DNA from: Halonotius aquaticus
GTDB taxonomy: Archaea; Halobacteriota; Halobacteria; Halobacteriales; Haloferacaceae
Assembly: GCF_003605575.1 (NCBI RefSeq)
Contig: NZ_QKNY01000004.1
Location: 62,001-126,000, forward strand
Direction of reading: 5' to 3'
DNA: 64,000 nucleotides
The translations under genes and the position numbers were made by a program. Each line of letters starts with the position of its first letter. Position 1 is the first letter of the stretch. Below are positions 1-64,000 of this stretch, in pieces. The notes below the pieces were generated by a model, which searched no databases, was not told where the DNA came from, and saw only the letters and a list, made by a program, of their open reading frames with translations.

Positions 1-17
1 TGCGGCGGCGGCCGCCG

Positions 18-380
18 TCACCGGTTCGCGTCGTCGTTGCTATCGGCTGTGGATTCGGTTCGCTCGTCGTCGTCGGTCGTCGATTCTGTCCGCTCGTCGG
101 TGGTCGCTTGGGTGCCGATGCTCTCCGGCTCTACATCGTCGACACGGTCGGCGACGACGGTGACGGCGATCAGGAGCACGCCGAGAATGAGCGCGATCGT
201 GATCGCGCCGTAGGCGGCCAACCCAAGCCGGGTTGCCGGTAACGGAATCAGAAACAGCAGTCGTGGTGGCTCGATCTGACCGACGACGCCCGCTGCGAGG
301 TAGCCGGCAACCCCGGTAAAACAGACGATGCCGACGTAGATCCCAACGACGAGCCGTCGCCCGCCGACGTTCGTAGCCAT
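18..380 (-). CDS. small two-helix membrane protein of the cox cluster
   Basis: The 120-residue protein has two hydrophobic segments (about residues 10-32 and 50-77) followed by a long Asp/Glu/Thr/Ser-rich tail, probably cytoplasmic and disordered. The tail carries near-repeats of the type DERTEST. Similar short proteins with acidic tails lie beside haloarchaeal cytochrome oxidase genes, which fits the subunit I gene at 1114-2919, but no catalytic motif is visible. A role in oxidase assembly or stability is inference from position only. The start ATG at 380 precedes the first helix and nothing upstream looks coding. Confidence 0.75.
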   Translation of the reverse strand: MATNVGGRRLVVGIYVGIVCFTGVAGYLAAGVVGQIEPPRLLFLIPLPATRLGLAAYGAITIALILGVLLIAVTVVADRVDDVEPESIGTQATTDERTESTTDDDERTESTADSNDDANR

Positions 381-458
381 ATCCGTTGTGCGGTCGGCAG
401 CCGGTTACCCGTTTCGTCCGACCGATGTCGTTTTGCCCCCGGCAGCCCAACACCGTGT

Positions 459-542
459 ATGGATGACAGCGATCTGCTCGGAATCGTTCTCGGCGGGATC
501 GCGCTGATGATGTTTGTGACCGGCATTGTGCTGGTGATGTAG
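459..542 (+). CDS. 27-residue single-helix peptide
   Basis: A short open frame from ATG 459 to TAG 542 encodes two acidic residues, then one uninterrupted hydrophobic stretch rich in Leu, Val, Ile, Gly and Met. This looks like a single transmembrane helix with almost no soluble part. It lies between two cox-cluster genes transcribed the other way. Tiny hydrophobic proteins are common accessory subunits of respiratory oxidases, so such a role is plausible. The frame is too short for coding statistics and the call rests on the helix and the context. Confidence 0.5.
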   Translation: MDDSDLLGIVLGGIALMMFVTGIVLVM

Positions 543-557
543 TCAGCCGACGCCGAT

Positions 558-1061
558 TCAGCCGTCAGCGAGCAGCCGACCGCGGAACGTGTTGGCCGCG
601 GCCTCGTCGGCAAAGGTGAGGACGAACCGGCCGCTCCACTCGCCGCCCGCTATCTCCATGGCGAGCTCAGCGTTGATTCCGAACTGATTGATTCGTTCCC
701 GATCAAGGGTGATCGTGATCGTTGCCGTCTCGTAGCTGGTCTCAAGGTCGACAGCGGCGGCTGTCTGGGTGACCGATTCGGTTCCCGCCGCGGTGAGTTC
801 GATCGGTACCGACGGCCCGGTCTGTGGTCGTGTTGAGACGGCACCGACACGTGCGATGTCGGTGGTCGTAAACAACGTCCGGCTGTCGTCGCCGACTTCG
901 AGTGTTGCCTCCAGTGCAGCGTCGTCGTTGATCTCGTTTGCCCCGCTATTTACTGAGTCTTCGTCATCAGCCGCTGACCCTGTTGGCTGTTCCAGACAGC
1001 CGGCGATGCTCCCGGTGGCGAGCACTCCGCCGGATGCAAGGATCACTTCTCGTCGCAGCAT
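558..1061 (-). CDS. lipoprotein with a SecD P1-head-like domain
   Basis: The N-terminus has an Arg pair, a short hydrophobic stretch and the lipobox-like IAGC, so it is probably exported and lipid-anchored at Cys22. The mature part (about residues 48-167) runs as an FTTTDIARV stretch, then a region with EL-AAG-SV, a LDRERIN strand, and a closing GRFVLTFADEAAA-F-LLADG segment. That order resembles the periplasmic P1-head subdomain of SecD (LDG..., ITG.FT..EA..LA..LLAG). I infer a stand-alone P1-head-like lipoprotein; its role beside cytochrome oxidase is unknown. Confidence 0.65.
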   Translation of the reverse strand: MLRREVILASGGVLATGSIAGCLEQPTGSAADDEDSVNSGANEINDDAALEATLEVGDDSRTLFTTTDIARVGAVSTRPQTGPSVPIELTAAGTESVTQTAAAVDLETSYETATITITLDRERINQFGINAELAMEIAGGEWSGRFVLTFADEAAANTFRGRLLADG

Positions 1062-1113
1062 ATCAGTCCCTCAACAGCTGGTGGTGAAAAAAGACCGTGT
1101 CAGTCCGCGCCGA

Positions 1114-2919
1114 TCAGTCGTCGTCGCGTTCCTCAGCGACTGCCTCCGCCTCATCGGCCGGCTTGCCGCCGTCGGTTGCGACCTCCTCGTCGCCACCGTC
1201 GGTTGCGATCTGGGTGTCGAGTTTCTGCTCGAACCATTGCCACTCGACGGTGCGCACGTTGTCTTGGCGGAGATCCCATGGATCGCCGCTTTCGACGCGT
1301 TTGCCCTCAAACCACGAGGAGACCATATTGTACAGCCAGATGATCTGGCCGATCAACAGTAGGAAGGCTCCGAGCGTGGCGACCTGGTGGAGCGTCGCAA
1401 ACTGCGGTAGGTATGTCGCGTACCGCCGCGGCATCCCACCGTAGCCCAGCAGGATCATCGCGAGGAACGTGATGTTGCTGCCGACCATCGTGAGCCAGAA
1501 GTGGGCCTTGCCGAGACTGGCCTGGTACATCCGGTTGGTGACCAGCGGGAACCAGTAGTAGATACCCGCAAAGCCGGCGAAGGCGATCGCCCCCATCACG
1601 ACGTAGTGGAAGTGACCCACCACGTAGTAGGTGTCGTGGAGCACGAGGTCGATCGGGATCGACGCGAGGAAGACGCCGGTGACACCGCCGATGATGAAGT
1701 TCGAGATGAAGCCGATACAGAACAGCATCGGCGTCGTCAGCCGCACCCGGCCGTTCCACAGCGTCGTAATCCAGTTGAATGTCTTCACCGCAGAGGGGAT
1801 CGCAATCGCCATCGACACCGCCATGAACGACGCCCGGACGCGGGGGTCAATGCCGGTCGCGAACATGTGGTGGGCCCAGACGCCGAACGACAGCACGCCG
1901 ATCGCCAGCGTGGAGTAGACAACGAACTTGAAGCCGAACAGCTTCCGGCCAGCAAACCGCGGGAGGACGTAGCTGACGATCCCCATCATCGGCAACACGA
2001 GGATGTAGACCTCGGGGTGGCCGAAGAACCAAAAGAGATGCTGCCAGAGGATGTTACCGCCATCAGTCAGGAAGAAGGCGGTGCCGAAGTTCCGGTCGGC
2101 CAGCAACATCAGCAGCGCGCTGCCGAGCAGCGGGAACGCAAAGAGGATCAGCCCAGACTGAGTGAGAATCGTCCACGAGAAGATATCGAGGTTCGCCCAG
2201 GAAACCTCCTCGCCGCGGTGGGTGAAGATGGTGGCGATGAAGTTGATTGCGCCCATCGTCGCCGCAACCCCAGAGAGATGCAGCCCGAGCAGCATGAGGT
2301 CGACGCCGGCACCGCCGACGGCGTCAGCACTCGGCCCAACGGCCCCAAGCGACAGCGGCGTGTACATCGTCCAGGCCGTCTGGGCGGGCCCAAACAGGCC
2401 CAGCGGTTTGGCGAAAAAGCCGGCCCAGATCAGCAGTGCGGCTGGCGGCAACAGCCAGAAGGCGATGGCGTTGATTCGGGGGAACGCCATGTCGTCGGCC
2501 CCGATGATCAGCGGGACGAGGTAGTTGGCGAACGCCGCGATAATCGGCGTCCCGAAGAGGAACAGCATCGTGATCCCGTGGCTGGTCAGCAAGGCGTTGT
2601 ACGTCGATGTGCCGAGTAGTGATGAGGAGGTCACGAGATCGAACCGCATGAGGGTGACCATCAGGCCGCCGACCGCGAAGGCGATGATGCCGTACAGCCC
2701 GTAGAGGATGCCGATATCCTTGTGGTCGACGGTCGTTAGCCACCGGATGATCCCGGCCGGTTTCTCTTCGTCAATGTAACCGGACTCCTCGATGAAGGAG
2801 CCCCCACCGCCGACAGGGGTGTACGATCGCCAGTTCTCAATTCGTGTGAGGAACGTGGCGACCGCGACGAGGAACACCCCCATCAGCACGGTCACTGCGA
2901 TCTGCGCGTTGAGTTCCAT
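1114..2919 (-). CDS. coxA: cytochrome c oxidase subunit I (heme-copper oxidase, A type)
   Basis: This is the catalytic subunit of a proton-pumping terminal oxidase reducing O2 to water, in the cytoplasmic membrane. About twelve helices are visible. Signature residues are present: GHPEVY near residue 300 (Cu-B His, proton-channel Glu and cross-linked Tyr of A1-type enzymes), WAHHMF near 350 (Cu-B histidines), AIPSAVK with the K-channel Lys, VGHFHYV near 436 (heme histidines), and the D-channel Asp in IGADDMAFPR. I chose ATG 2919 (601 residues) over the frame extension to 2964 because the first helix begins directly after it. The C-terminus is a soluble Asp/Glu-rich tail. Neighbouring small genes suggest a larger cox cluster beyond the window. 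Confidence 0.97.
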   Translation of the reverse strand: MELNAQIAVTVLMGVFLVAVATFLTRIENWRSYTPVGGGGSFIEESGYIDEEKPAGIIRWLTTVDHKDIGILYGLYGIIAFAVGGLMVTLMRFDLVTSSSLLGTSTYNALLTSHGITMLFLFGTPIIAAFANYLVPLIIGADDMAFPRINAIAFWLLPPAALLIWAGFFAKPLGLFGPAQTAWTMYTPLSLGAVGPSADAVGGAGVDLMLLGLHLSGVAATMGAINFIATIFTHRGEEVSWANLDIFSWTILTQSGLILFAFPLLGSALLMLLADRNFGTAFFLTDGGNILWQHLFWFFGHPEVYILVLPMMGIVSYVLPRFAGRKLFGFKFVVYSTLAIGVLSFGVWAHHMFATGIDPRVRASFMAVSMAIAIPSAVKTFNWITTLWNGRVRLTTPMLFCIGFISNFIIGGVTGVFLASIPIDLVLHDTYYVVGHFHYVVMGAIAFAGFAGIYYWFPLVTNRMYQASLGKAHFWLTMVGSNITFLAMILLGYGGMPRRYATYLPQFATLHQVATLGAFLLLIGQIIWLYNMVSSWFEGKRVESGDPWDLRQDNVRTVEWQWFEQKLDTQIATDGGDEEVATDGGKPADEAEAVAEERDDD

Positions 2920-3081
2920 ACAATTGGTATGGACATCGTACCCTAAGAATGATTCGGGTCCCACCGGCTGATCGGTGGAGGGATGCTCGCTGAGGTCGCT
3001 GCTTCACTCCCACATTCATCCGGCTCCTTGGCTGCCAAAATTGTAACTGCAACTGAATATACAGCGGACTACAAAAATGGA

Positions 3082-3089
3082 TTTATATA
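3082..3089 (+). promoter_or_regulatory. TATA box for the gene at 3127
   Basis: TTTATATA lies in an AT-rich patch. A start site about 26 bp downstream would fall near 3110, leaving a leader of roughly 15 bases before ATG 3127. This is the main reason for preferring the short start of that gene. Confidence 0.5.
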
Positions 3090-3126
3090 CTGGCTAATTC
3101 AACTAACTGACAACTGGGGGACGCAG

Positions 3127-3714
3127 ATGGGGGCCAAACAGCTACTGAAGGATTACGAGGATCGGTTTCCGGATGGAACCATCCCCGAGATCTCACTTGT
3201 TATCACCAATCAGACTGATCGTTCCTTTGGGGCGGTCAGCAAGACACTCTCGACGCATCTGGCAACGGGGTTTGCCAACACTGACATCCCCAATACTGCA
3301 GACGTTCGCTATCGCGTTCGGCAGTGGAAACAGCTCTGTGCCGAACTCAACGGCCTCGATCAACAGCATCTGCAACTCCGAAAATACGAGACTCGTGGTC
3401 GGACACAAGACCAGCCAACCCCACAGCAAGCGACCGCGACCGACAGTCGATTGGTGCGACCACCCACCTGCGTCGGCGAAGGGTCGGTGACGGCCTACAC
3501 CCTGCCGTCGGGGCGGCGGGCGATCGTGCTTCGACGCGCCCCGCGATCAGCGACGACAACTCGCAGTCGACGTGGGACGGAGTACCGCGGCAGTTTTGAG
3601 GTCGTTTTCACCGAGAGCCTCACCGCCTTCTACACACAGCAACTGAAACCGCTGGGCTGGCGGTGTCCGGATGACGTTCCTACGTCCAAACCACGGTCGA
3701 CGCAGACACGCTGA
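3127..3714 (+). CDS. hypothetical protein, orphan
   Basis: I do not recognise this family. The frame is open from 2983, but a good TATA box at 3082-3089 sits inside the long version, so ATG 3127 (195 residues) is preferred. The first half looks like a normal folded protein (KQLLKDYEDRFPDGTIPE, then a segment ending WKQLCAEL). The second half is rich in Arg, Thr and Ser and much less haloarchaeal in character. Composition is less acidic and more AT-rich than the neighbours, which may mean recent transfer or decay. It stands alone between divergent coxA and a convergent gene. It could also be a remnant of a larger gene. Confidence 0.4.
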   Translation: MGAKQLLKDYEDRFPDGTIPEISLVITNQTDRSFGAVSKTLSTHLATGFANTDIPNTADVRYRVRQWKQLCAELNGLDQQHLQLRKYETRGRTQDQPTPQQATATDSRLVRPPTCVGEGSVTAYTLPSGRRAIVLRRAPRSATTTRSRRGTEYRGSFEVVFTESLTAFYTQQLKPLGWRCPDDVPTSKPRSTQTR

Positions 3715-3735
3715 GCGTCGGTCGACTGACCGCCG

Positions 3736-4467
3736 CTATTTGAGTTCCGCGTCCTCCAAAGCTTCATTCAGATCCGCCCGCACGCGTTCACCCGTCTCCA
3801 GATCAGGCGCGGTTGTCACCAGCCGGTTTTCCTGAACACTGGAGCCATCCCGCAGCAGCATGCGGACGTTGCCGTTGTGGTCGGCGCGGGTGATCTTCGC
3901 GCGGAGACTGCTCTGTGAGCCCTTACCGCCGGCATCGATCGGCCCGGGGATGATTTTCTTAATATGGGGGTGGTCGGCAACGATGCTGATGGCGTTGCGG
4001 CCGGCGCGATCGCCGATGATCGTTGAGTGGCTCCCGCCGATCTTCTCCCGTGGCGGGATGTCGACGACCTCAAGGGCTGATTCGCCGCGGCGGTTGCGCA
4101 CCGTCTCGACGGGCGTCTCATCCGGGACGCGATAAAACTCGTAGTGGAGTTGTTTGCGGGTCTCTCGCAGCGGGTCGCGCTCGCCGGCGGCAAAGACTGT
4201 TTCAGGCCGTTTCCGGCGAATCTCGTCGGCAACCCGCCCGGCGAAATTGCGGAGTTCAACCACGGTGGCGCGGTCGTCGTGGGTATTGTCGACCTCAGGA
4301 ACAGTTGTGATCGTCGTCTCGCCGACGATTGTTTCGCCGTCGAGCATCGTCAGCGTCGCCGCATCGCGCTCGAAGACGGCGACGACGGCATCGCAGTTGG
4401 CGGTGTCACAGACCAAACAGTAGTCGCCTGGGCGGTCGAGATCGGTGTGACACTGCCGGCACTCCAT
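3736..4467 (-). CDS. DUF2103-like predicted metal-binding protein
   Basis: The 243-residue protein starts with a zinc-ribbon-like pair, ECRQC near residue 2 and YCLVC-C near residue 23, followed by a domain ending in a basic, glycine-rich core (EKIGGSHSTIIGDRAGRNA and HPHIKKIIPGPI). This layout matches the archaeal DUF2103 family, described only as predicted metal-binding. ATG 4467 is supported by TAAAA at 4491-4495, which would place the transcript start at the ATG. The much longer frame upstream (to 4851) is Arg-rich shadow of the transporter gene. Function unknown; nucleic-acid binding is conceivable from the basic core. Confidence 0.75.
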   Translation of the reverse strand: MECRQCHTDLDRPGDYCLVCDTANCDAVVAVFERDAATLTMLDGETIVGETTITTVPEVDNTHDDRATVVELRNFAGRVADEIRRKRPETVFAAGERDPLRETRKQLHYEFYRVPDETPVETVRNRRGESALEVVDIPPREKIGGSHSTIIGDRAGRNAISIVADHPHIKKIIPGPIDAGGKGSQSSLRAKITRADHNGNVRMLLRDGSSVQENRLVTTAPDLETGERVRADLNEALEDAELK

Positions 4468-4488
4468 AGCTGTCTGTACAACGCGGTA

Positions 4489-4497
4489 CCTAAAACG
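4489..4497 (-). promoter_or_regulatory. TATA box for the DUF2103-like gene
   Basis: On the minus strand the site reads CGTTTTAGG. A start 25-26 bp downstream falls at the ATG at 4467, giving a leaderless transcript. Confidence 0.5.
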
Positions 4498-4547
4498 CCG
4501 TTCGTTTGCGGCTGTTGGCTGGTCGCCGATGGCGGTAGTGACAGCGA

Positions 4548-5726
4548 CTACGCCACCTGCAGTCCGGTCATCACGCCGTAGCCGACGACAAACGACAGCC
4601 CAAGCGAACCGGCCCACGCACCGACGGTGACCAGTAGTTTTCGGGGGTCGACTGCCGACCCCCCACCGACGGCTGCACCGCCACCGACGATCCCGCTGAC
4701 GATGATCTCGTTGAACGACACCGGCACGCCCAGCAGTACTGCCACCTGTGCGATCAGAAACGCTGGGACGAGGGCGGCGATCGACCGCCGGGGGCCGAGA
4801 TCGGAGTAATCCTGGGCGAGTGATTTGATCATCCGCGGCGCGCCGAGCCACGACCCTGCGAGGATGCCAACCCCACCACCAGCAAGGATGATCGCCGGCG
4901 AGAGAGCACCGACTGTCGAAAACAGCGGCAGCAGCGGCCCGACCGCGAGCCCGACCTGACTACCGCCCGCCGAAAAGGCGACCAGCGAGCCCAACACGAG
5001 CAGCACGTGTCGCAACCCGCCGGCCTCATCGCGATTGATATCCCACCGAACGACCGCGGCGATCCCCACGGCAACCACGGCGGCAACGCCGGCGGTTGTG
5101 CCCAGTCCGCTGCCGACCTGTCGGCCGACCGCGCCCGTGAGCGACCCCATCGTGCCGCCGGGGCCGAGAAACGCAAACTCGACGTTTGCGAGGACGACGC
5201 CGACGATCGCCGCCAACACGGGGACGGTGACCGTCTCGGGGGCGTCTGGTCGTGGCAACACGCTGGCGATCCCGTAGGCGATCCCGCCGCCGACGACCGG
5301 CGTCAACACCCAGACGGCACCGACCTGCTGGTAGGTTGCCCAGGCGGGCGCGCCCCCAATCGCCAGCCCGACGCCGACGACTGCGCCGGTGACGGTGAAG
5401 GCGGTGGCGATCGGATACCCCGTGCGGATGCCGACGGCCATCAGCCCAGCCCCGACGAGTAAGATCACGATGACGCCGACAGCGGGGATCTCAACGCCGC
5501 CGATCAGCCCGCTGCCGACGGTCGCCGAGACGTTGGCGCCTTGGGTGATCGCGCCGGCAAAGCCGAGCAGGCCGACGATGAAGGCGGCCTGCATCGTCGG
5601 GATGGCGTTGGCGCCGACCGCCGGCGCGAAGGGGGTCGCCCCGCTTGAGCCGGCTCCGATCACCCACGCCATGAATAGACTGGCGAGTCCAGCGACGAGA
5701 AACAACGCGATAGCTGCAAGTTCCAT
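4548..5726 (-). CDS. PiT-like anion permease with degenerate signature motifs
   Basis: The 392-residue protein has about ten hydrophobic helices in two related halves, the architecture of the PiT (PHO4) phosphate transporter family. The family hallmark GANDVAN is not intact: the first half has VGANAIPTMQ and QGANVSATVG, and the second half has FSAGGSQVGLAVGPL, so the conserved Asp and Asn are replaced. The family also includes sulfate permeases of the CysP type. The gene is the last of a minus-strand operon with two YeeE/YedE halves and a rhodanese-MBL enzyme, 34 bp behind the nearest. I infer transport of a sulfur oxyanion rather than phosphate; phosphate remains possible. Confidence 0.75.
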   Translation of the reverse strand: MELAAIALFLVAGLASLFMAWVIGAGSSGATPFAPAVGANAIPTMQAAFIVGLLGFAGAITQGANVSATVGSGLIGGVEIPAVGVIVILLVGAGLMAVGIRTGYPIATAFTVTGAVVGVGLAIGGAPAWATYQQVGAVWVLTPVVGGGIAYGIASVLPRPDAPETVTVPVLAAIVGVVLANVEFAFLGPGGTMGSLTGAVGRQVGSGLGTTAGVAAVVAVGIAAVVRWDINRDEAGGLRHVLLVLGSLVAFSAGGSQVGLAVGPLLPLFSTVGALSPAIILAGGGVGILAGSWLGAPRMIKSLAQDYSDLGPRRSIAALVPAFLIAQVAVLLGVPVSFNEIIVSGIVGGGAAVGGGSAVDPRKLLVTVGAWAGSLGLSFVVGYGVMTGLQVA

Positions 5727-5760
5727 GAGAGTATGATGAGAGAATCGTGTGGTTCAGCCG

Positions 5761-6237
5761 TTAGTCCGCACTCGCGGGTGCGGCATCGGACTGTGCGCTG
5801 CGACTCCGCCAGACGCCCTGGGCGTAGGCGCCGATGAACATGCCACCGATCGCCCACAGGATCGGAAAGTTGCCGACGCCGAGGCTGGCGTACCCCGCGC
5901 CCGGACAGATCCCGGACAGCCCCCAGCCGACGCCGAAGATGCCACCGCCGATCAACACGTTGCGATCAAAGGATTTCAGCCGGCGACCGAAGCCGTCCCC
6001 GGTCAGTGGTGCGCGGTCAAATAGCCGTGGGACGACGATGTAGGCAAGCCCGGTGACCGCCGCGCCGCCGAACATGACAAACAGCAGCCCGAAGTCCTCG
6101 AACTGCAGGAAGTCGAGCACGACCTCCGGGCGGGCCATATGGCTGTAGCCCAGCCCGAACCCGAAGATCAGCCCGCCGACGAGGATCAGCGGCATGAACA
6201 GGGGATGGCGGCCCTCGTTGCCTGCGGCGGTGCTCAT
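5761..6237 (-). CDS. YeeE/YedE-type half-channel (DUF6691-like)
   Basis: The 158-residue membrane protein has four hydrophobic segments. Its hallmark is GVGWGLSGICPGAGYASLG near residues 105-123, the conserved Cys-containing loop of YeeE/YedE (TsuA-like) proteins, which carry thiosulfate or related sulfur species across the membrane. ATG 6237 overlaps the stop of the upstream partner by four bases, so the two halves are translationally coupled and probably form one two-half transporter. Downstream is the PiT-like permease. The frame continues upstream but only as shadow. Confidence 0.85.
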   Translation of the reverse strand: MSTAAGNEGRHPLFMPLILVGGLIFGFGLGYSHMARPEVVLDFLQFEDFGLLFVMFGGAAVTGLAYIVVPRLFDRAPLTGDGFGRRLKSFDRNVLIGGGIFGVGWGLSGICPGAGYASLGVGNFPILWAIGGMFIGAYAQGVWRSRSAQSDAAPASAD

Positions 6238-6725
6238 GGCGTCACCCCCAGTGCGGCGACGACCTGAGCGGTGATGATCGCGGTCAACAGGAAGGCGAGC
6301 ACCCCCGCGATCGACGTTTTCGACGCCGAGCCGACGCCACAGACGCCGTGGCCGGAGGTACAACCTTTCCCGATCCGGGTGCCGACCCCGACGAAGATCC
6401 CACCGAGGAGGAGTCGCCACGGGGCCACGTCGGTCGTCCACGCGCCGCCCTGAAAGACGACGGCGTAGACGGCCGCCCCGAGGATGATCCCCAGCGTGAA
6501 CACGAGCCGCCAGTCGCGGGAGCCGGCGTATCTGGCGAACCGCGAGCGATCGGAGACGTACGACAGCGTCGACTCAAGAAACGTGCTCGCCCCGGCGTTG
6601 ATCGCGGTGCCGGCGTAGATCGCGGCCGCGCCGAGTCCGACGAACAACCCACCGATCGCATACCGGCTGATCCCGTTGGGGAACAGCTCAGCGACCGTCT
6701 GCAGGACGAGGAGGTCGGCGACCAT
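6234..6725 (-). CDS. YeeE/YedE-type half-channel
   Basis: This 163-residue membrane protein is the second half of the pair. Its conserved loop, GKGCTSGHGVCGVG near residues 119-132, carries the Cys residues that line the sulfur path in YeeE-type channels. Its helices resemble the N-terminal half of full-length YeeE, and the overlapping downstream gene resembles the C-terminal half. It starts 8 bp after the stop of the rhodanese-MBL gene, so the three are one transcript. Expected role: import of thiosulfate or sulfide-level sulfur to be handled by the enzyme encoded upstream. Confidence 0.87.
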   Translation of the reverse strand: MVADLLVLQTVAELFPNGISRYAIGGLFVGLGAAAIYAGTAINAGASTFLESTLSYVSDRSRFARYAGSRDWRLVFTLGIILGAAVYAVVFQGGAWTTDVAPWRLLLGGIFVGVGTRIGKGCTSGHGVCGVGSASKTSIAGVLAFLLTAIITAQVVAALGVTP

Positions 6726-6733
6726 CGGTCGGC

Positions 6734-7933
6734 TCAGTCCCCCGCCATCGACTCTTGGCTGGCCGCGCAGTTGTTCGGGCCGAGCTCAAGGGTGAATGCT
6801 TCCTCATCGTCGGCCGTCTGCTGGCCGAGGTTGGTTTCGATGATATCGATGTAGTTGGCCGGTCGGGGCGGCATGTCCGCCAAGATCTCGTCGACGAACT
6901 CGTCTTTCGGCAGCGTTAGGGGGTCCATCTCCTCGACGAGATCGCCGATCGGCGCGGTGTAGGTGCCGTCGGCGGCTGGCTCGGCGGCGTCACTGAAGTG
7001 TGCCCCGCCGATCAGCGTCTCGTCGGGCAGCGTCAGCACGCGCTCTTGCAGTGAGTCGTAGAGCATCCGGGCGGCGTCGGGCGCGCCCTCGTCGCCCTCT
7101 TCGAGATCCGGCCGGGCGACACTCTCGATGAATAGCCCATCGCCGGTCGCCAGCAGCGAGTCGTCGACGAGATAGGAGGTCATCCCGGTGGTGTGGCCCG
7201 GGGTGGCGACCGTCTCGATGGTCGCCTCGCCGACTTGGAACTCGTCGCCATCTTCTGCGGTCGTCAGCTCGTCGGCGTAGGTGACGCCACGGTCGACGGC
7301 CGCCGCCGGGATGACGCCCTCGACGCCCTCGTCGTCGAGATCGCGAACGCCGCTGATGTGGTCGGCGTGGATGTGCGTGTCGAGCGCGTATTTCAGGTCG
7401 ACGCCGAGCTCGTCGGCGTCGTCGAGATAGCGGTCGGTGAACGCGCGTAGCGGGTCGATGACGGCTGCTTCGCCGTCATCGTAGACGAAGTAGCCAAGAC
7501 AGCCCGAGGAGGGGCGTTGATACTGCAGGAGGGTGCCGGCTCCATCGTAGTCGGTGACCTCGACGGCGTCATAGAGCCGTGCCCAGCCGTTCATCCCGTC
7601 TTCGAGATGGATCGCGTCGTAGTCGCGTTCGAGGAGCGTGCCGGCGACGTACTCGCTGGCACCACCCTTCGCACAGAGCACGACGAGCTCGCGGTCGTCG
7701 GGGATCTGTTCGAGCACGTCGTCGACCTCCTCGTCAAGGAACTCGAAGTACGGGATGTTGATCGACTCGACGCTCTCGTCGTCGATGTGCCACTCCTCGT
7801 ATTCGGAGGCCATCCGCACATCGAGGATGGTGACCGCCTCGCCGTCGTCGATCCGGCCTTTCAGCGCTTCCGGCTCGATACTAGTCACGTCTGCATCTGG
7901 GGTTGGAAAGTCGTCAGCGTCCATGTGAGACAT
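6734..7933 (-). CDS. rhodanese / MBL-fold persulfide-dioxygenase-like fusion
   Basis: The 399-residue protein is a fusion. An N-terminal rhodanese domain (about 15-125) has its active-site Cys in VVLCAKGGAS near residue 86. A metallo-beta-lactamase domain (about 130-330) has THIHADHISG near residue 186 plus later His and Asp ligands (TPGHTTG, ATGDGLF). MBL enzymes of the ETHE1/CstB group oxidise persulfides to sulfite or thiosulfate; here the rhodanese leads rather than trails. ATG 7933 follows a GTG at 7936 in frame. The TATA-like CTATACAAA (minus strand, 7964-7972) puts the transcript start near 7942. It is the first gene of a four-gene sulfur operon. Confidence 0.9.
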   Translation of the reverse strand: MSHMDADDFPTPDADVTSIEPEALKGRIDDGEAVTILDVRMASEYEEWHIDDESVESINIPYFEFLDEEVDDVLEQIPDDRELVVLCAKGGASEYVAGTLLERDYDAIHLEDGMNGWARLYDAVEVTDYDGAGTLLQYQRPSSGCLGYFVYDDGEAAVIDPLRAFTDRYLDDADELGVDLKYALDTHIHADHISGVRDLDDEGVEGVIPAAAVDRGVTYADELTTAEDGDEFQVGEATIETVATPGHTTGMTSYLVDDSLLATGDGLFIESVARPDLEEGDEGAPDAARMLYDSLQERVLTLPDETLIGGAHFSDAAEPAADGTYTAPIGDLVEEMDPLTLPKDEFVDEILADMPPRPANYIDIIETNLGQQTADDEEAFTLELGPNNCAASQESMAGD

Positions 7934-7952
7934 CACTCTCTACAGGGTGGGG

Positions 7953-7991
7953 ATACAAAAGAGTTTGTATAGTAATTCCCAATATATACAA
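7953..7991 (-). promoter_or_regulatory. promoter with inverted repeat of ATACAA/TTGTAT half-sites
   Basis: Three copies of one half-site lie here: ATACAA 7953-7958, TTGTAT 7965-7970 and ATACAA 7986-7991. The last two form a perfect inverted repeat TTGTATA-N13-TATACAA (7965-7991). It overlaps the presumed TATA element of the rhodanese-MBL operon, as expected for a repressor site. The protein that binds is unknown. Confidence 0.5.
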
Positions 7992-8135
7992 TATAGATGG
8001 CTGCACCACTCGCGGCGAAACAGGCCGTTAGCACGGCGAATTCACCAGATAAATGGCTAAATATCCTTTTCACGTGCGAGATGTTGCAGGGCGCGGCCAC
8101 AGTAATTGTTTGAGAGATGCACACTAATCGGTATT

Positions 8136-8178
8136 CTTTTATATCCTGCTCCAATATTGTAGGGTAACTCCAATACAA
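8136..8178 (+). promoter_or_regulatory. tusA-dsrE promoter with dyad over the start site
   Basis: TTTTATATC (8138-8146) is a clear TATA element that predicts a start near 8167 and a leader of about 28 bases. An imperfect dyad TTGTA-N12-TACAA (8157-8178) straddles that start; its right arm is the ATACAA half-site seen in neighbouring promoters. The spacing differs from the dyad at 7965-7991. Confidence 0.5.
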
Positions 8179-8194
8179 ACGGAGTCCACACAGC

Positions 8195-8440
8195 ATGAGC
8201 GTAAACTACGACGTTACCGAGACGCTTGACGTGAAGGGTGCATCGTGTCCAATGCCGGTTGTCAAAACCAAATCCGCCATCGACGACGTGCCGGAAGGCG
8301 GCGTCCTTGAGGTGCTGTCGACCGACAAGGGCAGCATGAGCGATATCGACGGCTGGGCGGCTGGCACCAGCGGCGTCGAACTCCTCGACCAGGTTGAGGA
8401 CGGCGACGTGTACAAACATTACGTCGAGAAGACGGCCTAA
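8195..8440 (+). CDS. tusA: TusA-family sulfurtransferase
   Basis: This 81-residue protein carries the family motif GASCPMPVVKTK, with the persulfide-bearing Cys at residue 18, and has the full length of a single TusA domain. TusA proteins relay sulfane sulfur between a donor such as rhodanese and an acceptor such as a DsrE-type protein. The next gene, 1 bp away, is exactly such an acceptor. The pair is transcribed away from the sulfur operon at 7933. A role in cytosolic sulfur relay or detoxification is more likely here than tRNA thiolation, given the context. Confidence 0.93.
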   Translation: MSVNYDVTETLDVKGASCPMPVVKTKSAIDDVPEGGVLEVLSTDKGSMSDIDGWAAGTSGVELLDQVEDGDVYKHYVEKTA

Positions 8441-8441
8441 C

Positions 8442-9014
8442 ATGAGCACAGAGCCATCCAGTACCGCTGACGGTACCCAGCCGAGTGCCGCCGAGCTGCA
8501 GGCCCGCGTCGAGGAGTTAGAGGAGACGGTTGCCGCCCTTGAAGCCGACGACGAGCAACAGAAGATGACGATCGTGGCGACACAGGGCACCTTCGATATG
8601 GCCTATCCGCCGCTCATCTTGGCGAGCACCGCTGCCGCCTTCGGCTGGGATGTCGTCGTCTTCCATACGTTCTGGGGGCTCGACATTCTCCACGAGGAGA
8701 AGTCACAGAACCTCCAGCTGTCGGCGGTCGGCAACCCCAACATGCCGATGCCGAACGCGCTGGCTGCCCTCCCGGGGATGGATCGGCTCGCCACGCGCAT
8801 GATGCAGTCCCGGATCGACGACAACGGGACGGCGACGATCGAGGAACTGATCGACCTCTCCTTGGAGCAGGGCGTTGAACTCCAGGCCTGTCAGATGACC
8901 ATCGAGCTGATGGACTACGACGAGGACGACTTCTACGACGATGTGACCGTCGGCGTCGGCGCGGCCACCGCCCTCCAACACATGGCCGAATCAGATATTC
9001 AACTGCTGGTCTAA
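8442..9014 (+). CDS. DsrE/DsrF-like sulfur-carrier protein (DsrE2 type)
   Basis: The 190-residue protein starts at ATG 8442, one base after the tusA stop. A short N-terminal coiled coil (about 18-42: LQARVEELEETVAALEAD) precedes a DsrE-like domain with IVATQGTFDMAYPPLILAS and an ELQACQMTIELM segment holding the only clearly conserved Cys, near residue 150. Family members bind sulfane sulfur on that Cys and exchange it with TusA. The extra N-terminal helix and the membrane-friendly PPLILASTAAAFGWDVVVF stretch are typical of the larger DsrE2 group. Co-transcription with tusA supports the relay. Confidence 0.88.
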   Translation: MSTEPSSTADGTQPSAAELQARVEELEETVAALEADDEQQKMTIVATQGTFDMAYPPLILASTAAAFGWDVVVFHTFWGLDILHEEKSQNLQLSAVGNPNMPMPNALAALPGMDRLATRMMQSRIDDNGTATIEELIDLSLEQGVELQACQMTIELMDYDEDDFYDDVTVGVGAATALQHMAESDIQLLV

Positions 9015-9192
9015 TTCGGGTACTGCGCTTTTGCCAGCGGTTGCAACAGGATCGCCGCCGCCGGGAGACCGACTATTTTGCGCTGCGGTTCCAAACGGCG
9101 TCGCTATTTGATCACTGTCTCGAAAAAAGGCGACTACTGCGTGTCTGAACCGCTTCTGTTCTTCACCTCGACGACAGCTGTGCGCCAACAGC

Positions 9193-10437
9193 TTAGTCGT
9201 CAGCCGGCGACAGCCGATCCGCGGTGGCGACGGTGTCTGCGTCGGCGATCCCGGCCGCGCTGAACTCATCGACGAACGCATCGAGCAGTTCGGGATCGTC
9301 GGCGCCGATAAGCTCCTGCTCTGCGGTCGTCGACTCGGCGTCGACGCCCAACCGCTCGGCGACCAGATCGCTCGTCGATTCGGCCATCTGCCGGTAGGTC
9401 GTGAGCTTGCCACCGACCGCGCTGACGAAGTTTTCGACCCCGTCGTCCGCGTGGTCGAGCCGGAAGAAGTCCCGCGAGACATCGCGGCCGTCACCGGCCC
9501 CGTCGTCGGGCGCGTACAACGGCCGAACACCCCACCACGTGCGTCGTTCCGGCGCGTCCTCGACGGGTGGCAACAGCTCCGCGCTCTTGGTGCGGAGTTC
9601 GTCGATCTCCGCGGGATCACGGTCGTAGTCGTCCGGGTCGTCGATCGGCACGCTCGTCGTCCCGAGGATCACCTCCGATTCGTGTGGGACGACGATGTCG
9701 GCGTTGCTCGGTTCGCGGGCGCGGTTCAACACCACGTCGAGCTCGTCGTACTCGACGGCGGTCATCGCCCCCCGCGAGAGGAACATATTGATGTCGACGC
9801 CAGCCATCGCCCCGATCTTGCCGGCCCACGGCCCGGCGGCGTTGACGACGTACTCGGCGCTGATCTCGTCGTTGACCATCCCGCCGACGGACACACTGGT
9901 GATCCGGCCGTTCTCGACGGTCATCTCTTCGACCGGCGCATGCGGGTAGATGCTCGCCCCGTGCTCGCGGGCGTCCGCTGCGTTCATCGCAACCAGACGG
10001 GCGGGATAGGTGATCGCATCGGGGACGGTGAAGGCCCGCTCGACATCGTCAGGGAGTCCCGGCGCGCGTGCCTTCGCCTCGTCACCGTCGATGACCTCGG
10101 TTGGAATCCCGATATCCTCGCAGGCCTCGCGCTTCCGATCGAAGTACGCGGGGTCGTCGTCGCCGAGCTGGACGAACAGCCCACCGGTCTCCCGTACCGC
10201 CTCGCCGGCGATCTCTTTGAGAATCCGGTTTTCGGCGATACTCTCCTCGGCACTCGGGCGGTCAGTTTCGGCGTAGCGCGCACCGCTGTGGAGCAGCCCG
10301 TGTGACCGGTCTGTCGTCCCGCTGTCGAGGCCATCGCGGTCGACAAGCGTCACATCGACCCCGCGCAGTGCGAGGTCGCGGGCGATCCCGGCTCCGGTCG
10401 CGCCGCCACCGATGACCAGCACTGTTGTTTGTATCAT
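9193..10437 (-). CDS. GlpA-like FAD-dependent oxidoreductase, short form
   Basis: The 414-residue flavoprotein begins with the dinucleotide motif VLVIGGGATGAGIARDLALRG and carries GLLHSGARYA and VGGKLTTYR, typical of the DAO/GlpA glycerol-3-phosphate dehydrogenase group. It stops soon after the flavoprotein core, so the C-terminal [2Fe-2S]-type domain of full GlpA is absent, and no glpB, glpC or glycerol kinase is nearby. I found no frameshift that would restore the missing domain. It lies between two sulfur gene groups, so the substrate may not be glycerol phosphate. ATG 10437 lies inside a perfect palindrome at 10429-10441. Confidence 0.82.
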   Translation of the reverse strand: MIQTTVLVIGGGATGAGIARDLALRGVDVTLVDRDGLDSGTTDRSHGLLHSGARYAETDRPSAEESIAENRILKEIAGEAVRETGGLFVQLGDDDPAYFDRKREACEDIGIPTEVIDGDEAKARAPGLPDDVERAFTVPDAITYPARLVAMNAADAREHGASIYPHAPVEEMTVENGRITSVSVGGMVNDEISAEYVVNAAGPWAGKIGAMAGVDINMFLSRGAMTAVEYDELDVVLNRAREPSNADIVVPHESEVILGTTSVPIDDPDDYDRDPAEIDELRTKSAELLPPVEDAPERRTWWGVRPLYAPDDGAGDGRDVSRDFFRLDHADDGVENFVSAVGGKLTTYRQMAESTSDLVAERLGVDAESTTAEQELIGADDPELLDAFVDEFSAAGIADADTVATADRLSPADD

Positions 10438-10470
10438 ACAATTCTATCTTGTTTATACAGCCCTAAAATA
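10429..10470 (-). promoter_or_regulatory. start-codon palindrome and TATA of the GlpA-like gene
   Basis: The 13-bp palindrome TTGTATCATACAA (10429-10441) covers the start codon of the minus-strand gene. CTATTTTAG on the minus strand (10462-10470) is the best TATA element and gives a start near 10440. The palindrome arms are the same half-site as at 7953-7991. A protein bound there would block transcription start or early elongation. Confidence 0.5.
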
Positions 10471-10611
10471 GTTTCTTCGGGATGAATGCGGCAATGTAGC
10501 GAATAGTGTGTTCACAAAATATACAATACAGATGCCGACACCGAATGGACAGCACGCGTTTGTCGTTCGACTGTTTGCCTCGGCGTTCCTTCCAACTGAG
10601 AACTCGATCAC

Positions 10612-10619
10612 CCATTTAT
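10612..10619 (+). promoter_or_regulatory. TATA box for the CoA-disulfide reductase-like gene
   Basis: CATTTATG is 25-26 bp before a start at about 10642, just ahead of ATG 10645. It decides against the longer frame beginning at 10618, which would start inside the TATA element. A lone ATACAA half-site lies upstream at 10521-10526. Confidence 0.55.
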
Positions 10620-10644
10620 GCGGTCTTGTGCCGTTCACACAGCT

Positions 10645-12336
10645 ATGACACCGCAGTATGTGATCGTCGGTGGCAACGCTGCCGGGATGAGCACCGCGAC
10701 GCGGCTGCGACGACTCGATGAGACCGCCGAGATCATCGTCCTCGAACAGGGCGAACACGTCTCGTATGCGAGCTGTGGACTACCCTACCACCTGAGCGAC
10801 ACCGTCCCCGAGGAGAACCTCGCGGTGATGGGCGTCGAGCAGCTGAGTGCCGCCTTCGATCTCGACATCCGCACGGGCGTCACGGCGACCGATATCGATC
10901 CGGACGCAAAGACCGTCTCGGTGGTCGACGCCGACGGCGAGTCGATGACGATCGCCTACGATGATCTCGTCGTCGCAACTGGAGCCGAACCGCTCGTCCC
11001 GCCGATGTTCGACCTCGACGAGCTGGCGCACTGTCACACCCTCCGCACCGTTTCGGATGCGACAGGCATCCGCGAGGAGGTCGCCGACGCCGAGCGCGCA
11101 CTCGTCATCGGCGGCGGCTACATCGGGCTCGAAGTCGCCGAAAACCTCCACGAGGCCGGCCACGATGTGGTCGTCGCGGAACTGCTCGACCAGGTGATGC
11201 CGAACGCGCTCGGCCCGGAGCTGGCGGCGATGGTCGAGTTGCACCTCCGCGAGCAGGGGATCGATCTTCGGCTGGAGACCGGCGTCGACGAGCTGACCGA
11301 ACCCGGCGACGAGACAGTCGTCGCCACGATGGACGACACCGACCACACCTTCGATCTCGTTGTCGTCGCCACCGGTGTCACCCCGCGGACGGAACTGGCC
11401 GAATCGGCAGGCGTCGAGTTACACGACAGCGGCGCGATCACTGTCGACGAGCGAATGCAAACCTCGGTCGAGTCGATCCACGCGGTCGGCGATGCGGCCG
11501 CCCCACCGGCAGCCCGTGCCGACGGGAACGCGTGGGTACCGCTCGGTGGCCCGGCCAACCGCATGGGTCGCGTCGCGGCCAACGATATCGCGGGCCACGA
11601 CGACCAACTCGATCCCGTTTTGGATACGGCGATCGCCAAGGTGTTCGACCTCGATGTCGGCACCGTCGGCGACACCGCCGCGACGCTCGACGAACGGGAA
11701 CAGTCCTATGAGGTGATCTACACGAGCCAGCCGGATCACGCCGAATACTACCCCGACGCGACCGAGATCCAGTTTAAACTCCTCTTCGATCCCGACGACG
11801 GGACGCTCTTTGGCGCACAGGCCATCGGCGAAGACGGCGTCGACAAACGAACCGACGTGTTGGCGACGGCTATCGTCCACGAAGACACCGTTTTTGACAT
11901 CCGGGATTACGATCTGGCGTACGCCCCACCATACTCGGCCGCCAAGGATCCGGTCAACATGCTGGGGATGATCGGCGCGAACGTCGTCGAGGGCGTCGCC
12001 GACATCGTCCATCTCGATGAGTTCCTCGCGCGTGAGGACGACGCGACCGTCATCGACACTCGCCCACCCGAGATGCGCGAGGCCCAGGGCTGGATCGACG
12101 GCGACGAGAACGTTCCGCTCGGCAAGCTTCGGGAGTGGGCTGCCGACGCCGACCCGGACGAGGAGGTCTTCACCTACTGCAAGATCGGCAAGAGCTCCTA
12201 CATGGCGACCCGGATTCTCGCTGAACACGGCATCGAGGCGAGCAGCCTCACCGGCGGCTACTACCGCTACGAGGCCGCGGTAGACAGCGACGAAGCCGAC
12301 GCCGCCGACACCGAACCGGTGACAGCAGAACAGTAA
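10645..12336 (+). CDS. CoA-disulfide / persulfide reductase-like flavoprotein with rhodanese tail
   Basis: The 563-residue protein has the order of coenzyme A disulfide reductases and NADH-dependent persulfide reductases: an FAD motif VIVGGNAAGMS at the N-terminus, redox Cys44 in SYASCGLPY, an NAD-binding motif LVIGGGYIGLEVAE near 155, a dimerisation domain, then a rhodanese domain (about 460-545) with Cys512 in TYCKIGKSSY. Such CDR-rhodanese fusions reduce persulfides, polysulfides or CoA-disulfide with NAD(P)H and release sulfide. It complements the persulfide-oxidising MBL enzyme of the same locus. The tail after the rhodanese domain is a short acidic stretch. Confidence 0.92.
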   Translation: MTPQYVIVGGNAAGMSTATRLRRLDETAEIIVLEQGEHVSYASCGLPYHLSDTVPEENLAVMGVEQLSAAFDLDIRTGVTATDIDPDAKTVSVVDADGESMTIAYDDLVVATGAEPLVPPMFDLDELAHCHTLRTVSDATGIREEVADAERALVIGGGYIGLEVAENLHEAGHDVVVAELLDQVMPNALGPELAAMVELHLREQGIDLRLETGVDELTEPGDETVVATMDDTDHTFDLVVVATGVTPRTELAESAGVELHDSGAITVDERMQTSVESIHAVGDAAAPPAARADGNAWVPLGGPANRMGRVAANDIAGHDDQLDPVLDTAIAKVFDLDVGTVGDTAATLDEREQSYEVIYTSQPDHAEYYPDATEIQFKLLFDPDDGTLFGAQAIGEDGVDKRTDVLATAIVHEDTVFDIRDYDLAYAPPYSAAKDPVNMLGMIGANVVEGVADIVHLDEFLAREDDATVIDTRPPEMREAQGWIDGDENVPLGKLREWAADADPDEEVFTYCKIGKSSYMATRILAEHGIEASSLTGGYYRYEAAVDSDEADAADTEPVTAEQ

Positions 12337-12383
12337 CCGCCGTCACTGGAGCTGCCTCGGGCTATCCTGGTTCACTGCCAGTA

Positions 12384-12394
12384 GCGTTATTGTG
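12384..12394 (+). promoter_or_regulatory. TATA box for the DUF1684 gene
   Basis: GCGTTATTGTG centred near 12389 predicts a start at about 12415, next to ATG 12416, so the message is leaderless. Confidence 0.45.
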
Positions 12395-12415
12395 TTAGAA
12401 GAGCAATATTGATGT

Positions 12416-12991
12416 ATGGCAGCAGAATCACCGCCTGAGGGGTGGGCCGACAGCATTAGACAGCAGCGCGAGGCAAAGCGTGACCACTTCAAACGGTCAC
12501 CGCGGTCGCCGCTACCCGACGCCCAGCGCGGCGCGTCGTTTCCGGGTCTCGCCTACTACGAACCCGATCCAGCCTATCGCTTCGTGGTGCCGCTGGAGGA
12601 ACACGAGACGAAAGAATCGGTCACCGTCGAAACGACAGCCGACGGCGAACAGACGTATCTCCGCTGGGGTGCGTTCAGCTTCGAGCTTGATGGTGAAACG
12701 TATACCCTGCAGGCGTACCGACCGGATCGGGAGGCAGATCGGTTCTGGGTGCCGTTCCGCGACGCAACGAGCGGGGAGACGACCTACGGAGCCGGTCGGT
12801 ATCTCGACCTCGAACCCGACACCCACCGCGTCGACGACGGGTGGATTCTCGATTTCAACGCGGCGTACAATCCGACGTGTGCCTACAACCACGCCTACGA
12901 GTGTCCGATGATTCCACCCGAAAACTGGCTCGATGTCCGCATTGAGGCCGGCGAACAGGATTTCCCGGGTGAACCTGCCGATCCCCGCTGA
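12416..12991 (+). CDS. DUF1684 family protein
   Basis: The 191-residue soluble protein has the DUF1684 pattern: an early DSIRQQREAKRDHF helix, a beta-rich core with FWVPFRDATSGETTYGAGRYLDLE, and the closing signature LDFNAAYNPTCAYNHAYECPMIPPEN. The Cys, Asn and Pro residues of the last motif are near-invariant in the family, whose biochemical role is unknown. The gene is independent, with its own TATA element, and ends 12 bp before a convergent transporter gene. No link to the sulfur genes beyond proximity. Confidence 0.88.
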   Translation: MAAESPPEGWADSIRQQREAKRDHFKRSPRSPLPDAQRGASFPGLAYYEPDPAYRFVVPLEEHETKESVTVETTADGEQTYLRWGAFSFELDGETYTLQAYRPDREADRFWVPFRDATSGETTYGAGRYLDLEPDTHRVDDGWILDFNAAYNPTCAYNHAYECPMIPPENWLDVRIEAGEQDFPGEPADPR

Positions 12992-13003
12992 AGAGGAACC
13001 CGG

Positions 13004-13885
13004 TTAGACAACGACAAGCCACGCAGCGACGACGGCTGCCGCGCCGCCGAGTGAACTCACGGCGGCGTGGGTGCGCAGCCGATCTTGGAAGCGATGGGCG
13101 TCGCTGTCGCCTGCGGCGTCGACGGGGCACGTGTCACTGCCGGCGGTACACTCCGGCAGCAGGTCGACGGCGACATGCAGGAAGACGCCAGCCCCGAACC
13201 CAAACAGGAGGCCACGTAGCATCGGCGACGGCGACAACCCGGTCATTCCGACCGGCAGCGCGATCAACCCGACAGCCGCCGCCGGCAACAGGAGTGCGAC
13301 GACCGATCGATCACGGTCAGCCAGCCGCCGGGCGGCGGCGTAGCCGGCCGGGGCCTTGTGTGAGACGAGAGCCACGCCGAGAATCGATGTCAGCGACGGC
13401 ATCGCCGTGTAGATCGCCCCGATGATCGCACCCGCTGCTAACGCGTGGACGGTCAGCTCTGCGGCCGTCTGTTCGATCGGGAGGTTGAGATGCGTGAGGC
13501 GGTGACCGAGTGCGTGGCCGACGTAGCCGGTGAGGAAGCCGGCCGCGATCCCAAGGCTTCCGAACCGGCCGTGCTGGCCGAGTGCCTGCGGAATCAGGAA
13601 CAGCGCGGCACTGGTCACCATCGCGCCGCTGGCGAGGCCGTACCCCCAGACAGTTTCGACGGGCCGGGCCGTCTGGGCTGTTCGCGCCCCCAGCGGCGCG
13701 CCGATTGCCATCGCGGCGAAGGCAACCCACGAGATCGCCAGGAGCTTCCATGTTACCCCGACGCTGTAGGCGAGCACGGAGAGTCCCCCAAGTGCGACAA
13801 CGCCGGTGATCCCAACTGCACGTTCAGCAGTGGCTTGCGTTCGATGCGCTGTCTGCACCGACGATAGTATTTGCTGTATTGTCAT
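13004..13885 (-). CDS. ZIP-family metal transporter
   Basis: The 293-residue membrane protein has about eight helices. The ZIP signature lies in two stretches: ELTVHALAAGAIIGAIYTAMP and, one helix later, ALVSHKAPAGYAA, with the His residues that bind metal in helices 4 and 5. A further HVAVDLLPE follows near residue 240, as in other ZIPs. A loop with paired Cys (ECTAGSDTCPVD) precedes the last helix and could bind metal. Substrate is probably Zn, Fe or Ni-like divalent ions. Its promoter holds an inverted repeat, and a nickel regulator gene lies directly upstream. Confidence 0.85.
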   Translation of the reverse strand: MTIQQILSSVQTAHRTQATAERAVGITGVVALGGLSVLAYSVGVTWKLLAISWVAFAAMAIGAPLGARTAQTARPVETVWGYGLASGAMVTSAALFLIPQALGQHGRFGSLGIAAGFLTGYVGHALGHRLTHLNLPIEQTAAELTVHALAAGAIIGAIYTAMPSLTSILGVALVSHKAPAGYAAARRLADRDRSVVALLLPAAAVGLIALPVGMTGLSPSPMLRGLLFGFGAGVFLHVAVDLLPECTAGSDTCPVDAAGDSDAHRFQDRLRTHAAVSSLGGAAAVVAAWLVVV

Positions 13886-13894
13886 TTCTCTACA

Positions 13895-13922
13895 TTAATA
13901 AATACACATTTCGTATTATTAA
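13895..13922 (-). promoter_or_regulatory. ZIP promoter inverted repeat
   Basis: TTAATAAATAC (13895-13905) and GTATTATTAA (13913-13922) face each other across 7 bp and match when one base is bulged. The dyad overlaps the likely TATA element of the ZIP gene (start near 13890). The GTATT core also appears in the dyad at 14042-14072 and before the NicO gene at 14522-14527. Confidence 0.45.
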
Positions 13923-14041
13923 TTCTTGTGACGAGATGGATGATTCCACGAGAAACGGCATTAGACGAAATAAAGGCTTATGAAAGCTATTCATTGACTG
14001 CTGCTCTGTAACTATCAGCGCAGCACCGTCGACACATCTCT

Positions 14042-14072
14042 ATTAGTATTTCAAATTATGTGCAATACTAAT
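14042..14072. promoter_or_regulatory. perfect 9-bp dyad, 13-bp spacer, after nikR
   Basis: ATTAGTATT (14042-14050) and AATACTAAT (14064-14072) are exact reverse complements separated by 13 bases, so arm centres are 22 bp apart. It begins two bases beyond the nikR stop. It may be a metal-regulator operator acting on the ZIP gene, or an AT-rich hairpin ending the nikR message. The 22-bp spacing equals two helical turns, as in the E. coli NikR operator. Confidence 0.45.
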
Positions 14073-14074
14073 GC

Positions 14075-14464
14075 TCAGTCATCTCGGATGATCATGAGCT
14101 TCACCCGGTTTACCCCGTCGAAATCACGAAGGCGGTAGGTGAGTTCCCGTACCTGTCGGCCAGTGCCGTGACAGAACAGGGATTCAAGACACCACTCTCC
14201 CTGATGTGTGTGACTCGTGTTGAGGATTACGTCCTGGTATGCATGTTGCACCCCGTGGAGTTCCTCGATCACCTCGTGGTGGCGGTAGTCAAAGGCAATA
14301 AGTGCGATCACATCTCCGCTGAGCGTCTCCAGTTGGGAGTGCGATTCAATATACTCCTGCATCGCCTCGCGTACCGCCCGGGATCGGTTATCCAGTCCTT
14401 CCTCCTGCCAGACCTGGTCGAACTCCTCGACAACGCTATCAGGGATATTGAAGCTCGTTCGCAT
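14075..14464 (-). CDS. nikR: nickel-responsive regulator NikR
   Basis: The 129-residue protein has a ribbon-helix-helix DNA-binding domain (MRTSFNIPDSVVEEFDQV) followed by the ACT-like metal domain. All four high-affinity nickel ligands of NikR are present with correct spacing: His74, His85, His87 and Cys92 (QHAYQ...SHTHQGEWC). ATG 14464 is chosen over an upstream in-frame ATG because the family starts here and an AGGTGAT-type ribosome site precedes it. It is divergent from the NicO-like gene, its expected target. It represses or controls nickel transport in response to Ni(II). Confidence 0.95.
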   Translation of the reverse strand: MRTSFNIPDSVVEEFDQVWQEEGLDNRSRAVREAMQEYIESHSQLETLSGDVIALIAFDYRHHEVIEELHGVQHAYQDVILNTSHTHQGEWCLESLFCHGTGRQVRELTYRLRDFDGVNRVKLMIIRDD

Positions 14465-14563
14465 ACGATCACCTCGGATAGCTGGACACAAGAGCCTGCG
14501 TATGATGTTCCCCCCGATCAGGTATTAACAACCGTTATTCGGCGTTCTCGCCGAGCGACGAAT

Positions 14564-15397
14564 ATGACGATGATCCCAGGAGACGCCGTCGGCCTGCTAC
14601 TCGGTTCGGTCGCACTCGGTGCTGTCCACGGTATGGAACCCGGTCACGGATGGCCTGTCGCTGCCTCCTATGCGTTGGATCAGACGAACAAGTGGTTCTC
14701 CGGCTTGGCGGCGAGTTTGCTTATCGGCGTCGGGCATCTCATCAGTAGCCTCGCCATGGTCGGCGTGTTCTTCTATGCGAAATCCTACTTCAGTCTCACA
14801 CAAGTTAACGATCCACTCACCGTGTTTGGTGGTGTCCAGATCGGTGGCCCGGTCAGTCTGGTTGCAGGGGTGCTTCTCATTGGCCTTGGGATTCGAGAGT
14901 ACAAACATGGTCACTCTCACGGCAGCAGCGATCACGAACACGCCCACGACGACCATTCTTCCCACGAGTCGGGGAGCCATGCCGGAGCCGACCATAGCCA
15001 CGACACGCATCCTCAGTCATCAGTTGACGACGGACTCGGCTCTCGGCTAACACGCGCCCTTCCATCCATCGGTGGAGACGCACACAACCACGATGCCTCT
15101 ACTGAGGTTGCTGAACGGGGGCTGTTTGGGATTGCGTGGTTTGCCTTCCTGCTTGGATTTGCCCACGAGGAGGAGTTCGAGATTATCGCTCTCTGTGCTG
15201 GCTCGAATTATTGTCTCTCATTGATGAGCGCGTACGCGATAACCGTCATCTGTGGTATCGTCGGCCTCACGATGCTGCTGATTGCGGGCTATCAACACCA
15301 CGAGGAGACCGTCTCGCAGTACACGCCGTATCTACCGGTTGTTTCCGCTGCTGTGCTCACCATCATGGGTCTGGGCTTCATCATCGGCGTGTTCTGA
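14564..15397 (+). CDS. NicO/RcnA-type nickel-cobalt transporter
   Basis: The 277-residue membrane protein has about six helices. The first carries GAVHGMEPGHGWPVAASYA, the His-containing signature of NicO-type transporters. A long His-rich cytoplasmic loop (about residues 105-165, with many HD, HS and HEH pairs) would bind Ni or Co, and a later FAHEEEFEIIALCAG helix holds another metal site. Its divergent position to nikR suggests nickel control. Direction (uptake or efflux) is not settled by sequence. No urease or hydrogenase gene is in the window. The frame is open further upstream to 14168, but that part is antisense to nikR. Confidence 0.9.
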   Translation: MTMIPGDAVGLLLGSVALGAVHGMEPGHGWPVAASYALDQTNKWFSGLAASLLIGVGHLISSLAMVGVFFYAKSYFSLTQVNDPLTVFGGVQIGGPVSLVAGVLLIGLGIREYKHGHSHGSSDHEHAHDDHSSHESGSHAGADHSHDTHPQSSVDDGLGSRLTRALPSIGGDAHNHDASTEVAERGLFGIAWFAFLLGFAHEEEFEIIALCAGSNYCLSLMSAYAITVICGIVGLTMLLIAGYQHHEETVSQYTPYLPVVSAAVLTIMGLGFIIGVF

Positions 15398-15687
15398 TGA
15401 GCATTGTTGCACAGCCCGTTGCCTGCTGTCGGTTCGCCAGGCATATCTATTCAAAACCGGTGTCGCAATACTGCTCTCTTTCATGATCGGGCATGTCTGC
15501 CGTCTGTCTGCGCCCTAGCGACTGCTCTCTGGAGACTCCCACCCGGTAATCCAGAGTCTGTATTGTGTTTTAAACACACGATTATTTATGCTGTGGCTTA
15601 CTTCCGGTACAAATACGTTTCGACAAAAATATATTTCTGGTAAAACAAAGAAGAGTTTATTCTATCTATACCCATTGGCTAACTGCA
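15398..15687. other. intergenic region with 15-bp palindrome
   Basis: No gene is supported here. TGTGTTTTAAACACA (15564-15578) is a perfect palindrome around a central T, 110 bp before the next gene. The loop is too small for a terminator hairpin, so a protein-binding site is more likely. GAGTTTATTC (15653-15662) is the TATA element for the gene at 15688. Confidence 0.4.
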
Positions 15688-15918
15688 ATGGTAGTCGAAG
15701 CTGACGAACTACAGGCGGAACTCGAATCGAAAGGTGAACTGATGCTTGCTGTCTCGGAGTTTGAGGAGCCACTGGAAATGCATCTCCACGACACAGAGAT
15801 CAACGATGATACTGTTCGGATTGAGCTGACCGATGGTGTCCTCACGTTCGACGTTGAGGAGGTCGTCTCGATGTGGCACCACACTCACTCGCTCGCAGAT
15901 TTCGGCCTCGAAGACTGA
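15688..15918 (+). CDS. small acidic conserved-type protein
   Basis: The 76-residue soluble protein is strongly acidic and alternates short strands (MLAVSEFEEPLEMHLHD, DTVRIELTDGVLTFDVEEV) before a helix containing MWHHTHS. It looks like a small beta-sandwich or barrel. The HHTH cluster near residues 66-69 could bind a metal, fitting the adjacent nickel genes, but no known family is recognised. A TATA element at about 15654-15660 supports the start. Confidence 0.65.
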   Translation: MVVEADELQAELESKGELMLAVSEFEEPLEMHLHDTEINDDTVRIELTDGVLTFDVEEVVSMWHHTHSLADFGLED

Positions 15919-16118
15919 TCGCTGCCGTTTTTCGCATCCTTTCTTCCCGCTCTTCCAGCCACGCAAATTCTTGGTTCTATTGGTTATTTTTCTTATGCGT
16001 ATAGGGAAACCTCGCGGTTGATTTTTCGCGGGTGGCGATACTCCGCTGTACAGCCGGTTTTCTGCCGATTTGTGTTCTGTTGTCCATATTCCCATCTGTC
16101 GGGAATTGGTCTAGTACG

Positions 16119-16147
16119 TTTATACAATAGCGTTCGAAGGTATACCT
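16119..16147 (+). promoter_or_regulatory. DoxX promoter
   Basis: TTTATAC (16119-16125) is the TATA element, which predicts a start near 16148 and a 14-base leader to ATG 16162. It overlaps the half-site ATACAA (16122-16127). The small palindrome GGTATACC (16139-16146) lies just before the predicted start. Confidence 0.5.
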
Positions 16148-16161
16148 GTGAGGGAGACCCA

Positions 16162-16692
16162 ATGACAACAACACAAACCACGTCGCTGCTCGGCCGGACA
16201 GACGCCTTCGATGATGCCGGATCGGCTGCGACCTATCTGCTGCTGGCGGTGCGGCTCATCACCGGCTACTGGTTCCTCCATGCCGGCTGGACGAAGTTCA
16301 CCTTCGTCGCCGGCGAGCCGTTCGACGCCAGTGGCTACCTCGCCAACGCCGACAGCCCGATCGCGTGGCTCTTCGGCTTTGTCGCCGAGACGCCGTGGCT
16401 GCTTGAGTTCACCAACTTCATGATCCCGGTTGGGGAGTTCCTCATCGGGCTTGGCGTTATGCTCGGCGCGCTGACGCGGCTGGCCGCCTTCTTCGGCGGC
16501 TTCCTGATGGTGCTGTTCTACCTCGGGAACGCCGACTGGGCCCACGGCTACGTCAACGGCGACCTGATGGGACTGCTCCTGTTCGCCATCATCGGGATCT
16601 TCGCCGCCGGCCGCGTGGTCGGCGTTGACGGCTTCATTGAGGACACCGAGTTCGTCAGCCAACGACCGTGGCTGCGCTACCTCCTCGGGTAG
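16162..16692 (+). CDS. DoxX-family membrane protein (DoxD-like)
   Basis: The 176-residue protein has four hydrophobic helices and the DoxX pattern: LLLAVRLITGYWFLHAGWTKF in helix 1, then EFLIGLGVMLGALTRLAAFFG. DoxD is the large subunit of the archaeal thiosulfate:quinone oxidoreductase, and other DoxX proteins form thiol-stress membrane complexes. The long loop after helix 1 (VAGEPFDASGYLANADSPIAW) is typical of the DoxD-like branch. Given the neighbouring sulfur genes, thiosulfate oxidation to the quinone pool is a reasonable inference. No DoxA partner is visible nearby. The preferred ATG follows a TATA element at normal distance. Confidence 0.85.
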   Translation: MTTTQTTSLLGRTDAFDDAGSAATYLLLAVRLITGYWFLHAGWTKFTFVAGEPFDASGYLANADSPIAWLFGFVAETPWLLEFTNFMIPVGEFLIGLGVMLGALTRLAAFFGGFLMVLFYLGNADWAHGYVNGDLMGLLLFAIIGIFAAGRVVGVDGFIEDTEFVSQRPWLRYLLG

Positions 16693-16801
16693 CCGGCTGG
16701 GTCGTCGCATTTTACCCGATTCGTTCCACTTTTTGCCGCGTCGTTCCCGATAGCTGAGAACAGCCACCGCTTGCTTGTTTGTGCCGACCGTTGTCTCGGA
16801 T

Positions 16802-18235
16802 ATGACAGAGACGGTCGACTCGGCAGATGACACCGATTGTCCTTCGGGTGGGCCGCCCACCGCTGCCATCCCGTATCCGTACGTTGTGGTCGATCCGGCT
16901 GGCGACATCACCGCTGTCTCCGAGGCCCTGATCGAGCGCGTCGATATCGACCGCGATACCCTCGTCGGCAACGACCTTGCGACGATCCTCTCGGTTCCAG
17001 CCGAGAGCATCGCCGACACGCTGGCGACGTGTGCCGACACGGGCCGTGTCGACGACCGCCCGGCCGTCCTCACCACGGCCGATGGGCAGACCGTTCCCGT
17101 CTCGTTGCGCGGCCGAGCCACCTACGACGACAGCGGGACACTTTGTGCCACCCACTGGGGGTTCCACGACCGCGAAACAGCCACCCCAGTCGTTGACGAC
17201 GATGGGCCCGCATCGATGGAGACGATCATCGAAGCAGTTCCTCATCCCCTCTACGTCCTCAATGTCGACGATTACACCATCCAGCACGCGAACTCGCTTG
17301 CTGACGGCCATCCCGGCACGACCTGCTACTCGGTGACCCACGACCGCGACCGGCCGTGTGACGAGGGGGATGATCCGGTACCCTGTCCGCTCCAGGAGGT
17401 CGTCGAGACCGGCGAGCCGACGACTGTTGAGCATACCCACTACGACGCTGACGGCACCGAGCGCGTCCATGAGGTGCATGCCGCCCCGATCGTCGACGAC
17501 GAGGGGGAGGTCGTCCAGTTGGTCGAAAGCCTCATCGATACGACCGAGCGGGTCGCCTACGAGCAGCGGCTCAAACGCCAGCGCGACGACCTTGAGACGC
17601 TCAACCAGGTGCTTCGCCACGACATCCGCAACGACCTCCAACTCATCTTGGCGTACAGCGACGTGCTCACAGACGGAGTCACAGCCGACGATGAAACGCA
17701 CGTGCAGACGATCCGTGAGAGCGCGGAACACGCGGTCGAACTCACGAAGACCGCCCGCGAGATGTCGGATGTGTTGCTCGATACCGACACCGCAGTCGGG
17801 ACAGTTCGCCTGCGACCGGTTCTCAACGGCGAGGTCGACAGCATCCGGGATGCACACGACGCCGCCAGCATCACCGTTGACGGCGGGATTCCCGATGTCA
17901 CCGTCGCCGGCAACGAGATGCTCGGCTCGGTGTTCCGGAACCTCCTGAAAAACGCGATCCAGCACAACGATAAGCCGGTACCTGAGGTCACGGTCTCAGC
18001 CGCCGCCGAGGCCGACACGGTGACCGTGCAGGTCGCGGACAACGGCCCCGGTGTCCCAGACGATCAAAAGGCAGAGATCTTCGGGAAGGGTGAAACCGGG
18101 CTGGATAGCGCCGGTACCGGTCTTGGCCTCTATCTGGTCGAGACGCTTGTGTCGACCTACGACGGCTCGGTGTCGGTCACTGACAACGATCCCGAGGGTG
18201 CCGTTTTCGTCGTGACGCTCCCACACGCGGAGTGA
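16802..18235 (+). CDS. PAS-domain sensor histidine kinase
   Basis: The 477-residue soluble kinase has two PAS-like domains (about 20-125 and 140-250), a dimerisation helix with the phospho-accepting His in VLRHDIRNDLQLIL near residue 280, and a HATPase domain with NLLKNAIQHND, VADNGPGVPD and GTGLGLYLV. The second PAS domain contains CYSVTHDRDRPC followed by VPCPLQ, a Cys/His cluster that could hold a metal, heme or redox-active thiols. No transmembrane segment or receiver domain is present, so it senses a cytoplasmic cue. No response regulator is adjacent. ATG 16802 is preferred over the TTG at 16775. Confidence 0.93.
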   Translation: MTETVDSADDTDCPSGGPPTAAIPYPYVVVDPAGDITAVSEALIERVDIDRDTLVGNDLATILSVPAESIADTLATCADTGRVDDRPAVLTTADGQTVPVSLRGRATYDDSGTLCATHWGFHDRETATPVVDDDGPASMETIIEAVPHPLYVLNVDDYTIQHANSLADGHPGTTCYSVTHDRDRPCDEGDDPVPCPLQEVVETGEPTTVEHTHYDADGTERVHEVHAAPIVDDEGEVVQLVESLIDTTERVAYEQRLKRQRDDLETLNQVLRHDIRNDLQLILAYSDVLTDGVTADDETHVQTIRESAEHAVELTKTAREMSDVLLDTDTAVGTVRLRPVLNGEVDSIRDAHDAASITVDGGIPDVTVAGNEMLGSVFRNLLKNAIQHNDKPVPEVTVSAAAEADTVTVQVADNGPGVPDDQKAEIFGKGETGLDSAGTGLGLYLVETLVSTYDGSVSVTDNDPEGAVFVVTLPHAE

Positions 18236-18262
18236 GATAGGTCGCCGCGCGCTGTCGACCCG

Positions 18263-19174
18263 CTAGGCTGGTACCTTCTTGTAGTCGACGTAGTCGGCCC
18301 CGCGGAACGCCTCGAGGAGGTTGATTGCGGCGCGGGCTCCTTCGCCGACGGAGGTTGCGATCTGTTGGTGGCCGCCGGTGGCGTCGCCAGCTGCATACAC
18401 GCGATCGACTGTCGTCGACTGATCCGGCTCGGTGACGATCTCGTCGCCATCGACCGGAATTCCGAGCATCTCGGCGAGATCAGTCCCGCCGGCCGTTCCG
18501 AGGGCAACAAACAGCCCGTCGACAGCGATCGTCTCGCCGTCAGTAGTGACAATTCCCTCCAAGCCGTCGTCGCCAACCAGCTGATCGAGTCGATCGGTGC
18601 GAACCGGGATCTCCGCGGCGTCGACCTTCGCTTGAAGCTCCGGATCAGCGTCGAATTCGTCACCGTTGGTAAGCAGCCGAACATCGTCGGTGTAGTCCAA
18701 CAGCATCAGGGCCTCTGTCGCGGCGTAGTTGCCGTTGCCGACGACGGCAACCGGTCGATCACGGTAGAAGTAGGCGTCACACTCCACACAGTAGGAGACG
18801 CCTTGGCCCTCGTAGGCCTCGACATCGGCGATCGCCGGGCGTTCGTAATCGGCACCGGTCGCCAGGATCACCCCGTCGACAGCGTACTCATCGACGGTCG
18901 TCTCGACGCGGAAGCCGTCGTCGGTGCGTTCGATGTGGACGACCTCCTCGCTGATCCGCTCGGCACCGTACTTTTCGGCGTGCTCTTGGCCCACCTCGAC
19001 CAACTCCGGGCCGGTGACGCCATCAGGGAAGCCATAGACGTTCTCCATCCGGCTGACATCCCGCGTGGTGCCGCCACCGTCATCGAAGACGAGCGTCCGT
19101 TTGTCGGCACGCGCCGTGTAGATCGCTGCACTCAACCCAGCCGGGCCACCACCGATGATTGCGACTCCAGACAT
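18263..19174 (-). CDS. thioredoxin reductase-like flavoprotein
   Basis: The 303-residue protein has the FAD motif VAIIGGGPAGLSAAIYTARA, the redox-active disulfide CVEC (Cys129, Cys132) and a second dinucleotide fold with VAVVGNGNYAATEAL, closing with VYAAGDATGGHQQIATSVGEGARAA. This is thioredoxin reductase architecture, with a less common glycine pattern at the NAD(P) site, so cofactor preference is uncertain. The thioredoxin gene lies 200 bp away in the opposite direction. Likely role: keeping thioredoxin or persulfide-handling enzymes reduced. ATG 19174 is chosen because the FAD motif starts immediately after it. Confidence 0.92.
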   Translation of the reverse strand: MSGVAIIGGGPAGLSAAIYTARADKRTLVFDDGGGTTRDVSRMENVYGFPDGVTGPELVEVGQEHAEKYGAERISEEVVHIERTDDGFRVETTVDEYAVDGVILATGADYERPAIADVEAYEGQGVSYCVECDAYFYRDRPVAVVGNGNYAATEALMLLDYTDDVRLLTNGDEFDADPELQAKVDAAEIPVRTDRLDQLVGDDGLEGIVTTDGETIAVDGLFVALGTAGGTDLAEMLGIPVDGDEIVTEPDQSTTVDRVYAAGDATGGHQQIATSVGEGARAAINLLEAFRGADYVDYKKVPA

Positions 19175-19189
19175 GTGTATAAAATACAA
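19175..19189 (-). promoter_or_regulatory. near-palindrome at the thioredoxin reductase start
   Basis: TGTAT-AAA-ATACA (19176-19188) adjoins the start codon at 19174 and includes the ATACAA half-site (19184-19189). Its placement matches the palindrome at the start of the GlpA-like gene. The same bases could also be read as a TATA element, so the regulatory reading is tentative. Confidence 0.35.
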
Positions 19190-19341
19190 GACTACGAACG
19201 AACTTAGACCCTGTGTTTCATCTGATGCACACAACTAAATCGATGAATCTTCTCAATTGGCTCTATTTACGGCTCTAAATATCTATATGCGGCTTTTTGG
19301 CTTTATTTGACTAAAGCTATCTTGCGCATTTTAAGCACAAG

Positions 19342-19350
19342 CATAATATA
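19342..19350 (+). promoter_or_regulatory. TATA box for thioredoxin
   Basis: CATAATATA is centred about 27 bp before ATG 19374 and gives a leaderless message. This decides against the in-frame ATG at 19353. Confidence 0.5.
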
Positions 19351-19373
19351 TCATGATCCCCTACCTGAGGGTG

Positions 19374-19811
19374 ATGAGTGACGCTGATTCGATCGAGGAG
19401 ATCCGCGAACAGAAGCGGCAGGAACTGATGGAAAGCCTCCAAGACGGCGAGCCGTCGAGTGGTGCCGATACTGATGGCCGTCCAGACACCGCCCTGGAGA
19501 CACCGATCCACATCGACGGCGTTGACCACTTCAACGAGGTAACAGCGCAGTACGATGTCGTCCTCGTCGACTTCTATGCGGACTGGTGTGGCCCGTGTCA
19601 ACAGCTCGAACCGATCGTCGAGGAGGTCGCTGCCACCACCGATGCCGCTGTCGCAAAGGTCGATATCGACCGCCATCAGCGGCTTGCCCAACAGCACGGC
19701 GTCCAAGGCGTGCCGACGATGGTCGTCTTCAGCGACGGAAAGCCGGCTGATCGGTTGGTCGGTGTCAAGAGTGCGGCCCAGCTGACGAACGTTATCGACT
19801 CCTATCGGTAA
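19374..19811 (+). CDS. trxA: thioredoxin
   Basis: The 145-residue protein is a thioredoxin with the active site YADWCGPCQQLEP (Cys72, Cys75) and the cis-Pro loop GVQGVPTMVVF. An acidic N-terminal extension of about 45 residues (IEEIREQKRQELMESLQDG) precedes the fold, as in many haloarchaeal thioredoxins. With the reductase at 18263-19174 it forms a dithiol-reducing system beside the persulfide enzymes. Its stop abuts the stop of the convergent gene at 19812. Confidence 0.93.
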   Translation: MSDADSIEEIREQKRQELMESLQDGEPSSGADTDGRPDTALETPIHIDGVDHFNEVTAQYDVVLVDFYADWCGPCQQLEPIVEEVAATTDAAVAKVDIDRHQRLAQQHGVQGVPTMVVFSDGKPADRLVGVKSAAQLTNVIDSYR

Positions 19812-20522
19812 CTACCACGACCGACCAGGCTGGCGGCTGTGGTCGGCGACAATGTCGAGGAAGGTGTCGAACACGCCGGCTGTCTCGGTGGCTGCGGCGA
19901 CAGCGTCGTCGGTGACTGTTGCGGCGGCGTCAGCGTCTGTTTCCTCGTCGAGATCCTTTGAGTCAAGAATCCACTCGGCCGTTTGGCGGTCGTACTCCGG
20001 ATGGAACTGGAGGCCGTAGCTGGCACCCAGCCGGAAAGCTTGAACCCCATACTCATTGCGGGCCAACTCGACGGCCCCGGCTGGTAGCTCGGCGACGCGG
20101 TCGGAATGGGTCTCAAACGCGGTCATCGGCGAGTCGATCCCGGCAAACAGCGGATCGTCGCCGCGCTGTTCGATCGATCGGTAGCCGATCTCATAAGCAC
20201 CCATATCGACGATTCGGCCGCCGAAGGCTTGGGCGAGCAGCTGGTGACCCCAACAGATCCCGAGCATCGGCACGTCCGCCCGCTGTGCGGTGCGAACCCA
20301 CGCGGTCAACTCGTGAATCCAGTCGTGGTCGTCGTAGACCGATGTCTGGGAACCACTGATGACAACGGCATCGTAGGCCCGATCGCGCTGCTCCGGCGCC
20401 GGCGGGCGTTCGCCCTCGCTGGCCTTGTAGGTACGTGTCTCGGCGTCGATCTCGCGGGTCAGATTTCGTTCGGCCGGTGTGTCGCCGATTGAGGCATCGA
20501 CGATGGCGATATGGGGTTCCAT
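19812..20522 (-). CDS. class I glutamine amidotransferase-like protein
   Basis: The 236-residue protein has the triad of class I amidotransferases: nucleophile Cys90 in LGICWGHQLLA, and His plus Glu in LQFHPEYD. A further FETHSDRV motif and the general order match the stand-alone GMP-synthase-like (GuaA-type) GATase family. No synthase domain is fused or adjacent, so the ammonia acceptor is unknown; gamma-glutamyl-peptide cleavage is another possibility. An acidic Ala-rich helical tail of about 45 residues follows the fold. ATG 20522 starts at the first strand. Confidence 0.85.
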   Translation of the reverse strand: MEPHIAIVDASIGDTPAERNLTREIDAETRTYKASEGERPPAPEQRDRAYDAVVISGSQTSVYDDHDWIHELTAWVRTAQRADVPMLGICWGHQLLAQAFGGRIVDMGAYEIGYRSIEQRGDDPLFAGIDSPMTAFETHSDRVAELPAGAVELARNEYGVQAFRLGASYGLQFHPEYDRQTAEWILDSKDLDEETDADAAATVTDDAVAAATETAGVFDTFLDIVADHSRQPGRSW

Positions 20523-20623
20523 GGGTCTGTGATTGTGCGACAATCTCGTTGCGTGTCAGGGACTGTGCTGGCCACGTTGTGTACCCTGGCTGTCGTGTGC
20601 GAGTTGGCGTCGTTGTCGCGTCG

Positions 20624-21028
20624 TTAGGATTCCACTTCGGCTGTCGGCGGCGTGACATCGGCGTACTTCTCCTCGAACTCCTGGATCAACTGCCCCGTCT
20701 GTGCGTACCAGTCGTTGAGGAGTCGCTGCATCTCGTTGGCGACAACCTCAGGATCGGTTGGGACGTAGACATGGTAGTAGCCGCCGGCGTCGTAGTTGAT
20801 CTGTTCTTTCTCCAGGAACCCGGTCTGTAGTAGTCGCTGTACCGATCGGTACGCTGTCGACCGTTCTCGATCGACAGCGTCGGCGACGTCATCGACTGTC
20901 AGTGGTTCCTCGGCCGTCACGAACGCCTGAAAGCACTCCCGATCAAGCGGCTTCAGGCCGTGAAAACAGGCCAGGAGATCCTCACATCGCATATCTGACC
21001 GGAGTTGTTCGGCCATTGAATCAACCAT
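20624..21028 (-). CDS. winged-HTH regulator with three N-terminal Cys (TrmB-like)
   Basis: The 134-residue protein has a winged helix (about 30-85) with LTVDDVADAVDRERSTAYRSVQRLLQTGFLEKEQ, resembling TrmB and related haloarchaeal regulators, then a dimerising C-terminal helix. Three cysteines, Cys15, Cys21 and Cys32, cluster just before the recognition fold (MRCEDLLACFHGLKPLDREC). I infer thiol-based sensing, perhaps of persulfide or sulfide, because TauE and other sulfur genes flank it. Two palindromes lie between its TATA element and start codon, as expected for autoregulation. In-frame ATGs at 21016 and 21058 are alternatives. Confidence 0.82.
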   Translation of the reverse strand: MVDSMAEQLRSDMRCEDLLACFHGLKPLDRECFQAFVTAEEPLTVDDVADAVDRERSTAYRSVQRLLQTGFLEKEQINYDAGGYYHVYVPTDPEVVANEMQRLLNDWYAQTGQLIQEFEEKYADVTPPTAEVES

Positions 21029-21029
21029 T

Positions 21030-21087
21030 GTAGTAACCACTACTTGCTGTGACAGCAAAAGTGTTGTGCATCGATTACAATTCTATA
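21030..21087 (-). promoter_or_regulatory. tandem palindromes and TATA of the HTH gene
   Basis: GTAGT-AACC-ACTAC (21030-21043) and the perfect 15-bp palindrome TTGCTGTGACAGCAA (21044-21058) sit back to back directly before the start codon at 21028. TATAGAA on the minus strand (21081-21087) predicts a start near 21059, so the palindromes cover +1 to about +30. This is the classic layout for autorepression. Confidence 0.6.
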
Positions 21088-21165
21088 CACAGTCGCTGTG
21101 ATCGCCGGCGGCGGTCGTTGTCGATACCAGTTCATCGTCACCACTGTCATTTGCCGTCCGTCTTT

Positions 21166-22197
21166 TTACTCCACGGCTGGTGAGGCGGTTCGGCTCTCCT
21201 CCCGTAGTGCGGTGATGCTGCTGTAGACGACCGCCCCACTGACCAACAGCGCGGAGCCGAGGATCAATACCAGGCTCACACGGTTGAGGATCGGCATCTC
21301 GTAGACTTTGCCGATTTCACGGACAGCCACCGCCAGCGCGCCGCCGAGCAACATCAGCCCGAAGTAGACCTTGATGTCGTCTTCGTTGACGATGCTGGTC
21401 GCCGCCGAGCCGATCCGCGCGCCGAAGGCACTCCCGGCCAACAGCGGGACGACGATCGAGAGATCGACGCCGCCGTCGAGCGCGTAAAGGAAGCTCCCCA
21501 GCCCACCGGAGAAGACGATCTCGAAGAGATCCGTCCCAACGGCGATCGGCACCGGGACACCGATGAGATAGAACAACGCCGGCATCCGGATGAAGCCGCC
21601 GCCAACACCGAGGAAGCCCGACAGCAACCCGGTCGCAAAGGCAACCCCGAGGATCATCCACAGCGAGACGGTGACACCGCCCCGGAGGCTGATCATCGGC
21701 GGCACGTTGTACGACTGGATCGTTTTGGCGATATCCGGGATGTCGTCGGCATCAGCCGCCGCCTCGGCGGCATCGTGGTCGATACCGCCGTCGCTGTCGC
21801 CTTTGACGGCTTCGTAGGTGACGAACGCGCCGATCCCGCCAAGCAGGAAGACGTAGGTCACGCTGATGATCGAGCCGGCAAGCCCCAGCGCTTCGAGATA
21901 GACGACCGTCTGTTTGCCGACCTCAATGCCGGCGGTTGTGCCGACGATCATCAACAGCCCGAGTTTGTAGTCAACCTGCCCGAGATCCCGGTGTTTCAGC
22001 GTTGCGATCACGGAGGTACCGAACACGAACGCGAGGCCGCTACCGACGGCCACACGCGTCGGATACCCCATGACCAGCAGCGCCGGGGTGACAAGGAAGG
22101 AGCCACCCATCCCGAAGAAGCCAAACAGCACGCCGATCAGGAGGCCGAACCCGACGAACAGCCCGACCATCGCCATACTGAGCCCGAGTAGCTCCAT
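21166..22197 (-). CDS. TauE/SafE-family anion exporter
   Basis: The 343-residue membrane protein has about eight to nine helices in two related halves, each opening with a Gly-rich family signature: FGFFGMGGSFLVTPALLVMG in the first and SGFLGVGGGFIRMPAL in the second. The family exports sulfite, taurine-derived sulfonates or related anions. A hydrophilic loop of about 45 residues (EAVKGDSDGGIDHDAAEAA...) lies between the halves. Its ATG at 22197 is one base from the stop of a 49-residue gene, so the two are probably one transcript. Sulfite export would balance production by the MBL enzyme (inference). Confidence 0.9.
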   Translation of the reverse strand: MELLGLSMAMVGLFVGFGLLIGVLFGFFGMGGSFLVTPALLVMGYPTRVAVGSGLAFVFGTSVIATLKHRDLGQVDYKLGLLMIVGTTAGIEVGKQTVVYLEALGLAGSIISVTYVFLLGGIGAFVTYEAVKGDSDGGIDHDAAEAAADADDIPDIAKTIQSYNVPPMISLRGGVTVSLWMILGVAFATGLLSGFLGVGGGFIRMPALFYLIGVPVPIAVGTDLFEIVFSGGLGSFLYALDGGVDLSIVVPLLAGSAFGARIGSAATSIVNEDDIKVYFGLMLLGGALAVAVREIGKVYEMPILNRVSLVLILGSALLVSGAVVYSSITALREESRTASPAVE

Positions 22198-22198
22198 G

Positions 22199-22348
22199 TT
22201 ATGTGTTCCTGAGTCGGTTGACGACGCGCTGGCCGAGCACATCCTCGACGACCCCGTAGACGCCATAGAGAATGATCGCCTCTGCCAGCACCGCGCCGAT
22301 CAGTATCGCGCCGTCGATGCTAGCCGACAGCGAGCCAGCCTCAATCAT
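22199..22348 (-). CDS. 49-residue single-helix partner of TauE
   Basis: ATG 22348 to TAA 22199 encodes a small protein with a short polar N-terminus, one hydrophobic helix (AILIGAVLAEAIILYGVYGV, about residues 14-33) and a basic C-terminus (GQRVVNRLRN). The next gene starts one base after its stop, so translation is tightly coupled to TauE. From memory, similar short proteins (DUF7512-like) occur beside sulfur transport genes in haloarchaea; that needs a database check. It may be a regulatory or assembly subunit of the transporter. Confidence 0.7.
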   Translation of the reverse strand: MIEAGSLSASIDGAILIGAVLAEAIILYGVYGVVEDVLGQRVVNRLRNT

Positions 22349-22713
22349 CGGTCTGTGCCCCGTTGGTTCGTAGTCTTGTGTGGTTCATACTGTTCTGCTC
22401 AGTAGCTCGTAGTCGGAGCAGCGTGATAATAGTTTTGGGTTTACTAAACAATATTACTAACGCGGCGGCGACGGCTATCCCACGTGAATATCTCCATACG
22501 TTATGGGAATACAGCCGTCGCGGCGTATCGCAAAAATCGACCGACAAACCGCGGCACACTCTGTTACGCGCGCTGATACATTTACGAACGTCACCGATAC
22601 TTTTCGGCAGTAGTTGGTAACTTCGCGCATCGACCGATTGAGATGGCGACTCGTAGCAGCAATAGTATTGATTAATAGAAACAATATTAAGGGCAGAGGG
22701 TGTACCTGCTGGT
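22349..22713. other. AT-rich divergent intergenic region with hairpin
   Basis: No coding frame is supported. An inverted repeat, GCGACGGCT (22468-22476) and AGCCGTCGC (22513-22521), is extended inward by CCCA/TGGG and could fold in RNA. AACAATATTAC (22447-22457) just upstream resembles a TATA element that would start a transcript close to this structure, so a small RNA is possible. TACTG-N7-CAGTA (22388-22404) is a weak dyad before the minus-strand genes. Confidence 0.4.
22683..22691 (+). promoter_or_regulatory. TATA box for the double UspA gene
   Basis: AATATTAAG centred near 22687 predicts transcription from about 22713, at ATG 22714, so the message is leaderless. Confidence 0.5.
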
Positions 22714-23553
22714 ATGCGCGCCATCTATGCAACCGATCTGTCGGCGGCCAGCGAGGCGGCGATCCACAACGAAACCTGCCTGGAGTGTCTCGAACGCATC
22801 GGCGTCGAGGAGATCCATCTGGTCACGGTCATCCCCTCAAACATGCACGCCGGCATGCCGGGGATGAACTTCGAGGAGCGGCGGGAGGAGGGGCTCAACC
22901 GGTATGAGCGTGTCATGCAAGACGCCGGCTTCAGCACCGACACCCACGTGGTGCGGGGGACGCCCCACCGCCGAATCAACGGGATCGCCGACGCCGAGCG
23001 GGCCGACCTGACGATCGTCGGCTCCCGCGGACAAAGCCCCCTTGCCAACCGGGTTCTGGGATCGACCGCGCGCAACCTCTCCCGGACGACGGTCGTCCCG
23101 CTGTTAGTCAACCGGATCGAACGCGAGGCCGACGATCCCGACGTGCTCCGAGAACACCTCTTCCAGCGCGTTCTGTATGCGACGGATTTCTCGGAGAACG
23201 CCGATCGCGCGTTCAACGCGTTTTCCTATCTCCGCCATGCGACCCAGGAGGCGACGCTCGTACACGTCGAATCGCCGAAGGAACCCGACAACGACACCGA
23301 CGCCACCGACCAGTTGGCGACACTCGAAGGCCGACTCGACCAGTGGGATATCGACACCGACACCCAGGTTCGGTACGGTGATCCGGCCGAAGAGATCCTC
23401 GAAGCCGAAGCCGAGGTGACGCCGACGACGATCCTGCTTGGCTCTCGCGGCCAGAGTCGCCTCCGGCGGCTACTGATCGGCAGCGTCTCCGAGACGATTA
23501 TCGCCCAGGCGTCAAGTAACGTCTACATGGTGCCGCCGCCGCGAACAGCCTGA
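22714..23553 (+). CDS. tandem universal stress protein (two UspA domains)
   Basis: The 279-residue protein is two UspA domains in a row (about 1-140 and 148-276). Each carries the ATP-binding pattern G-2x-G-9x-G-S/T: VGSRGQSPLANRVLGSTARN in the first and LGSRGQSRLRRLLIGSVSET in the second, so both probably bind nucleotide. Tandem Usp proteins can act as stable intramolecular dimers. It is monocistronic with its own TATA element and may be a general stress protein rather than part of the sulfur set. Confidence 0.92.
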   Translation: MRAIYATDLSAASEAAIHNETCLECLERIGVEEIHLVTVIPSNMHAGMPGMNFEERREEGLNRYERVMQDAGFSTDTHVVRGTPHRRINGIADAERADLTIVGSRGQSPLANRVLGSTARNLSRTTVVPLLVNRIEREADDPDVLREHLFQRVLYATDFSENADRAFNAFSYLRHATQEATLVHVESPKEPDNDTDATDQLATLEGRLDQWDIDTDTQVRYGDPAEEILEAEAEVTPTTILLGSRGQSRLRRLLIGSVSETIIAQASSNVYMVPPPRTA

Positions 23554-23609
23554 GACAAGCGACGACGGCGTGGCTGTGGTGGGTTCCCCTGTTTTTCGAT
23601 TCGACTGTC

Positions 23610-24989
23610 CTACTCCATCGGCCCACGCTTCTGATACTCCCGCAGCACCGCGGTCGCGTACGACCCACTCGGCAGCGCGAATGCAAACGTCAGGTCGTCG
23701 GGATCGACAGCGAGATCGGTACGCATCAAAATTGCTCGCCGGGTTCCACTTGAGGTGAACTCTCCTGGTAATTCGAAGTCGCCTGGTTCGATGCCTGCGT
23801 TCGCAAGCACCTCACGTTCGATCTCGCCAGGCTCGCCGTCGGCCAACTCGGTGTCGGTGCCGACCAGCGGCGCGGTCACGAACCCCCGGCCACGATCACA
23901 GTGACGTTTCATTACGTCGACCCGGCTTTCGGCGACACGCTGGAGGCGGTCGGTATCGGGGGCGTACAGCCCCTCTGGGGCGTCGCTGTCGACGAAACAG
24001 CAGACGTCGCCGGCGACCGGGCGGTCAAACGGCAGTCCGCGGCGCAGGCGTTCCGAGAGCATGCGGTTGAACAGAGACGACTGGGCGGCGTTGACGAACA
24101 GTTGCTGGAGGTTCCAGGGGACAGCTTCGAGTGCGTGCCGGAAATCGTCGGGTGCGGACGCGCCGTCCTCGGCGAGCCGATGCAGCATCGATCGCTCGTA
24201 GCCGAGTTGTCCGGGCAGCTCGTCGAGACAGGCCCCCCAGTCGGGATCGTCGCTGGCGGCCTCTTCGGCGACAAACGCCCGGGCCGCCTGCGTTGCCTCG
24301 GGTTCGGTTTCGAATGGATTGGCGACGTACGACAGCACCGCTTCGCGCCACTCGCCGGCGACGATGTTGAGTCCGACCTCGTGGGTCACCGGCCGGCGGC
24401 TCCCGAACCGCTGCTGGCCGAACCAGTTGGGAATCCCGGCGATGACGGTGTCGTCAGTGTCGCCGCTGTCGTCGCCCTCGTCGCCACCGAAGGCCCGTAG
24501 ATCGTCGGTGATTTCCTTGACGCGCTCGCCCGCGTCAGCGTCGGCCTCCCGCACCCGGATCTGAAACCGATTGCCGTGAAGATCGCCAAACGAGATCGGC
24601 CGGCCGGTTCGACCGAGCACGTCGATATCGGCGGCCTGAATATCCAGGCCCGCGATGGCCTCGGGATCGCCGTTGCTCACGGAGAAGAGCTGTGTCGTCA
24701 CCGCGTGTTTGTCCTTCGTGCCAGCCCAGGAGATCCGCTCGCGGCTGATTTCGAGGGCATCCGAGAGTCGCCCGGCAAAATCGTTGGTGTCCCACGACTG
24801 CAGCGTCACCCGTAACAGGATCTCAGGGTAGGCACCAGGGTCGGCCGCAAGCGGTTCGGGCTCGAAGTTTTCGATCTCCTCGACCCGGAAATCCGCGGGT
24901 TCGACGCGGAGTTGCCCGCCGATGCCGTCGGTGTCGCTGACGTAGTAGTCGATGCCGACTGCCTGCTCGATGGGGTGGGCCTCACGCAT
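23610..24989 (-). CDS. truD: tRNA pseudouridine(13) synthase TruD
   Basis: The 459-residue protein matches archaeal TruD, which converts uridine 13 of tRNA to pseudouridine. The catalytic Asp lies in [19 protein letters not shown], and GNRFQIRVR plus [19 protein letters not shown] follow in family order. The large insertion domain between them is normal for TruD. ATG 24989 ([14 protein letters not shown]) is preferred; the frame upstream to 25157 is antisense to the next gene. It is divergent from the DUF371 gene. Confidence 0.95.
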
Positions 24990-25131
24990 CGGCGACCACT
25001 CCGGGCGACCGGCGGTCGTTGTGCATACCTCCCGTCGAACGGGCTCCCACATCCCTCTGTCCCTTCCAACGAGCGACTGCGCACCGATAGCGAACCGAGC
25101 GATACTTGCGGCGTCCCACGGGAGCCCGGAT

Positions 25132-25554
25132 ATGGCAGAAATAGAAACGATCACCACTCACGGCCACGAGCACGTCCAAGCGACCCACGAGTCGACCTTC
25201 GAGTTCACCAGCGACGACTGGCTGACCCCCGCTGGCGACTGTATTCTCGGGATTCAGGCCGATCAGGTGCCCGCCGACTTTGATCCGGCGTTCGTCGCAG
25301 CGGCCCAATCGGCCGACGCCGAGATCACGGTCATCATCGAGGTCGGCGACCACAGTCAGACGATCACCGGTCGCGGCCACCCCGAGTTGACCTTCGACGA
25401 CGACCGCAGCATGGTTGCCCGCACCTCCACGTACACCGACGACCGTACCGTCATGATCGACGCCGACGCCGCAGCCACCGACATCGACCGCGAGTTGGTG
25501 GCCGAACTGGCTGCTGGCGCGACAGCGACCGTTGAATTCCGCGTGGACTCATAG
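25132..25554 (+). CDS. DUF371 family protein
   Basis: The 140-residue archaeal protein matches DUF371: [19 protein letters not shown], then [15 protein letters not shown] and [10 protein letters not shown]. The His-rich N-terminal motif and conserved GRGHP suggest a metal or nucleotide site, but the family has no established function. It is transcribed divergently from truD. Confidence 0.88.
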
Positions 25555-25598
25555 CCAACGACGCCGTTGTTTTACCGGCGGCGACCGTACCCCACGCT

Positions 25599-26093
25599 AT
25601 GCCCACACGACGTGCGGCCCTTGCCGCTCTCGGGATCTCGGTCGGGCTTGCCGGCTGTCTCGGCGGCCCACCGGAGCTTGATCCCCAGCTCCCCGGCTTT
25701 GAGGAGGCTGAAAACGGCACGGCCGACGGCGAAGCGGATCCGTTTTCGGGGATTGTCTTCCGTGAGCAGACACTCCAGGATAAGGGCGCGGCAATCGACT
25801 TTGTCGTGACGGCTGAAAACACCGGGACGGAACGCCAGCCGATCACGCTCAGAGCCTTTCTCTATACGGACGACAGCAACGAACCGCTTCGCACTGTCGA
25901 TCGCGTCTTTGATCTCCGCCCGGGCGTCGAAGAGCGCGTTGGCTTCCCAAACGGAGGGATCAGACTTTCATCATCGGAGCGCGAGCGGCTGAGCCGCCTT
26001 GTGATCAACGCCAAGGTCGGCGGCTACGGGGCAAATTTTCAGGAACTCGCCACCTACTCTGGTGAGGACGTTCGGGCCGTCGTCAGCGACTAA
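25599..26093 (+). CDS. putative Tat-exported lipoprotein
   Basis: The 164-residue protein begins MPTRRAALAALGISVGLAGC, a twin-arginine-like signal with a lipobox ending at Cys20, typical of haloarchaeal lipoproteins. The mature part has one beta-rich domain (IDFVVTAENTGTERQPITLRAF) of the kind that binds or positions other surface proteins, but no enzyme motif. GTTTTACC (25569-25576) is a suitable TATA element for a leaderless start at 25599. Its stop abuts the convergent gene at 26094. Confidence 0.78.
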   Translation: MPTRRAALAALGISVGLAGCLGGPPELDPQLPGFEEAENGTADGEADPFSGIVFREQTLQDKGAAIDFVVTAENTGTERQPITLRAFLYTDDSNEPLRTVDRVFDLRPGVEERVGFPNGGIRLSSSERERLSRLVINAKVGGYGANFQELATYSGEDVRAVVSD

Positions 26094-26624
26094 CTAACAG
26101 TCGGCGTCGCCAACAGGCCCGGATAGCGGCGGCTCGTCAGACTGGTAGTCGACGCCGCTGCCGCCCAGCGGGAGGTTGAACCGGTACTCGTAGGCGATCG
26201 CAAACAGCCCGAAGGGATCGCTGAGGAACCGCTCAACATCGGTCACCCCACGGAAGACGACGCCTGTTCGAAGCTCGATCATCGGTGGTGCGTCCTCGGC
26301 GGTCGTCCCCGCAAGCTCGATCCCGATGGTGCCTGGGCCGCCAAGATTGGTCAAAAGCGAGAGGTGGACGACCATCTCGATCTGTGGGCCGAGCGTCCCG
26401 ATGGTGAAGTTGTAGCCGCCCGCCGGGAAACAGGCGTTGTCGCCGGTTGTGTCGGACTGTTGGAGTGGACTGGCCGGACTGTCTGTGGACATACTGATCG
26501 CTGCGGTGGTGTCACCCCCACCGATCTCACCGACTCCCGTCCCGCCGACGGCCGCAACCGGGGTTGTGGCGAGCAGCAGGCTCACGACCACAGCCGCTAT
26601 TCGGTGCAGCCTCGGGGATGCCAT
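26094..26624 (-). CDS. secreted protein of unknown function
   Basis: The 176-residue protein has a cleavable Sec-type signal peptide (RLHRIAAVVVSLLLATTPVAAVGG). The mature part is low in Lys and Arg, has a beta-rich region (FTIGTLGPQIEMVVHLSLLTNLGG), and contains two Cys (near residue 66 and at the C-terminus) that could form a disulfide. I do not recognise the family with confidence. It lies 34 bp downstream of mgsA on the same strand, so they may share a transcript. Confidence 0.72.
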   Translation of the reverse strand: MASPRLHRIAAVVVSLLLATTPVAAVGGTGVGEIGGGDTTAAISMSTDSPASPLQQSDTTGDNACFPAGGYNFTIGTLGPQIEMVVHLSLLTNLGGPGTIGIELAGTTAEDAPPMIELRTGVVFRGVTDVERFLSDPFGLFAIAYEYRFNLPLGGSGVDYQSDEPPLSGPVGDADC

Positions 26625-26658
26625 ACAGTGGATTGTCGCCGCTCGTACAAAAGTCTCC

Positions 26659-27033
26659 TTAGCGGTCGTCGGCGAACAGCCCCTCCAGCAGGAAGGTTGC
26701 GGAGGCCTCGTTGGTCGCCAGCGGCGTGTCATGCACATCACAGATCCGCAACAGCGCGGAGACATCCGGCTCGTGTGGCTGTGCGGTCAGCGGATCCCGC
26801 AGGAAGATCAGTCCCTCACAGTCGCCGTCGGCGATCTCGCCGCCGATCTGCATGTCGCCGCCGAGTGGCCCGGAGGCCTTCCGTTCAACATCCAAGTCGG
26901 TCGCCTCCATCAGGCGTTTGCCGGTCGTCCCGGTCGCCATCAGTTCGGCCTCCGAAAGCCACTCCTCGTGGGCGCGGGCGAACTCGATCAGGTCATCCTT
27001 CTTTTCATCGTGGGCGATCAGTGCCAATCGCAT
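26659..27033 (-). CDS. mgsA: methylglyoxal synthase
   Basis: The 124-residue enzyme converts dihydroxyacetone phosphate to methylglyoxal and phosphate. Diagnostic motifs are [23 protein letters not shown] (phosphate site), [12 protein letters not shown] with the catalytic Asp60, and FLRDPL with Asp80. The length is normal for bacterial-type MgsA. It stands between a secreted protein and an aldo/keto reductase; members of the latter family can reduce methylglyoxal, so a bypass pair is conceivable. Confidence 0.95.
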
Positions 27034-27075
27034 TGGCTTGTGCTGTGCCCGCTGGGGGCTTGAAAGTTCGCGGTG

Positions 27076-28179
27076 TTACTCGAAGATCGCATCGAACGCA
27101 CTTGCTCCAAGTGGATCGAACGTCCCGGCGGCGACGTTTTCGGCGACGTGTGCCGGCGAGGACATCCCGACCAGTGCGGTCGTCACGCCGGGGGCGCTCC
27201 GGGCGAAGTTGATCGCCCGCTGGGCGGTCGTATCGCCGGCTAGCTCCGCGGCGATCGCCGGCGGCAGCGACGTTGCCAACGCGCCCTGCCCGAGGCTCGC
27301 GCTGGTGACAACGTGGAGCCCGGCGGCGTGGGCATACTCCAGGACGCTGACCGGGCCCTCCTCGTCGGCGTCGGTCGGGGCCGGCTGGGTCGCCCGCCTG
27401 AACGCGTCGGCCATCTCGACGTTGAACGGCAGTTGCAACACTTGCAGGCCGTGATCGTCGACACCGACGGTCTCGGCAGCCTGCGTGGCACGCTCCAGCA
27501 CCCTCGGCAGTGAGAGGAACTGCTCGGCTCCCGGCTCGACCCGAAACGCCTCCCACGTCGCTAGCCCGTAACAGCCGATATCGCCGGCCGCCCGCCGCCG
27601 TTCTAGCAGTTCGAAGGTGGCTTCGAGGCTGTCGTAGACCACCTCGGGGTCGCGGTCAAGTAGCTGTGTTTCGGGGTTGTGGACGTAGTAACAGTCGATC
27701 CGGTCGACACCAAGATTCGACAGCGATCGATCGAGCAGGTGGTCGATGACGCCGGCCTCGATGCTGTGGCTGCCGCGGACAAGCGTCTCGGGGTCGACGA
27801 TCCCGGGCTCGACATACTGCTCGCGGATGTATCGTCCCGGATTGTCGGGTCGCTCGCCGTCGAAGGGGAGAAACCCGCCTTTTGTGGCGACAACGACCGA
27901 ATTGCGGTCGACATCGGTTGCGTCGAGGGCGTCGCCGACAACACGCTCGCTTCGTTGACAGCGGTAGTTGATCGCCGTATCGATCATATTGATCCCGTTG
28001 TCAAGGGCGGCGGTGATCGCCTCGCGGTAGTCGTTGTCGACGGTATCGGTCGGTTCGCCGAGATAGGTGCCGAGCCCGACTGAGGCGGCGACGCCGGGCG
28101 GGAATCGCCGGAAGTAGGTGCGACCAAAGCTGTCGCCGAAGCGGTCTCGGTAGTTCCATGTCCCGCGTTCGGTTGCCAT
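27076..28179 (-). CDS. aldo/keto reductase
   Basis: The 367-residue TIM-barrel NAD(P)H oxidoreductase has the family tetrad: Asp and Tyr in MIDTAINYRCQRSERVVG, Lys in VVVATKGGFL and His in CYYVHNPETQLL. The C-terminal nucleotide-binding region (INFARSAPGVTTALVGMSSPAHVAENV) is intact. ATG 28179 is chosen because the sequence before it is short, Arg-rich and not AKR-like. Its stop is 42 bp before mgsA, and the DHH gene ends 77 bp upstream. The substrate is unknown. Confidence 0.92.
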   Translation of the reverse strand: MATERGTWNYRDRFGDSFGRTYFRRFPPGVAASVGLGTYLGEPTDTVDNDYREAITAALDNGINMIDTAINYRCQRSERVVGDALDATDVDRNSVVVATKGGFLPFDGERPDNPGRYIREQYVEPGIVDPETLVRGSHSIEAGVIDHLLDRSLSNLGVDRIDCYYVHNPETQLLDRDPEVVYDSLEATFELLERRRAAGDIGCYGLATWEAFRVEPGAEQFLSLPRVLERATQAAETVGVDDHGLQVLQLPFNVEMADAFRRATQPAPTDADEEGPVSVLEYAHAAGLHVVTSASLGQGALATSLPPAIAAELAGDTTAQRAINFARSAPGVTTALVGMSSPAHVAENVAAGTFDPLGASAFDAIFE

Positions 28180-28256
28180 GGCCCCATTTTCGGCGCGCGG
28201 CGAATAAGCGTCGGGATCGGCGTCAGCGTGTGGATGGTACTGGGATCGCGACAGTT

Positions 28257-29435
28257 TCACACGTCACCCGACAGTGAGGCAAAGATCTCCTCGACAAGGG
28301 CATCCCGGTTCATCGCCGGCTCACGGTCGGTTTCGCCGCCGTCGGTGACCTCGGTTTGGGGGGCGATCTGGCCGCCGCCCATCCGGGCATGACCGCCGGC
28401 ACTCGCGGTTGGGGCGTCGGCGGTCGCCTGCTCTAAGGCCCGGCCCATGTGAACCCGATCATCCCGTGAGCGCCCCGAGAGGTGGATCGTCCCCTCGCGT
28501 TCGCCGATGACGACGACTGCGGTGATCCCCTCTAGTCGGATGAGCTCGTCGGCCGCTTGCGGGATCGCATCGGCGTTGGTGACGGTACCGACATCCGAGA
28601 CGGCAAACGAACCCTGGGTCTGGCGGCCGGCGATCGCTCGGGCCTTGATCTCCAGCACTTCGGCGTCGACCTCCGGGTTGGCGATGCGGTCAAGTTTGTC
28701 CTCGTCGACGCCGGGCTGGAGATAGGCGGCGGCGTCGAAGTCGGCGGCCGCCGCGCCGACGGTCAGATGTTGGGTGTCCGCTAAGATCCCATACAGCAGC
28801 CCGGTCGCGGTAAAGGAGGGGACGACCCGGCTGGCGTTGGTCTCGCTGGCGTGTTCGTCGGCCGGTACCGGCACCGCGGCGATATCCCGGAAATACTCGG
28901 CGACAATGCTTGAGGAGGCTCCGTAATCGGTACGCACGTCGGTAAACTGTTCGCCGCTGCCGTCGCCGGGGTGGTGATCGATGACCGCCAGCGGGAGAAT
29001 CCCATCACAGCCATCGAAGCCGCGGGGCTCGTTGTGATCGACAAGGATCACGTCCTCGGCAGCCAACTCGGTGACGTGATCGACGGGGTCGATATCGAGT
29101 TCGAGGACGGTTCGAAATGCCCGGTTTTCCTGGTGGCGGATCTGGCCGGGATACTGGATCGTTATTTCGGTGTCGACCTGCTCGCCGAGGGCGGCGACAC
29201 CCATCGCCGCCGCCATCGCGTCGGGATCAGGATTTGGGTGCATGAGCACGACAGCCGCCTCGCGGTCAGCCACCAGTTCGCTGAACCGATCGCCGGGGGT
29301 CGTCCGCAGCCAGCGGTAGGCTGCTGCCACCCCCCCAGCGATGATGACGAGGCCGATCGCGACGAGGATCGGCCGGCTCTCGATGGCCGTCGCGACCGCT
29401 GAGACCGCGCCATCGATGGCCACGAACTGCTCCAT
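28257..29435 (-). CDS. membrane-anchored DHH/DHHA1 phosphoesterase
   Basis: The 392-residue protein has an N-terminal helix (RPILVAIGLVIIAGGVAAAY, about 23-42), then a DHH domain with LMHPNPDPDAMAAAMG, VDHNEPRG and LAVIDHHPGDGS (metal-binding Asp and His), and a DHHA1 domain ending in AGGHARMGGGQI. Family members hydrolyse cyclic dinucleotides, oligonucleotides or pyrophosphate-like substrates at a Mn site. The membrane anchor and lack of GGDEF or RCK parts distinguish it from GdpP. ATG 29435 begins just before the anchor; the frame further upstream is shadow. Confidence 0.9.
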   Translation of the reverse strand: MEQFVAIDGAVSAVATAIESRPILVAIGLVIIAGGVAAAYRWLRTTPGDRFSELVADREAAVVLMHPNPDPDAMAAAMGVAALGEQVDTEITIQYPGQIRHQENRAFRTVLELDIDPVDHVTELAAEDVILVDHNEPRGFDGCDGILPLAVIDHHPGDGSGEQFTDVRTDYGASSSIVAEYFRDIAAVPVPADEHASETNASRVVPSFTATGLLYGILADTQHLTVGAAAADFDAAAYLQPGVDEDKLDRIANPEVDAEVLEIKARAIAGRQTQGSFAVSDVGTVTNADAIPQAADELIRLEGITAVVVIGEREGTIHLSGRSRDDRVHMGRALEQATADAPTASAGGHARMGGGQIAPQTEVTDGGETDREPAMNRDALVEEIFASLSGDV

Positions 29436-29518
29436 ACCACGCCTATTTGGGGCCGCCATCAAGAACGTTCGTGTCGATCTACCGCTGTCGACACCGACCC
29501 AGCGACGACGATGGTGGC

Positions 29519-30412
29519 TTACTCGCCGGTGTAGGCGTCGATCGCAGCCTGATAGCCCTCGCGGAAGGTCGGATACGTGAACTCGTAGCCAAGCTCGCGG
29601 AGATACTCGTTCGAACAGCGTTTGCTTGTCAGCACGCGACGACGACCCGCCGCTGAGAGATCGCGTTCGGCGAGGCGTTCCTCTTTCGTCTGTTTGGGTG
29701 GCTCCGGGACGCCACACGCGTCGGCCAACCAGTCGGCGAACTCCCATTTGTCGGCCGGCTCGTCGTCGGTCACGAGCACCACTTCATCGCGGGCGCAGTT
29801 TTCGGTCAGTACGAAGGCGACCGCGCCGGCGGCGTCGACGCGGTGTACCATGTTGAGATAGCCTTCCGTCACCGGCCCCTCAAGATAGCGATCCAGCCGG
29901 TAGCGATCCGGCCCGTAGAGGCCGGAAAACCGCGCAACGGTGCCGTCGATGCCGTGGGCGGCGGCCGCCTCGCGGGCGATCCGTTCGGCCTCGACGAGCA
30001 TCTCGGTCTTGTCGGTCGTTGGCTCCAGCGGTGTCTCCTCGTCGACCCAGTCGCCGTCGTGGTCGCCGTAGACGCCCGTACTGGAGGTGTAGACGAGGCG
30101 ATCCGGTGGCGACTCGCGACCCCCGTAGTTGTCGATAGCGTCGCCCAGTGCGTCGACGTAGATCTCCCGGGCCGCCGCGGCGTCTCTGCCGCCGGAAGAG
30201 GCGGCGAAGACCACCCAGTCGGCATCCGGGAGCGTGTCGATATCGTCAGAATCGGTAAGATCAGCTTGGTGGGGGGTGAAGCCGGCCGCCTCGATGGCCT
30301 GCTGGCCGGAGTCAGAGCGACGGACGCCGATGACCTCGTGGCCCGCCGCGGTGAGTTGGCGGCCGAGTTCGAGTCCGATATAGCCACAGCCGAGAATGAC
30401 GACCCGCGCCAT
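29519..30412 (-). CDS. NAD(P)-dependent SDR, extended (epimerase-like)
   Basis: The 297-residue protein has an N-terminal Rossmann motif VVILGCGYIGLELGRQL, a catalytic-type Ser/Tyr region VYTSSTGVYGDHDGDWVDE, and a C-terminal substrate domain. The GCGYIG variant places it with atypical NAD-dependent epimerase/dehydratases of the YeeZ/WcaG type. The gene lies one base from the small gene at 30414 and probably shares its transcript. Substrate unknown. Confidence 0.88.
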   Translation of the reverse strand: MARVVILGCGYIGLELGRQLTAAGHEVIGVRRSDSGQQAIEAAGFTPHQADLTDSDDIDTLPDADWVVFAASSGGRDAAAAREIYVDALGDAIDNYGGRESPPDRLVYTSSTGVYGDHDGDWVDEETPLEPTTDKTEMLVEAERIAREAAAAHGIDGTVARFSGLYGPDRYRLDRYLEGPVTEGYLNMVHRVDAAGAVAFVLTENCARDEVVLVTDDEPADKWEFADWLADACGVPEPPKQTKEERLAERDLSAAGRRRVLTSKRCSNEYLRELGYEFTYPTFREGYQAAIDAYTGE

Positions 30413-30413
30413 C

Positions 30414-30845
30414 TCAGGCCTCCAGCCGCTGTTCGATCACCGATTGGATTGCCGCGAGTTCGGGTAGTGTCATGTCGATACGGCCCTCGATGGCCTGCTG
30501 GACTTCCTGGCCGGTGAGATCAGCGTCGAGTTCGGCGGCGACGGCGTCGACATCGAGGACGGCCGTCGTCATCCCCATCAGCAAGTGATCCCGTGTCTCG
30601 AGGACGATCGCCTCGGCGTCGGGTGTGTCGTCGTCGAGGGCGGCGAGAGCAGCCGCCGCGGTGAGCGTCAGATCGTCGGTCTCGCCGTCGACGACGGCCT
30701 CGATGGTGTCGCCGTCGAGATCGGTGTCGGCGACCGCGGTGTCGACGCCGACCGTCTCGATAACGCTCTGGAGATAGCGCTCGTAGGCGGCGTGGAGTCC
30801 GTTCGGAGAAAGATCGGCCGTCTCCTCAGCAAGCGTATGAAGCAT
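30414..30845 (-). CDS. haloarchaeal DUF5791-like protein
   Basis: The 143-residue soluble acidic protein is mostly helical (MLHTLAEETADLSPNGLHAAYERYL, LTAAAALAALDDDTPDAEAIVLETRD, EGRIDMTLPELAAIQSVIEQRLEA). It resembles the haloarchaeal family I know as DUF5791, of unknown function. The family assignment is from memory. It is probably co-transcribed with the SDR gene downstream. Confidence 0.72.
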   Translation of the reverse strand: MLHTLAEETADLSPNGLHAAYERYLQSVIETVGVDTAVADTDLDGDTIEAVVDGETDDLTLTAAAALAALDDDTPDAEAIVLETRDHLLMGMTTAVLDVDAVAAELDADLTGQEVQQAIEGRIDMTLPELAAIQSVIEQRLEA

Positions 30846-30907
30846 ACCGTCGGTTGCGGTGCCGCCGGCAAAACCCTTGCCGCTCGTGTGGGTCGACAGC
30901 TGGGTGT

Positions 30908-32251
30908 CTACAGCAGGCTCGCGCCGTCGAAGTCGGTGCGGTCGTAGTCGATCTCCATCAGCTCAAGGATCGTCGGCGCGATATCGTAGAGATCGGCGTC
31001 CTCGATGGTTGCGTCATTGTCGTCGATGAACAGCGTCGCGTTGTCGAAGCTGTGCATCCCGTTTCGGGGGCCAGTGTCGAAGACATCGTCGTGGCCCTTG
31101 AACCCGGATTTCAGGTCGAAGCCGTGGTTCGGAACCGCCACGAGGTCGGGGGCGATGTCGTCGTGGTCGCCGCGGAAGGCGTCTTCCTTCTCGACGACGC
31201 GCTCACAGACCGGCGTGCCGTCGGGGCCTTCGAGGGATTCGAGCCGGGCTTTGAGATCCTCGCGGACGGCCTCGTACTCGGATTCGGGGACGCTGCCGCG
31301 GGGCTCTCGGCCTTCGAGGTTGATGTAGAATCGGCCGGGGATCAGCGAGTAGGCTGTCGTGTCGTCGGCGATATCGCCGAGTTCACTGTGGTCGTCGTCT
31401 TCGTAGGACAGGAGACCTTCCTCTTCGAGCCACGTGTTGCAGTGTACCTCATAATCGAGGCTGGTGAAGCCGTGGTCGGAGGCGACCACGAGCGTGACAT
31501 CATCCGGCAGCATTTCCCGGATCTGCCCGAGATAGTCGTCGAGTTGCTCGTAGAACTCGAAGAAGGCGTCCTTGTTCTCGCCGTCGCGTTCGTAATCCTT
31601 GAACAGGAAGTGGTTGACCCGGTCGGTCGTCATGAAGACGCCGAAGAAGAGATCCCAGTCGTCGGCCGACAGATACTGCTCGAAGGCCTCAAACCGCCGA
31701 TCCATGGTCTTGTGGGCGTGATCGACGAACTCGCTTTTGTCGTCCTTGTGGCCGAGTTTGGCGTTGACATCGATGATGTAGTCGCCGTCCTCCAGCGTCT
31801 GGGTCAACTCCTCGGGGTGGCTGGCCTTCTCAACCCCCGGCGAGAGAAAGCCCGAGACCATCCGCTGGACGTTCCGCTGTGGCGGGAACGTGACGGGGAC
31901 GTTCATCACGGTCGCCTTCCGGTCGGCGTTGGTGGCCCGATCCCACAGCCGGGTCGCCTGAACGTCCCGGCCCATCGGAACGTAGGTCTCATAGGAGCCG
32001 TTTTCGCGATCCTGGAAGCCATACACGCCCGTTTCGCCGGGGTTGACGCCGGTCGTGAGCGCGGGCCAACAGGCACTCGATTCCGGCGGGACGATGCTGT
32101 CGATCGCGCCGCCGGCACCCTCGGCGGCGAGGGCGGTCAGATTTGGAAACCGATCACTGTGCTCCGCAAGAAGACTGTACGGCACGCCGTCGATGCCGAT
32201 GAACGCAACGCGGGGGCCGTCGTCACCGCGCAGCCGTTCGAACAAACCCAT
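30908..32251 (-). CDS. alkaline-phosphatase-superfamily phosphodiesterase
   Basis: The 447-residue protein belongs to the type I phosphodiesterase/nucleotide pyrophosphatase branch of the alkaline phosphatase superfamily. Metal ligands appear in VAFIGIDGVPYSLL, VASDHGFTSLDYEV and GHDDVFDTGPRNGMHSFDNA, and the nucleophile Ser lies in VPPESSACWPALTTG. There is no signal peptide or membrane helix, so it acts in the cytoplasm, unlike secreted phosphatases. The substrate is probably a phosphodiester or nucleotide sugar. Monocistronic by spacing. Confidence 0.9.
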   Translation of the reverse strand: MGLFERLRGDDGPRVAFIGIDGVPYSLLAEHSDRFPNLTALAAEGAGGAIDSIVPPESSACWPALTTGVNPGETGVYGFQDRENGSYETYVPMGRDVQATRLWDRATNADRKATVMNVPVTFPPQRNVQRMVSGFLSPGVEKASHPEELTQTLEDGDYIIDVNAKLGHKDDKSEFVDHAHKTMDRRFEAFEQYLSADDWDLFFGVFMTTDRVNHFLFKDYERDGENKDAFFEFYEQLDDYLGQIREMLPDDVTLVVASDHGFTSLDYEVHCNTWLEEEGLLSYEDDDHSELGDIADDTTAYSLIPGRFYINLEGREPRGSVPESEYEAVREDLKARLESLEGPDGTPVCERVVEKEDAFRGDHDDIAPDLVAVPNHGFDLKSGFKGHDDVFDTGPRNGMHSFDNATLFIDDNDATIEDADLYDIAPTILELMEIDYDRTDFDGASLL

Positions 32252-32361
32252 ATCGGTTCTACTGGTGAATCACATAAGAAGGTTCAGTTTTCGGCCGATT
32301 TGGGCCGCTGTCGGTGACGCCGTGGCGGTGGAGGCAAGTACGCCGAGCCCTGAGTACAGTT

Positions 32362-32811
32362 GTGAAGGCCTACCAGCAGAAACAGCTCCTCGAACGGATC
32401 GGCCGCGACGGGGCGACGGTCGGCCACCAGCTCCCGGAGGCGATCGAGATCCAAGGCGAGACGATCGATCTCCGGGCGTTCGTCTTCGAGATCAAACGCC
32501 GGGAGACGATCCCGCCGGGCGAGCGCGACCGCGTCGAAACTGCCAAACGAAACCTCCGCCGGGCACGCATCGAGCGCGTCGAGCAGATCGAAGACGGCGT
32601 GATCAGCTACGAGGAGGGTGTCGACCTTGCCGATGAGATCGTCGGGATCGACCGCGCGCTCAACGCCCTCGACCAGTTGGAATCTGTCGACCTCGAAGCC
32701 GAAGCCCAGCGACAGGACGCCGCCGACCGGAAGCGATGGACACGGTTTCTCCGCAAGGCGTTGGGCCACGACGACGGCGACCGCAGCGGCCCGCCGCCCG
32801 GAGCTAAGTAG
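32362..32811 (+). CDS. haloarchaeal DUF5788-like protein
   Basis: The 149-residue protein is charged and largely helical. The region LRAFVFEIKRRETIPPGERD and the closing RKRWTRFLRKALGHDD match the small haloarchaeal family I recall as DUF5788. GTG 32362 (VKAYQQKQLLERI) is preferred over the frame start at 32314 because family members begin with this KxYxxxQLLERI stretch. It sits 20 bp upstream of polX, suggesting co-transcription and a possible link to DNA repair, which is inference. Confidence 0.72.
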   Translation: MKAYQQKQLLERIGRDGATVGHQLPEAIEIQGETIDLRAFVFEIKRRETIPPGERDRVETAKRNLRRARIERVEQIEDGVISYEEGVDLADEIVGIDRALNALDQLESVDLEAEAQRQDAADRKRWTRFLRKALGHDDGDRSGPPPGAK

Positions 32812-32831
32812 CCGGCGACCCAACCACCGGT

Positions 32832-34625
32832 ATGCGCTCCAACGACGAGGTCGCCCGCCTGCTCGTCGAGTTTGCCGACCGCCTCGAAGCAACGGGCGTC
32901 GAGTACAAGCCAAACGCCTACCGCCGGGCCGCCGAGAACATCGCCGACTACCCGGAGCCGATCGACCAACTGGCCGCGACCGGCGAGGATGCCGTCGCCG
33001 AGATCGACCGCGTTGGCGACGCGATCGCCTCAAAGGTCGTCGAATACGTCGAAACCGGCTCGATCGACGAACTCGAAGACCTGCGGGAATCGCTGCCCGT
33101 CGAGATGGCTGCCCTCACCAGCGTTGAGGGTGTTGGCCCGAAGACGGTTGGTACCCTCTATGAGGCGGTGGACATTACAACGCTTGATGAACTGGAAGCC
33201 GCTGCCGAGGCCGGCGAGATCCAAGAGGTCACGGGCTTCGGTGCAAAGACCGAGCAGAATATCCTCGACAACATTCCGTTCGCCCGCCAGAGCCAACAGC
33301 GCGAACGACTCGGTGCGGCTCGCCCCGTCGCCGACGACCTCTGTGCGTATCTCGACACGCTCGATGCTGTCGGCCGCGTTGATGTCGCCGGCTCGATCCG
33401 CCGGTGGAAGGATACCATCGGGGATGTGGATGTCCTCGTCGCCAGCGACGACAGCGAGGCGGTCGTCGAGGGCTTCACCGACTGGGACGACGCCGACGAT
33501 GTGATCGAAGCTGGGAGCCACAAGACCAGCCTCAGAGCCGACGGCGTCCGGGTCGATCTTCGCGTCGTCGTTCCTGACGAGTTTGGCGCGGCCCTCCAGT
33601 ATTTCACCGGCAGCAAAGAGCACAACGTCCGGCTTCGCAACCGGGCGATCGCACAGGACTACAAGCTCAATGAGTACGGCCTCTTCGATATCTCGGCTCT
33701 CGATACCGACGTCGACAGCGATGATCCTGCTGGCAGCGACGCCGCGTCCGATCCCGCGGACAGCCAACGCGTCGGCGTCAAACTCGCCGGCGAATCGGAG
33801 GCCGCGATGTACGCGGAACTCGGCTTGGCGTGGATCCCACCGGAACTCCGCGAGGATACCGGTGAGATCGACGCCGCCGCCGAAGGCACCCTTCCGACGC
33901 TCGTCGAGACCGGCGACATCAACGGCGACTGCCATACCCACAGCGAGTGGTCGGACGGTGGCCACTCGATTGAGGAGATGGTGGCGGCCGCAGCCGACCG
34001 CGGCGACGACTTCCACTGCGTGACCGATCACGCTACCGGCCCGGGGATCATCGAGGACATCGGACTCGACGACGATGCCCTCCGCGAGCAGATGGCGGCG
34101 GTTGCGGCGGTGGCGGCCGACAGCGATATCACTGTCTTCCACGGTGTTGAGACCAACATCGCGGCCGACGGCTCACTGAGCACCGACGACGAGTTGTTGG
34201 CCGAGTTGGACATCGTCGTTGCTTCCCCCCACAGCGCGTTGGATCAGGATACTGACGCTGCGACCGACCGCCTCTGTGAGGCGGCGACTCACCCCTCGGT
34301 CGATGTGATCGGCCATCCGACCGGTCGGCTGCTCAACAGCCGCGCTGGCCTCTCGGTTGATATGACACGGCTGGCCGAAACGGCCGCCGACGCCGACACA
34401 GCACTCGAAATCAATGCGAACCCGGCCCGCTTGGATCTCGCTGGCGAGGCGGTCAGAGCCGTCGTCGAGGCCGGCGGCACGGTGGCGATCAACACCGACG
34501 CGCACAGCCCCGCTGAGTTTGATAATCGCCGGTACGGCGTCAAAACGGCTCGTCGTGGGTGGGCTGAACCGGCTGACGTGCTGAACGCGAAAACGAGTGC
34601 GGAGCTACGGGCGTTTCTGCACTAA
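32832..34625 (+). CDS. polX: DNA polymerase X family with PHP domain
   Basis: The 597-residue protein has a full PolX layout: an N-terminal helical and helix-hairpin-helix region (about 1-150; TSVEGVGPKTVGTLYEAV, TGFGAKTEQNIL), a nucleotidyltransferase core with VAGSIRRWKDTIGDVDVLV and VRVDLRVVV (catalytic Asp triad), and a C-terminal PHP domain with DCHTHSEWSDGGHS, VTDHATG and INTDAHSP. The PHP part gives 3'-5' exonuclease or phosphoesterase activity for gap-filling base-excision repair. An Asp/Ser-rich linker of about 20 residues lies before the thumb. The stop overlaps the convergent gene at 34622. Confidence 0.95.
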   Translation: MRSNDEVARLLVEFADRLEATGVEYKPNAYRRAAENIADYPEPIDQLAATGEDAVAEIDRVGDAIASKVVEYVETGSIDELEDLRESLPVEMAALTSVEGVGPKTVGTLYEAVDITTLDELEAAAEAGEIQEVTGFGAKTEQNILDNIPFARQSQQRERLGAARPVADDLCAYLDTLDAVGRVDVAGSIRRWKDTIGDVDVLVASDDSEAVVEGFTDWDDADDVIEAGSHKTSLRADGVRVDLRVVVPDEFGAALQYFTGSKEHNVRLRNRAIAQDYKLNEYGLFDISALDTDVDSDDPAGSDAASDPADSQRVGVKLAGESEAAMYAELGLAWIPPELREDTGEIDAAAEGTLPTLVETGDINGDCHTHSEWSDGGHSIEEMVAAAADRGDDFHCVTDHATGPGIIEDIGLDDDALREQMAAVAAVAADSDITVFHGVETNIAADGSLSTDDELLAELDIVVASPHSALDQDTDAATDRLCEAATHPSVDVIGHPTGRLLNSRAGLSVDMTRLAETAADADTALEINANPARLDLAGEAVRAVVEAGGTVAINTDAHSPAEFDNRRYGVKTARRGWAEPADVLNAKTSAELRAFLH

Positions 34626-35734
34626 CGGGGTTCCCAGGAGTCACAGGATTCCATGTCGTCCATGAGTTCGTCGTGGTGGGCACAGTAGGGCTTGATGCCG
34701 CTGTCGGTGCGGACGTATTTGAACTGCGCACAGCTCCCGCAGTAGCGATCGATCGAGTTCTCGCCTCCCGACTTATCTGATCGCCCGGATGCGGTGGTTG
34801 TCGGCCCGCGGCTGGCTTTCGGCGACACCCGGTCGACGCCGCTGTTGGTCGTCGATTTGGGCTGGTCGGGTGTCGATGTCGACGACTGTGTCGCCGATGA
34901 CGTCGTCTCGGTGGTCGTTGTCGACGGTTCGGCCGTGGGTGTCGACGCCGTTGATGTAGCCGATCCGGTCGATCCGGTTGTGGCTCCGTCAGTTCCCGCC
35001 GCCGCTGACCCTGTCGCCTGCTGGGTCGTCGTCGGCCCGTCCAGCGGTGAGGCGAGTTGCTCGGTTGTCGCGCCGCCGTCGCTGGTGGCGGCCGCTCCGC
35101 CGGCTGGTGCCGATCCCGGCGCGTTCGTCTGGGTCGCCACATCGCCATCGGGATCGGTGCCGAAGAGGCCGACGCCGCCGAAGCCGCCAAAGCCATCGCC
35201 GCTGTCGTCGTCGCCACTGTCACCCTGACGGGTGATGTTGCGGATCTCCATCCGCACCGTCCCGCCGGGATCGTTGCGGGTTTTGAAGTTTGCAACCCCG
35301 GTGAACAGACACCAGAAGGTCGTCAGCGTGCCGAGAAAGTAGACGCCGGCGGTCGGCAGTGTCAGGTTCGGGCCGCTTGTCGCGCAGGTGTTGCCGATCC
35401 ACTGACAGGGGTAGGCGTAGGCAAACAGCGCGACGCCGAACATGGCGATCGACGCGCCGATGAGGGCGGCCCCCCGTGTTGTCCGGCCGGCCGGGAGAAT
35501 GGTAAAGATCCCGAGGAAGACCGCCGGGACGCCGACGCCGCCGAGGACGCCGGCGAGCCAGCGAGCCTCACCCAGCGAGTAGCCCTGGGCGGTCAACAGC
35601 CCCGAGCCGGCGGCGACGATCCCGGCGACGACGAGGATCGCGCCGACACCGAAAAGGCCGACGCCGAGATACAGCCGCCCCCGCCCCCGCTGGTCGGCGA
35701 CAGTCCCCGAATAGGCGTCCGAAAGCGCGGTCAT
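34622..35734 (-). CDS. membrane protein with low-complexity linker and Cys/His tail
   Basis: The 370-residue protein has four hydrophobic helices in the first 145 residues, then about 170 residues of Thr/Ser/Ala/Gly-rich linker, and a compact tail YCGSCAQFKYV...YCAHHDELMDDMESCDSWEP. The tail has five Cys and two His arranged like a small zinc site, and resembles Cys/His tails seen on other haloarchaeal membrane proteins. Function unknown. ATG 35734 is chosen because the helix region begins shortly after. It overlaps the end of polX on the opposite strand. Confidence 0.75.
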   Translation of the reverse strand: MTALSDAYSGTVADQRGRGRLYLGVGLFGVGAILVVAGIVAAGSGLLTAQGYSLGEARWLAGVLGGVGVPAVFLGIFTILPAGRTTRGAALIGASIAMFGVALFAYAYPCQWIGNTCATSGPNLTLPTAGVYFLGTLTTFWCLFTGVANFKTRNDPGGTVRMEIRNITRQGDSGDDDSGDGFGGFGGVGLFGTDPDGDVATQTNAPGSAPAGGAAATSDGGATTEQLASPLDGPTTTQQATGSAAAGTDGATTGSTGSATSTASTPTAEPSTTTTETTSSATQSSTSTPDQPKSTTNSGVDRVSPKASRGPTTTASGRSDKSGGENSIDRYCGSCAQFKYVRTDSGIKPYCAHHDELMDDMESCDSWEPR

Positions 35735-35868
35735 ACCCCCACGTACGCGGGCCCGGTACAAAACAGTACGTCAGACAGTTGGCATTCAGTATACATGCTC
35801 GTCGTCTGGGGTTCCGGTGGGCTGAGACGATCGAAACGATTAGGAACACACCGACCGAACGCACGGCT

Positions 35869-36162
35869 ATGTCAGATGACGACGACACCGGCGACGAGGA
35901 GGCGACGCCGACGGTACAACTCGGCGACGGCCGTGCCGTCGAGGGCGCGCCGATCGCCCGCGTCGCCGCCCGGCTCACGTGGCCACAGACCAAAAGCGAC
36001 ATTCTCGAAAAGTTCGGCGACACCGACATCCGGACGCCTGACGGCCCCGAGTCGTTGGCGACGATCCTTGAGTCGGTTGAGGACACCTACTTTGATCGCC
36101 GACAGACGTTTGTCGCCGCCGTTCGCGACGTAGTCGGCCGCGAGCCCGTCGCCACCGAGTAA
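35869..36162 (+). CDS. DUF5789-like haloarchaeal protein
   Basis: The 97-residue acidic protein has a core typical of the family I recall as DUF5789: ARLTWPQTKSDILEKFGDTDIRTPDG, then DTYFDRRQTFVAAVRDVVG. It looks like a small helical domain. ATG 35869 is preferred because residues before it are shadow-like. Function unknown. Confidence 0.75.
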   Translation: MSDDDDTGDEEATPTVQLGDGRAVEGAPIARVAARLTWPQTKSDILEKFGDTDIRTPDGPESLATILESVEDTYFDRRQTFVAAVRDVVGREPVATE

Positions 36163-36222
36163 CATTCTGTTGTTCGACGCGTCGACCACCTTCCTTTTGC
36201 GACCGCACCCCCAATTGCACCT

Positions 36223-36675
36223 ATGACGTTGCCTATCGATCCCGCAGCCATCGACCCCGCTGAGTACGGTGAACAACAGGCGACCCTGCAGATGGAACAC
36301 GAGGCAGCCATCGAGTATGTCCGTGAGGTCTGCGCTGACAACGGATTCGGGGTTCCAGTCGAGTTCTCGCCCTCAGAGATGCTCAATGAGAAGGTCGACG
36401 CCGACCGCGATCCCTACTACGTGTTGGGTGCGTGCAACCCGGCGATCGCCGACCGCGCGCTGGATGCCACGGATAAGCGACTCGGCGCGCTCATGCCGTG
36501 TAATATGATCATCTGGCAGGAGGAGCCGGGCGTCCAGCGCGTCTACCACCTCAGCATCATGAAAATCGCCCGCCTGCTTGGCCTGCCGACTGACGAGGCG
36601 GAGATGGATTCGATCATCGACGACACCGGCGAGATGGTCGAGGCCGTGTTCGCTGAACTCGACAGCGACGAGTAA
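36223..36675 (+). CDS. DUF302 domain protein
   Basis: The 150-residue protein matches DUF302 in the segment PSEMLNEKVDADRDPYYVLGACNPAIADRALDATDKRLGALMPCNMIIWQ, the family core including the conserved ACNP and PCN elements. DUF302 proteins are of unknown function, though some are associated with redox or sulfur genes. The gene stands alone; its stop is close to that of convergent nreA. Confidence 0.88.
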   Translation: MTLPIDPAAIDPAEYGEQQATLQMEHEAAIEYVREVCADNGFGVPVEFSPSEMLNEKVDADRDPYYVLGACNPAIADRALDATDKRLGALMPCNMIIWQEEPGVQRVYHLSIMKIARLLGLPTDEAEMDSIIDDTGEMVEAVFAELDSDE

Positions 36676-36680
36676 GCCGA

Positions 36681-37943
36681 CTATTTGAAGATGTCGAGGC
36701 CGGTCTGTCGCCCCGCAGCAAGCGTTGATTTTCGCTGGAGGTCGGCACTGCTCACCGGAAGCTGCTCGGCGATTCCAGTGACAGCGTCGTCGAACGTTTC
36801 GCTTTCGGCGTGGTCGCCGTCGAAGGCATGGCGGATCGCTTCCCGCACCTGCCAGACGCCGACCGGGCCCCAGTAGTCATCGGAGACGTGCCGGAGGACG
36901 AGCGCTTTCGCCTGTCGGCCGATCGAGTCCAGATATTCGAGGACGGCCAGCCGCGCGGCGTAGTACGCGCCGGCGGTCTCCTCGACATAGCCGGACCGTC
37001 CCTCCCGGCCCTCGTAGTCGCTGGCGAGCCAGATGCCGGCGGCTGGATCGGGGTTCCAGACGCTGCCGGGGGCTTTGAATTCGACGAGCTCAAATTCCCA
37101 CTGGCCGGGGGCGAGGATGATCCAAAAGCTATTGCCCAGATATTCGTTGTGCCAGACCGAGACCGTATCGACGCTTGTGGCGTTGCGCTGTTTGCCCCGT
37201 AGATACTGGCCGACGGTGTCGTCGACGGCGGTGATCGACCACCGCGTTGGGACGAGCCGACGGTTTGCTTGCTGGCCGAGCGCGCCCGCCGAGAGGATCG
37301 TGTTGATCTCGTAGACGTCGAACCCGCGGTTGTATAGGTAGTTCATCGCGCCACCTGCCCGCCAGTCGTCGTCTTCGAGCGTCTTTTTCACGGGACGGGG
37401 GACGTGGGGATTCTCGGTCAGCGTCGCGTCGTTGGCCCGCGCTCGCGGGCCGGTCGGAGCCGACACCTCGTCGACGCTGTTGGCGAGATCGAGTTCGGGT
37501 GTGCCGTTGAGGCCGACTTCGATCCCGATCGGCCGGTCGGCCAGCGCGACCTCGCGTTGGACGCCGAGGAATCCCTCCCACGTGTCGTGGACGTTGGTCT
37601 CGACGGGTGTGGTTTGACTCGCGTTCAACAGCGAGGTACGGCGTTCGAACACGTCGCCGATGCTGACGCCCTCCTCGTACCACGCGCCGTCGGTGACGAA
37701 CTGCCCGGCGTCGCTTTCGTTACCGACCGGGGAGAGCAGCCCAGTCGAGACGTTTGGGTAGCCTGAGCGACCGACGAAGATGGATGGGGAGACGCTGCCG
37801 ACGGCGTCGCCGCCGCTGATGTCGGCAAACTGGTCGCCAACGCCGTCGAGGCGGTCGAGGATTTCGTAGGACTTCTCGCCGGCGAGGCGGCGACGCTCGG
37901 CGCGCTCGTTTTTCTCGATCTCGATGAACTCCGAAAGCCGCAT
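36681..37943 (-). CDS. nreA: DNA repair protein NreA with PCNA-binding tail
   Basis: The 420-residue archaeal protein matches NreA, which takes part in DNA damage repair with PCNA. The C-terminus RQTGLDIFK (about residues 412-420) is a PIP-box of the Qxx-L-xx-F kind, the hallmark of this family. The core contains FVGRSGYPNVSTGLLSP and GNSFWIILAPGQWEFELVE. An N-terminal zinc finger found in some family members is absent, so this is the finger-less NreA type. It is monocistronic; a structured repeat lies upstream at 38033-38145. Confidence 0.93.
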   Translation of the reverse strand: MRLSEFIEIEKNERAERRRLAGEKSYEILDRLDGVGDQFADISGGDAVGSVSPSIFVGRSGYPNVSTGLLSPVGNESDAGQFVTDGAWYEEGVSIGDVFERRTSLLNASQTTPVETNVHDTWEGFLGVQREVALADRPIGIEVGLNGTPELDLANSVDEVSAPTGPRARANDATLTENPHVPRPVKKTLEDDDWRAGGAMNYLYNRGFDVYEINTILSAGALGQQANRRLVPTRWSITAVDDTVGQYLRGKQRNATSVDTVSVWHNEYLGNSFWIILAPGQWEFELVEFKAPGSVWNPDPAAGIWLASDYEGREGRSGYVEETAGAYYAARLAVLEYLDSIGRQAKALVLRHVSDDYWGPVGVWQVREAIRHAFDGDHAESETFDDAVTGIAEQLPVSSADLQRKSTLAAGRQTGLDIFK

Positions 37944-38032
37944 CTATACGATGGTGGGGCGGCAGTCGGCTTCAATATTCGGCTAGGTGTGCGGGGTAGA
38001 GTTACAATTGATCCGGTTTGGGAATATGTGTA

Positions 38033-38145
38033 GAAAGCCCTCGTCGCTCTCGGCTCCCGGGACTCGCTGCGCGCTTCGTCGTTCGCTACGCTCACTCCTG
38101 CAGTGCTTACATCGTCCGGGTTCGCCGAGAGCGACTCGCCCTTTC
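38033..38145 (+). repeat. structured intergenic element, copy 1
   Basis: A 113-bp element with terminal inverted arms: 38033-38054 and 38124-38145 match at 18 of 22 positions and start and end with GAAAG and CTTTC. Internal landmarks shared with the copy at 46512-46618 are CTCCCGGGACTCGCTGCGC and CGTCCGGGTTCGCC. Two stem base pairs differ between the copies, with both sides changed, which favours a folded RNA or cruciform. It lies between nreA and tfb. The rest of 37944-38233 holds no gene. Confidence 0.75.
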
Positions 38146-38233
38146 AGTCCGCCGAGGGTTGCGGTTGCTCAGTCGGCTAATGCAGTTGCCTGCTTGTTCA
38201 TACTGAGTACCGCCGAAAATCAGATCCCGTCGT

Positions 38234-39196
38234 TCAGGTCGGAATGCCCATCGCCTCGATCTGCTCCTGATACCGGTTGCGGATCGTGACTTCGGTCACT
38301 TGGGCGACATCGGCGACTTCGCGTTGAGTCTTCTTTTCGTTACAGAGCAGCGACGCGGCGTAGATCGCTGCGGCGGCGAAGCCTGTCGGCGATTTTCCGG
38401 AGAGGAGTCCCTGCTCTGCAGTCGTGTCGATGATCTCCTTGGCCTTCGCCTGGACTTCTTCGCTGAGTTCGAGTTGTGAGGAAAAGCGGGGGACGTATTT
38501 TTTCGGATCGACGGGTCGCATTTCGAGGCCAAGTTCCTGTGAGATGTAGCGATAGGTACGACCGATTTCCTTGCGTTCGACACGGGAGACCTCGGCGATC
38601 TCTTCGAGGCTACGCGGGATGCCTTCTTTTCGACACGCCGCATAGAGCACGGCCGTCGAGACGCCCTCGATGGAACGGCCACGAATCAGGTCTTCGTTGA
38701 GCGCGCGGCGATAGATGACCGAGGCGACCTCGCGTACCGACCGGGGAACGCCGATCGCACTCGCCATGCGGTCGATCTCGCTGAGCGCGAACTGCAGGTT
38801 CCGCTCGCCGGCGTCCTTCGTGCGGATGCGTTCCTGCCACTTGCGGAGCCGGTGCATCTGGCTCCGTTTTTCGGAGGACAACGATCGGCCGTAGGCGTCC
38901 TTGTTCTGCCAGTCGATGGTCGTCGTCAGCCCCTTGTCGTGCATCGTCTTCGTCGTCGGCGCGCCGACACGGGATTTCTCCTGTCGTTCGGAGTGGTTGA
39001 ACGCCCGCCACTCCGGGCCGCGATCGATCTGATCTTCTTCGAGAATGAGACCGGTCGGCTCATGGATGAGCTCGTCGTCGGCCGTGCGCTTGACCTCGTC
39101 AGGATCGACGTTGTCGAGGTCGATCTCCTCCTCGTCGGCCTCGGTTTCCTGACGTTGGGGCTCCCGGTTGGATCGCTGACGGCTGGACCGTGTCAT
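38234..39196 (-). CDS. tfb: transcription initiation factor TFB lacking zinc-ribbon cysteines
   Basis: The 320-residue protein is an archaeal TFIIB homologue. The B-reader/linker ([23 protein letters not shown]...) and two cyclin repeats (about 120-205 and 215-305) with the DNA-binding [11 protein letters not shown] helix are intact. The N-terminal zinc ribbon is not: where CxxC pairs are expected there is [21 protein letters not shown], with no Cys. I recall a conserved haloarchaeal TFB clade like this, so it is a variant, not a decayed gene. It recruits RNA polymerase to TBP-bound promoters. A TATA-like GACTTAACA (minus, 39224-39232) precedes it. Confidence 0.93.
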
Positions 39197-39336
39197 TACA
39201 CTTATATGGTTGTCGACTGCCCATTGTTAAGTCTTGTGTATGTGGTGAGATCACATCCCGTAGATATGTTCCCGAAATCCCAAATTTTTCTCCCGAGAGC
39301 GAACTCTCTTTTAGGCTCCCGATCGACCCCATAGCT

Positions 39337-39927
39337 ATGCCGACGATCACGTGCGATCCCGACGCGGCCGCCGACAAGCTTCAAGCAGCCGGCGTCAGCG
39401 TCGAGGCGGGTAACACCGACCACGAACGCTGGCGGGCCGAACGCGGTGCGGCGGTCGCTGTCGCCTACGATGACAAGGTCGTGGTACAGGGCGCTGACCC
39501 GGCCGAACTGACGCTGCTGTTGGAGGACGGCGGCGGCCGCGCGCACGTCTACTTTGATGGAGCCTGCCGCGGCAACCCCGGCCCGGCGGCGGTCGGCTGG
39601 GTGATCGTCACCGGGGATGGGATCGCCGCCGAGGGTGGCCAGCAGATCGGCGAAACGACGAACAACCAAGCCGAGTACGCGGCGTTGCTTCGAGCCCTTG
39701 AGGCCGCTCAGGATTTTGGAGCCAGCGAGGTTGACATCCGCGGCGACAGCCAGCTAATCGTCAAGCAGGTTCGCGGCGAGTGGGACACAAACGATCCAGA
39801 ACTCCGGGAGCAACGTGTCCGCGTCCGCGAACTCCTCACCGACTTCGATCGCTGGTCGATCGCCCACGTCCCCCGCGCCGTCAACGAACGCGCCGACGAA
39901 CTCGCAAACGAGGCCTTTGATGACTGA
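39337..39927 (+). CDS. rnhA: ribonuclease HI with N-terminal extension
   Basis: The 196-residue protein has the RNase H fold from about residue 68: VYFDGACRGNPGPAAVGW with Asp74, TTNNQAEYAAL with Glu113, RGDSQLIVKQVRGEW with Asp137 and a final ERADELANEA acid, the full catalytic set for cutting RNA in RNA-DNA hybrids. The first 65 residues form an extra small domain seen in haloarchaeal RNase HI. ATG 39337 fits a TATA element at 39309-39316 (leaderless). The stop overlaps the next gene. Confidence 0.94.
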   Translation: MPTITCDPDAAADKLQAAGVSVEAGNTDHERWRAERGAAVAVAYDDKVVVQGADPAELTLLLEDGGGRAHVYFDGACRGNPGPAAVGWVIVTGDGIAAEGGQQIGETTNNQAEYAALLRALEAAQDFGASEVDIRGDSQLIVKQVRGEWDTNDPELREQRVRVRELLTDFDRWSIAHVPRAVNERADELANEAFDD

Positions 39928-40516
39928 CGTAGATCCTACAGACGCCGACTCTGATGACGCGACACCACTCCCGGAGGCGGTTGTCGACGCCGCCGAGCGG
40001 CTGACACGGTTGGCCCGCCAGGCCACTGACGAGGCCGAGGCGGATGCCTACCGCACCGACCGGGATGAGACGCTTGCGGCTCACGACTACACGGCTCGTA
40101 TTCGCGAGGACGACGACACGCTCGTCTTGTATCCCGACGAGTGGATAGCCGACGGAACGGTTCAGTTAGACCGCATTGACGACACCAACCGTGCGGTTGA
40201 GATTCCGCTTTCGGGGGCTGGCGACGACACGTGGGCGGCTGTCGAGGCTGACAATGCTGCGCTTGTTGCGGCCGTTGGCGACGCCCACGGGCCGATCCAC
40301 GAGGCTAACGCCCGGGCGTTTGCTGATTTCATGGGGAACCACTACTGTCGTCGCATCGAAACCGCCACGGCCGACGAGCTTGCTGAGTTTTGTGAGGAAT
40401 ACTATCCGCGAAACGTCTGGGCCTCGGCTGACCAGCAGGCGGCGTTAGACGCCTCTCTGGAGTATGTGTTTAGCTTCGCCGACACCGAGTGCCCGGAGTG
40501 GTCGGCGAAAACGTAG
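39920..40516 (+). CDS. conserved-type protein coupled to rnhA
   Basis: The 198-residue soluble acidic protein starts inside the last codons of rnhA (8-bp overlap), so it is translationally coupled. An N-terminal helix (AVVDAAERLTRLARQATDEAEADAYRTDRDETL) is followed by a small beta domain (TLVLYPDEWIADG) and a helical tail with ANARAFADFMGNHYCRRIE. I do not recognise the family. The tight link to RNase HI hints at nucleic-acid metabolism, which is inference only. Confidence 0.8.
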   Translation: MTDVDPTDADSDDATPLPEAVVDAAERLTRLARQATDEAEADAYRTDRDETLAAHDYTARIREDDDTLVLYPDEWIADGTVQLDRIDDTNRAVEIPLSGAGDDTWAAVEADNAALVAAVGDAHGPIHEANARAFADFMGNHYCRRIETATADELAEFCEEYYPRNVWASADQQAALDASLEYVFSFADTECPEWSAKT

Positions 40517-40540
40517 TGGTGAGTGACTGTCGACGACGAC

Positions 40541-40894
40541 TTACTGATCGATCAGTGCGCGGACGTCGTCGGCGCGCTCGTCATCGGTAACGAACTTCGA
40601 GAGCGTCCACTCGAACTGATCGAGGATCGCGTTGTAGCCGGCGTCGGTGAGTTCATACTCGTTTGTTCGCTTGTCGAGTTCGCTCTTTTCGACGAGGCCG
40701 TCCTCGACAAGGTCGTCAAGATTGGGGTAGAGTCGCCCGTGGTTGACTTCTGTTCCGTAGTAGTTCTCGAGTTCTCGCTTGATCGCAAGGCCGTACCGTG
40801 CTTCTTCGGCGAGGATAGCGAGAATGTTCTGCTGAAACGCGGTGAGATCCCGCACTTTGCCCGAACCGTCGCTGATTGATTGTGCCTCTGACAT
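40541..40894 (-). CDS. PadR-family transcriptional regulator
   Basis: The 117-residue protein has the PadR winged helix: LTAFQQNILAILAEEARYGLAIKREL, then the wing GRLYPNLDDLVEDGLVEKSELDKRTNEYELTDAGY. This is the short haloarchaeal PadR form without a long C-terminal helix pair. ATG 40894 follows a perfect palindrome and TATA element, consistent with autoregulation. The effector is unknown. Targets could include the rnhA-side genes or its own promoter. Confidence 0.92.
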   Translation of the reverse strand: MSEAQSISDGSGKVRDLTAFQQNILAILAEEARYGLAIKRELENYYGTEVNHGRLYPNLDDLVEDGLVEKSELDKRTNEYELTDAGYNAILDQFEWTLSKFVTDDERADDVRALIDQ

Positions 40895-40895
40895 C

Positions 40896-40924
40896 ACATA
40901 TTGATATGTCATGTATCTATTTAA
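40896..40924 (-). promoter_or_regulatory. palindromic operator and TATA of the PadR gene
   Basis: ACATAT-TG-ATATGT (40896-40909) is a perfect dyad abutting the start codon at 40894, and TTAAATAG on the minus strand (40917-40924) is the TATA element. A bound dimer would fill the space between TATA box and transcript start. PadR operators known elsewhere use ATGT/ACAT arms, as here. Confidence 0.65.
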
Positions 40925-41192
40925 CAGTTTGCAAAATCAACAATTTACGCCACCGTTCGTGCTACAACTCGGCGATATAAGGCGGAAATACACTTGTGTG
41001 TTGTTCAAAACACCACTTTCTGATCGTTTGCCGCCGATTCAGGGACAAATGTATTATTTTGTCAGTATCACTCATAACTACAACCGCGACCGCTCCGCAG
41101 AATGTGATGTCTATCACGCATATCGCTTCGGTGTCGCATGCGATATGCGCATGGGTAATTATTTCAGGGTGTGAGTGCTATATCCGACTGTC
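40925..41192. other. AT-rich intergenic region
   Basis: No gene is convincing. A frame from 40911 to 41174 lacks haloarchaeal composition and overlaps the PadR promoter. TAATTATTT (41157-41165) is a likely TATA element for the short gene at 41193. Confidence 0.4.
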
Positions 41193-41315
41193 ATGAGTGC
41201 GAGCACCGACTCACTCGGCATCCAGCATCTGACGGTCGTCCCGACAAACTTCGAGTCAGCGACCGCCGAGAAGCCACAGCCAACGGGCGACGGCGACGAC
41301 AGCGAGCAGTCGTGA
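41193..41315 (+). CDS. 40-residue acidic peptide
   Basis: ATG 41193 to TGA 41315 encodes a short protein with a central hydrophobic strand (GIQHLTVVPTNFE) and an acidic low-complexity end. Codon third positions are mostly G or C, as in real haloarchaeal genes. A TATA-like TAATTATTT about 30 bp upstream supports expression with a very short leader. No family recognised. Confidence 0.45.
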   Translation: MSASTDSLGIQHLTVVPTNFESATAEKPQPTGDGDDSEQS

Positions 41316-41370
41316 TCTCGGTCTTGGTGTCCACCTGGCAGCATCGACGATACCCCACAGAGCCAAACGC

Positions 41371-41379
41371 ATTTTATCC
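41371..41379 (+). promoter_or_regulatory. TATA box for the rhomboid gene
   Basis: ATTTTATCC is 26 bp before the ATG at 41401, giving a leaderless rhomboid-endonuclease V message. Confidence 0.55.
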
Positions 41380-41400
41380 CACCGCTGTTAGCTACTGGTA

Positions 41401-42330
41401 ATGGCCAACTGCGACGAGTGTGGTGCCGACGAGAATATGCCGTACCAGTGCAAGCGGTGTGGCCACACGTTTTGTGCCGACCATCGACTGCCGGAAAACC
41501 ACGACTGTCCGGGCCTTGACGACTGGAATGATCCTGATGGCGTCTTCGATAGTGGGTTCGACGACTCTGTCGAAACCTCTGGTGGGGCATCGACAACACA
41601 AGGGGTTCTCAACAAACTGCGGAGCGTTGGTGGCCCGCTTGGCTATTTCCGTGGCAACGCGGCCTACACACTGTTGGGATTGATGTGGATCACCTTCCTC
41701 CTCCAACAGCTTGTCGGCGTTTTTCTCGGCCCTCGCGCCTACGTTTCGCTGTTTACGTTGTCGACGACCAACCCTGAATATCTCTGGACGTGGCTTACCT
41801 CGATCTTCTCACACGGCGGGCTCTATCATCTCGCGGCCAACAGCATCGTCCTGTTTTTCTTCGGCCCGCTGGTCGAACGCTACACCGGCTCGAAGAAATT
41901 CGTCGCCCTGTTCCTCGCCGCGGGCGCACTCGCTGGGTTGGGCCACGTCGGCATCTCGCTGATCATGGGTGAGACCTCCCGGGTGCTTGGGGCCAGCGGC
42001 GCGGTCTTTGCGATCATGGGCGTGCTTACGGTCCTCAAGCCGGATCTCAAGGTGCTGCTGTTCTTTGTGATTCCGCTTCCGCTGTACATTCTGACCTTCG
42101 GGTTCGCGCTCATCTCGGTGCTCTTCTTCATCAACCCTGGCGCGGCCGGTTCGGCTGGCATGGGCGACGTCGCTCACTTCGCCCACCTCGTCGGCCTTGT
42201 AATCGGGCTATGGTACGGCCGCCAACTCAAAGGTGAGGTGCAGGTACCAAACCAACTCCAGTTCGGCGGCGGCCCTGGCGGGCCAGGTGGGCCGGGCGGC
42301 CCCGGTGGCCCTGGTCGCGGTCGGTTCTAA
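41401..42330 (+). CDS. rhomboid protease with N-terminal AN1-like zinc finger
   Basis: The 309-residue protein starts with an AN1-like zinc finger (CDECGADENMPYQCKRCGHTFCADHRLPENHDC, residues 4-36), then a six-helix rhomboid domain. The catalytic Ser lies in VLGASGAVFAIMG near residue 199 and the catalytic His in VAHFAHLVG near residue 262; the FSHGGLYHLAANS element supplies the oxyanion His/Asn. It cleaves membrane helices within the lipid bilayer. The C-terminus is a Gly-Pro repeat (GGPGGPGGPG). It is followed after 2 bp by endonuclease V. Confidence 0.94.
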   Translation: MANCDECGADENMPYQCKRCGHTFCADHRLPENHDCPGLDDWNDPDGVFDSGFDDSVETSGGASTTQGVLNKLRSVGGPLGYFRGNAAYTLLGLMWITFLLQQLVGVFLGPRAYVSLFTLSTTNPEYLWTWLTSIFSHGGLYHLAANSIVLFFFGPLVERYTGSKKFVALFLAAGALAGLGHVGISLIMGETSRVLGASGAVFAIMGVLTVLKPDLKVLLFFVIPLPLYILTFGFALISVLFFINPGAAGSAGMGDVAHFAHLVGLVIGLWYGRQLKGEVQVPNQLQFGGGPGGPGGPGGPGGPGRGRF

Positions 42331-42332
42331 CT

Positions 42333-43136
42333 GTGGAGCCCGTTCGCCCTAAATTCCTGCCGGACGCGTCGCTGTCGCAGGAGGCGATGGAATCGCTCCA
42401 GCGCGAGATCGCTGACACCGCTGTTTTCGAGGATCGTTTCGGGTTTGATCCGACTGCGGTCGATATATCGTCGGATTCGACCCAGCAATCGCTCGGTGCG
42501 GCCGCTAGCGACACTGAAGCCACCGCCGACGCCCCACTCGTCGCTGGCGTCGATCAGGCATTTCTTGATCACCGGGCGATCAGCGCGGTCGTCGTGCTAC
42601 AAGCTGGCGAAGTCGTCGAACGCACATACGCCGTGACCGAACTATCGATCCCCTACATTCCGGGGTTGCTGGCGTTCCGTGAGGGTGGCCCCATTGTGGC
42701 GGCACTCGAAACGCTGGACTGCGAGCCAGATTTGCTGTGTTTCGATGGCAGCGGCCGAATCCACTACCGACAGGCCGGCCTGGCGACCCATCTCGGCGTC
42801 GTCTTCGACACGCCGAGTATCGGCATCGTCAAGAATCTGCTCTGTGGGACACCCCGCGAGTCAGTCGACGGTCGGCCCGTTGGCTGGCGAACGCCAATCG
42901 AGGCCGACGACGCGGTCGACTGCGCCGACGGCACGGTCATCGGTTACGCCTACCAGTCCCGGCAGTACGAGTCGTCGAACCGCCACATCAATCCGCTCTA
43001 CGTCAGCCCGGGCCACCGCGTCGTCGCCGAGACGACCGCCGATCTCGTTTCCGCGCTCTGTGACGGCTACAAGCTCCCGGAGCCGACACGACTGGCTGAC
43101 AGCTATGCCGACGAAATCAAATCCGACTTATCGTGA
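42333..43136 (+). CDS. nfi: endonuclease V
   Basis: The 267-residue protein matches endonuclease V, which nicks DNA or RNA near deoxyinosine. Catalytic Asp74 lies in LVAGVDQAF, the lesion-binding PYIPGLLAFRE motif follows, and the second Asp is in CFDGSGRIHYRQAG. The N-terminal 65 residues include an acidic Ala/Thr-rich linker longer than usual. The start is GTG 42333, two bases after the rhomboid stop, so the pair is co-transcribed. Confidence 0.93.
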   Translation: MEPVRPKFLPDASLSQEAMESLQREIADTAVFEDRFGFDPTAVDISSDSTQQSLGAAASDTEATADAPLVAGVDQAFLDHRAISAVVVLQAGEVVERTYAVTELSIPYIPGLLAFREGGPIVAALETLDCEPDLLCFDGSGRIHYRQAGLATHLGVVFDTPSIGIVKNLLCGTPRESVDGRPVGWRTPIEADDAVDCADGTVIGYAYQSRQYESSNRHINPLYVSPGHRVVAETTADLVSALCDGYKLPEPTRLADSYADEIKSDLS

Positions 43137-43218
43137 GTTGGTGGCGGGTGTTGGGCCAGCCGCAATGGCCATCCGGAAGATGCTGCATAATTAACTCCCC
43201 CGACGGCAACGTGGGAGT

Positions 43219-44043
43219 GTGCAACCGAAGACGGTACTCATCACCGGCTGTTCATCCGGGATCGGGCGGGCGACGGCACTGGCCTTCCTCGAGGAGGGCT
43301 GGACGGTCTATGCGACCGCCCGCGACCGCTCGGACATCGAGCCGCTGGCCGACGCCGGCTGTGAGACTGCCGAACTCGACGTAACCGAACAGGACGACAT
43401 CGACCGCGTCGTCAACCGCATCCTCGACGAGCACGGCGTCATCTCCTGTCTCGTCAACAACGCCGGCTACGGCCAGTTCGGCCCGGTCGAGGACGTGCCG
43501 ATGGCACAGGTCGAACAGCAGTACGAGGTCAACGTCTACGGCCCCCACCGCCTCATCAAGAGCGTCCTCCCGCATATGCGCCGCGAGGAGGACGGGACGA
43601 TCATCAACATCTCCTCGGTCGCTGGCCGCGTCGCCTTCCCCGGCGGCGGTGTCTACTGCGGCTCGAAGTTCGCCGTCGAGGGCATGTCCGACGCGCTACG
43701 CGCCGAGGTCGAACCGTTCGATATCGACGTCGTCGTCATCGAACCCGGCCCGGTCAAAACGGGGTTCACCGAGCGCGCTGAAGACGAGGTCGACGGCATC
43801 GACCGCTCGGGTGCCTACGAGGACTTCTACACGATGTTCGACGACACCCAAGCCATCGGTGGCGACGGCCCCGGCTCGGTCGAGCCGGAGCGTGTCGCCG
43901 AGGATATCGTTGACGCCGCCAGCTCGACCAAACCGCCGGCTCGGATTCCGGTCGGCAAGGCTGCCTCGGCAGCCGTCCTTGCGCGGTTTCTTCCCGATAG
44001 TGCGCGTGATGCGGTGTGGTCGTTGCTACAGCGACTGAGTTGA
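43219..44043 (+). CDS. short-chain dehydrogenase/reductase
   Basis: The 274-residue classical SDR has the cofactor motif VLITGCSSGIGRATALAF, the NNAGYG element, catalytic Ser in IINISSVAGRVAFP and YxxxK in VYCGSKFAVEG. The Arg after the first strand (ATARDRS) suggests NADPH preference. The start is GTG 43219. Sequence alone does not define the substrate; retinol-dehydrogenase-like and keto-ester reductases share this pattern. Confidence 0.92.
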   Translation: MQPKTVLITGCSSGIGRATALAFLEEGWTVYATARDRSDIEPLADAGCETAELDVTEQDDIDRVVNRILDEHGVISCLVNNAGYGQFGPVEDVPMAQVEQQYEVNVYGPHRLIKSVLPHMRREEDGTIINISSVAGRVAFPGGGVYCGSKFAVEGMSDALRAEVEPFDIDVVVIEPGPVKTGFTERAEDEVDGIDRSGAYEDFYTMFDDTQAIGGDGPGSVEPERVAEDIVDAASSTKPPARIPVGKAASAAVLARFLPDSARDAVWSLLQRLS

Positions 44044-44068
44044 GTGTCGTCCTGATTGCTACCGCGTT

Positions 44069-45244
44069 CTATCGCAGACAGGCCGCCACAACGCGCAATG
44101 CGCCTTCGCCGCGAACCTCATCAGCGAGCAGCGGCACGCGCTTGACCGTCCGATCCCGGAAGAGATCGGTCGCCGCTTGCAGCGCATCCTGCTGGACTTG
44201 CCAGCGTCGCTGGCAGAACTCGCAGTCCTCGAGGTTCGGCGTCACGATCCACTCGGGGTCGATGTCGGCGTCGGTGATGTCGTCGACGCTCTCCATGACG
44301 CGGTTGACGACCAGCGTTTGCACGGGAATCCCGAACTCGCCGAGGCGGCCGACGAGCCGCTTGGACTCGACGACGCTCATCTCCTCGGGGATCATCACGA
44401 CGCGGAAATCCGTTTGGTCGGGGTCGCGCAGGACGGCTCGCAGGCGTTCGATCCGCTCGCGGAGTTCGTCGAGATCGGCCGATGGCTCGGGATCATCGTC
44501 TCCGCCGCCGAACATGCCCTTGAGGCCGTCGACCATCCCGCTCATGCGCTGGCGGATGCTCATCACGCGGCCGACCATCGAGTCCATGATCTCGGGCAGC
44601 TGGAGCAGGCGTAACGTGTGGCCGGTCGGCGCGGTATCGACGATAACGCGGTCGAAGCGTTGGTCGTCGAGGTATTCCAGCAACTGTCGCATCGCTGCGG
44701 CCTCGTCGGCGCCTGGCATCGAGCCACCCATCCCCAGCATCGCGCCGAGACCGGCGTCGTCATCGTCGCCCTCGCCCATGCCGCCGAGCATGTCGCCCAT
44801 CGGGCCGAGTTGGTCGCCGAGATCGCCCATCCCGCCCATCGGCTCGCCGTCCGCGCCGAAGACGCCCTCCTCCATTGCGGCGTCGGGGTCGATCTCGGCG
44901 GCCCACAGCGGGATTTCCTCGCGGATGCGAGTCGGTCGCGCCGGAACCTCGGTGTCGAGGGTGTCGGACAGCGAGTGGGCTGGATCGGTCGAGACGACGA
45001 GCGTCGCCGCGCCGCCGGCCGCACTCGATAGCGCAGTCGCAGCGGCCATCGTCGTTTTGCCCACGCCGCCCTTGCCGCCGTAGAGGACGTACTCGGGGGC
45101 GTCGACGCCATCGGGGAGGTCGGTCGTCGTCGCCGTGACTTCGACCTCGGTGTCGCCGTCCGCAGCGTCGACGGCGACCGACTCGTCAGTCTCCTCGCCC
45201 TCGTCGTCGACTTCCTCGACTGCCTCGACGTCGATATCGCTCAT
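44069..45244 (-). CDS. Get3/ArsA-family ATPase
   Basis: The 391-residue protein has the deviant P-loop YGGKGGVGKTTMA near residue 58, STDPAHSLSDTL, and DTAPTGHTLRLL (switch regions of ArsA/Get3). Two features favour the tail-anchored-protein targeting branch: a CEFC zinc motif near residue 335 and a Met/Gly-rich insert around 125-175 (GGMGDLGDQLGPMGDMLGG) resembling the hydrophobic-groove insert of TRC40/Get3. No arsenic genes are near. The N-terminal 45 residues are an acidic extension. Membrane-protein targeting is the likely role. Confidence 0.9.
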   Translation of the reverse strand: MSDIDVEAVEEVDDEGEETDESVAVDAADGDTEVEVTATTTDLPDGVDAPEYVLYGGKGGVGKTTMAAATALSSAAGGAATLVVSTDPAHSLSDTLDTEVPARPTRIREEIPLWAAEIDPDAAMEEGVFGADGEPMGGMGDLGDQLGPMGDMLGGMGEGDDDDAGLGAMLGMGGSMPGADEAAAMRQLLEYLDDQRFDRVIVDTAPTGHTLRLLQLPEIMDSMVGRVMSIRQRMSGMVDGLKGMFGGGDDDPEPSADLDELRERIERLRAVLRDPDQTDFRVVMIPEEMSVVESKRLVGRLGEFGIPVQTLVVNRVMESVDDITDADIDPEWIVTPNLEDCEFCQRRWQVQQDALQAATDLFRDRTVKRVPLLADEVRGEGALRVVAACLR

Positions 45245-45317
45245 ACTGCCTTTCAGACAGCGTGGACTTGTGTAGGCGTCGGTCGGTCGCAGTCAGCGGG
45301 TGGTAGTCATTGGTGTC

Positions 45318-46421
45318 TCAGTCAGCAAAATAGTCGACCAATCGCTCGGTAGCGGCCTCGACCCGCGGCGTGACTAAGGCGAACCGAATCCATTCCTCGC
45401 GGGCCGTCCCGAACGTTGCTCCTGGCATCCCTGCGACGCCGGCCTCGTCGATCAGCGTCTTCACGTTCGCCATCGTCCCCGGGAAGCCCTCGAACCGCGC
45501 GAGCACGTAGAACGCGCCGTCGGGCCTCGTGTACTCCGCGCCGGCGGCGTCGAGCGCGGTGGTGAACGTCTCGATCCGGGATTCGAGTCGGTCGCGGGCG
45601 TCGGCGTAGTAGTCGGGGTCGGTTGCCCGATAGGCCTCGTAGACGGCCTGCTGGGCCGGGCGGCTGGTCGTCACGTTGACGAGCATGTGCCGGGTTTTCG
45701 CGGATTCGATGAGGGCAGGCGGAAAGACGGCGTAGCCGACGCGAAAGCCGGTGATCGCCATCGACTTCGAGACGCCGCTGGTGACGATGACGTTGTCAGC
45801 GTCGAGCGTCAGCGCGCTCTCGAAGTCCCCCGAGAAGTCGAAGTGATCGTAGACTTCGTCGACGACGACGAGCGCGTCGTGATCGGCGGCGGTCTCGACG
45901 ACCGCGCGGACAGAATCAAGATCGTAGACCGCGCCGGTCGGGTTGTTCGGCGTGTTGAGCACGACGAGGGCGGTGTCATCGCCGATGGCCTCGCAGGTCG
46001 CCGCCGTGTCGAGGCTGCCGTCGCGGTCGGCAGCGACCAACCGGGTCTCGCCGCCGAGCATCGACGCCTTGCCGGGGTAGTAGGGGTAGACGGGATCGAT
46101 CAAGACGACCTCGCTGCCGCGGTCGCTGTCGAGCGCGCGAGCCATTCCGAGGTAATTGGCCTCGCCGGTGCCGTTGGTGACGATCACGCGGTCGGAATCG
46201 ACGTTGCGTCGGGCGGCGATCTCCTCGCGGAGCGGTTGGAGCCCGTCGCTTGGCGGGTACTGGAAGTCGGCGGCGTCGCCGTCGGCGTACTCGTGGAGTC
46301 CATCGCGGATCGCGCTCGGCGGCTCCCAGTCGGGATTGCCGCTGACCATGTCGATGGTGTCGCCGTCGGCGGCGTCGGCGTACTGCATGACGTGAAAGAA
46401 CTGCGGCGTCTGGTAGTCCAT
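45318..46421 (-). CDS. PLP-dependent aminotransferase, class I/II
   Basis: The 367-residue enzyme is a fold-type I aminotransferase: substrate and cofactor motifs include VTNGTGEANYLGMA, LNTPNNPTGAVYD and VVDEVYDHF, with the PLP-binding Lys in TSGVSKSMAITGFRVGYA. ATG 46421 is preferred; a GTG at 46436 is in frame. It resembles aspartate/aromatic aminotransferases, but substrate cannot be set from sequence. A structured repeat copy lies upstream. Confidence 0.92.
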   Translation of the reverse strand: MDYQTPQFFHVMQYADAADGDTIDMVSGNPDWEPPSAIRDGLHEYADGDAADFQYPPSDGLQPLREEIAARRNVDSDRVIVTNGTGEANYLGMARALDSDRGSEVVLIDPVYPYYPGKASMLGGETRLVAADRDGSLDTAATCEAIGDDTALVVLNTPNNPTGAVYDLDSVRAVVETAADHDALVVVDEVYDHFDFSGDFESALTLDADNVIVTSGVSKSMAITGFRVGYAVFPPALIESAKTRHMLVNVTTSRPAQQAVYEAYRATDPDYYADARDRLESRIETFTTALDAAGAEYTRPDGAFYVLARFEGFPGTMANVKTLIDEAGVAGMPGATFGTAREEWIRFALVTPRVEAATERLVDYFAD

Positions 46422-46511
46422 ACTGACGGCTGACACGCCGTTGCCCTGTGTCTTTCGTCACTCAGTCGGATAGGTGGTCAAACAAGGAGTTACGTGTGAG
46501 ATGTAGGTATC

Positions 46512-46618
46512 GAAAGCCCTCGGCTCTCTCGGCTCCCGGGACTCGCTGCGCTCCTCACTCACTTCGTTCGTTGTGGTGCTTGCTTCGTCCGGGTTCGCCG
46601 GGAGAGCCTCGCCCTTTC
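46512..46618 (+). repeat. structured intergenic element, copy 2
   Basis: A 107-bp relative of the element at 38033-38145. The arms 46512-46533 and 46597-46618 pair at 17 of 22 positions plus one G-U. Compared with copy 1, two arm positions change on both sides, keeping the pairs. The loop region shares CTCCCGGGACTCGCTGCGC and CGTCCGGGTTCGCC but is otherwise diverged. It lies in the 320-bp space between the aminotransferase and the gene at 46741; the rest of that space shows nothing. Confidence 0.75.
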
Positions 46619-46740
46619 AGTCCGCCAGGGGTAGCGGCTGATCAACCGGTCGACCCACCTGTTTGGCTGCTCGCATCCGGACACCGTCCGAGCAAACCAA
46701 TCACAAAGATACACGTAGCGTGGCTGTATTGGCCCACTCG

Positions 46741-47235
46741 ATGAACAAACGTGGGCACGTGCTCAACGCCGTCCTGTTGAGCATCGGCTTGGGATACGTC
46801 TTGGAACCGTCGGCCACCATCGAGACCGCGCGGATGATGGTCGAACTCCTGGTGCCGGTGACGCTGGGCGCGCTGTTTCCGGATGTTGACACCGCTTTCG
46901 GAAAACACCGGAAGACGTTGCACAACCTCCTCGTCTTGGGCATCTTCGCCGCGTGGCCGATCTACATGGGCAACCTCAACTACGTCTGGATCGGGATTGC
47001 GACCCACTACATCCTCGATGTCGTCGGGAGCACCCGCGGGATCGCGCTGTTCTACCCGCTCTCAAAGACCGAATACAACCTCCCAGTCGGGATTCCGGTC
47101 TCCAGCAGCAAATCCGATCTTGTGACCGTGTTGGTCACTATCGTTGAGGTCGGTACCTTCGCTGGCGTGTTGTTCTACGTGGTACCCGAGGTAACCACCT
47201 ACACCGCTGAGATGGGACTCAGCATTCCGCTGTAA
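46741..47235 (+). CDS. membrane-bound metal-dependent hydrolase-like protein (YdjM type)
   Basis: The 164-residue protein has four hydrophobic helices and the YdjM/DUF457 metal pattern: an early His (MNKRGHVLNAVL), LGALFPDVDTAFGKHRKTLHN and ATHYILDVVGSTRGIALFYPL. The conserved His and Asp residues suggest a membrane-face metal site. Members are annotated as predicted metal-dependent hydrolases, though the activity is unproven. Start at ATG 46741; the frame from 46663 runs back toward the repeat and lacks support. Confidence 0.85.
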   Translation: MNKRGHVLNAVLLSIGLGYVLEPSATIETARMMVELLVPVTLGALFPDVDTAFGKHRKTLHNLLVLGIFAAWPIYMGNLNYVWIGIATHYILDVVGSTRGIALFYPLSKTEYNLPVGIPVSSSKSDLVTVLVTIVEVGTFAGVLFYVVPEVTTYTAEMGLSIPL

Positions 47236-47250
47236 TCGTCATATCAATCC

Positions 47251-48015
47251 TCAATACACACGCACGTCATCGAACCGCCCCTCATAGAGCAGGTTTCGCG
47301 GATGGGTCGGTTCGTCGCCTGACAGCAGCAGGCGATCGATCTTCTTCCAACTGTTTTCGTAGCCGAGATGGCCGTATTCGAGTAGTTGCCGGCCACGGTG
47401 GCCCAGCCCATTGCGGTGGATCACCTGTCGGTCGGCGCCGGTCGTGAGTGCGTCGACAAGGTCGGCTGTCGACTCGATCCGACGGTCGAACTGTGTCCAT
47501 GCCTCGCCGACCGTCCCCGGTAGATGGGTATACGAGGAGCCGAACCCAGGAAGGTCGAGGTCGGCGGCGATCCGCTGGCCGCGGCGGTTCTGGTAGGGAA
47601 ACAGTTTGGCACAATAGGTTTCGATGGCGTCGAGCCGGGTGGCGTGGGCACGGATCTCAGGGTGGGTGAGGCTGACGTTCATGAACTCCGGGTGGGGAAC
47701 CACTACCGCCGCGTCCTGTCGGTCGAATTCAGCCATCGCGCCCTCGAAGGTGATGAAATCCGGCACCGGTTCATCAAGACCGATCGCCAGTAGGTGGCGG
47801 CGGTTGTTCCAGTCGCCGGTAAACACCTCCCGGGCAGCGACGACATGCAGTTCCGAATCGCTGTAGGCGGCTGCCTGCTCTTTGATCTGTGGGAGCCGTG
47901 TGAAATGTGGCGCGTAGACGAGGACATCGATCCCCCGCTGTTTCGCCCGCGACACAACACGCTCATCGAGCAGTTTCGTGTGCATGTCGACACGGGTCTG
48001 GTCGGCGTCGCTCAC
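47251..48015 (-). CDS. PHP-domain phosphoesterase-like protein
   Basis: The 254-residue protein has a PHP-like fold with VDMHTKLLDERVV near residue 9, VYAPHFTRL, VVAAREVFTGDW and VVVPHPEF, which supply the usual His, Asp and Glu metal ligands. The standard HxH of the first motif is MHTK, so the metal site is slightly atypical. GTG 48015 (VSDADQTRVDMHT) is the best start because the sequence before it is shadow. A DNA or nucleotide phosphoesterase role is inferred from the family. Confidence 0.8.
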   Translation of the reverse strand: MSDADQTRVDMHTKLLDERVVSRAKQRGIDVLVYAPHFTRLPQIKEQAAAYSDSELHVVAAREVFTGDWNNRRHLLAIGLDEPVPDFITFEGAMAEFDRQDAAVVVPHPEFMNVSLTHPEIRAHATRLDAIETYCAKLFPYQNRRGQRIAADLDLPGFGSSYTHLPGTVGEAWTQFDRRIESTADLVDALTTGADRQVIHRNGLGHRGRQLLEYGHLGYENSWKKIDRLLLSGDEPTHPRNLLYEGRFDDVRVY

Positions 48016-48082
48016 GGTCGATGGTTTCCCCACATCCCTTAGTCGATATCGGTTCGTCGCCGGACGCCGTCGGCACAGCAAT

Positions 48083-48091
48083 CGTTATACC
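48083..48091 (+). promoter_or_regulatory. TATA box for the zinc-finger gene
   Basis: CGTTATACC is 26 bp before ATG 48114, giving a leaderless message. Confidence 0.55.
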
Positions 48092-48113
48092 GTCGCCACC
48101 GCAACGGTGATCC

Positions 48114-48410
48114 ATGAGCCCATGGCGGTGTGGCATCGACGGCTGTGGCACACAGACCGAGACCGTCGAGGAGTTGATCCACCACCAGACCACCCAACAT
48201 ACAAAACATGAGTGTCAAGTCTGTGGAACGATCGTCCCCGACGGCTACTTCGCCATCCGCCACGCCTTTGAGGAACACACCCGCGCCGAATTCGTTCGCG
48301 CGTATGATGCTGACTCCGAGGCTGTACGGCGACGCGAAGAACTCAAAACACAGATCGAAGCCGAAGCCGATCTTGAAGCCGTTGTCGCCGATCTTGACGC
48401 AGTCAACTGA
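48114..48410 (+). CDS. small double zinc-finger-like protein
   Basis: The 98-residue protein has two Cys2-His2-like units: WRCGIDGCGTQTETVEELIHHQTTQHTKH (residues 5-32) and CQVCGTIVPDGYFAIRHAFEEHTRAEF (34-60), followed by an acidic helix. Both have the C-x2-4-C...H-x3-5-H pattern of DNA- or protein-binding fingers. No enzyme domain is fused. A T-run terminator follows directly. Confidence 0.82.
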   Translation: MSPWRCGIDGCGTQTETVEELIHHQTTQHTKHECQVCGTIVPDGYFAIRHAFEEHTRAEFVRAYDADSEAVRRREELKTQIEAEADLEAVVADLDAVN

Positions 48411-48421
48411 GCTTTTTTTTC
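48411..48421 (+). terminator. T-run terminator after the zinc-finger gene
   Basis: Eight consecutive T (48413-48420) lie four bases after the stop codon, the usual archaeal intrinsic terminator on the sense strand. Confidence 0.65.
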
Positions 48422-48458
48422 GCTGTTCTCGCTCTTTGCTGTCTGCTCACGGGCCATG

Positions 48459-48600
48459 CGCGGCGCATAGCGCCGCGAATTCGAGGCGGGAAACCGCCTC
48501 GCGCCCGTTCGCATGGTCTGAGGAACTACCGTTCCTCACTATCTGCTCGCGGCTACGCCGCTCGCATGGCCCGAGGAGCTATCGCTCCTCGCTGTCCAGC
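48459..48600. repeat. array of short hairpins reaching into spt5
   Basis: Five stem-loops follow each other. CGCGGCGC/GCGCCGCG (48459-48477), CGAGGCGG/CCGCCTCG with a GAAA loop (48482-48501), TGAGGAAC/GTTCCTCA (48519-48538) and CGAGGAGC/GCTCCTCG (48572-48591) have perfect 8-bp stems; GCGGC/GCCGC (48549-48561) is shorter. The third and fourth belong to two imperfect direct repeats (48508-48548 and 48561-48600) in which stem bases change in pairs. The last hairpin contains the spt5 stop codon. Confidence 0.75.
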
Positions 48601-49016
48601 ACACGGATCTGGTCGCCACGAACCGTCACCGGGATCGGGACTGTCGCCTCGTAGAGCTCGACGGTCACCTGATCTTTGCCCTCGTCGATGCGCTGGACGC
48701 GGGCCTTCTCGCCTTGGAACGGCCCGGCGATGAGTTCGACGATATCGCCCTCGGCGATCCCCTCAACGTCGGGGGTCGGCGAGAGGAAGTGTTCGACCTC
48801 GGCGAGACCGGATTCGCCGGGGACGATCGAGCGTGCGTGCGGGATCTCATCGAAAAGCCGTTCGAGAGCTGCCGTACCGTCGGCCTCGACCATCACATAG
48901 CTCGTTAGGGAGTCAGGCGAGAGCACGGCGTGGATCTCGTCTTCCTCCTTGGTGGCGATCATGTCGGCGACCGTCTGCTCTTGGCTGGCGGTCGTCTTGA
49001 CGGCGTAGATGCTCAT
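48579..49016 (-). CDS. spt5: transcription elongation factor Spt5
   Basis: The 145-residue protein has an N-terminal NGN domain ([20 protein letters not shown]..., SYVMVEADG) and a C-terminal KOW domain ([34 protein letters not shown]), the archaeal Spt5 (NusG homologue) that joins the RNA polymerase clamp with Spt4. ATG 49016 overlaps the secE stop (ATGA), so the two are coupled. Its last codons, encoding DSEER, lie within a hairpin of the array at 48459-48600. Confidence 0.96.
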
Positions 49017-49189
49017 CAGACACCACCGGGGATGAAGCTCATGATCGCAAAGATGATGAAGCCGAGCAGCCCGACCAGCAGAATGCCGGCCCCAGCGATC
49101 TTCGAGACCTGCGAAAACTCGTTCCACGATGGCGTACTCGCCAGTTTGAGCACGCGCACATAGCTGTTGAGATCGTACGGAACGTCCAT
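49016..49189 (-). CDS. secE: protein translocase subunit SecE
   Basis: This 57-residue gene is too short for many gene finders. It encodes an amphipathic segment ([21 protein letters not shown]) followed by one transmembrane helix ([20 protein letters not shown]), which is the archaeal SecE/Sec61-gamma pattern. SecE clamps the two halves of SecY in the protein-conducting channel. It is the first gene of secE-spt5, an arrangement conserved in archaea. A TATA element at 49212-49223 gives a leaderless start. Confidence 0.95.
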
Positions 49190-49211
49190 GTTGCCCGACG
49201 TTCGACGCGAG

Positions 49212-49223
49212 GCTTTTTTTATC
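49212..49223 (-). promoter_or_regulatory. TATA box of secE-spt5
   Basis: On the minus strand the site reads AGATAAAAAAAG and predicts a start near 49192, three bases before the secE ATG at 49189. On the plus strand it looks like a T-run terminator, but no plus-strand gene ends here. Confidence 0.6.
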
Positions 49224-49274
49224 TATTGATGCGTGTCGGCGGCCGCATCGTCAGCAAACGCGGAAAATACGGTG

Positions 49275-50441
49275 TTATTCGACGAAGTCGATATCGTCGT
49301 CATCGTCGACAGGGGCCGATTCGCTCGGTTCTTGGGCGGTTTCAGCCTGCTCGGCGGCGGCCTCGCTGCGACCGTAGATCTGCGGGGAATCGACGCCCGT
49401 GACGACGATCATCGTTCGCATCGTGCCCTCCAGTTCCTCGTCGATCGAGGTACCCCAGATGATCCGGGCGTCGGGGTCGATCCGGTCGTAGATCTCCTCG
49501 ACGACGCCCTCGGCTTCCTCGATAGCCATGTCGTTGCCACCGGTGACGTTGACAAGCGCGGAGTTCGCCCCGGAGATGTCGACATCAAGCAAGGGTGAGC
49601 GAAGCGCGCTTTTGACCGAGTCTTGGGCCTTCGATTCCGAATCGGATTCGCCGAGGCCGATCATGGCGACGCCACCTTTCTCCATGACCGTCCGCACGTC
49701 GGCGAAGTCGAGGTTGACGAGGCCGGGTTTGGTGATCAGTTCGGTAATTCCTTTCACCGAGCGCATCAGGACTTCGTCGCTGACCTGGAAGGCCTGCCGG
49801 ACGGGGAGTTTGCCGACCGCATCGAGCAGGCGGTCGTTGGGGACGACGATGACCGTATCGCTTACGTCGCGGAGGCGTTCGAGCCCGGCTTCGGCGTTGG
49901 TGCGCCGAACTTCGCCCTCCGCGGTGAATGGCGTCGTGACAATCGAGATGGTGAGCGCGCCGGAATCGCGGGCGGCCTTGGCAACGACGGGGGCTGCACC
50001 GGTGCCGGTGCCACCGCCGAGGCCGGCAGTGACGAAGACCATATCCGAGCCCTCGATGGCATCGTAGATCTCCTCTTGGCTTTCGAGGGCGGCTTCTTCG
50101 CCGACCTGCGGCAGCGAGCCTGCGCCCCGTCCCTCGGTTTTCTGTTGGCCCATCAGGATCTTGCTGTCGGCCTCGATGTCGACGAGGTGTTGGACATCGG
50201 TGTTGGCGGCGACCAGCTTTGCGCCCTCGATGCCCTCCTCAGCCATGCGGTTGACCGTGTTGCCGCCGCCGCCACCACAGCCGACGACGGTGATGTCGGT
50301 CTGGAGGTCTTCGAGAACGTCCTGGAGTTCCTCGTCGGTCATCGAGCCCGACTGGGGGTTGCTGGGCGGGCCAGTCTCTGTTTGCTCGTCGGCCGCGGAG
50401 TCTTCGGCCTCGTCGATAGCGTCGTCAACGATAGAGTCCAT
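49275..50441 (-). CDS. ftsZ1: cell-division GTPase FtsZ (FtsZ1 type)
   Basis: The 388-residue tubulin-fold GTPase has [15 protein letters not shown], the tubulin signature [13 protein letters not shown], and the T7 catalytic loop [11 protein letters not shown]. The acidic C-terminus closes with DDIDFVE, a likely partner-binding tail. Position beside secE-spt5 matches haloarchaeal ftsZ1. An N-terminal Asp/Glu-rich extension of about 50 residues precedes the fold. ATG 50441 fits a TATA element at 50468-50476; a GTG frame to 50465 overlaps that promoter. It polymerises into the division ring. Confidence 0.96.
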
Positions 50442-50467
50442 TACTGTCCGTGGCTTGCGAACCAAGC

Positions 50468-50476
50468 CTATTTATC
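50468..50476 (-). promoter_or_regulatory. TATA box of ftsZ1
   Basis: GATAAATAG on the minus strand lies about 26 bp before a start near 50446 and overlaps the stop codon of dtdA. Confidence 0.55.
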
Positions 50477-51932
50477 TTTCCCCATTCGTCAGCCGGCCGT
50501 CTGACGCGGTTTCAGCCCGCTGGCCGGCCGGATCCGATTCCGGCCAGTCGACTGTGAACCGCTCGATGCGCTCGCTTTCGACGGACTTGGGGGTAATCTC
50601 CCGGCCGTTGACCGTCACCGTCTTGCCGGCCGCCAGCCGTCCGAACTTCGGGCCTTCGGGCACACCGAGGGTGTCGGCCTTCCCTGGATCAAACCCGGTG
50701 TCCCGACAGATGACGCCCTCGGTCGTCTGTTCGACCGATTCGTAGTCGGTTGCCAGCAATCCAGCCAGCCGATCGATCAGCTGCTCGAAATCGGTGGTGT
50801 CGGCGACGAGGGCGCGGCCGGCTGGCAGCGTCGCCCCCTCGGTCGTCTCGTAGGCGATTGTTGTCTCGACGACAGCCGCTACCGTCGCGTCGGCGTCGAT
50901 CCCGTTTGCCGCTGCGATGAGGTCGTCGGGCAGTGAGACGACCGTCCACGTCTCTGCCGGGTTGGTGTCGCCGTCGCGGTTGGTGTCGCTGTCGACGGCG
51001 ACCTCGCCGAACCGAAGCCCCTCGGCGACCGACGACAGTGTCGCTTCCGCGGCGTCAACGACCACACGCGGTCGCTCACCCACAGTCCGGAGCCACGTCT
51101 CGCTGACGACGCGATACCCGAGGTCGTCGATGACGCGCTCTAGGTCGGGGTTCTCGCCGTCGACGACGGCCAGCTCGGCGGCACTCGCTTCGAAGGCAGC
51201 ATCGATCACCTCGCGGTTGGCGGCAGGATCGCCCATGGCGTCCAGTTGCCAATCTGAGCCGATGTGGCCGACCGCCCAGTCAGTGTCGGTGACGATCCGC
51301 TCGCAGCGCGGCGTGTAGTGGCCGCCGCCGAAGCCGACGACGTGGCGCGGTGCTTCGAGGCCATCTGGGCGGTGATCCGCGGCGACGCCGCGCAGATTGA
51401 GGACGGCCTTGGCGATCGCGCGAGCAGCCTCCGCGTCCTGCCATTGCTCCTCGCCGCTGCCGAGTTCGACGAACATCGACGGGACTGTGCAGTCGGTCGG
51501 GCCGTGATGCGTGCATTCGATACCGACCTCGTAATCGTCAGGCGCGTGCTCGCTGAGGGCCTCGATGACCGCCTTGTGAGCACCGGGTGCGGCGCGGGCG
51601 AAGGCTCCGGGTTCGCCGCCGTACTCCGCCGGCCCGAAGTTCCCCGTGACGTGGGCGGTCAGCAGCCGGCCGGTGTCGCCAGCGTGCCGGGAGACAAAGA
51701 CGAGAAAATCGAGGTCGTCGGGGGCCGAGAAGGCTGGCGCGGGATCGGCAAGTTCGATGTGAATGGTGTCGAACTCGCGGAGTTCGAAGCCCGCTGTCGT
51801 GTAGTAGGTGCCGCCGCCATCGCCGTCGGCGCGGCGCTCATCCTCGTGGGCTGTCCACTCGCCGACCGCTCGAAGTTGCTCGCCGAGATGCGTCGAGGCC
51901 TCGTCGGCCCGGCTGACGACGATGCCGATCAT
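50472..51932 (-). CDS. dtdA: archaeal D-aminoacyl-tRNA deacylase (DTD2/DtdA type)
   Basis: The 486-residue protein matches the archaeal deacylase that removes D-amino acids from mischarged tRNA. Motifs include [35 protein letters not shown] and [14 protein letters not shown], with conserved His and Cys of the DTD2 metal site. The C-terminal third (about 320-486) is a haloarchaeal extension with a repeated [12 protein letters not shown] pattern and no recognised domain. ATG 51932 begins the conserved [13 protein letters not shown]. The ftsZ1 promoter overlaps its end. Confidence 0.9.
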
Positions 51933-51983
51933 ATTCCCGCTGGGAGATCGATCAGCAAAACGCCACCGGATCGAAGAACACAG

Positions 51984-51992
51984 GAATTTACG
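51984..51992 (+). promoter_or_regulatory. TATA box of aroE
   Basis: GAATTTACG centred 28 bp before ATG 52016 supports a leaderless or near-leaderless aroE transcript. Confidence 0.5.
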
Positions 51993-52015
51993 CACTGGCC
52001 GCCCGACGGCGGAGT

Positions 52016-52822
52016 ATGGATGTGTACGGAATTGTCGGCAACCCGGTCGGCCACTCGGTGTCGCCACCGATGCAGACGGCCGGCTTCGCCGACCGCGGTA
52101 TCGACGCGACCTACGTTACCTTCGAACCCGCCGAAGACGAGATTAAACAGGCGATCGACGGTGCGGATGCCCTCGGAATCGCCGGGCTGAACGTCACGAT
52201 CCCGTTCAAACAGGACGTCTTCGAGATCGTCGAGCCCGACCCGCTGGCCGCTCGCATTGGCGCGGTCAACACGGTCGCGTTCCCCGACGCTGGCCAGCCG
52301 CAGGGGTACAACACCGACGCGGCCGGCGTGACGCGCTCTTTCACACACCACGATGTCGCGATTGACGGCCAAGACGCAGTCGTTGTCGGTGCCGGTGGTG
52401 CGGGTCGGGCGGCGGCGTTCGCGCTCGCTGACGCCGGGGCCGACGTGCATATCGCCAATCGGACGGTCGAACGCGCCGAGTCGCTGGCCAGCGAGGTTGA
52501 CGGTGCGAGCGGTGGCGGCCTTGACAGCTTAGACGAGGCGGTGCCGGCGGCCGATCTGTTGGTCAATGCGACGAGCGTCGGGATGGAAGAGGACGCGACA
52601 CCAGTTCCGGCCGCGTTGCTGCACGACGGACTTGCCGTCCTCGATGCGGTTTATACGCCACGGGACACGCGACTGCTCCGCGATGCCGACGCCGCCGGGG
52701 CGACGACGATCCAAGGCTTGTGGATGCTGCTGTTTCAGGGTGTGGAGGCCTTCGAGATCTGGACCGACGAGGACGCCCCGATCGAGGCGATGGATGCGGC
52801 GTTACGCGACGCCTTGGAGTAA
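52016..52822 (+). CDS. aroE: shikimate dehydrogenase
   Basis: The 268-residue enzyme reduces 3-dehydroshikimate to shikimate with NADPH. The substrate motif [14 protein letters not shown], catalytic Lys in [11 protein letters not shown], and the cofactor motif [15 protein letters not shown] with NRT (NADPH) are present. It opens a cluster of chorismate-pathway genes that continues with pabBAC and aroQ-aroK across the next 8 kb. Confidence 0.96.
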
Positions 52823-52850
52823 CCGCACACGCAGTATCGCGGTGGCAGGC

Positions 52851-53660
52851 TTACAGCCGGAATCCTGACGACCCGGCGATATCGCGGTAGAATGTTACCG
52901 AGTACGTGGCGTAGAATGCCCCAAGCAGGGCCGTCGCAAGGATCGAGACGAGACCAACACCGAGCATCACCGGCAGCGATAGCTCGGGCAGCATCGACTG
53001 CAGCGGCGGCTGCGGCGACAGTAGGATGGATGCTGCCCCGCTGAGACCGCCGATAACCCCGCCACCGACGAACATGAGCAGGCTGTAGCCGATCGCACTC
53101 AGGAGGTTCTCGCGGACGAGGCTCACACTGCCGGTGAACCCTTCGGCGACGGCGGCGTCGTTGAGCACGATCTCGTGGGCGTAAAACTGGATGCACACCA
53201 TCACTGCGAGATAGCCAACGACCAAGAGGAGGCCGATGAGGCCGACGACCGCGAGGATCGCTGGGCTCGGTTGGCCGCCGCCGGCGACGACCCCGACGCC
53301 GCCGACAACCGCGCCGATGGCGACGATGATCCCGAAGGCGATAGCGATGGCAACGACCACCACATACGACAGCAGCAGCGAGACGTAGTTCGCTTTCCCA
53401 ACGTCAATCAGCGTCCCGATACTCGTGGTGCCGGTACGGGCGTCGTCGGCCATCCCGATAATCCCGCCCTGATAGAAGGGCAGCAAGAACAGCAGCAGGC
53501 CGCTCATCCCCAGCGAGACAGCCGTTGAGAGGAGTGGCGACGTTGTTGGGACGAGCAACTGTGGTAACTGGAGGAGTCCCACCACCGCCGCGACGACGAT
53601 GATGATCGGGTTGCGAACGAGACTACCGATGGCCGGTTTCAGGGACCGAATTGCAGCCAT
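52851..53660 (-). CDS. six-helix membrane protein, DUF7847-like
   Basis: The 269-residue protein has about six hydrophobic helices separated by short loops and no catalytic motif. The layout resembles the haloarchaeal DUF7847 group of membrane proteins, named from memory. ATG 53660 starts the first helix region; the frame further upstream is the Ser/Ala-rich shadow of the next gene. Function unknown. Confidence 0.75.
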   Translation of the reverse strand: MAAIRSLKPAIGSLVRNPIIIVVAAVVGLLQLPQLLVPTTSPLLSTAVSLGMSGLLLFLLPFYQGGIIGMADDARTGTTSIGTLIDVGKANYVSLLLSYVVVVAIAIAFGIIVAIGAVVGGVGVVAGGGQPSPAILAVVGLIGLLLVVGYLAVMVCIQFYAHEIVLNDAAVAEGFTGSVSLVRENLLSAIGYSLLMFVGGGVIGGLSGAASILLSPQPPLQSMLPELSLPVMLGVGLVSILATALLGAFYATYSVTFYRDIAGSSGFRL

Positions 53661-53736
53661 GTGTGGCGATTTCAGCGAAAATACATTAACGCATTGAATC
53701 GTCTCAGGAGGCGCAATCGTGTTAGATTGTGACTGG

Positions 53737-53746
53737 TTTTTAAATA
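53737..53746 (+). promoter_or_regulatory. TATA box of the HhH gene
   Basis: TTTTAAATAG centred near 53741 predicts a start near 53767, almost at ATG 53770, and rules out the longer frame from 53719. Confidence 0.55.
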
Positions 53747-53769
53747 GCGGCGACGCGTACCAACCGGTA

Positions 53770-54423
53770 ATGGCCTTACTCAGCAAGCTCAAATCGTTGC
53801 TTGGCATCGGTGGGGGAGCCGACGACGACCGCCGCACGGAAACGACGGTCACGGTCGAACACGACCCCGATGAGGCGACTGCAGAACCGGTCGACGCCTC
53901 GGCTACCGAGCCGGCTGCGACCGACTCGGTCGACACTGAGGACTCGACGACTGAGCCCGACCCGGAGCCGGTCGACGATGACGCTGCGGCTGATGAGGCG
54001 GTAGCTGACGAACCGGCCGTTGAGGCGGCAGATGACGCGCCGGCCGCTGAGGCGGCTGCTGCGGAGAACGATGCGGCGGCGACTCCTGACGAGCCTCCAG
54101 CCGACACGACGACCGACGAGTCCGACCCTGGGGTCGCTGTCGACGATGCGGAGGCTGAATCGGCCGCTGACGAGGCGGAGGCGACGGAAACTGAGGCCGA
54201 ACCCGACACCGACACGGCTGCCGACGACGGCGGCGACGACTACAGCGATGCGCCGCTAGATTCGATCAAGGGCATCGGCCCGGCCTACAGCGAACGACTC
54301 CACGACGCCGGCATCACTTCCATCGCTGAGTTGGCTGAGGGCGATGCCGAGGCAATCGGCGAAGATATCAACGTCTCGCCGAAAACGGTGAGCAACTGGA
54401 TTGATCGCGCGAGCGAGAAATAA
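53770..54423 (+). CDS. acidic linker protein with C-terminal helix-hairpin-helix
   Basis: The 217-residue protein has a basic amphipathic N-terminus (LLSKLKSLLGIGGG), about 130 residues of Asp/Glu/Ala/Thr low complexity, and a C-terminal helix-hairpin-helix domain (DSIKGIGPAYSERLHDAGITSIAELAEGD) of the kind fused to ribosomal or repair proteins. The domain probably binds DNA or a protein partner while the N-terminus could contact the membrane. Repetitive composition means the middle length may vary between strains. It precedes pabB by 45 bp. Confidence 0.8.
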   Translation: MALLSKLKSLLGIGGGADDDRRTETTVTVEHDPDEATAEPVDASATEPAATDSVDTEDSTTEPDPEPVDDDAAADEAVADEPAVEAADDAPAAEAAAAENDAAATPDEPPADTTTDESDPGVAVDDAEAESAADEAEATETEAEPDTDTAADDGGDDYSDAPLDSIKGIGPAYSERLHDAGITSIAELAEGDAEAIGEDINVSPKTVSNWIDRASEK

Positions 54424-54467
54424 CCGCGCACGAAACTGTTACCCGCCGGCGGTGACAGGGGGCGTAT

Positions 54468-56024
54468 ATGCAATCGCCGACTGTCGTCACCGAGCGGGCG
54501 GCGTTCCGCTCGCTGGCGGCCGACGCCCCGCCGGGGGCGCGCATCCCGGTCGAACTCCGGGTCGCCGTCGCCGATCCGTTTGCGGCCTACCGGCGGGCTC
54601 GCGACGGCCCTGGCGGCGTCTTTTTGGAGACGACAGGCGGGCAGCCGGGCTGGGGCTATTTTGGGGTTGAGCCGATCGAACGACTGACAGTCAATCCAGA
54701 GGTTGTCGTCGCCGACACCGAACGGGCAGCCGGCGGCGACGACCAGCGCGACACGCCGTCGCTTGCGGCCCTCGCTGGGCTGCTCGACGGCGAAACGCTC
54801 GTTCGCGGCGACTGTGAAATCCCCTACCCTTGCGGTGCGTTCGGCTGGCTTTCCTACGACATCGCTCGCGAACTCGAAACGCTCGATGGCGACGCGGTCG
54901 ACGATCGCGGGCTCCCGCGACTCCAAGTCGGTGTCTACGACTGTGTGGCCGCGTGGCCCGAGCCACACGATGACGCCGCTGACCTGCGAATCACCTGCTG
55001 TCCGCGAATCCCCGAAGCCGCCGACCCCGACGCTATCGACGAGATCTACGAGGCGGCTGTTGAGCGAGCATCGTCGCTGGCGACGGCCGCCCGCGACGGC
55101 GACCCCGATATCGGCGACCCACCGGTCGAAGCTGACGACGCCGAATTCACCGGTGACACTAGCGAGGCTGCCTTCGCCGAGCACGTCAGACAGGTGAAAG
55201 AGTACATCCGCGACGGCGACACCTTCCAGACGAACCTCTCCCAACGGTTGACCGCGCCCGCAGCCGTCCACCCGGTCGCCGCCTACGACGCGCTCCGGGA
55301 GGTCAACCCCGCGCCCTACTCCGGACTGATCGAGTTTTCGGGCCGCGGCGACGACCGCTGGAGCGGAATCGACCTCGTGAGCGCGAGCCCGGAACTCCTC
55401 CTCGAACGCGAGGGCGACCGCCTACGAACCGAACCCATCGCCGGCACCCGGCCGCGCGGCTCGACGGTGACGACCGACGACGCCCTTGAAGCCGACTTAC
55501 TGGGCGACGAGAAGGAACGCGCCGAACACGCGATGTTGGTCGATCTCGAACGCAACGACCTCGGCAAGGTGAGTGAGTTCGGTTCCGTCGAGGTCAGCGA
55601 GTACCGCCGGATCGACCGCTACGCCGAGGTGATGCATCTCGTCTCCGAAGTCGAGGGCCGCCTGCGGGCGGATCGCTCGCTGGCCGACGCCGTCGCCGCG
55701 ATGTTCCCCGGTGGCACCGTCACCGGCGCGCCGAAACCCAAAACGTTGGAAATCATCGACGAACTCGAAGCGACCCGGCGCGGCCCTTACACCGGGAGTA
55801 TGGGGCTGTTCGGCTTCGACGGTCGGGCGACGCTCAACATCATTATCCGGACGCTGACGCGGCACCGCGAGCAGTATCATCTCCGCGTCGGCGCCGGGAT
55901 CGTCCACGACTCCGATCCGGAAGCCGAATACGAGGAAACGCTGGCGAAGGGCCGTGCACTCGTGACCGCCATCGACGACGCGCTGGCCGCCGGCCGGCTG
56001 ACCGTCGAGGAGGCCGCGAAATGA
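54468..56024 (+). CDS. pabB: aminodeoxychorismate synthase component I (or anthranilate synthase-like)
   Basis: The 518-residue chorismate-utilising enzyme has [25 protein letters not shown], the signature [33 protein letters not shown] and [15 protein letters not shown]. Neighbours pabA and a class IV lyase indicate p-aminobenzoate synthesis for folate. Yet the signature has Ala where E. coli PabB has the catalytic Lys (PIKGT), as in anthranilate synthases. The Trp-feedback LLES motif of TrpE is replaced by VFLET. So the reaction (ADC or anthranilate) is best called by context. Confidence 0.88.
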
Positions 56025-56040
56025 GCACGGAGGTGGTGAC

Positions 56041-56700
56041 ATGAGCGCGGACTCGTCGTCAGCAGCGACGGCCGGGATCATCGACGGCAACGTTGCCGAC
56101 GGGCCGCGTGTGCTCGTGATCGACAACTACGATTCCTTCGTCTACAACCTCGTCCAGTACGTCGGCGAGTTCGCCGGCGCGGTGGCCGTCCGGCGCAACG
56201 ACGCCGTCGACCCCGACGGGGTTCGCGAGATCGACCCCGATGGGATCGTCCTCTCGCCAGGGCCCGGAACGCCGCAGTCAGCCGGCGTCTCGATGGAGGT
56301 CTTCGAGTTCGAGTGCCCGATTCTCGGCGTCTGTCTCGGCCATCAGGCGATGTGTGCGGCCCGCGGCTCCCGCGTCGGCCACGCGCCCAGCGTCGTCCAC
56401 GGGAAATCCTCGACGATCACTCACGACGGCGAGGGGCTGTTCGCGGGCCTCGACAGCGAACTCGGTGTCGGCCGCTACCACTCGCTGTGTGTCGAACGCG
56501 GCGAGTTGCCCGACGACCTCGTCGAAACCGCTCACACGGCCGACGAGCGTGAGGTCGTGATGGGCGTCCGCCACCGCGAGCAGCCGCAGTATGGCGTCCA
56601 GTTCCATCCCGAGAGCATCTTGACCGACGACGGCAAGGGGATGGTCAAGAATTTTGTCGATATCTGCGAGGAGTACGCTACGAACGGGGGCCAGCAATGA
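56041..56700 (+). CDS. pabA: glutamine amidotransferase component of ADC synthase
   Basis: The 219-residue class I amidotransferase has the LVIDNYDSFVYNLVQY start of TrpG/PabA, nucleophile Cys98 in ILGVCLGHQAMC, and QFHPESILT with His and Glu. It supplies ammonia from glutamine to the chorismate-binding partner. It starts 16 bp after pabB with a GGTGGTG ribosome site and overlaps pabC by four bases (ATGA), so pabBAC is one operon. Confidence 0.94.
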   Translation: MSADSSSAATAGIIDGNVADGPRVLVIDNYDSFVYNLVQYVGEFAGAVAVRRNDAVDPDGVREIDPDGIVLSPGPGTPQSAGVSMEVFEFECPILGVCLGHQAMCAARGSRVGHAPSVVHGKSSTITHDGEGLFAGLDSELGVGRYHSLCVERGELPDDLVETAHTADEREVVMGVRHREQPQYGVQFHPESILTDDGKGMVKNFVDICEEYATNGGQQ

Positions 56701-57692
56701 GTGATCCAGCCGACCCGACCACCGATGAAAATAGCCCAGCCAACGCCGACCTCGTTTTTCACGTCGACGGCGAGTTAGTACCGGCCGACGAAGCCAGTGT
56801 CAACGTCGCTGACCGCGGCTTCCTCTACGGCGACGCCGCCTTCGAGACAATGCGCGCCTACGGCGGTGAGATCTTCGCGTGGGATGCTCACGCCGACCGG
56901 TTGCAGGAGACGTGTTCAGTACTGGGCTTAGAGCACGGACTTGCCACCGACGACCTCCACCGGCGGATCGCGGACACACTCGCCGCCAACGATCTCAGCG
57001 AGGCCTACGTCCGACTCTCGATCACCCGCGGCGTCCAGCCCGGCAAACTCACACCCGACGAGGCCGTCGATCCGACGGTCGTCGTTATCGTCAAATCGCT
57101 GCCCAGCGGCGGCAGCGACGGCCAGCCAGTCTACGAGGAGCCGGCGACGCTCCAGACGGTCAAAACCAAGCGCGTTCCCGACGCTGCGATCCCAGCGCGG
57201 GCGAAAACCCACAACTACCTCAACGGCATCCTCGCCCGCCTCGAACTCCGCGTCTCCGATGCCGACGAGGCGATCATGGTTGACGCCGACGGCCACGTCG
57301 CCGAGGGCGCGACGAGCAACCTGTTTTTCGTTCGCGACAACGCGCTCCGAACCCCGAGTCTCGACGGCCCGGTGCTGCCGGGAATCACCCGCCGCGTTGT
57401 CCTCAACATCGCTGACGAAGAGGGAATTCCAGTTGAAGAAGGTCAGTACACGCCCGACGAGATCCGCAACGCCGACGAGGTCTTTTTGACGAATTCGACG
57501 TGGGAAATACGACCCGTTGACGTCGTCGATGGAATTCGGATCGCCGACGATGCCGGAAACGACGCCGGCAACGACGACGCTGGTGGCGACGACAGCAATA
57601 GCGAAACGACGGGTTCGACCGCTGCGGGGCCGGTCACGACGCTGCTCTCGCGGCTCTTTGCTGCCCGCATCGAGCGCGAGCACTATGACTGA
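56697..57692 (+). CDS. pabC: class IV PLP lyase/aminotransferase (ADC lyase)
   Basis: The 331-residue PLP enzyme of fold type IV has VNVADRGFLYGDAAFETMRAY, the PLP Lys in RAKTHNYLNGILAR and VAEGATSNLFFVR, matching aminodeoxychorismate lyase and D-/branched-chain aminotransferases. Coupling to pabA supports ADC lyase. The C-terminal 40 residues add an Asp/Gly/Asn-rich linker (DDAGNDAGNDDAGGDD) before a last helix, which is unusual for PabC. Product would be p-aminobenzoate plus pyruvate. Confidence 0.92.
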   Translation: MSDPADPTTDENSPANADLVFHVDGELVPADEASVNVADRGFLYGDAAFETMRAYGGEIFAWDAHADRLQETCSVLGLEHGLATDDLHRRIADTLAANDLSEAYVRLSITRGVQPGKLTPDEAVDPTVVVIVKSLPSGGSDGQPVYEEPATLQTVKTKRVPDAAIPARAKTHNYLNGILARLELRVSDADEAIMVDADGHVAEGATSNLFFVRDNALRTPSLDGPVLPGITRRVVLNIADEEGIPVEEGQYTPDEIRNADEVFLTNSTWEIRPVDVVDGIRIADDAGNDAGNDDAGGDDSNSETTGSTAAGPVTTLLSRLFAARIEREHYD

Positions 57693-57710
57693 TCGCTGCC
57701 GGGAACTGTA

Positions 57711-57719
57711 GGGTTAAAC
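57711..57719 (+). promoter_or_regulatory. TATA box of the Rieske gene
   Basis: GGGTTAAAC is about 27 bp before ATG 57743, giving a leaderless message. Confidence 0.5.
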
Positions 57720-57742
57720 CGGCGGGGCGTTATCGCCCACCA

Positions 57743-58192
57743 ATGAGTGCTGACGGGCAGATCGTACCAGTCGCCGACGTGCCGACGGATACGACGTTTT
57801 TGTTCCGTGTGCGGCCGACTGACGCTGACATTCAAGAGAGTCCCGACCGGGAATCCGGCGAGATCAGGGAGGCGATCATGTTGCGGGATGATGCGGGCGT
57901 CGTCGGCTGGCTCAACTACTGCCAGCACTTCCGACACATCAAACTCGACAAGGGCTCCGGCGCGGAGATGCGCAACGGCGAGATCATCTGTACGAATCAT
58001 GGGGCGTACTTCGAGTCCGACACGGGGTTCTGCAACTTCGGGCCCTGCGAGGGCGCGTACCTCAGTGAGGTCGATCTCGCAGTTGAGGATGGTGTCGTCC
58101 AGCTCGTCGACGACGACTACGAGTTCGTCGGCTGTGGCGGGATCGAGACCGATCCGACAGATCTGGGGTCGAAATCAAACCGCGAGTTTTGA
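57743..58192 (+). CDS. Rieske [2Fe-2S] ferredoxin-like protein
   Basis: The 149-residue soluble protein has the Rieske ligands Cys60-x-His62 (NYCQHFRH) and Cys83-x2-His86 (ICTNHGAYF), 20 residues apart, and the cluster-shielding CNFGPCEGAYL loop. It lacks a membrane anchor, so it is not a bc1-type subunit, and it is shorter than dioxygenase components. Likely a small electron carrier or a nitrite-reductase-small-subunit-like protein. No obvious partner enzyme is adjacent. Confidence 0.9.
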   Translation: MSADGQIVPVADVPTDTTFLFRVRPTDADIQESPDRESGEIREAIMLRDDAGVVGWLNYCQHFRHIKLDKGSGAEMRNGEIICTNHGAYFESDTGFCNFGPCEGAYLSEVDLAVEDGVVQLVDDDYEFVGCGGIETDPTDLGSKSNREF

Positions 58193-58225
58193 CCGGCAAT
58201 CCAGTCGCTTGCCGGCGGTCACGAA

Positions 58226-58234
58226 GCTATATGA
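58226..58234 (+). promoter_or_regulatory. TATA box of the carbonic anhydrase gene
   Basis: GCTATATGA predicts a start near 58256, at ATG 58257. It favours that ATG over the one at 58251. Confidence 0.5.
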
Positions 58235-58256
58235 GCCGTCGGTGAGATCGATGGTT

Positions 58257-58937
58257 ATGGACGAATTTGTTACTGGGTTGCTGGCCGCCAACGCTGACCA
58301 CGCCGCGCAGTTCGACAGCCGGTTTGATGCTGTCCAGGACGGGCAAGCGCCGAGTGCGGTCACTGTCTGCTGTTCTGATTCTCGCGTCTTGCAGGACGCC
58401 ATGTGGGAGAACACCGAACCGGGCCAGCTGTTTAGCTGCGGCAACATCGGCAACCGCGTCATCCAGGACACAGCGTCGGGGCCGGCGGTTTCCGGCGACG
58501 TGCTCTATCCCATCGCTCACACTGGGACTGAGACTGCCATCGTCGTCGGCCACACCGGCTGTGGCGCGGTCACCGCCGCCTATGAGGATCTGACCAACGG
58601 GCTTGACGAACCAGCGGGCATCGAGCACAGTCTCGGGCTGCTGAAACCACACCTTGCGCCCGGCGTTGAACGGCTTCCCGAGGATCTCTCACGAGAGGCG
58701 GCGATCAACCGACTCGTCGAATACAACGTCGACCGCCAGATCGAGCATCTGCGGCACAGCGATGACGTTCCGGACGCCGTGACGACGATCGGCGTCGTCT
58801 ATGACTTTCAGGATCAGTACGACGGCAAACGCGGTGAGGTTCACGTCATCAACATTGACGGCGAAATCGACGTCGACGCGCTGCAGGCAGCCCATCCCGA
58901 GATCGACGACCGGATCGAGCGGCTCTGGGAGTACTGA
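58257..58937 (+). CDS. beta-class carbonic anhydrase
   Basis: The 226-residue enzyme interconverts CO2 and bicarbonate. The zinc ligands of beta carbonic anhydrase are present: Cys39 with the Asp41/Arg43 dyad in CCSDSRV, His99 and Cys102 in VVGHTGCGAVTAA. CGNIGNR is also conserved. It is cytoplasmic and monocistronic, with a TATA element. Bicarbonate supply for carboxylases is the usual role. Confidence 0.95.
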   Translation: MDEFVTGLLAANADHAAQFDSRFDAVQDGQAPSAVTVCCSDSRVLQDAMWENTEPGQLFSCGNIGNRVIQDTASGPAVSGDVLYPIAHTGTETAIVVGHTGCGAVTAAYEDLTNGLDEPAGIEHSLGLLKPHLAPGVERLPEDLSREAAINRLVEYNVDRQIEHLRHSDDVPDAVTTIGVVYDFQDQYDGKRGEVHVINIDGEIDVDALQAAHPEIDDRIERLWEY

Positions 58938-59003
58938 CGCCGCCAGCTGACGCCCACCCGCTCGCTGCAATTCCTTTATCAAGTCCCTCGCCAAAGCCCG
59001 ACT

Positions 59004-59939
59004 GTGAGCACCACACGCGACGGCGGGCTGTTCCTCCTGTTGTCGTTTCTCTGGGGCACCTCGTTTATGGCGATCAAACTCGGCTTAGAGTTCATGCCGC
59101 CGGTGTTGTTCGCGGCGGTGCGATACGACGTGACTGCCGTGTTGATGCTCGGCTACGTAGCCGCGACGACCGGCGAGTGGCGACCCCGAAGCCGGGCTGA
59201 CTGGCTAGTCGTCGGCGTCGGCGCGGCGCTCATCATCGCGCTCTACAATGCCTTCTTGTTTATTGGCCAACAGGGCGTCACCAGCGGTGTCGCCGCCATC
59301 CTCATCGCGATGAACCCGATCCTCGCAACCGGGTTTTCTCGGGTCTTGCTCCCGCAGGAACGACTCGGCGGGATCGAAACGGTCGGGCTCCTGCTCGGAT
59401 TTCTCGGCGTCGGGTTGGTCGCCTGGCCCGAATCAGCTGGCCCGCTCGCTGCCGACCTCCTCGCACCGGCGTTCGTCCTGTTGGCGGCGGCCTGTGTCGC
59501 CCTCGGCAGCGTCGTCGTCCAGCGCGTTGACAGCGATATCGGCACCGAAGGGATGGTTGCGTGGTCGACCGCGCTGGGAGCCCTGTTGTTGCACGCGATG
59601 AGTGCTGGTCTCCCCGCAGAATCCGTCGGTGACGTTGCCGTCACGCCGGTCGCGATTATCTCAGTCGCCTATCTCGCGGTGTTTGCAAGCGCGGTTGGCT
59701 ACGTCATTTACTTCGAACTACTCGATCGCCTCGGTGCGATTGAGATCAACCTTGTGTCGTATGCTGTTCCTGTGTTTGCCGCCCTCTCGGGATGGCTCGT
59801 ACTCGACGAGTCACTTGATATCGCGGCCATTGCTGGCTTCGTCGTCATCTTCGTCGGCTTTCTGCTGTTGAAGCAGTCAACGATCCGTGACCGTGTCTGG
59901 GTCGACCGAGAGACGAACGCAACAGATCTAAGTGAATAA
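59004..59939 (+). CDS. EamA/DMT-family transporter
   Basis: The 311-residue protein has ten hydrophobic helices in two EamA repeats (LLLSFLWGTSFMAIKLGLEF and a second repeat after residue 150). The family exports metabolites such as amino acids or purines. GTG 59004 is the start. Nearby aromatic-pathway genes offer a weak hint of an aromatic substrate. Its stop is six bases before the end of the convergent chorismate mutase gene. Confidence 0.9.
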   Translation: MSTTRDGGLFLLLSFLWGTSFMAIKLGLEFMPPVLFAAVRYDVTAVLMLGYVAATTGEWRPRSRADWLVVGVGAALIIALYNAFLFIGQQGVTSGVAAILIAMNPILATGFSRVLLPQERLGGIETVGLLLGFLGVGLVAWPESAGPLAADLLAPAFVLLAAACVALGSVVVQRVDSDIGTEGMVAWSTALGALLLHAMSAGLPAESVGDVAVTPVAIISVAYLAVFASAVGYVIYFELLDRLGAIEINLVSYAVPVFAALSGWLVLDESLDIAAIAGFVVIFVGFLLLKQSTIRDRVWVDRETNATDLSE

Positions 59940-59945
59940 AACGAA

Positions 59946-60239
59946 TTAGCGGCTCTCGCGCTGTTCGACCTTGTTCAACTCGATCAGCAGCCGGAAAACC
60001 GTCTTCACGAGGTTCGAGTCGAGATCGAACTTGGCGGCGTTCTCGCCAGCCCGTTCCATCACCGCGTCTTCCTGACTCTCATCGGTCGTCGGCAGATCGC
60101 GTTCGGCTTTGACATCGGCGATTGTCTCGGCGACGTAGGTGCGGCGGGCGATCAACTCGACGATCTCGCGGTCGATCGATTCGATCTCTGCGCGCAGTTC
60201 CTCCAGGCTCATCTCGTCGGGTTCGGGGTTCGTGCTCAT
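59946..60239 (-). CDS. aroQ: chorismate mutase, AroQ class
   Basis: The 97-residue all-helical enzyme turns chorismate into prephenate, toward Phe and Tyr. It has the AroQ residues: SLEELRAEIESIDREIVELIARRTYVAETIADVK with catalytic Arg and Lys, and a later NLVKTVFRLLIELNK. ATG 60239 overlaps the stop of the shikimate kinase gene by four bases, so the two are one operon. Confidence 0.94.
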   Translation of the reverse strand: MSTNPEPDEMSLEELRAEIESIDREIVELIARRTYVAETIADVKAERDLPTTDESQEDAVMERAGENAAKFDLDSNLVKTVFRLLIELNKVEQRESR

Positions 60240-61126
60240 TGGATGGATGCTCCAGTGGTTCGTGTGGTGGTCTCGATCAGCGTCCCGTCTCGCTCGGCCC
60301 ACGACTCGCGGACGGCCGCCAGCGACGCCTCGTCGCCGACGGCAACGACGCTCGGGCCGGTGCCGGATAGCGAAACACCGTGGCAGTGCGGCATGGCCTC
60401 GACGGTCGGGTCGGTATCGAAATCAAGCGCGGCCGAGTACGCCAGCCCGTTGACCGTCATCGCCTCGCCGAAGCGACCGTCGAGGGCTAACTCGACGATG
60501 AGGTCGGCCATCTCGGCGACGTTTCCACAGCGGTCAACATCGGCGTCCGCGCTGTAGGCCCGTTCCGGCGGCGTCCAGACGAGGACGGCCCACTCGCGGG
60601 TCTCGTGGGCCAGCAGTTCGTCGGCGGTGTTGTCGGTGACGACGACGCCGCCGAGCATGCTCGCGCTGGCATCGTCGAACGCGCCAGTGATCGTGACGCC
60701 AACGTCGCGGGCGGCCTCGACGCCGATCCGGCAGGCGTCGAGTTTCGTGATCGCGTCGCCAGCGGCCAGATCATCAGTGTCGTCGTCGACAAGTTCAACG
60801 CCGAGCGCGTCGAGCGTCGCCAACACGGTCGCGTTGGCGGCGGCACTCGAACTTTTCAGGCCGGCAGCCATCGGCACCTCGCTGTCGGTGGCGACGGTGC
60901 CGCCCTCGCCATCGCCGAAGCGCTCGACGACGCGTTCGACACAGCGTTCGATCAGGCGGGTGTCGGCGTCGGGTGCGCCCGCGATCTCGCCGGTCACCGC
61001 GTCGGCGTCGGCCGCGAGTTCGACGGTTGCCGTCGTCTCGACATCGATAGCGAACGCCGAGCCCTGTCCGGTCGCCAGGGCGTTGAGGACGGTGCCGGCA
61101 CCGGGTGCGGTTGCGACGCCGTTCAT
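60236..61126 (-). CDS. aroK: archaeal shikimate kinase (GHMP family)
   Basis: The 296-residue kinase belongs to the GHMP superfamily, the archaeal form unrelated to bacterial AroK. Motif 2 is PMAAGLKSSSAAANA (phosphate loop), motif 3 GVSLSGTGPSVVAV, and the N-terminus APGAGTVLNALATGQG matches motif 1. It phosphorylates shikimate between AroE and EPSP synthase. ATG 61126 begins motif 1 after a few residues. It is coupled to chorismate mutase downstream. Confidence 0.94.
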   Translation of the reverse strand: MNGVATAPGAGTVLNALATGQGSAFAIDVETTATVELAADADAVTGEIAGAPDADTRLIERCVERVVERFGDGEGGTVATDSEVPMAAGLKSSSAAANATVLATLDALGVELVDDDTDDLAAGDAITKLDACRIGVEAARDVGVTITGAFDDASASMLGGVVVTDNTADELLAHETREWAVLVWTPPERAYSADADVDRCGNVAEMADLIVELALDGRFGEAMTVNGLAYSAALDFDTDPTVEAMPHCHGVSLSGTGPSVVAVGDEASLAAVRESWAERDGTLIETTTRTTGASIQ

Positions 61127-61190
61127 ACCAACAGGGGTGGGTGCAGCGATCAAAGGTGTGGCGGTTCGGCCCTGTTTGGCAGGACAGCGG

Positions 61191-61198
61191 TTATATAC
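61191..61198 (+). promoter_or_regulatory. TATA box before the surface-protein gene
   Basis: TTATATAC centred at 61194-61195 predicts a start at about 61220. That is 65 bases before the ATG of the surface protein but exactly at the ATG of a 19-codon frame. Confidence 0.6.
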
Positions 61199-61220
61199 GA
61201 TCGGGCTCGAACTGATAGGC

Positions 61221-61280
61221 ATGTGCAACGTTCGTCGAACCGCTGCGGCCACTGTCTCGGTGCGACACCCTGGTCGGTGA
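61221..61280 (+). CDS. possible 19-residue leader peptide
   Basis: The frame starts at the predicted transcript start and ends with a TGA at 61278-61280 that overlaps an in-frame GTG start (61277) of the downstream surface protein. The peptide is basic (five Arg, one His), unusual for a haloarchaeal protein, so it may regulate rather than act itself. It could be chance; a real leader would give translational coupling or arrest. Confidence 0.35.
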   Translation: MCNVRRTAAATVSVRHPGR

Positions 61281-61285
61281 GTCCG

Positions 61286-62569
61286 ATGGCATGCACGCTG
61301 CGGCTGGTGGTGCTGGCGGCGGCTCTCCTCATCGTGGGGAGTGTCATCGTCGGCTCGGCAGCCGCCGCAACCGGTGACACGACAACCGCGGTCTACGCTG
61401 TCGATGATGCTGAGAGCGACGCCCCCGACGCCACGCTAACCGACGGTGGCGTCTACTGGCAGGGCCAGCGCCTCGGCCTCGGTAATGTCAGTCGTGACCT
61501 GGCCAACACGACGAACCGAACCGACGTTGAGACGCTGCATCTGCGGGTATACGACCCCGATGACAATGAACTCGGGCGACTCGTTCGAGAGATCGATCTT
61601 GTCGAGGGGAATGAAACGCTGCAAACGACCGAGCTCAATGGCACGTACATCCTCCTCCCGGCCGATCAGCGAGATGTCGCGCTCAGGTTCCAGGACGGGC
61701 GTGTCAACGGAACCGCCCCGACCGAATCGGCGACCGCGTTTGAGGTGCTTGTCCAGACGCTGAATGTTGCGTGGGAACCAAGCCCACCGAGCGCGGTCGG
61801 CTCTGATCGGCAACTGGAGGTGCGATCGAATCGCCTCCGGTACAACGTCAACCTGAGCAGTCCGGATCTCAACTACACACAGTTAGAGACCGCGTTCATG
61901 GACGATCGGTTCCTCCGGAATCAAAACGGGCCGTTCGATGACCGTCGGCCGTTCACCCGCGGGGCCGAGAGCTATGATGTTTATGCTGACGAGGAGACGA
62001 TTGTGCTCCGTGGATTTGCCGATGGGTCGCTCCGCCCTGATTTCGCTGGCCTGCCGCGACTGCCGGAGGCGGTCATGGTCGAAGTGACTGATACGGGCGT
62101 TCGAGACACCGCCTCGTTGTCGACTGGGGCTGTCGAAACGGGGCCATTCAACGTCACCCAACTGCGGCTTCCCGATCGTGTCGACCCCGGCCAGTCCGTG
62201 ACGATGTCGGCGACGATCACCAACGAGTGGCCCGGCAGCGACACGCAGGCTGTAACGTTCGAACTCGCCGGGCAGCGACAAACAGTCAGAACGCAGTTGG
62301 CCGGTGGGGCGTCGACAGAGATCACAGCGACGTTTACCGCTCCTGAAGAGCCGGGGGACAAACGCTATGCCGTCGGTGCCGGCGGCGAATCGGCAACCGG
62401 GACGCTCACTGTTGTTGCTCCCGAACCAGAAACTGGGTCGGAGTCTGTTTCTGGTGATGATGGTAGTACATCTGACAGCGGGGGAACCGGATTGATCGGT
62501 CCGATTGGCGTGGGCGGGATCATGACGACACTCTCGTTGCTGACGGTGTTGTTGTTCCGTCGTCGATGA
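61286..62569 (+). CDS. secreted surface protein with C-terminal anchor
   Basis: The 427-residue protein has a Sec signal peptide (RLVVLAAALLIVGSVIVGSAAAA), an extracellular region of two or more beta domains including a CARDB-like one (PDRVDPGQSVTMSATITNEWPG), an Asp/Ser/Gly linker, and a final helix followed by RRR (TTLSLLTVLLFRRR). The tail resembles archaeosortase-type anchors, though a PGF motif is not clear. Several NxT/NxS sites suggest glycosylation. GTG 61277 is an alternative start. Role in the cell envelope; ligand unknown. Confidence 0.82.
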   Translation: MACTLRLVVLAAALLIVGSVIVGSAAAATGDTTTAVYAVDDAESDAPDATLTDGGVYWQGQRLGLGNVSRDLANTTNRTDVETLHLRVYDPDDNELGRLVREIDLVEGNETLQTTELNGTYILLPADQRDVALRFQDGRVNGTAPTESATAFEVLVQTLNVAWEPSPPSAVGSDRQLEVRSNRLRYNVNLSSPDLNYTQLETAFMDDRFLRNQNGPFDDRRPFTRGAESYDVYADEETIVLRGFADGSLRPDFAGLPRLPEAVMVEVTDTGVRDTASLSTGAVETGPFNVTQLRLPDRVDPGQSVTMSATITNEWPGSDTQAVTFELAGQRQTVRTQLAGGASTEITATFTAPEEPGDKRYAVGAGGESATGTLTVVAPEPETGSESVSGDDGSTSDSGGTGLIGPIGVGGIMTTLSLLTVLLFRRR

Positions 62570-62608
62570 TGACTGACCCGCATCTCAATAATTGGTTCCG
62601 GCGGCTGG

Positions 62609-62938
62609 TTACAACAGATAGATGAGGAGTCCGCCAACTAGGACGAAGAGAAGCGCGAACACAGCGTTTGCCCAGACCTTTGGTGGGCGGCCGAATACGC
62701 GGCCGAGCAGTTGTCGACTTGGTGGGAATAGCTGGATTCCGCCATACACAACCGGAATGCCACCAAGATTATCTGGAAGCACTGAGAGCCCGCCGACGAT
62801 GATGAGGAAGCCAACGGCGTAGCTCACCCGGCCAATTATCACCTTTCGTTTGGTGTCTGAGTCCTGTGGCTTACCACAGTTCGGGCAGAACGTGGCTGTG
62901 TTGTCGACCTCGGTGCCACAGTTATCACACGCCGGCAT
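62609..62938 (-). CDS. zinc-ribbon membrane protein
   Basis: The 109-residue protein starts with a zinc ribbon (CDNCGTEVDNTATFCPNCGKP, Cys4/7/18/21), then two hydrophobic helices (VSYAVGFLIIVGGLSVL and VFALLFVLVGGLLIYLL). It is a common small haloarchaeal pattern of unknown function. It is convergent with the surface-protein gene. Confidence 0.82.
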   Translation of the reverse strand: MPACDNCGTEVDNTATFCPNCGKPQDSDTKRKVIIGRVSYAVGFLIIVGGLSVLPDNLGGIPVVYGGIQLFPPSRQLLGRVFGRPPKVWANAVFALLFVLVGGLLIYLL

Positions 62939-63017
62939 GGTCGTTGGTAGATGAATAGCTGGTCAGCATATCAATTCTTTCATATTGGAGATATACCGAT
63001 CTGATAATCGGGCCGAT

Positions 63018-63026
63018 GAATATATT
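63018..63026 (+). promoter_or_regulatory. TATA-like element before the last gene
   Basis: GAATATATT would start a transcript near 63048, 15 bases before ATG 63063. The whole region is AT-rich, so other choices (ACATAAAT at 63037-63044) are possible. Confidence 0.35.
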
Positions 63027-63062
63027 ACTGTTCGTTACATAAATTTCTTAACGTTGGTATCC

Positions 63063-64000
63063 ATGGATAAGTCCTATATTGGCGATGCAGTCGGATTACT
63101 TGCGGTTTTAATCATTAGCATTGTCTTTATTTCAGTCGTGTTTACCGGTGGTGTTGCTGCAGACTCACATCTTGGTATTGACGAGGTTCAATGGCCAAAC
63201 GAGCTTGATGAAGGAGATTCACTTGGAATCCTTGTTGACGTATCGAACTCACGTAGTCAAGATGCAACTACTGATGTTCGATTGATTGCTAACGGTGAAG
63301 AACAAGATATTATTCGAAACGCAACTATTCCAGCTGGTGGAACCCAGCTTTCGTTATTTTGGAGTTCAGTTCCGTCTCGTCCGACTGAGGAGATCAATCC
63401 AACAGTTGAGATTCGTGGTGATGCAGAGAGTGAAGAAATTCCGATACGATGGTCGGAATTTGTTGTTGTAGACGGCACATTCAGTGTCGAACCTGATTTT
63501 AGCGATATCAGCGAGACCAGTGGGACTCGTGTTAATCTATCAGCTACGGTTAGAAACAGGGGTACAGATAGTGACACACAACGAGTTTTCCTTAACCGAA
63601 CTCCACGAGACTCCTACGAGGAGACGATCCAACTTGATGGTGGCAACCAAACAAAAATATATCATAATGAGACCTTCTTGCTCCCTGGCGAGTACACATT
63701 TGACGCCGTAACGCAAAATGAGAGCGTCTCAGAAACCGTGACGATTCCAAGAACGGGTGAGGTCAGCATTACTGAAACCTCTTATGAGGATGGGAGACTG
63801 CACGTTGGGGCTGATATTGAAAATAATGCTGATCAGCCAGTGACGCAAAAAATAATCAGCAATGTTTCCGGGGTCTCCTACAAAACCAAATCAATTCTAA
63901 TTGACCGACAATCGACACGCCGTGTAGAATTTAGCCATGTTGTTTCGGATCAAAGGAGAAATATCACGGTGAATTCTACACAGCCGGATGTTGCGACTGA
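63063..64000 (+). CDS. AT-rich surface protein, partial at window end
   Basis: An uninterrupted frame of 312 codons runs from ATG 63063 past the window end. It has an N-terminal hydrophobic segment (GLLAVLIISIVFISVVFTGG) and then repeated beta domains with CARDB-like edges: GDSLGILVDVSNSRSQ near 50, SGTRVNLSATVRNRGTDS near 160, and later a third, with several NxS/NxT sites. It is an extracellular or membrane-tethered adhesin-like protein. Codons end in A or T far more often than in the rest of the window, which signals foreign origin or a hypervariable surface island. Confidence 0.8.
   Translation, partial: MDKSYIGDAVGLLAVLIISIVFISVVFTGGVAADSHLGIDEVQWPNELDEGDSLGILVDVSNSRSQDATTDVRLIANGEEQDIIRNATIPAGGTQLSLFWSSVPSRPTEEINPTVEIRGDAESEEIPIRWSEFVVVDGTFSVEPDFSDISETSGTRVNLSATVRNRGTDSDTQRVFLNRTPRDSYEETIQLDGGNQTKIYHNETFLLPGEYTFDAVTQNESVSETVTIPRTGEVSITETSYEDGRLHVGADIENNADQPVTQKIISNVSGVSYKTKSILIDRQSTRRVEFSHVVSDQRRNITVNSTQPDVAT

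Follow-up and report, generated by a model that had tools for sequence, protein, structure and literature searches.

CstR and SqrR are persulfide sensors of bacteria. The yrkD cluster of Bacillus licheniformis combines a CstR-type repressor with DsrE, rhodanese, PDO, TusA, TauE, thioredoxin and SQR (PMC9918477). The cst operon of S. aureus is of the same persulfide type and joins the dithiol regulator CstR to sulfurtransferase and PDO-rhodanese functions (PMC9774590, PMC9918477). In archaea, DsrE and TusA carriers are encoded together in the dsrE3A-dsrE2B-tusA cluster of Metallosphaera cuprina (PMC4175335). The YeeE/TsuA-YeeD thiosulfate uptake system places a cysteine-conserved YeeE beside a TusA-family gene (PMC11073785).

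The Halonotius aquaticus locus described here lies in an analysed stretch of 64,000 nucleotides (the window). The components of the yrkD cluster (DsrE, TusA, rhodanese, a PDO-like MBL, TauE, thioredoxin and SQR) are found in the window or elsewhere in the genome, and the regulator gene likewise lies inside the cluster. No description of this cluster was found in open-access papers on haloarchaea, a search in which most subscription journals were outside coverage. From its sequence, the region probably serves sulfide/persulfide homeostasis as one regulon and would be the archaeal counterpart of cst and yrkD, with a GlpA-like flavoprotein as a bystander. Direct observations cover the genes present, their conservation, the invariance of catalytic residues, the operator and the genes that carry it, and an empty sister junction; we infer substrates, the direction of flux and the binding of the operator by the TrmB-like protein.

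Gene content and conservation in haloarchaea

The eight genes between 4548 and 12336 are all intact and belong to the families named in the original prediction (Table 1), and the two divergent blocks it described hold for the RhoMBL/TusA and flavoprotein/CDR-rhodanese pairs. The genes for the two YeeE halves overlap by 10 bp, and the RhoMBL start was set at MDADDF by homology. Catalytic cysteines are invariant in TusA (C18, 43/43 sequences), DsrE2 (C150, 61/61), the rhodanese domain of RhoMBL (C88, 57/57), YeeE half a (C122 and C129, 34/34) and YeeE half b (C113, 37/37), as are the metal ligands of RhoMBL (HxHxDH plus others: H188, H190, H193, H248 and H313) in 57 sequences. The MBL domain appears to be persulfide dioxygenase-like; RhoMBL reaches 41.8 bits against the curated model bifunc_ST_SDO (Blh), below its cut-off of 625. 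The PiT-like permease is a probable sulfur-oxyanion transporter, its likeness to the sulfate permease CysP being weak.

The sulfur-handling cluster is real and conserved across the haloarchaeal order. In 59 DsrE2 loci of other haloarchaeal genomes, TusA adjoins DsrE2 every time (59/59), each YeeE half is near it in 56, RhoMBL in 54 and the PiT-like permease, within 7 kb, in 23, so that the clustering is not due to chance. The TauE/SafE exporter and the TrmB-like regulator are near DsrE2 in 35 of the 59 loci; these two and PiT are out of range in some. One contig of a sister genome carries regulator, TauE, Usp, PiT, YeeE, RhoMBL, TusA, DsrE2 and CDR, without the flavoprotein.

The cluster runs past 12336, with thioredoxin, TrmB-like regulator, TauE, DUF7512 and Usp genes at 19.35-23.55 kb. 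Its size exceeds the first description, since the likely switch protein, a sulfite exporter and a common control site on the DNA are located about 9 kb away in the window. Its extent had thus been drawn too small, missing regulator, TauE exporter and operator, and at the same time too large by the flavoprotein.

Table 1. Features of the sulfur locus and candidate operator sites, in window positions
Feature	Position	Strand	Remark
PiT/PHO4-family permease	4548-5726	-	Pfam PHO4 1.8e-43; NCBIfam CysP 5.7e-13 (below CysP cut-off)
YeeE/YedE half b (DUF6691)	5761-6243	-	
YeeE/YedE half a (Sulf_transp)	6234-6725	-	
Rhodanese-MBL fusion (RhoMBL)	6734-7924	-	persulfide-dioxygenase-like
Predicted operator, RhoMBL promoter	7963-7998	+	matrix score 50.1; null maximum 7.3
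Predicted operator, TusA promoter	8154-8176	+	ATATTG-N11-CAATAC; overlapping site scores 7.9 with RhoMBL matrix
TusA sulfur carrier	8195-8440	+	CPMP motif; Pfam TusA 1.8e-19
DsrE2 sulfur carrier	8442-9014	+	Pfam DrsE_2 9.3e-50; NCBIfam DsrE2 3e-48 (below cut-off)
Short GlpA-like FAD oxidoreductase (flavoprotein)	9193-10437	-	GlpA model match; judged a bystander
Degenerate operator-like site upstream of CDR-rhodanese	10501-10529	+	one bp longer; matrix score <=1.8
CoA-disulfide/CoA-persulfide reductase with C-terminal rhodanese (CDR-rhodanese)	10645-12336	+	PDB matches
DUF1684 protein	12416-12991	+	CX7C pair; 3' of CDR-rhodanese in the genus
Predicted operator between ZIP-like gene (13004-13885, -) and downstream + strand membrane-protein gene	14037-14072	+	score 25.0
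Thioredoxin	19353-19811	+	extended block
TrmB-like single winged-helix regulator	20626-21028	-	proposed persulfide sensor
Predicted operator, regulator's own promoter	21057-21092	-	score 22.1
TauE/SafE sulfite exporter family	21166-22197	-	Pfam TauE 5.2e-39
DUF7512 small protein	22206-22348	-	TauE's upstream partner
Predicted operator upstream of DUF7512-TauE	22423-22458	+	score 17.8
Predicted operator upstream of Usp	22656-22696	both	scores 17.8 and 7.6
Universal stress protein (Usp)	22714-23553	+	conserved neighbour; Pfam Usp 1.5e-37

Candidate operator and TrmB-like regulator

A candidate operator, AT-rich and of the form TTTGCATAGTAnTTCC-N8-CACAATACTA, was captured in a 36 bp matrix learned solely from the RhoMBL promoters of 58 loci in other genera. 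This matrix found the window promoters of RhoMBL, TusA, the regulator, TauE and Usp, with five sites scoring above 12 in the window, compared with a mean of 0.1 (maximum 1) for column-permuted matrices. In 60 foreign loci, 71 sites lie outside the training promoters, compared with 0.9 (maximum 4) after permutation; they are located upstream of SQR (12/16), thioredoxin genes (8/22), CDR paralogues, i.e. CoA-disulfide reductases (5/13), TauE (11/36) and TusA (14/50). The TusA operator begins about 42 nt before the TusA ATG, and the RTATTGTGYRRTAGCTCCAATAC form is kept upstream of TusA in many loci. The own genome was scanned with a simplified pattern (10 N spacer, up to two mismatches) instead of the matrix and gave 29 matches, where the reversed pattern gave 6. 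The 29 include a TusA-SQR operon (SQR-TusA2, C15:29986) and a thioredoxin.

The regulator has 134 amino acids, with PF01978 as best Pfam match, and consists of a single TrmB-type winged helix without a ligand domain. Its best PDB match is 3r0a, reported as arCOG02242, and the CX5C pair C15 and C21 is invariant (36/36). By its position and its co-absence with DsrE2, it is the most likely binder of the operator: all seven near-complete genomes without the regulator also lack DsrE2 (P ~1e-7 assuming independent genomes, which these are not). An alternative on the unlikely side is that a different, unlinked regulator binds the operator and the TrmB-like gene is merely a co-located target. The gene is near DsrE2 in a part of the loci and not in all, and the site at its own promoter is present in this genome only and missing from the promoters in 35 other loci (0/35). 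Against this stand the co-absence and the finding that, apart from the regulator, no recognisable DNA-binding family recurs in the neighbourhood. The chances are about even that the TrmB-family CX5C winged-helix protein is the haloarchaeal persulfide sensor, acting through one AT-rich operator on a scattered regulon (RhoMBL-YeeE-PiT, TusA-DsrE2, TauE, SQR-TusA, thioredoxin and CoA-disulfide reductases). If so, it would be the archaeal answer to the task of CstR and SqrR in bacteria.

A single winged helix with an N-terminal cysteine is shared with OxsR, a TrmB-family regulator of hypochlorite stress in Haloferax volcanii (PMC9426492). This kinship suggests another reading, in which the regulon serves general oxidative or hypochlorite stress and not sulfane sulfur; the regulator would then be an oxidant sensor of the OxsR type, with the sulfur genes used in thiol repair. 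OxsR shows that hypochlorite, too, can be sensed by cysteines of this family. Its targets are genes of a thiol relay, one of them coding for a DUF1684 protein (HVO_1043, with a Cx7C pair; PMC9426492), and the operator is also found at thioredoxin and Usp genes. This reading is unlikely, as OxsR has a CG-rich motif and one cysteine (C24; PMC9426492), whereas two invariant cysteines and an AT-rich candidate operator are found here, and as the operator targets are mostly SQR, TusA, RhoMBL and TauE. For the OxsR paralogue HVO_1360, C15 and C21, at the positions found in the regulator here, but no target have been reported (PMC9426492). The candidate sensor and its regulon offer a possible function for regulators of the HVO_1360 type.

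Proposed working of the locus and the place of the flavoprotein

As a sulfide/persulfide homeostasis system, the locus might work as follows. The YeeE halves and the PiT-like permease would import thiosulfate or related sulfur anions, and rhodanese, TusA and DsrE2 would hand on sulfane sulfur among themselves. The sources of this sulfur would be thiosulfate, or sulfide after its oxidation by an SQR encoded elsewhere in the genome. RhoMBL, by its MBL domain, may oxidise persulfide towards sulfite, which TauE would carry out of the cell. In this genus, the CoA-persulfide reductase-rhodanese could provide an extra reductive outlet. The TrmB-like regulator is proposed to sense persulfide or thiol oxidation by C15/C21 and to act at the common operator.

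Instead of detoxification, the same genes might allow thiosulfate to be assimilated as sulfur source, given that a CysP-like permease is present and that a bacterial YeeE with its partner protein imports thiosulfate (PMC11073785). This is improbable: TauE export, the persulfide-dioxygenase-like MBL and an SQR that shares the operator speak for disposal.

CDR-rhodanese is a lineage-restricted accessory and was rejected as a core member, being found in only 4 of 146 genomes of the order. Its best PDB match is the CoA-disulfide reductase 3icr (4e-123). It matches the CoADR-RHD/CoA-persulfide reductases (3icr, 3nta, 8a56) over the full length, including the rhodanese domain, and both the flavin-site cysteine (SCGLPYH) and the C-terminal rhodanese cysteine (YCKIGKSS) are present; at the sequence level, no difference from this group is apparent.

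The flavoprotein between DsrE2 and CDR-rhodanese is judged to be a glycerol-3-phosphate dehydrogenase-like bystander that landed there. Its FAD domain and the RY, WGVRPLY and GGKLTTYR residues align with solved glycerol-3-phosphate dehydrogenases/oxidases. It scores 457.9 bits against GlpA (TIGR03377), below the curated cut-off of 552.8, and lacks the C-terminal domain, because the match covers about model positions 1-394 of 530. Neither GlpB nor GlpC is encoded next to it in the window; the same genome has a gpdABC set at C16. A few flavoprotein homologues adjoin gpdBC. A conserved neighbourhood of its own was rejected, as even the most frequent neighbours were shared by at most 4 of 16 twenty-kb loci.

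The original prediction had offered the flavoprotein as an unrecognised component, and a role in feeding or draining electrons of the sulfur module is very improbable: despite its position inside the cluster, the sulfur core is absent from all ~95 homologous loci, the operator is found at 0/78 homologues, the junction is empty in the genome G148 and in contig 33 of G146, and one genome (G024) keeps the flavoprotein while DsrE2 and regulator are absent. In a congeneric genome, DsrE2 and CDR-rhodanese are 190 bp apart with nothing between. The 16-mer ATATACAATAYAGATG has only two mismatch-free occurrences in this genome: one belongs to the RhoMBL promoter, the other lies between flavoprotein and CDR and overlaps the operator-like site. 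Control of the flavoprotein by way of this 16-mer found no support, given the low matrix score, the longer spacing and the fit to the CDR side; the site has the CDR orientation, and similar sequence precedes CDR also in genomes that have no flavoprotein at this place.

Of the single module once proposed, the core, kept across the order and joined by a common promoter element, passed the comparison of gene neighbourhoods; the flavoprotein failed it, and flux direction and substrates stay at the level of inference. A misleading component is thereby removed from a widespread haloarchaeal sulfur cluster, and the named operator, candidate sensor and regulon open this cluster to direct tests.

Relation to known sulfur systems

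As in cst/yrkD-type systems, TusA, DsrE, rhodanese and a PDO-like MBL are encoded together, and TauE in the window appears by sequence to share its operator with SQR-TusA2. The yrkD cluster (PMC9918477) differs in its CsoR/CstR-type regulator, which is TrmB-like here, and in its NreBC, which was not seen among the conserved neighbours; here, SQR-TusA lies elsewhere in the genome, and a split YeeE and a PiT-like permease belong to the core. In the cst operon, CstA is a fused rhodanese-TusA-DsrE (PMC9774590, PMC9918477), whereas TusA and DsrE2 are separate here and the fusion in the window is an N-terminal rhodanese followed by MBL. The Metallosphaera cuprina carriers are flanked by a heterodisulfide-reductase-like complex (PMC4175335), those described here by rhodanese-MBL and YeeE. 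Unlike the YeeE of the YeeE/TsuA-YeeD system (PMC11073785), the one described here is encoded by two separate genes of half size. No CsoR-like gene of the CstR/YrkD type was noted among the conserved neighbours. Because its conserved regulator is TrmB-like (PF01978) and not of the CsoR family, the haloarchaeal cluster is filed as a functional analogue, and not as a member, of the cst/yrkD systems.

Conservation of the genes around DsrE2

All eight genes named or implied in the original prediction were found intact in the window (assembly of 2.47 Mb) and belong to the families stated there. Catalytic cysteines are invariant in alignments of homologues of the sulfur-core proteins. Three gene starts were corrected (Table), that of the rhodanese-MBL fusion (RhoMBL) at a conserved M(D/N)ADDF.

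To assess conservation, DsrE2 neighbourhoods of about 19 kb were retrieved from other genomes of the order; 59 of the 60 were usable. In these loci, all picked for holding DsrE2 in mutually related genomes and with neighbour counts approximate after gene calling by a simple script, TusA adjoins DsrE2 in 59/59, while YeeEa and YeeEb lie near it in 56 each, RhoMBL in 54 and the PiT-like permease in 23, usually in the same divergent order as in the window. Also recurrent, in 35/59 loci each, are a TauE/SafE exporter and a small protein of helix-turn-helix type; in the window they adjoin a DUF7512 and a Usp gene, both recurrent as well. In the congeneric genome G148 this group and the genes from PiT to the CoA-disulfide reductase-rhodanese fusion (CDR-rhodanese) lie together on one contig, so the window carries this block in rearranged form.

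Along its full length, CDR-rhodanese aligns with CoADR-RHD and CoA-persulfide reductase. Relatives at E <= 1e-90 occur in only 4/146 genomes of the order. Of the five genomes of the genus, three have a close relative, accompanied there by DUF1684 and a ZIP-like gene; the fusion is an addition and not core. The G148 copy (locus L235, 8804-10475) aligns as three pieces in different frames and looks frameshifted or mis-assembled. Genome G146 carries two copies (loci L141 and L145; 94% and 90% identical to that of the window), and its copy on contig C28 adjoins TrxR, thioredoxin, the regulator and a TauE whose alignment is split in two. The DUF1684 homologue of H. volcanii is an OxsR target (PMC9426492), which hints at cross-talk with oxidant defence.

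Features of the window and related sites elsewhere in the genome
Feature	Position	Strand	Remark
RhoMBL	start 7924	-	corrected start
DsrE2	start 8442	+	corrected start
GlpA-like flavoprotein	9193-10437	-	
CDR-rhodanese	10645-12336	+	corrected start
DUF1684 protein	12416-12991		CX7C; downstream of CDR-rhodanese
Operator site	14037-14072		between ZIP-like gene and the next feature
His-rich membrane protein	14168-15397	+	without Pfam match
Helix-turn-helix regulator	20626-21028	-	recurrent DsrE2 neighbour
TauE/SafE exporter	21166-22197		recurrent DsrE2 neighbour
Second regulator copy (locus L295)	C4:49789-50178		65% identical; away from sulfur genes
Operator-like site (locus L286)	C16:17258		upstream of dihydrolipoamide-dehydrogenase-like gene
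Operator-like site (locus L266)	C18:116263		upstream of exported-protein gene
Operator-like site (locus L275)	C10:588560		upstream of bile-acid-symporter-like membrane-protein gene

The flavoprotein between DsrE2 and CDR-rhodanese

The flavoprotein matches positions 1-394 of the 530 of the GlpA model, with a score below the curated cut-off, and retains the segments that align with glycerol-3-phosphate dehydrogenases and oxidases of solved structure, presumably those holding the substrate-binding residues. Haloarchaea commonly carry such short GlpA-like genes, which are also present in halophilic Rhodothermota, and the named genomes with close homologues of the flavoprotein are mostly haloarchaeal. 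The Rhodothermota genes (loci L177, L179, L184, L189 and L190) nest within the haloarchaeal clade, which suggests lateral transfer between the two groups. A second short copy in the same genome as the window sits after gpdABC.

The proposal that the flavoprotein is an unrecognised component of the sulfur module was not supported. The sulfur core was found in none of about 95 homologue loci (about 1.5 to 10 kb each side), both G148 and G146 (contig 33) have an empty DsrE2-CDR junction of 190 bp, and a further genome (G024) has the flavoprotein and lacks DsrE2 and the regulator. Nor did the homologues have a conserved neighbourhood of their own among the loci compared. Neighbourhood co-occurrence across the order held for the sulfur core but not for the flavoprotein, which is concluded to be a bystander. 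Its presence here is most simply explained by insertion in this lineage, although the intergenic DNA is too diverged for exact borders.

Candidate operator and TrmB-like regulator

The RhoMBL-TusA intergenic region contains two conserved elements. A matrix of 36 positions, derived from the RhoMBL side of 58 loci, none of them from the window or its genus, scored best at the RhoMBL promoter of the window (50.1), followed by the site next to the His-rich protein gene (25.0) and the promoters of the regulator (22.1), Usp and TauE (17.8 each) and TusA (7.9), against a maximum of 7.3 across 20 Markov-simulated windows. With column-permuted matrices of preserved base composition as a second null, five window sites scored >12 versus a mean of 0.1 (maximum 1), and 60 foreign loci with masked RhoMBL promoters gave 71 sites versus 0.9 (maximum 4). 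The foreign sites are concentrated upstream of SQR (12/16), thioredoxin (8/22), CDR paralogues (5/13), TauE (11/36) and TusA (14/50), and occur at 24/898 other genes. In the genome carrying the window, a simplified pattern gave 29 matches, versus 6 with the pattern reversed. Among the 29 are a thioredoxin, a dihydrolipoamide-dehydrogenase-like gene and a TusA-SQR operon, its SQR being similar to mitochondrial SQOR. The His-rich protein gene is a possible further regulon member, and the genes downstream of the three operator-like sites on other contigs (Table) may be unexpected targets.

The regulator is TrmB-like (Pfam match to PF01978) and resembles M. mazei 3r0a, and its C15 and C21 are invariant in 36/36 homologues. 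3r0a is reported to belong to arCOG02242 together with OxsR; another member, HVO_1360, carries C15 and C21, and OxsR itself uses C24 and a CG-rich motif (PMC9426492). In the open-access literature searched, HVO_1360 was named nowhere else. From cysteine positions and family we infer that the window regulator is the HVO_1360 orthologue. The regulator is present in 115/122 near-complete genomes, and the seven without it all lack DsrE2 (probability 1e-7 if the genomes were independent, some of the seven being relatives).

Proposed process and related bacterial systems

Most likely, sulfane sulfur would be taken up or formed internally, relayed by rhodanese, TusA and DsrE2 and oxidised to sulfite, which would be exported, and the two-cysteine TrmB-like protein would derepress or activate the genes. 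Gene content, conservation and the operator are results of the analysis; the substrates, the direction of flux and which protein binds the operator we infer. The yrkD cluster of B. licheniformis (DsrE, TusA, rhodanese, PDO-like protein, TauE, thioredoxin and SQR) has the same component set (PMC9918477), as does cst of S. aureus, where it is partly fused (PMC9918477, PMC9774590). Because its regulator belongs to another family, the haloarchaeal system is not a member of yrkD/cst; by function, it is most likely their archaeal counterpart.
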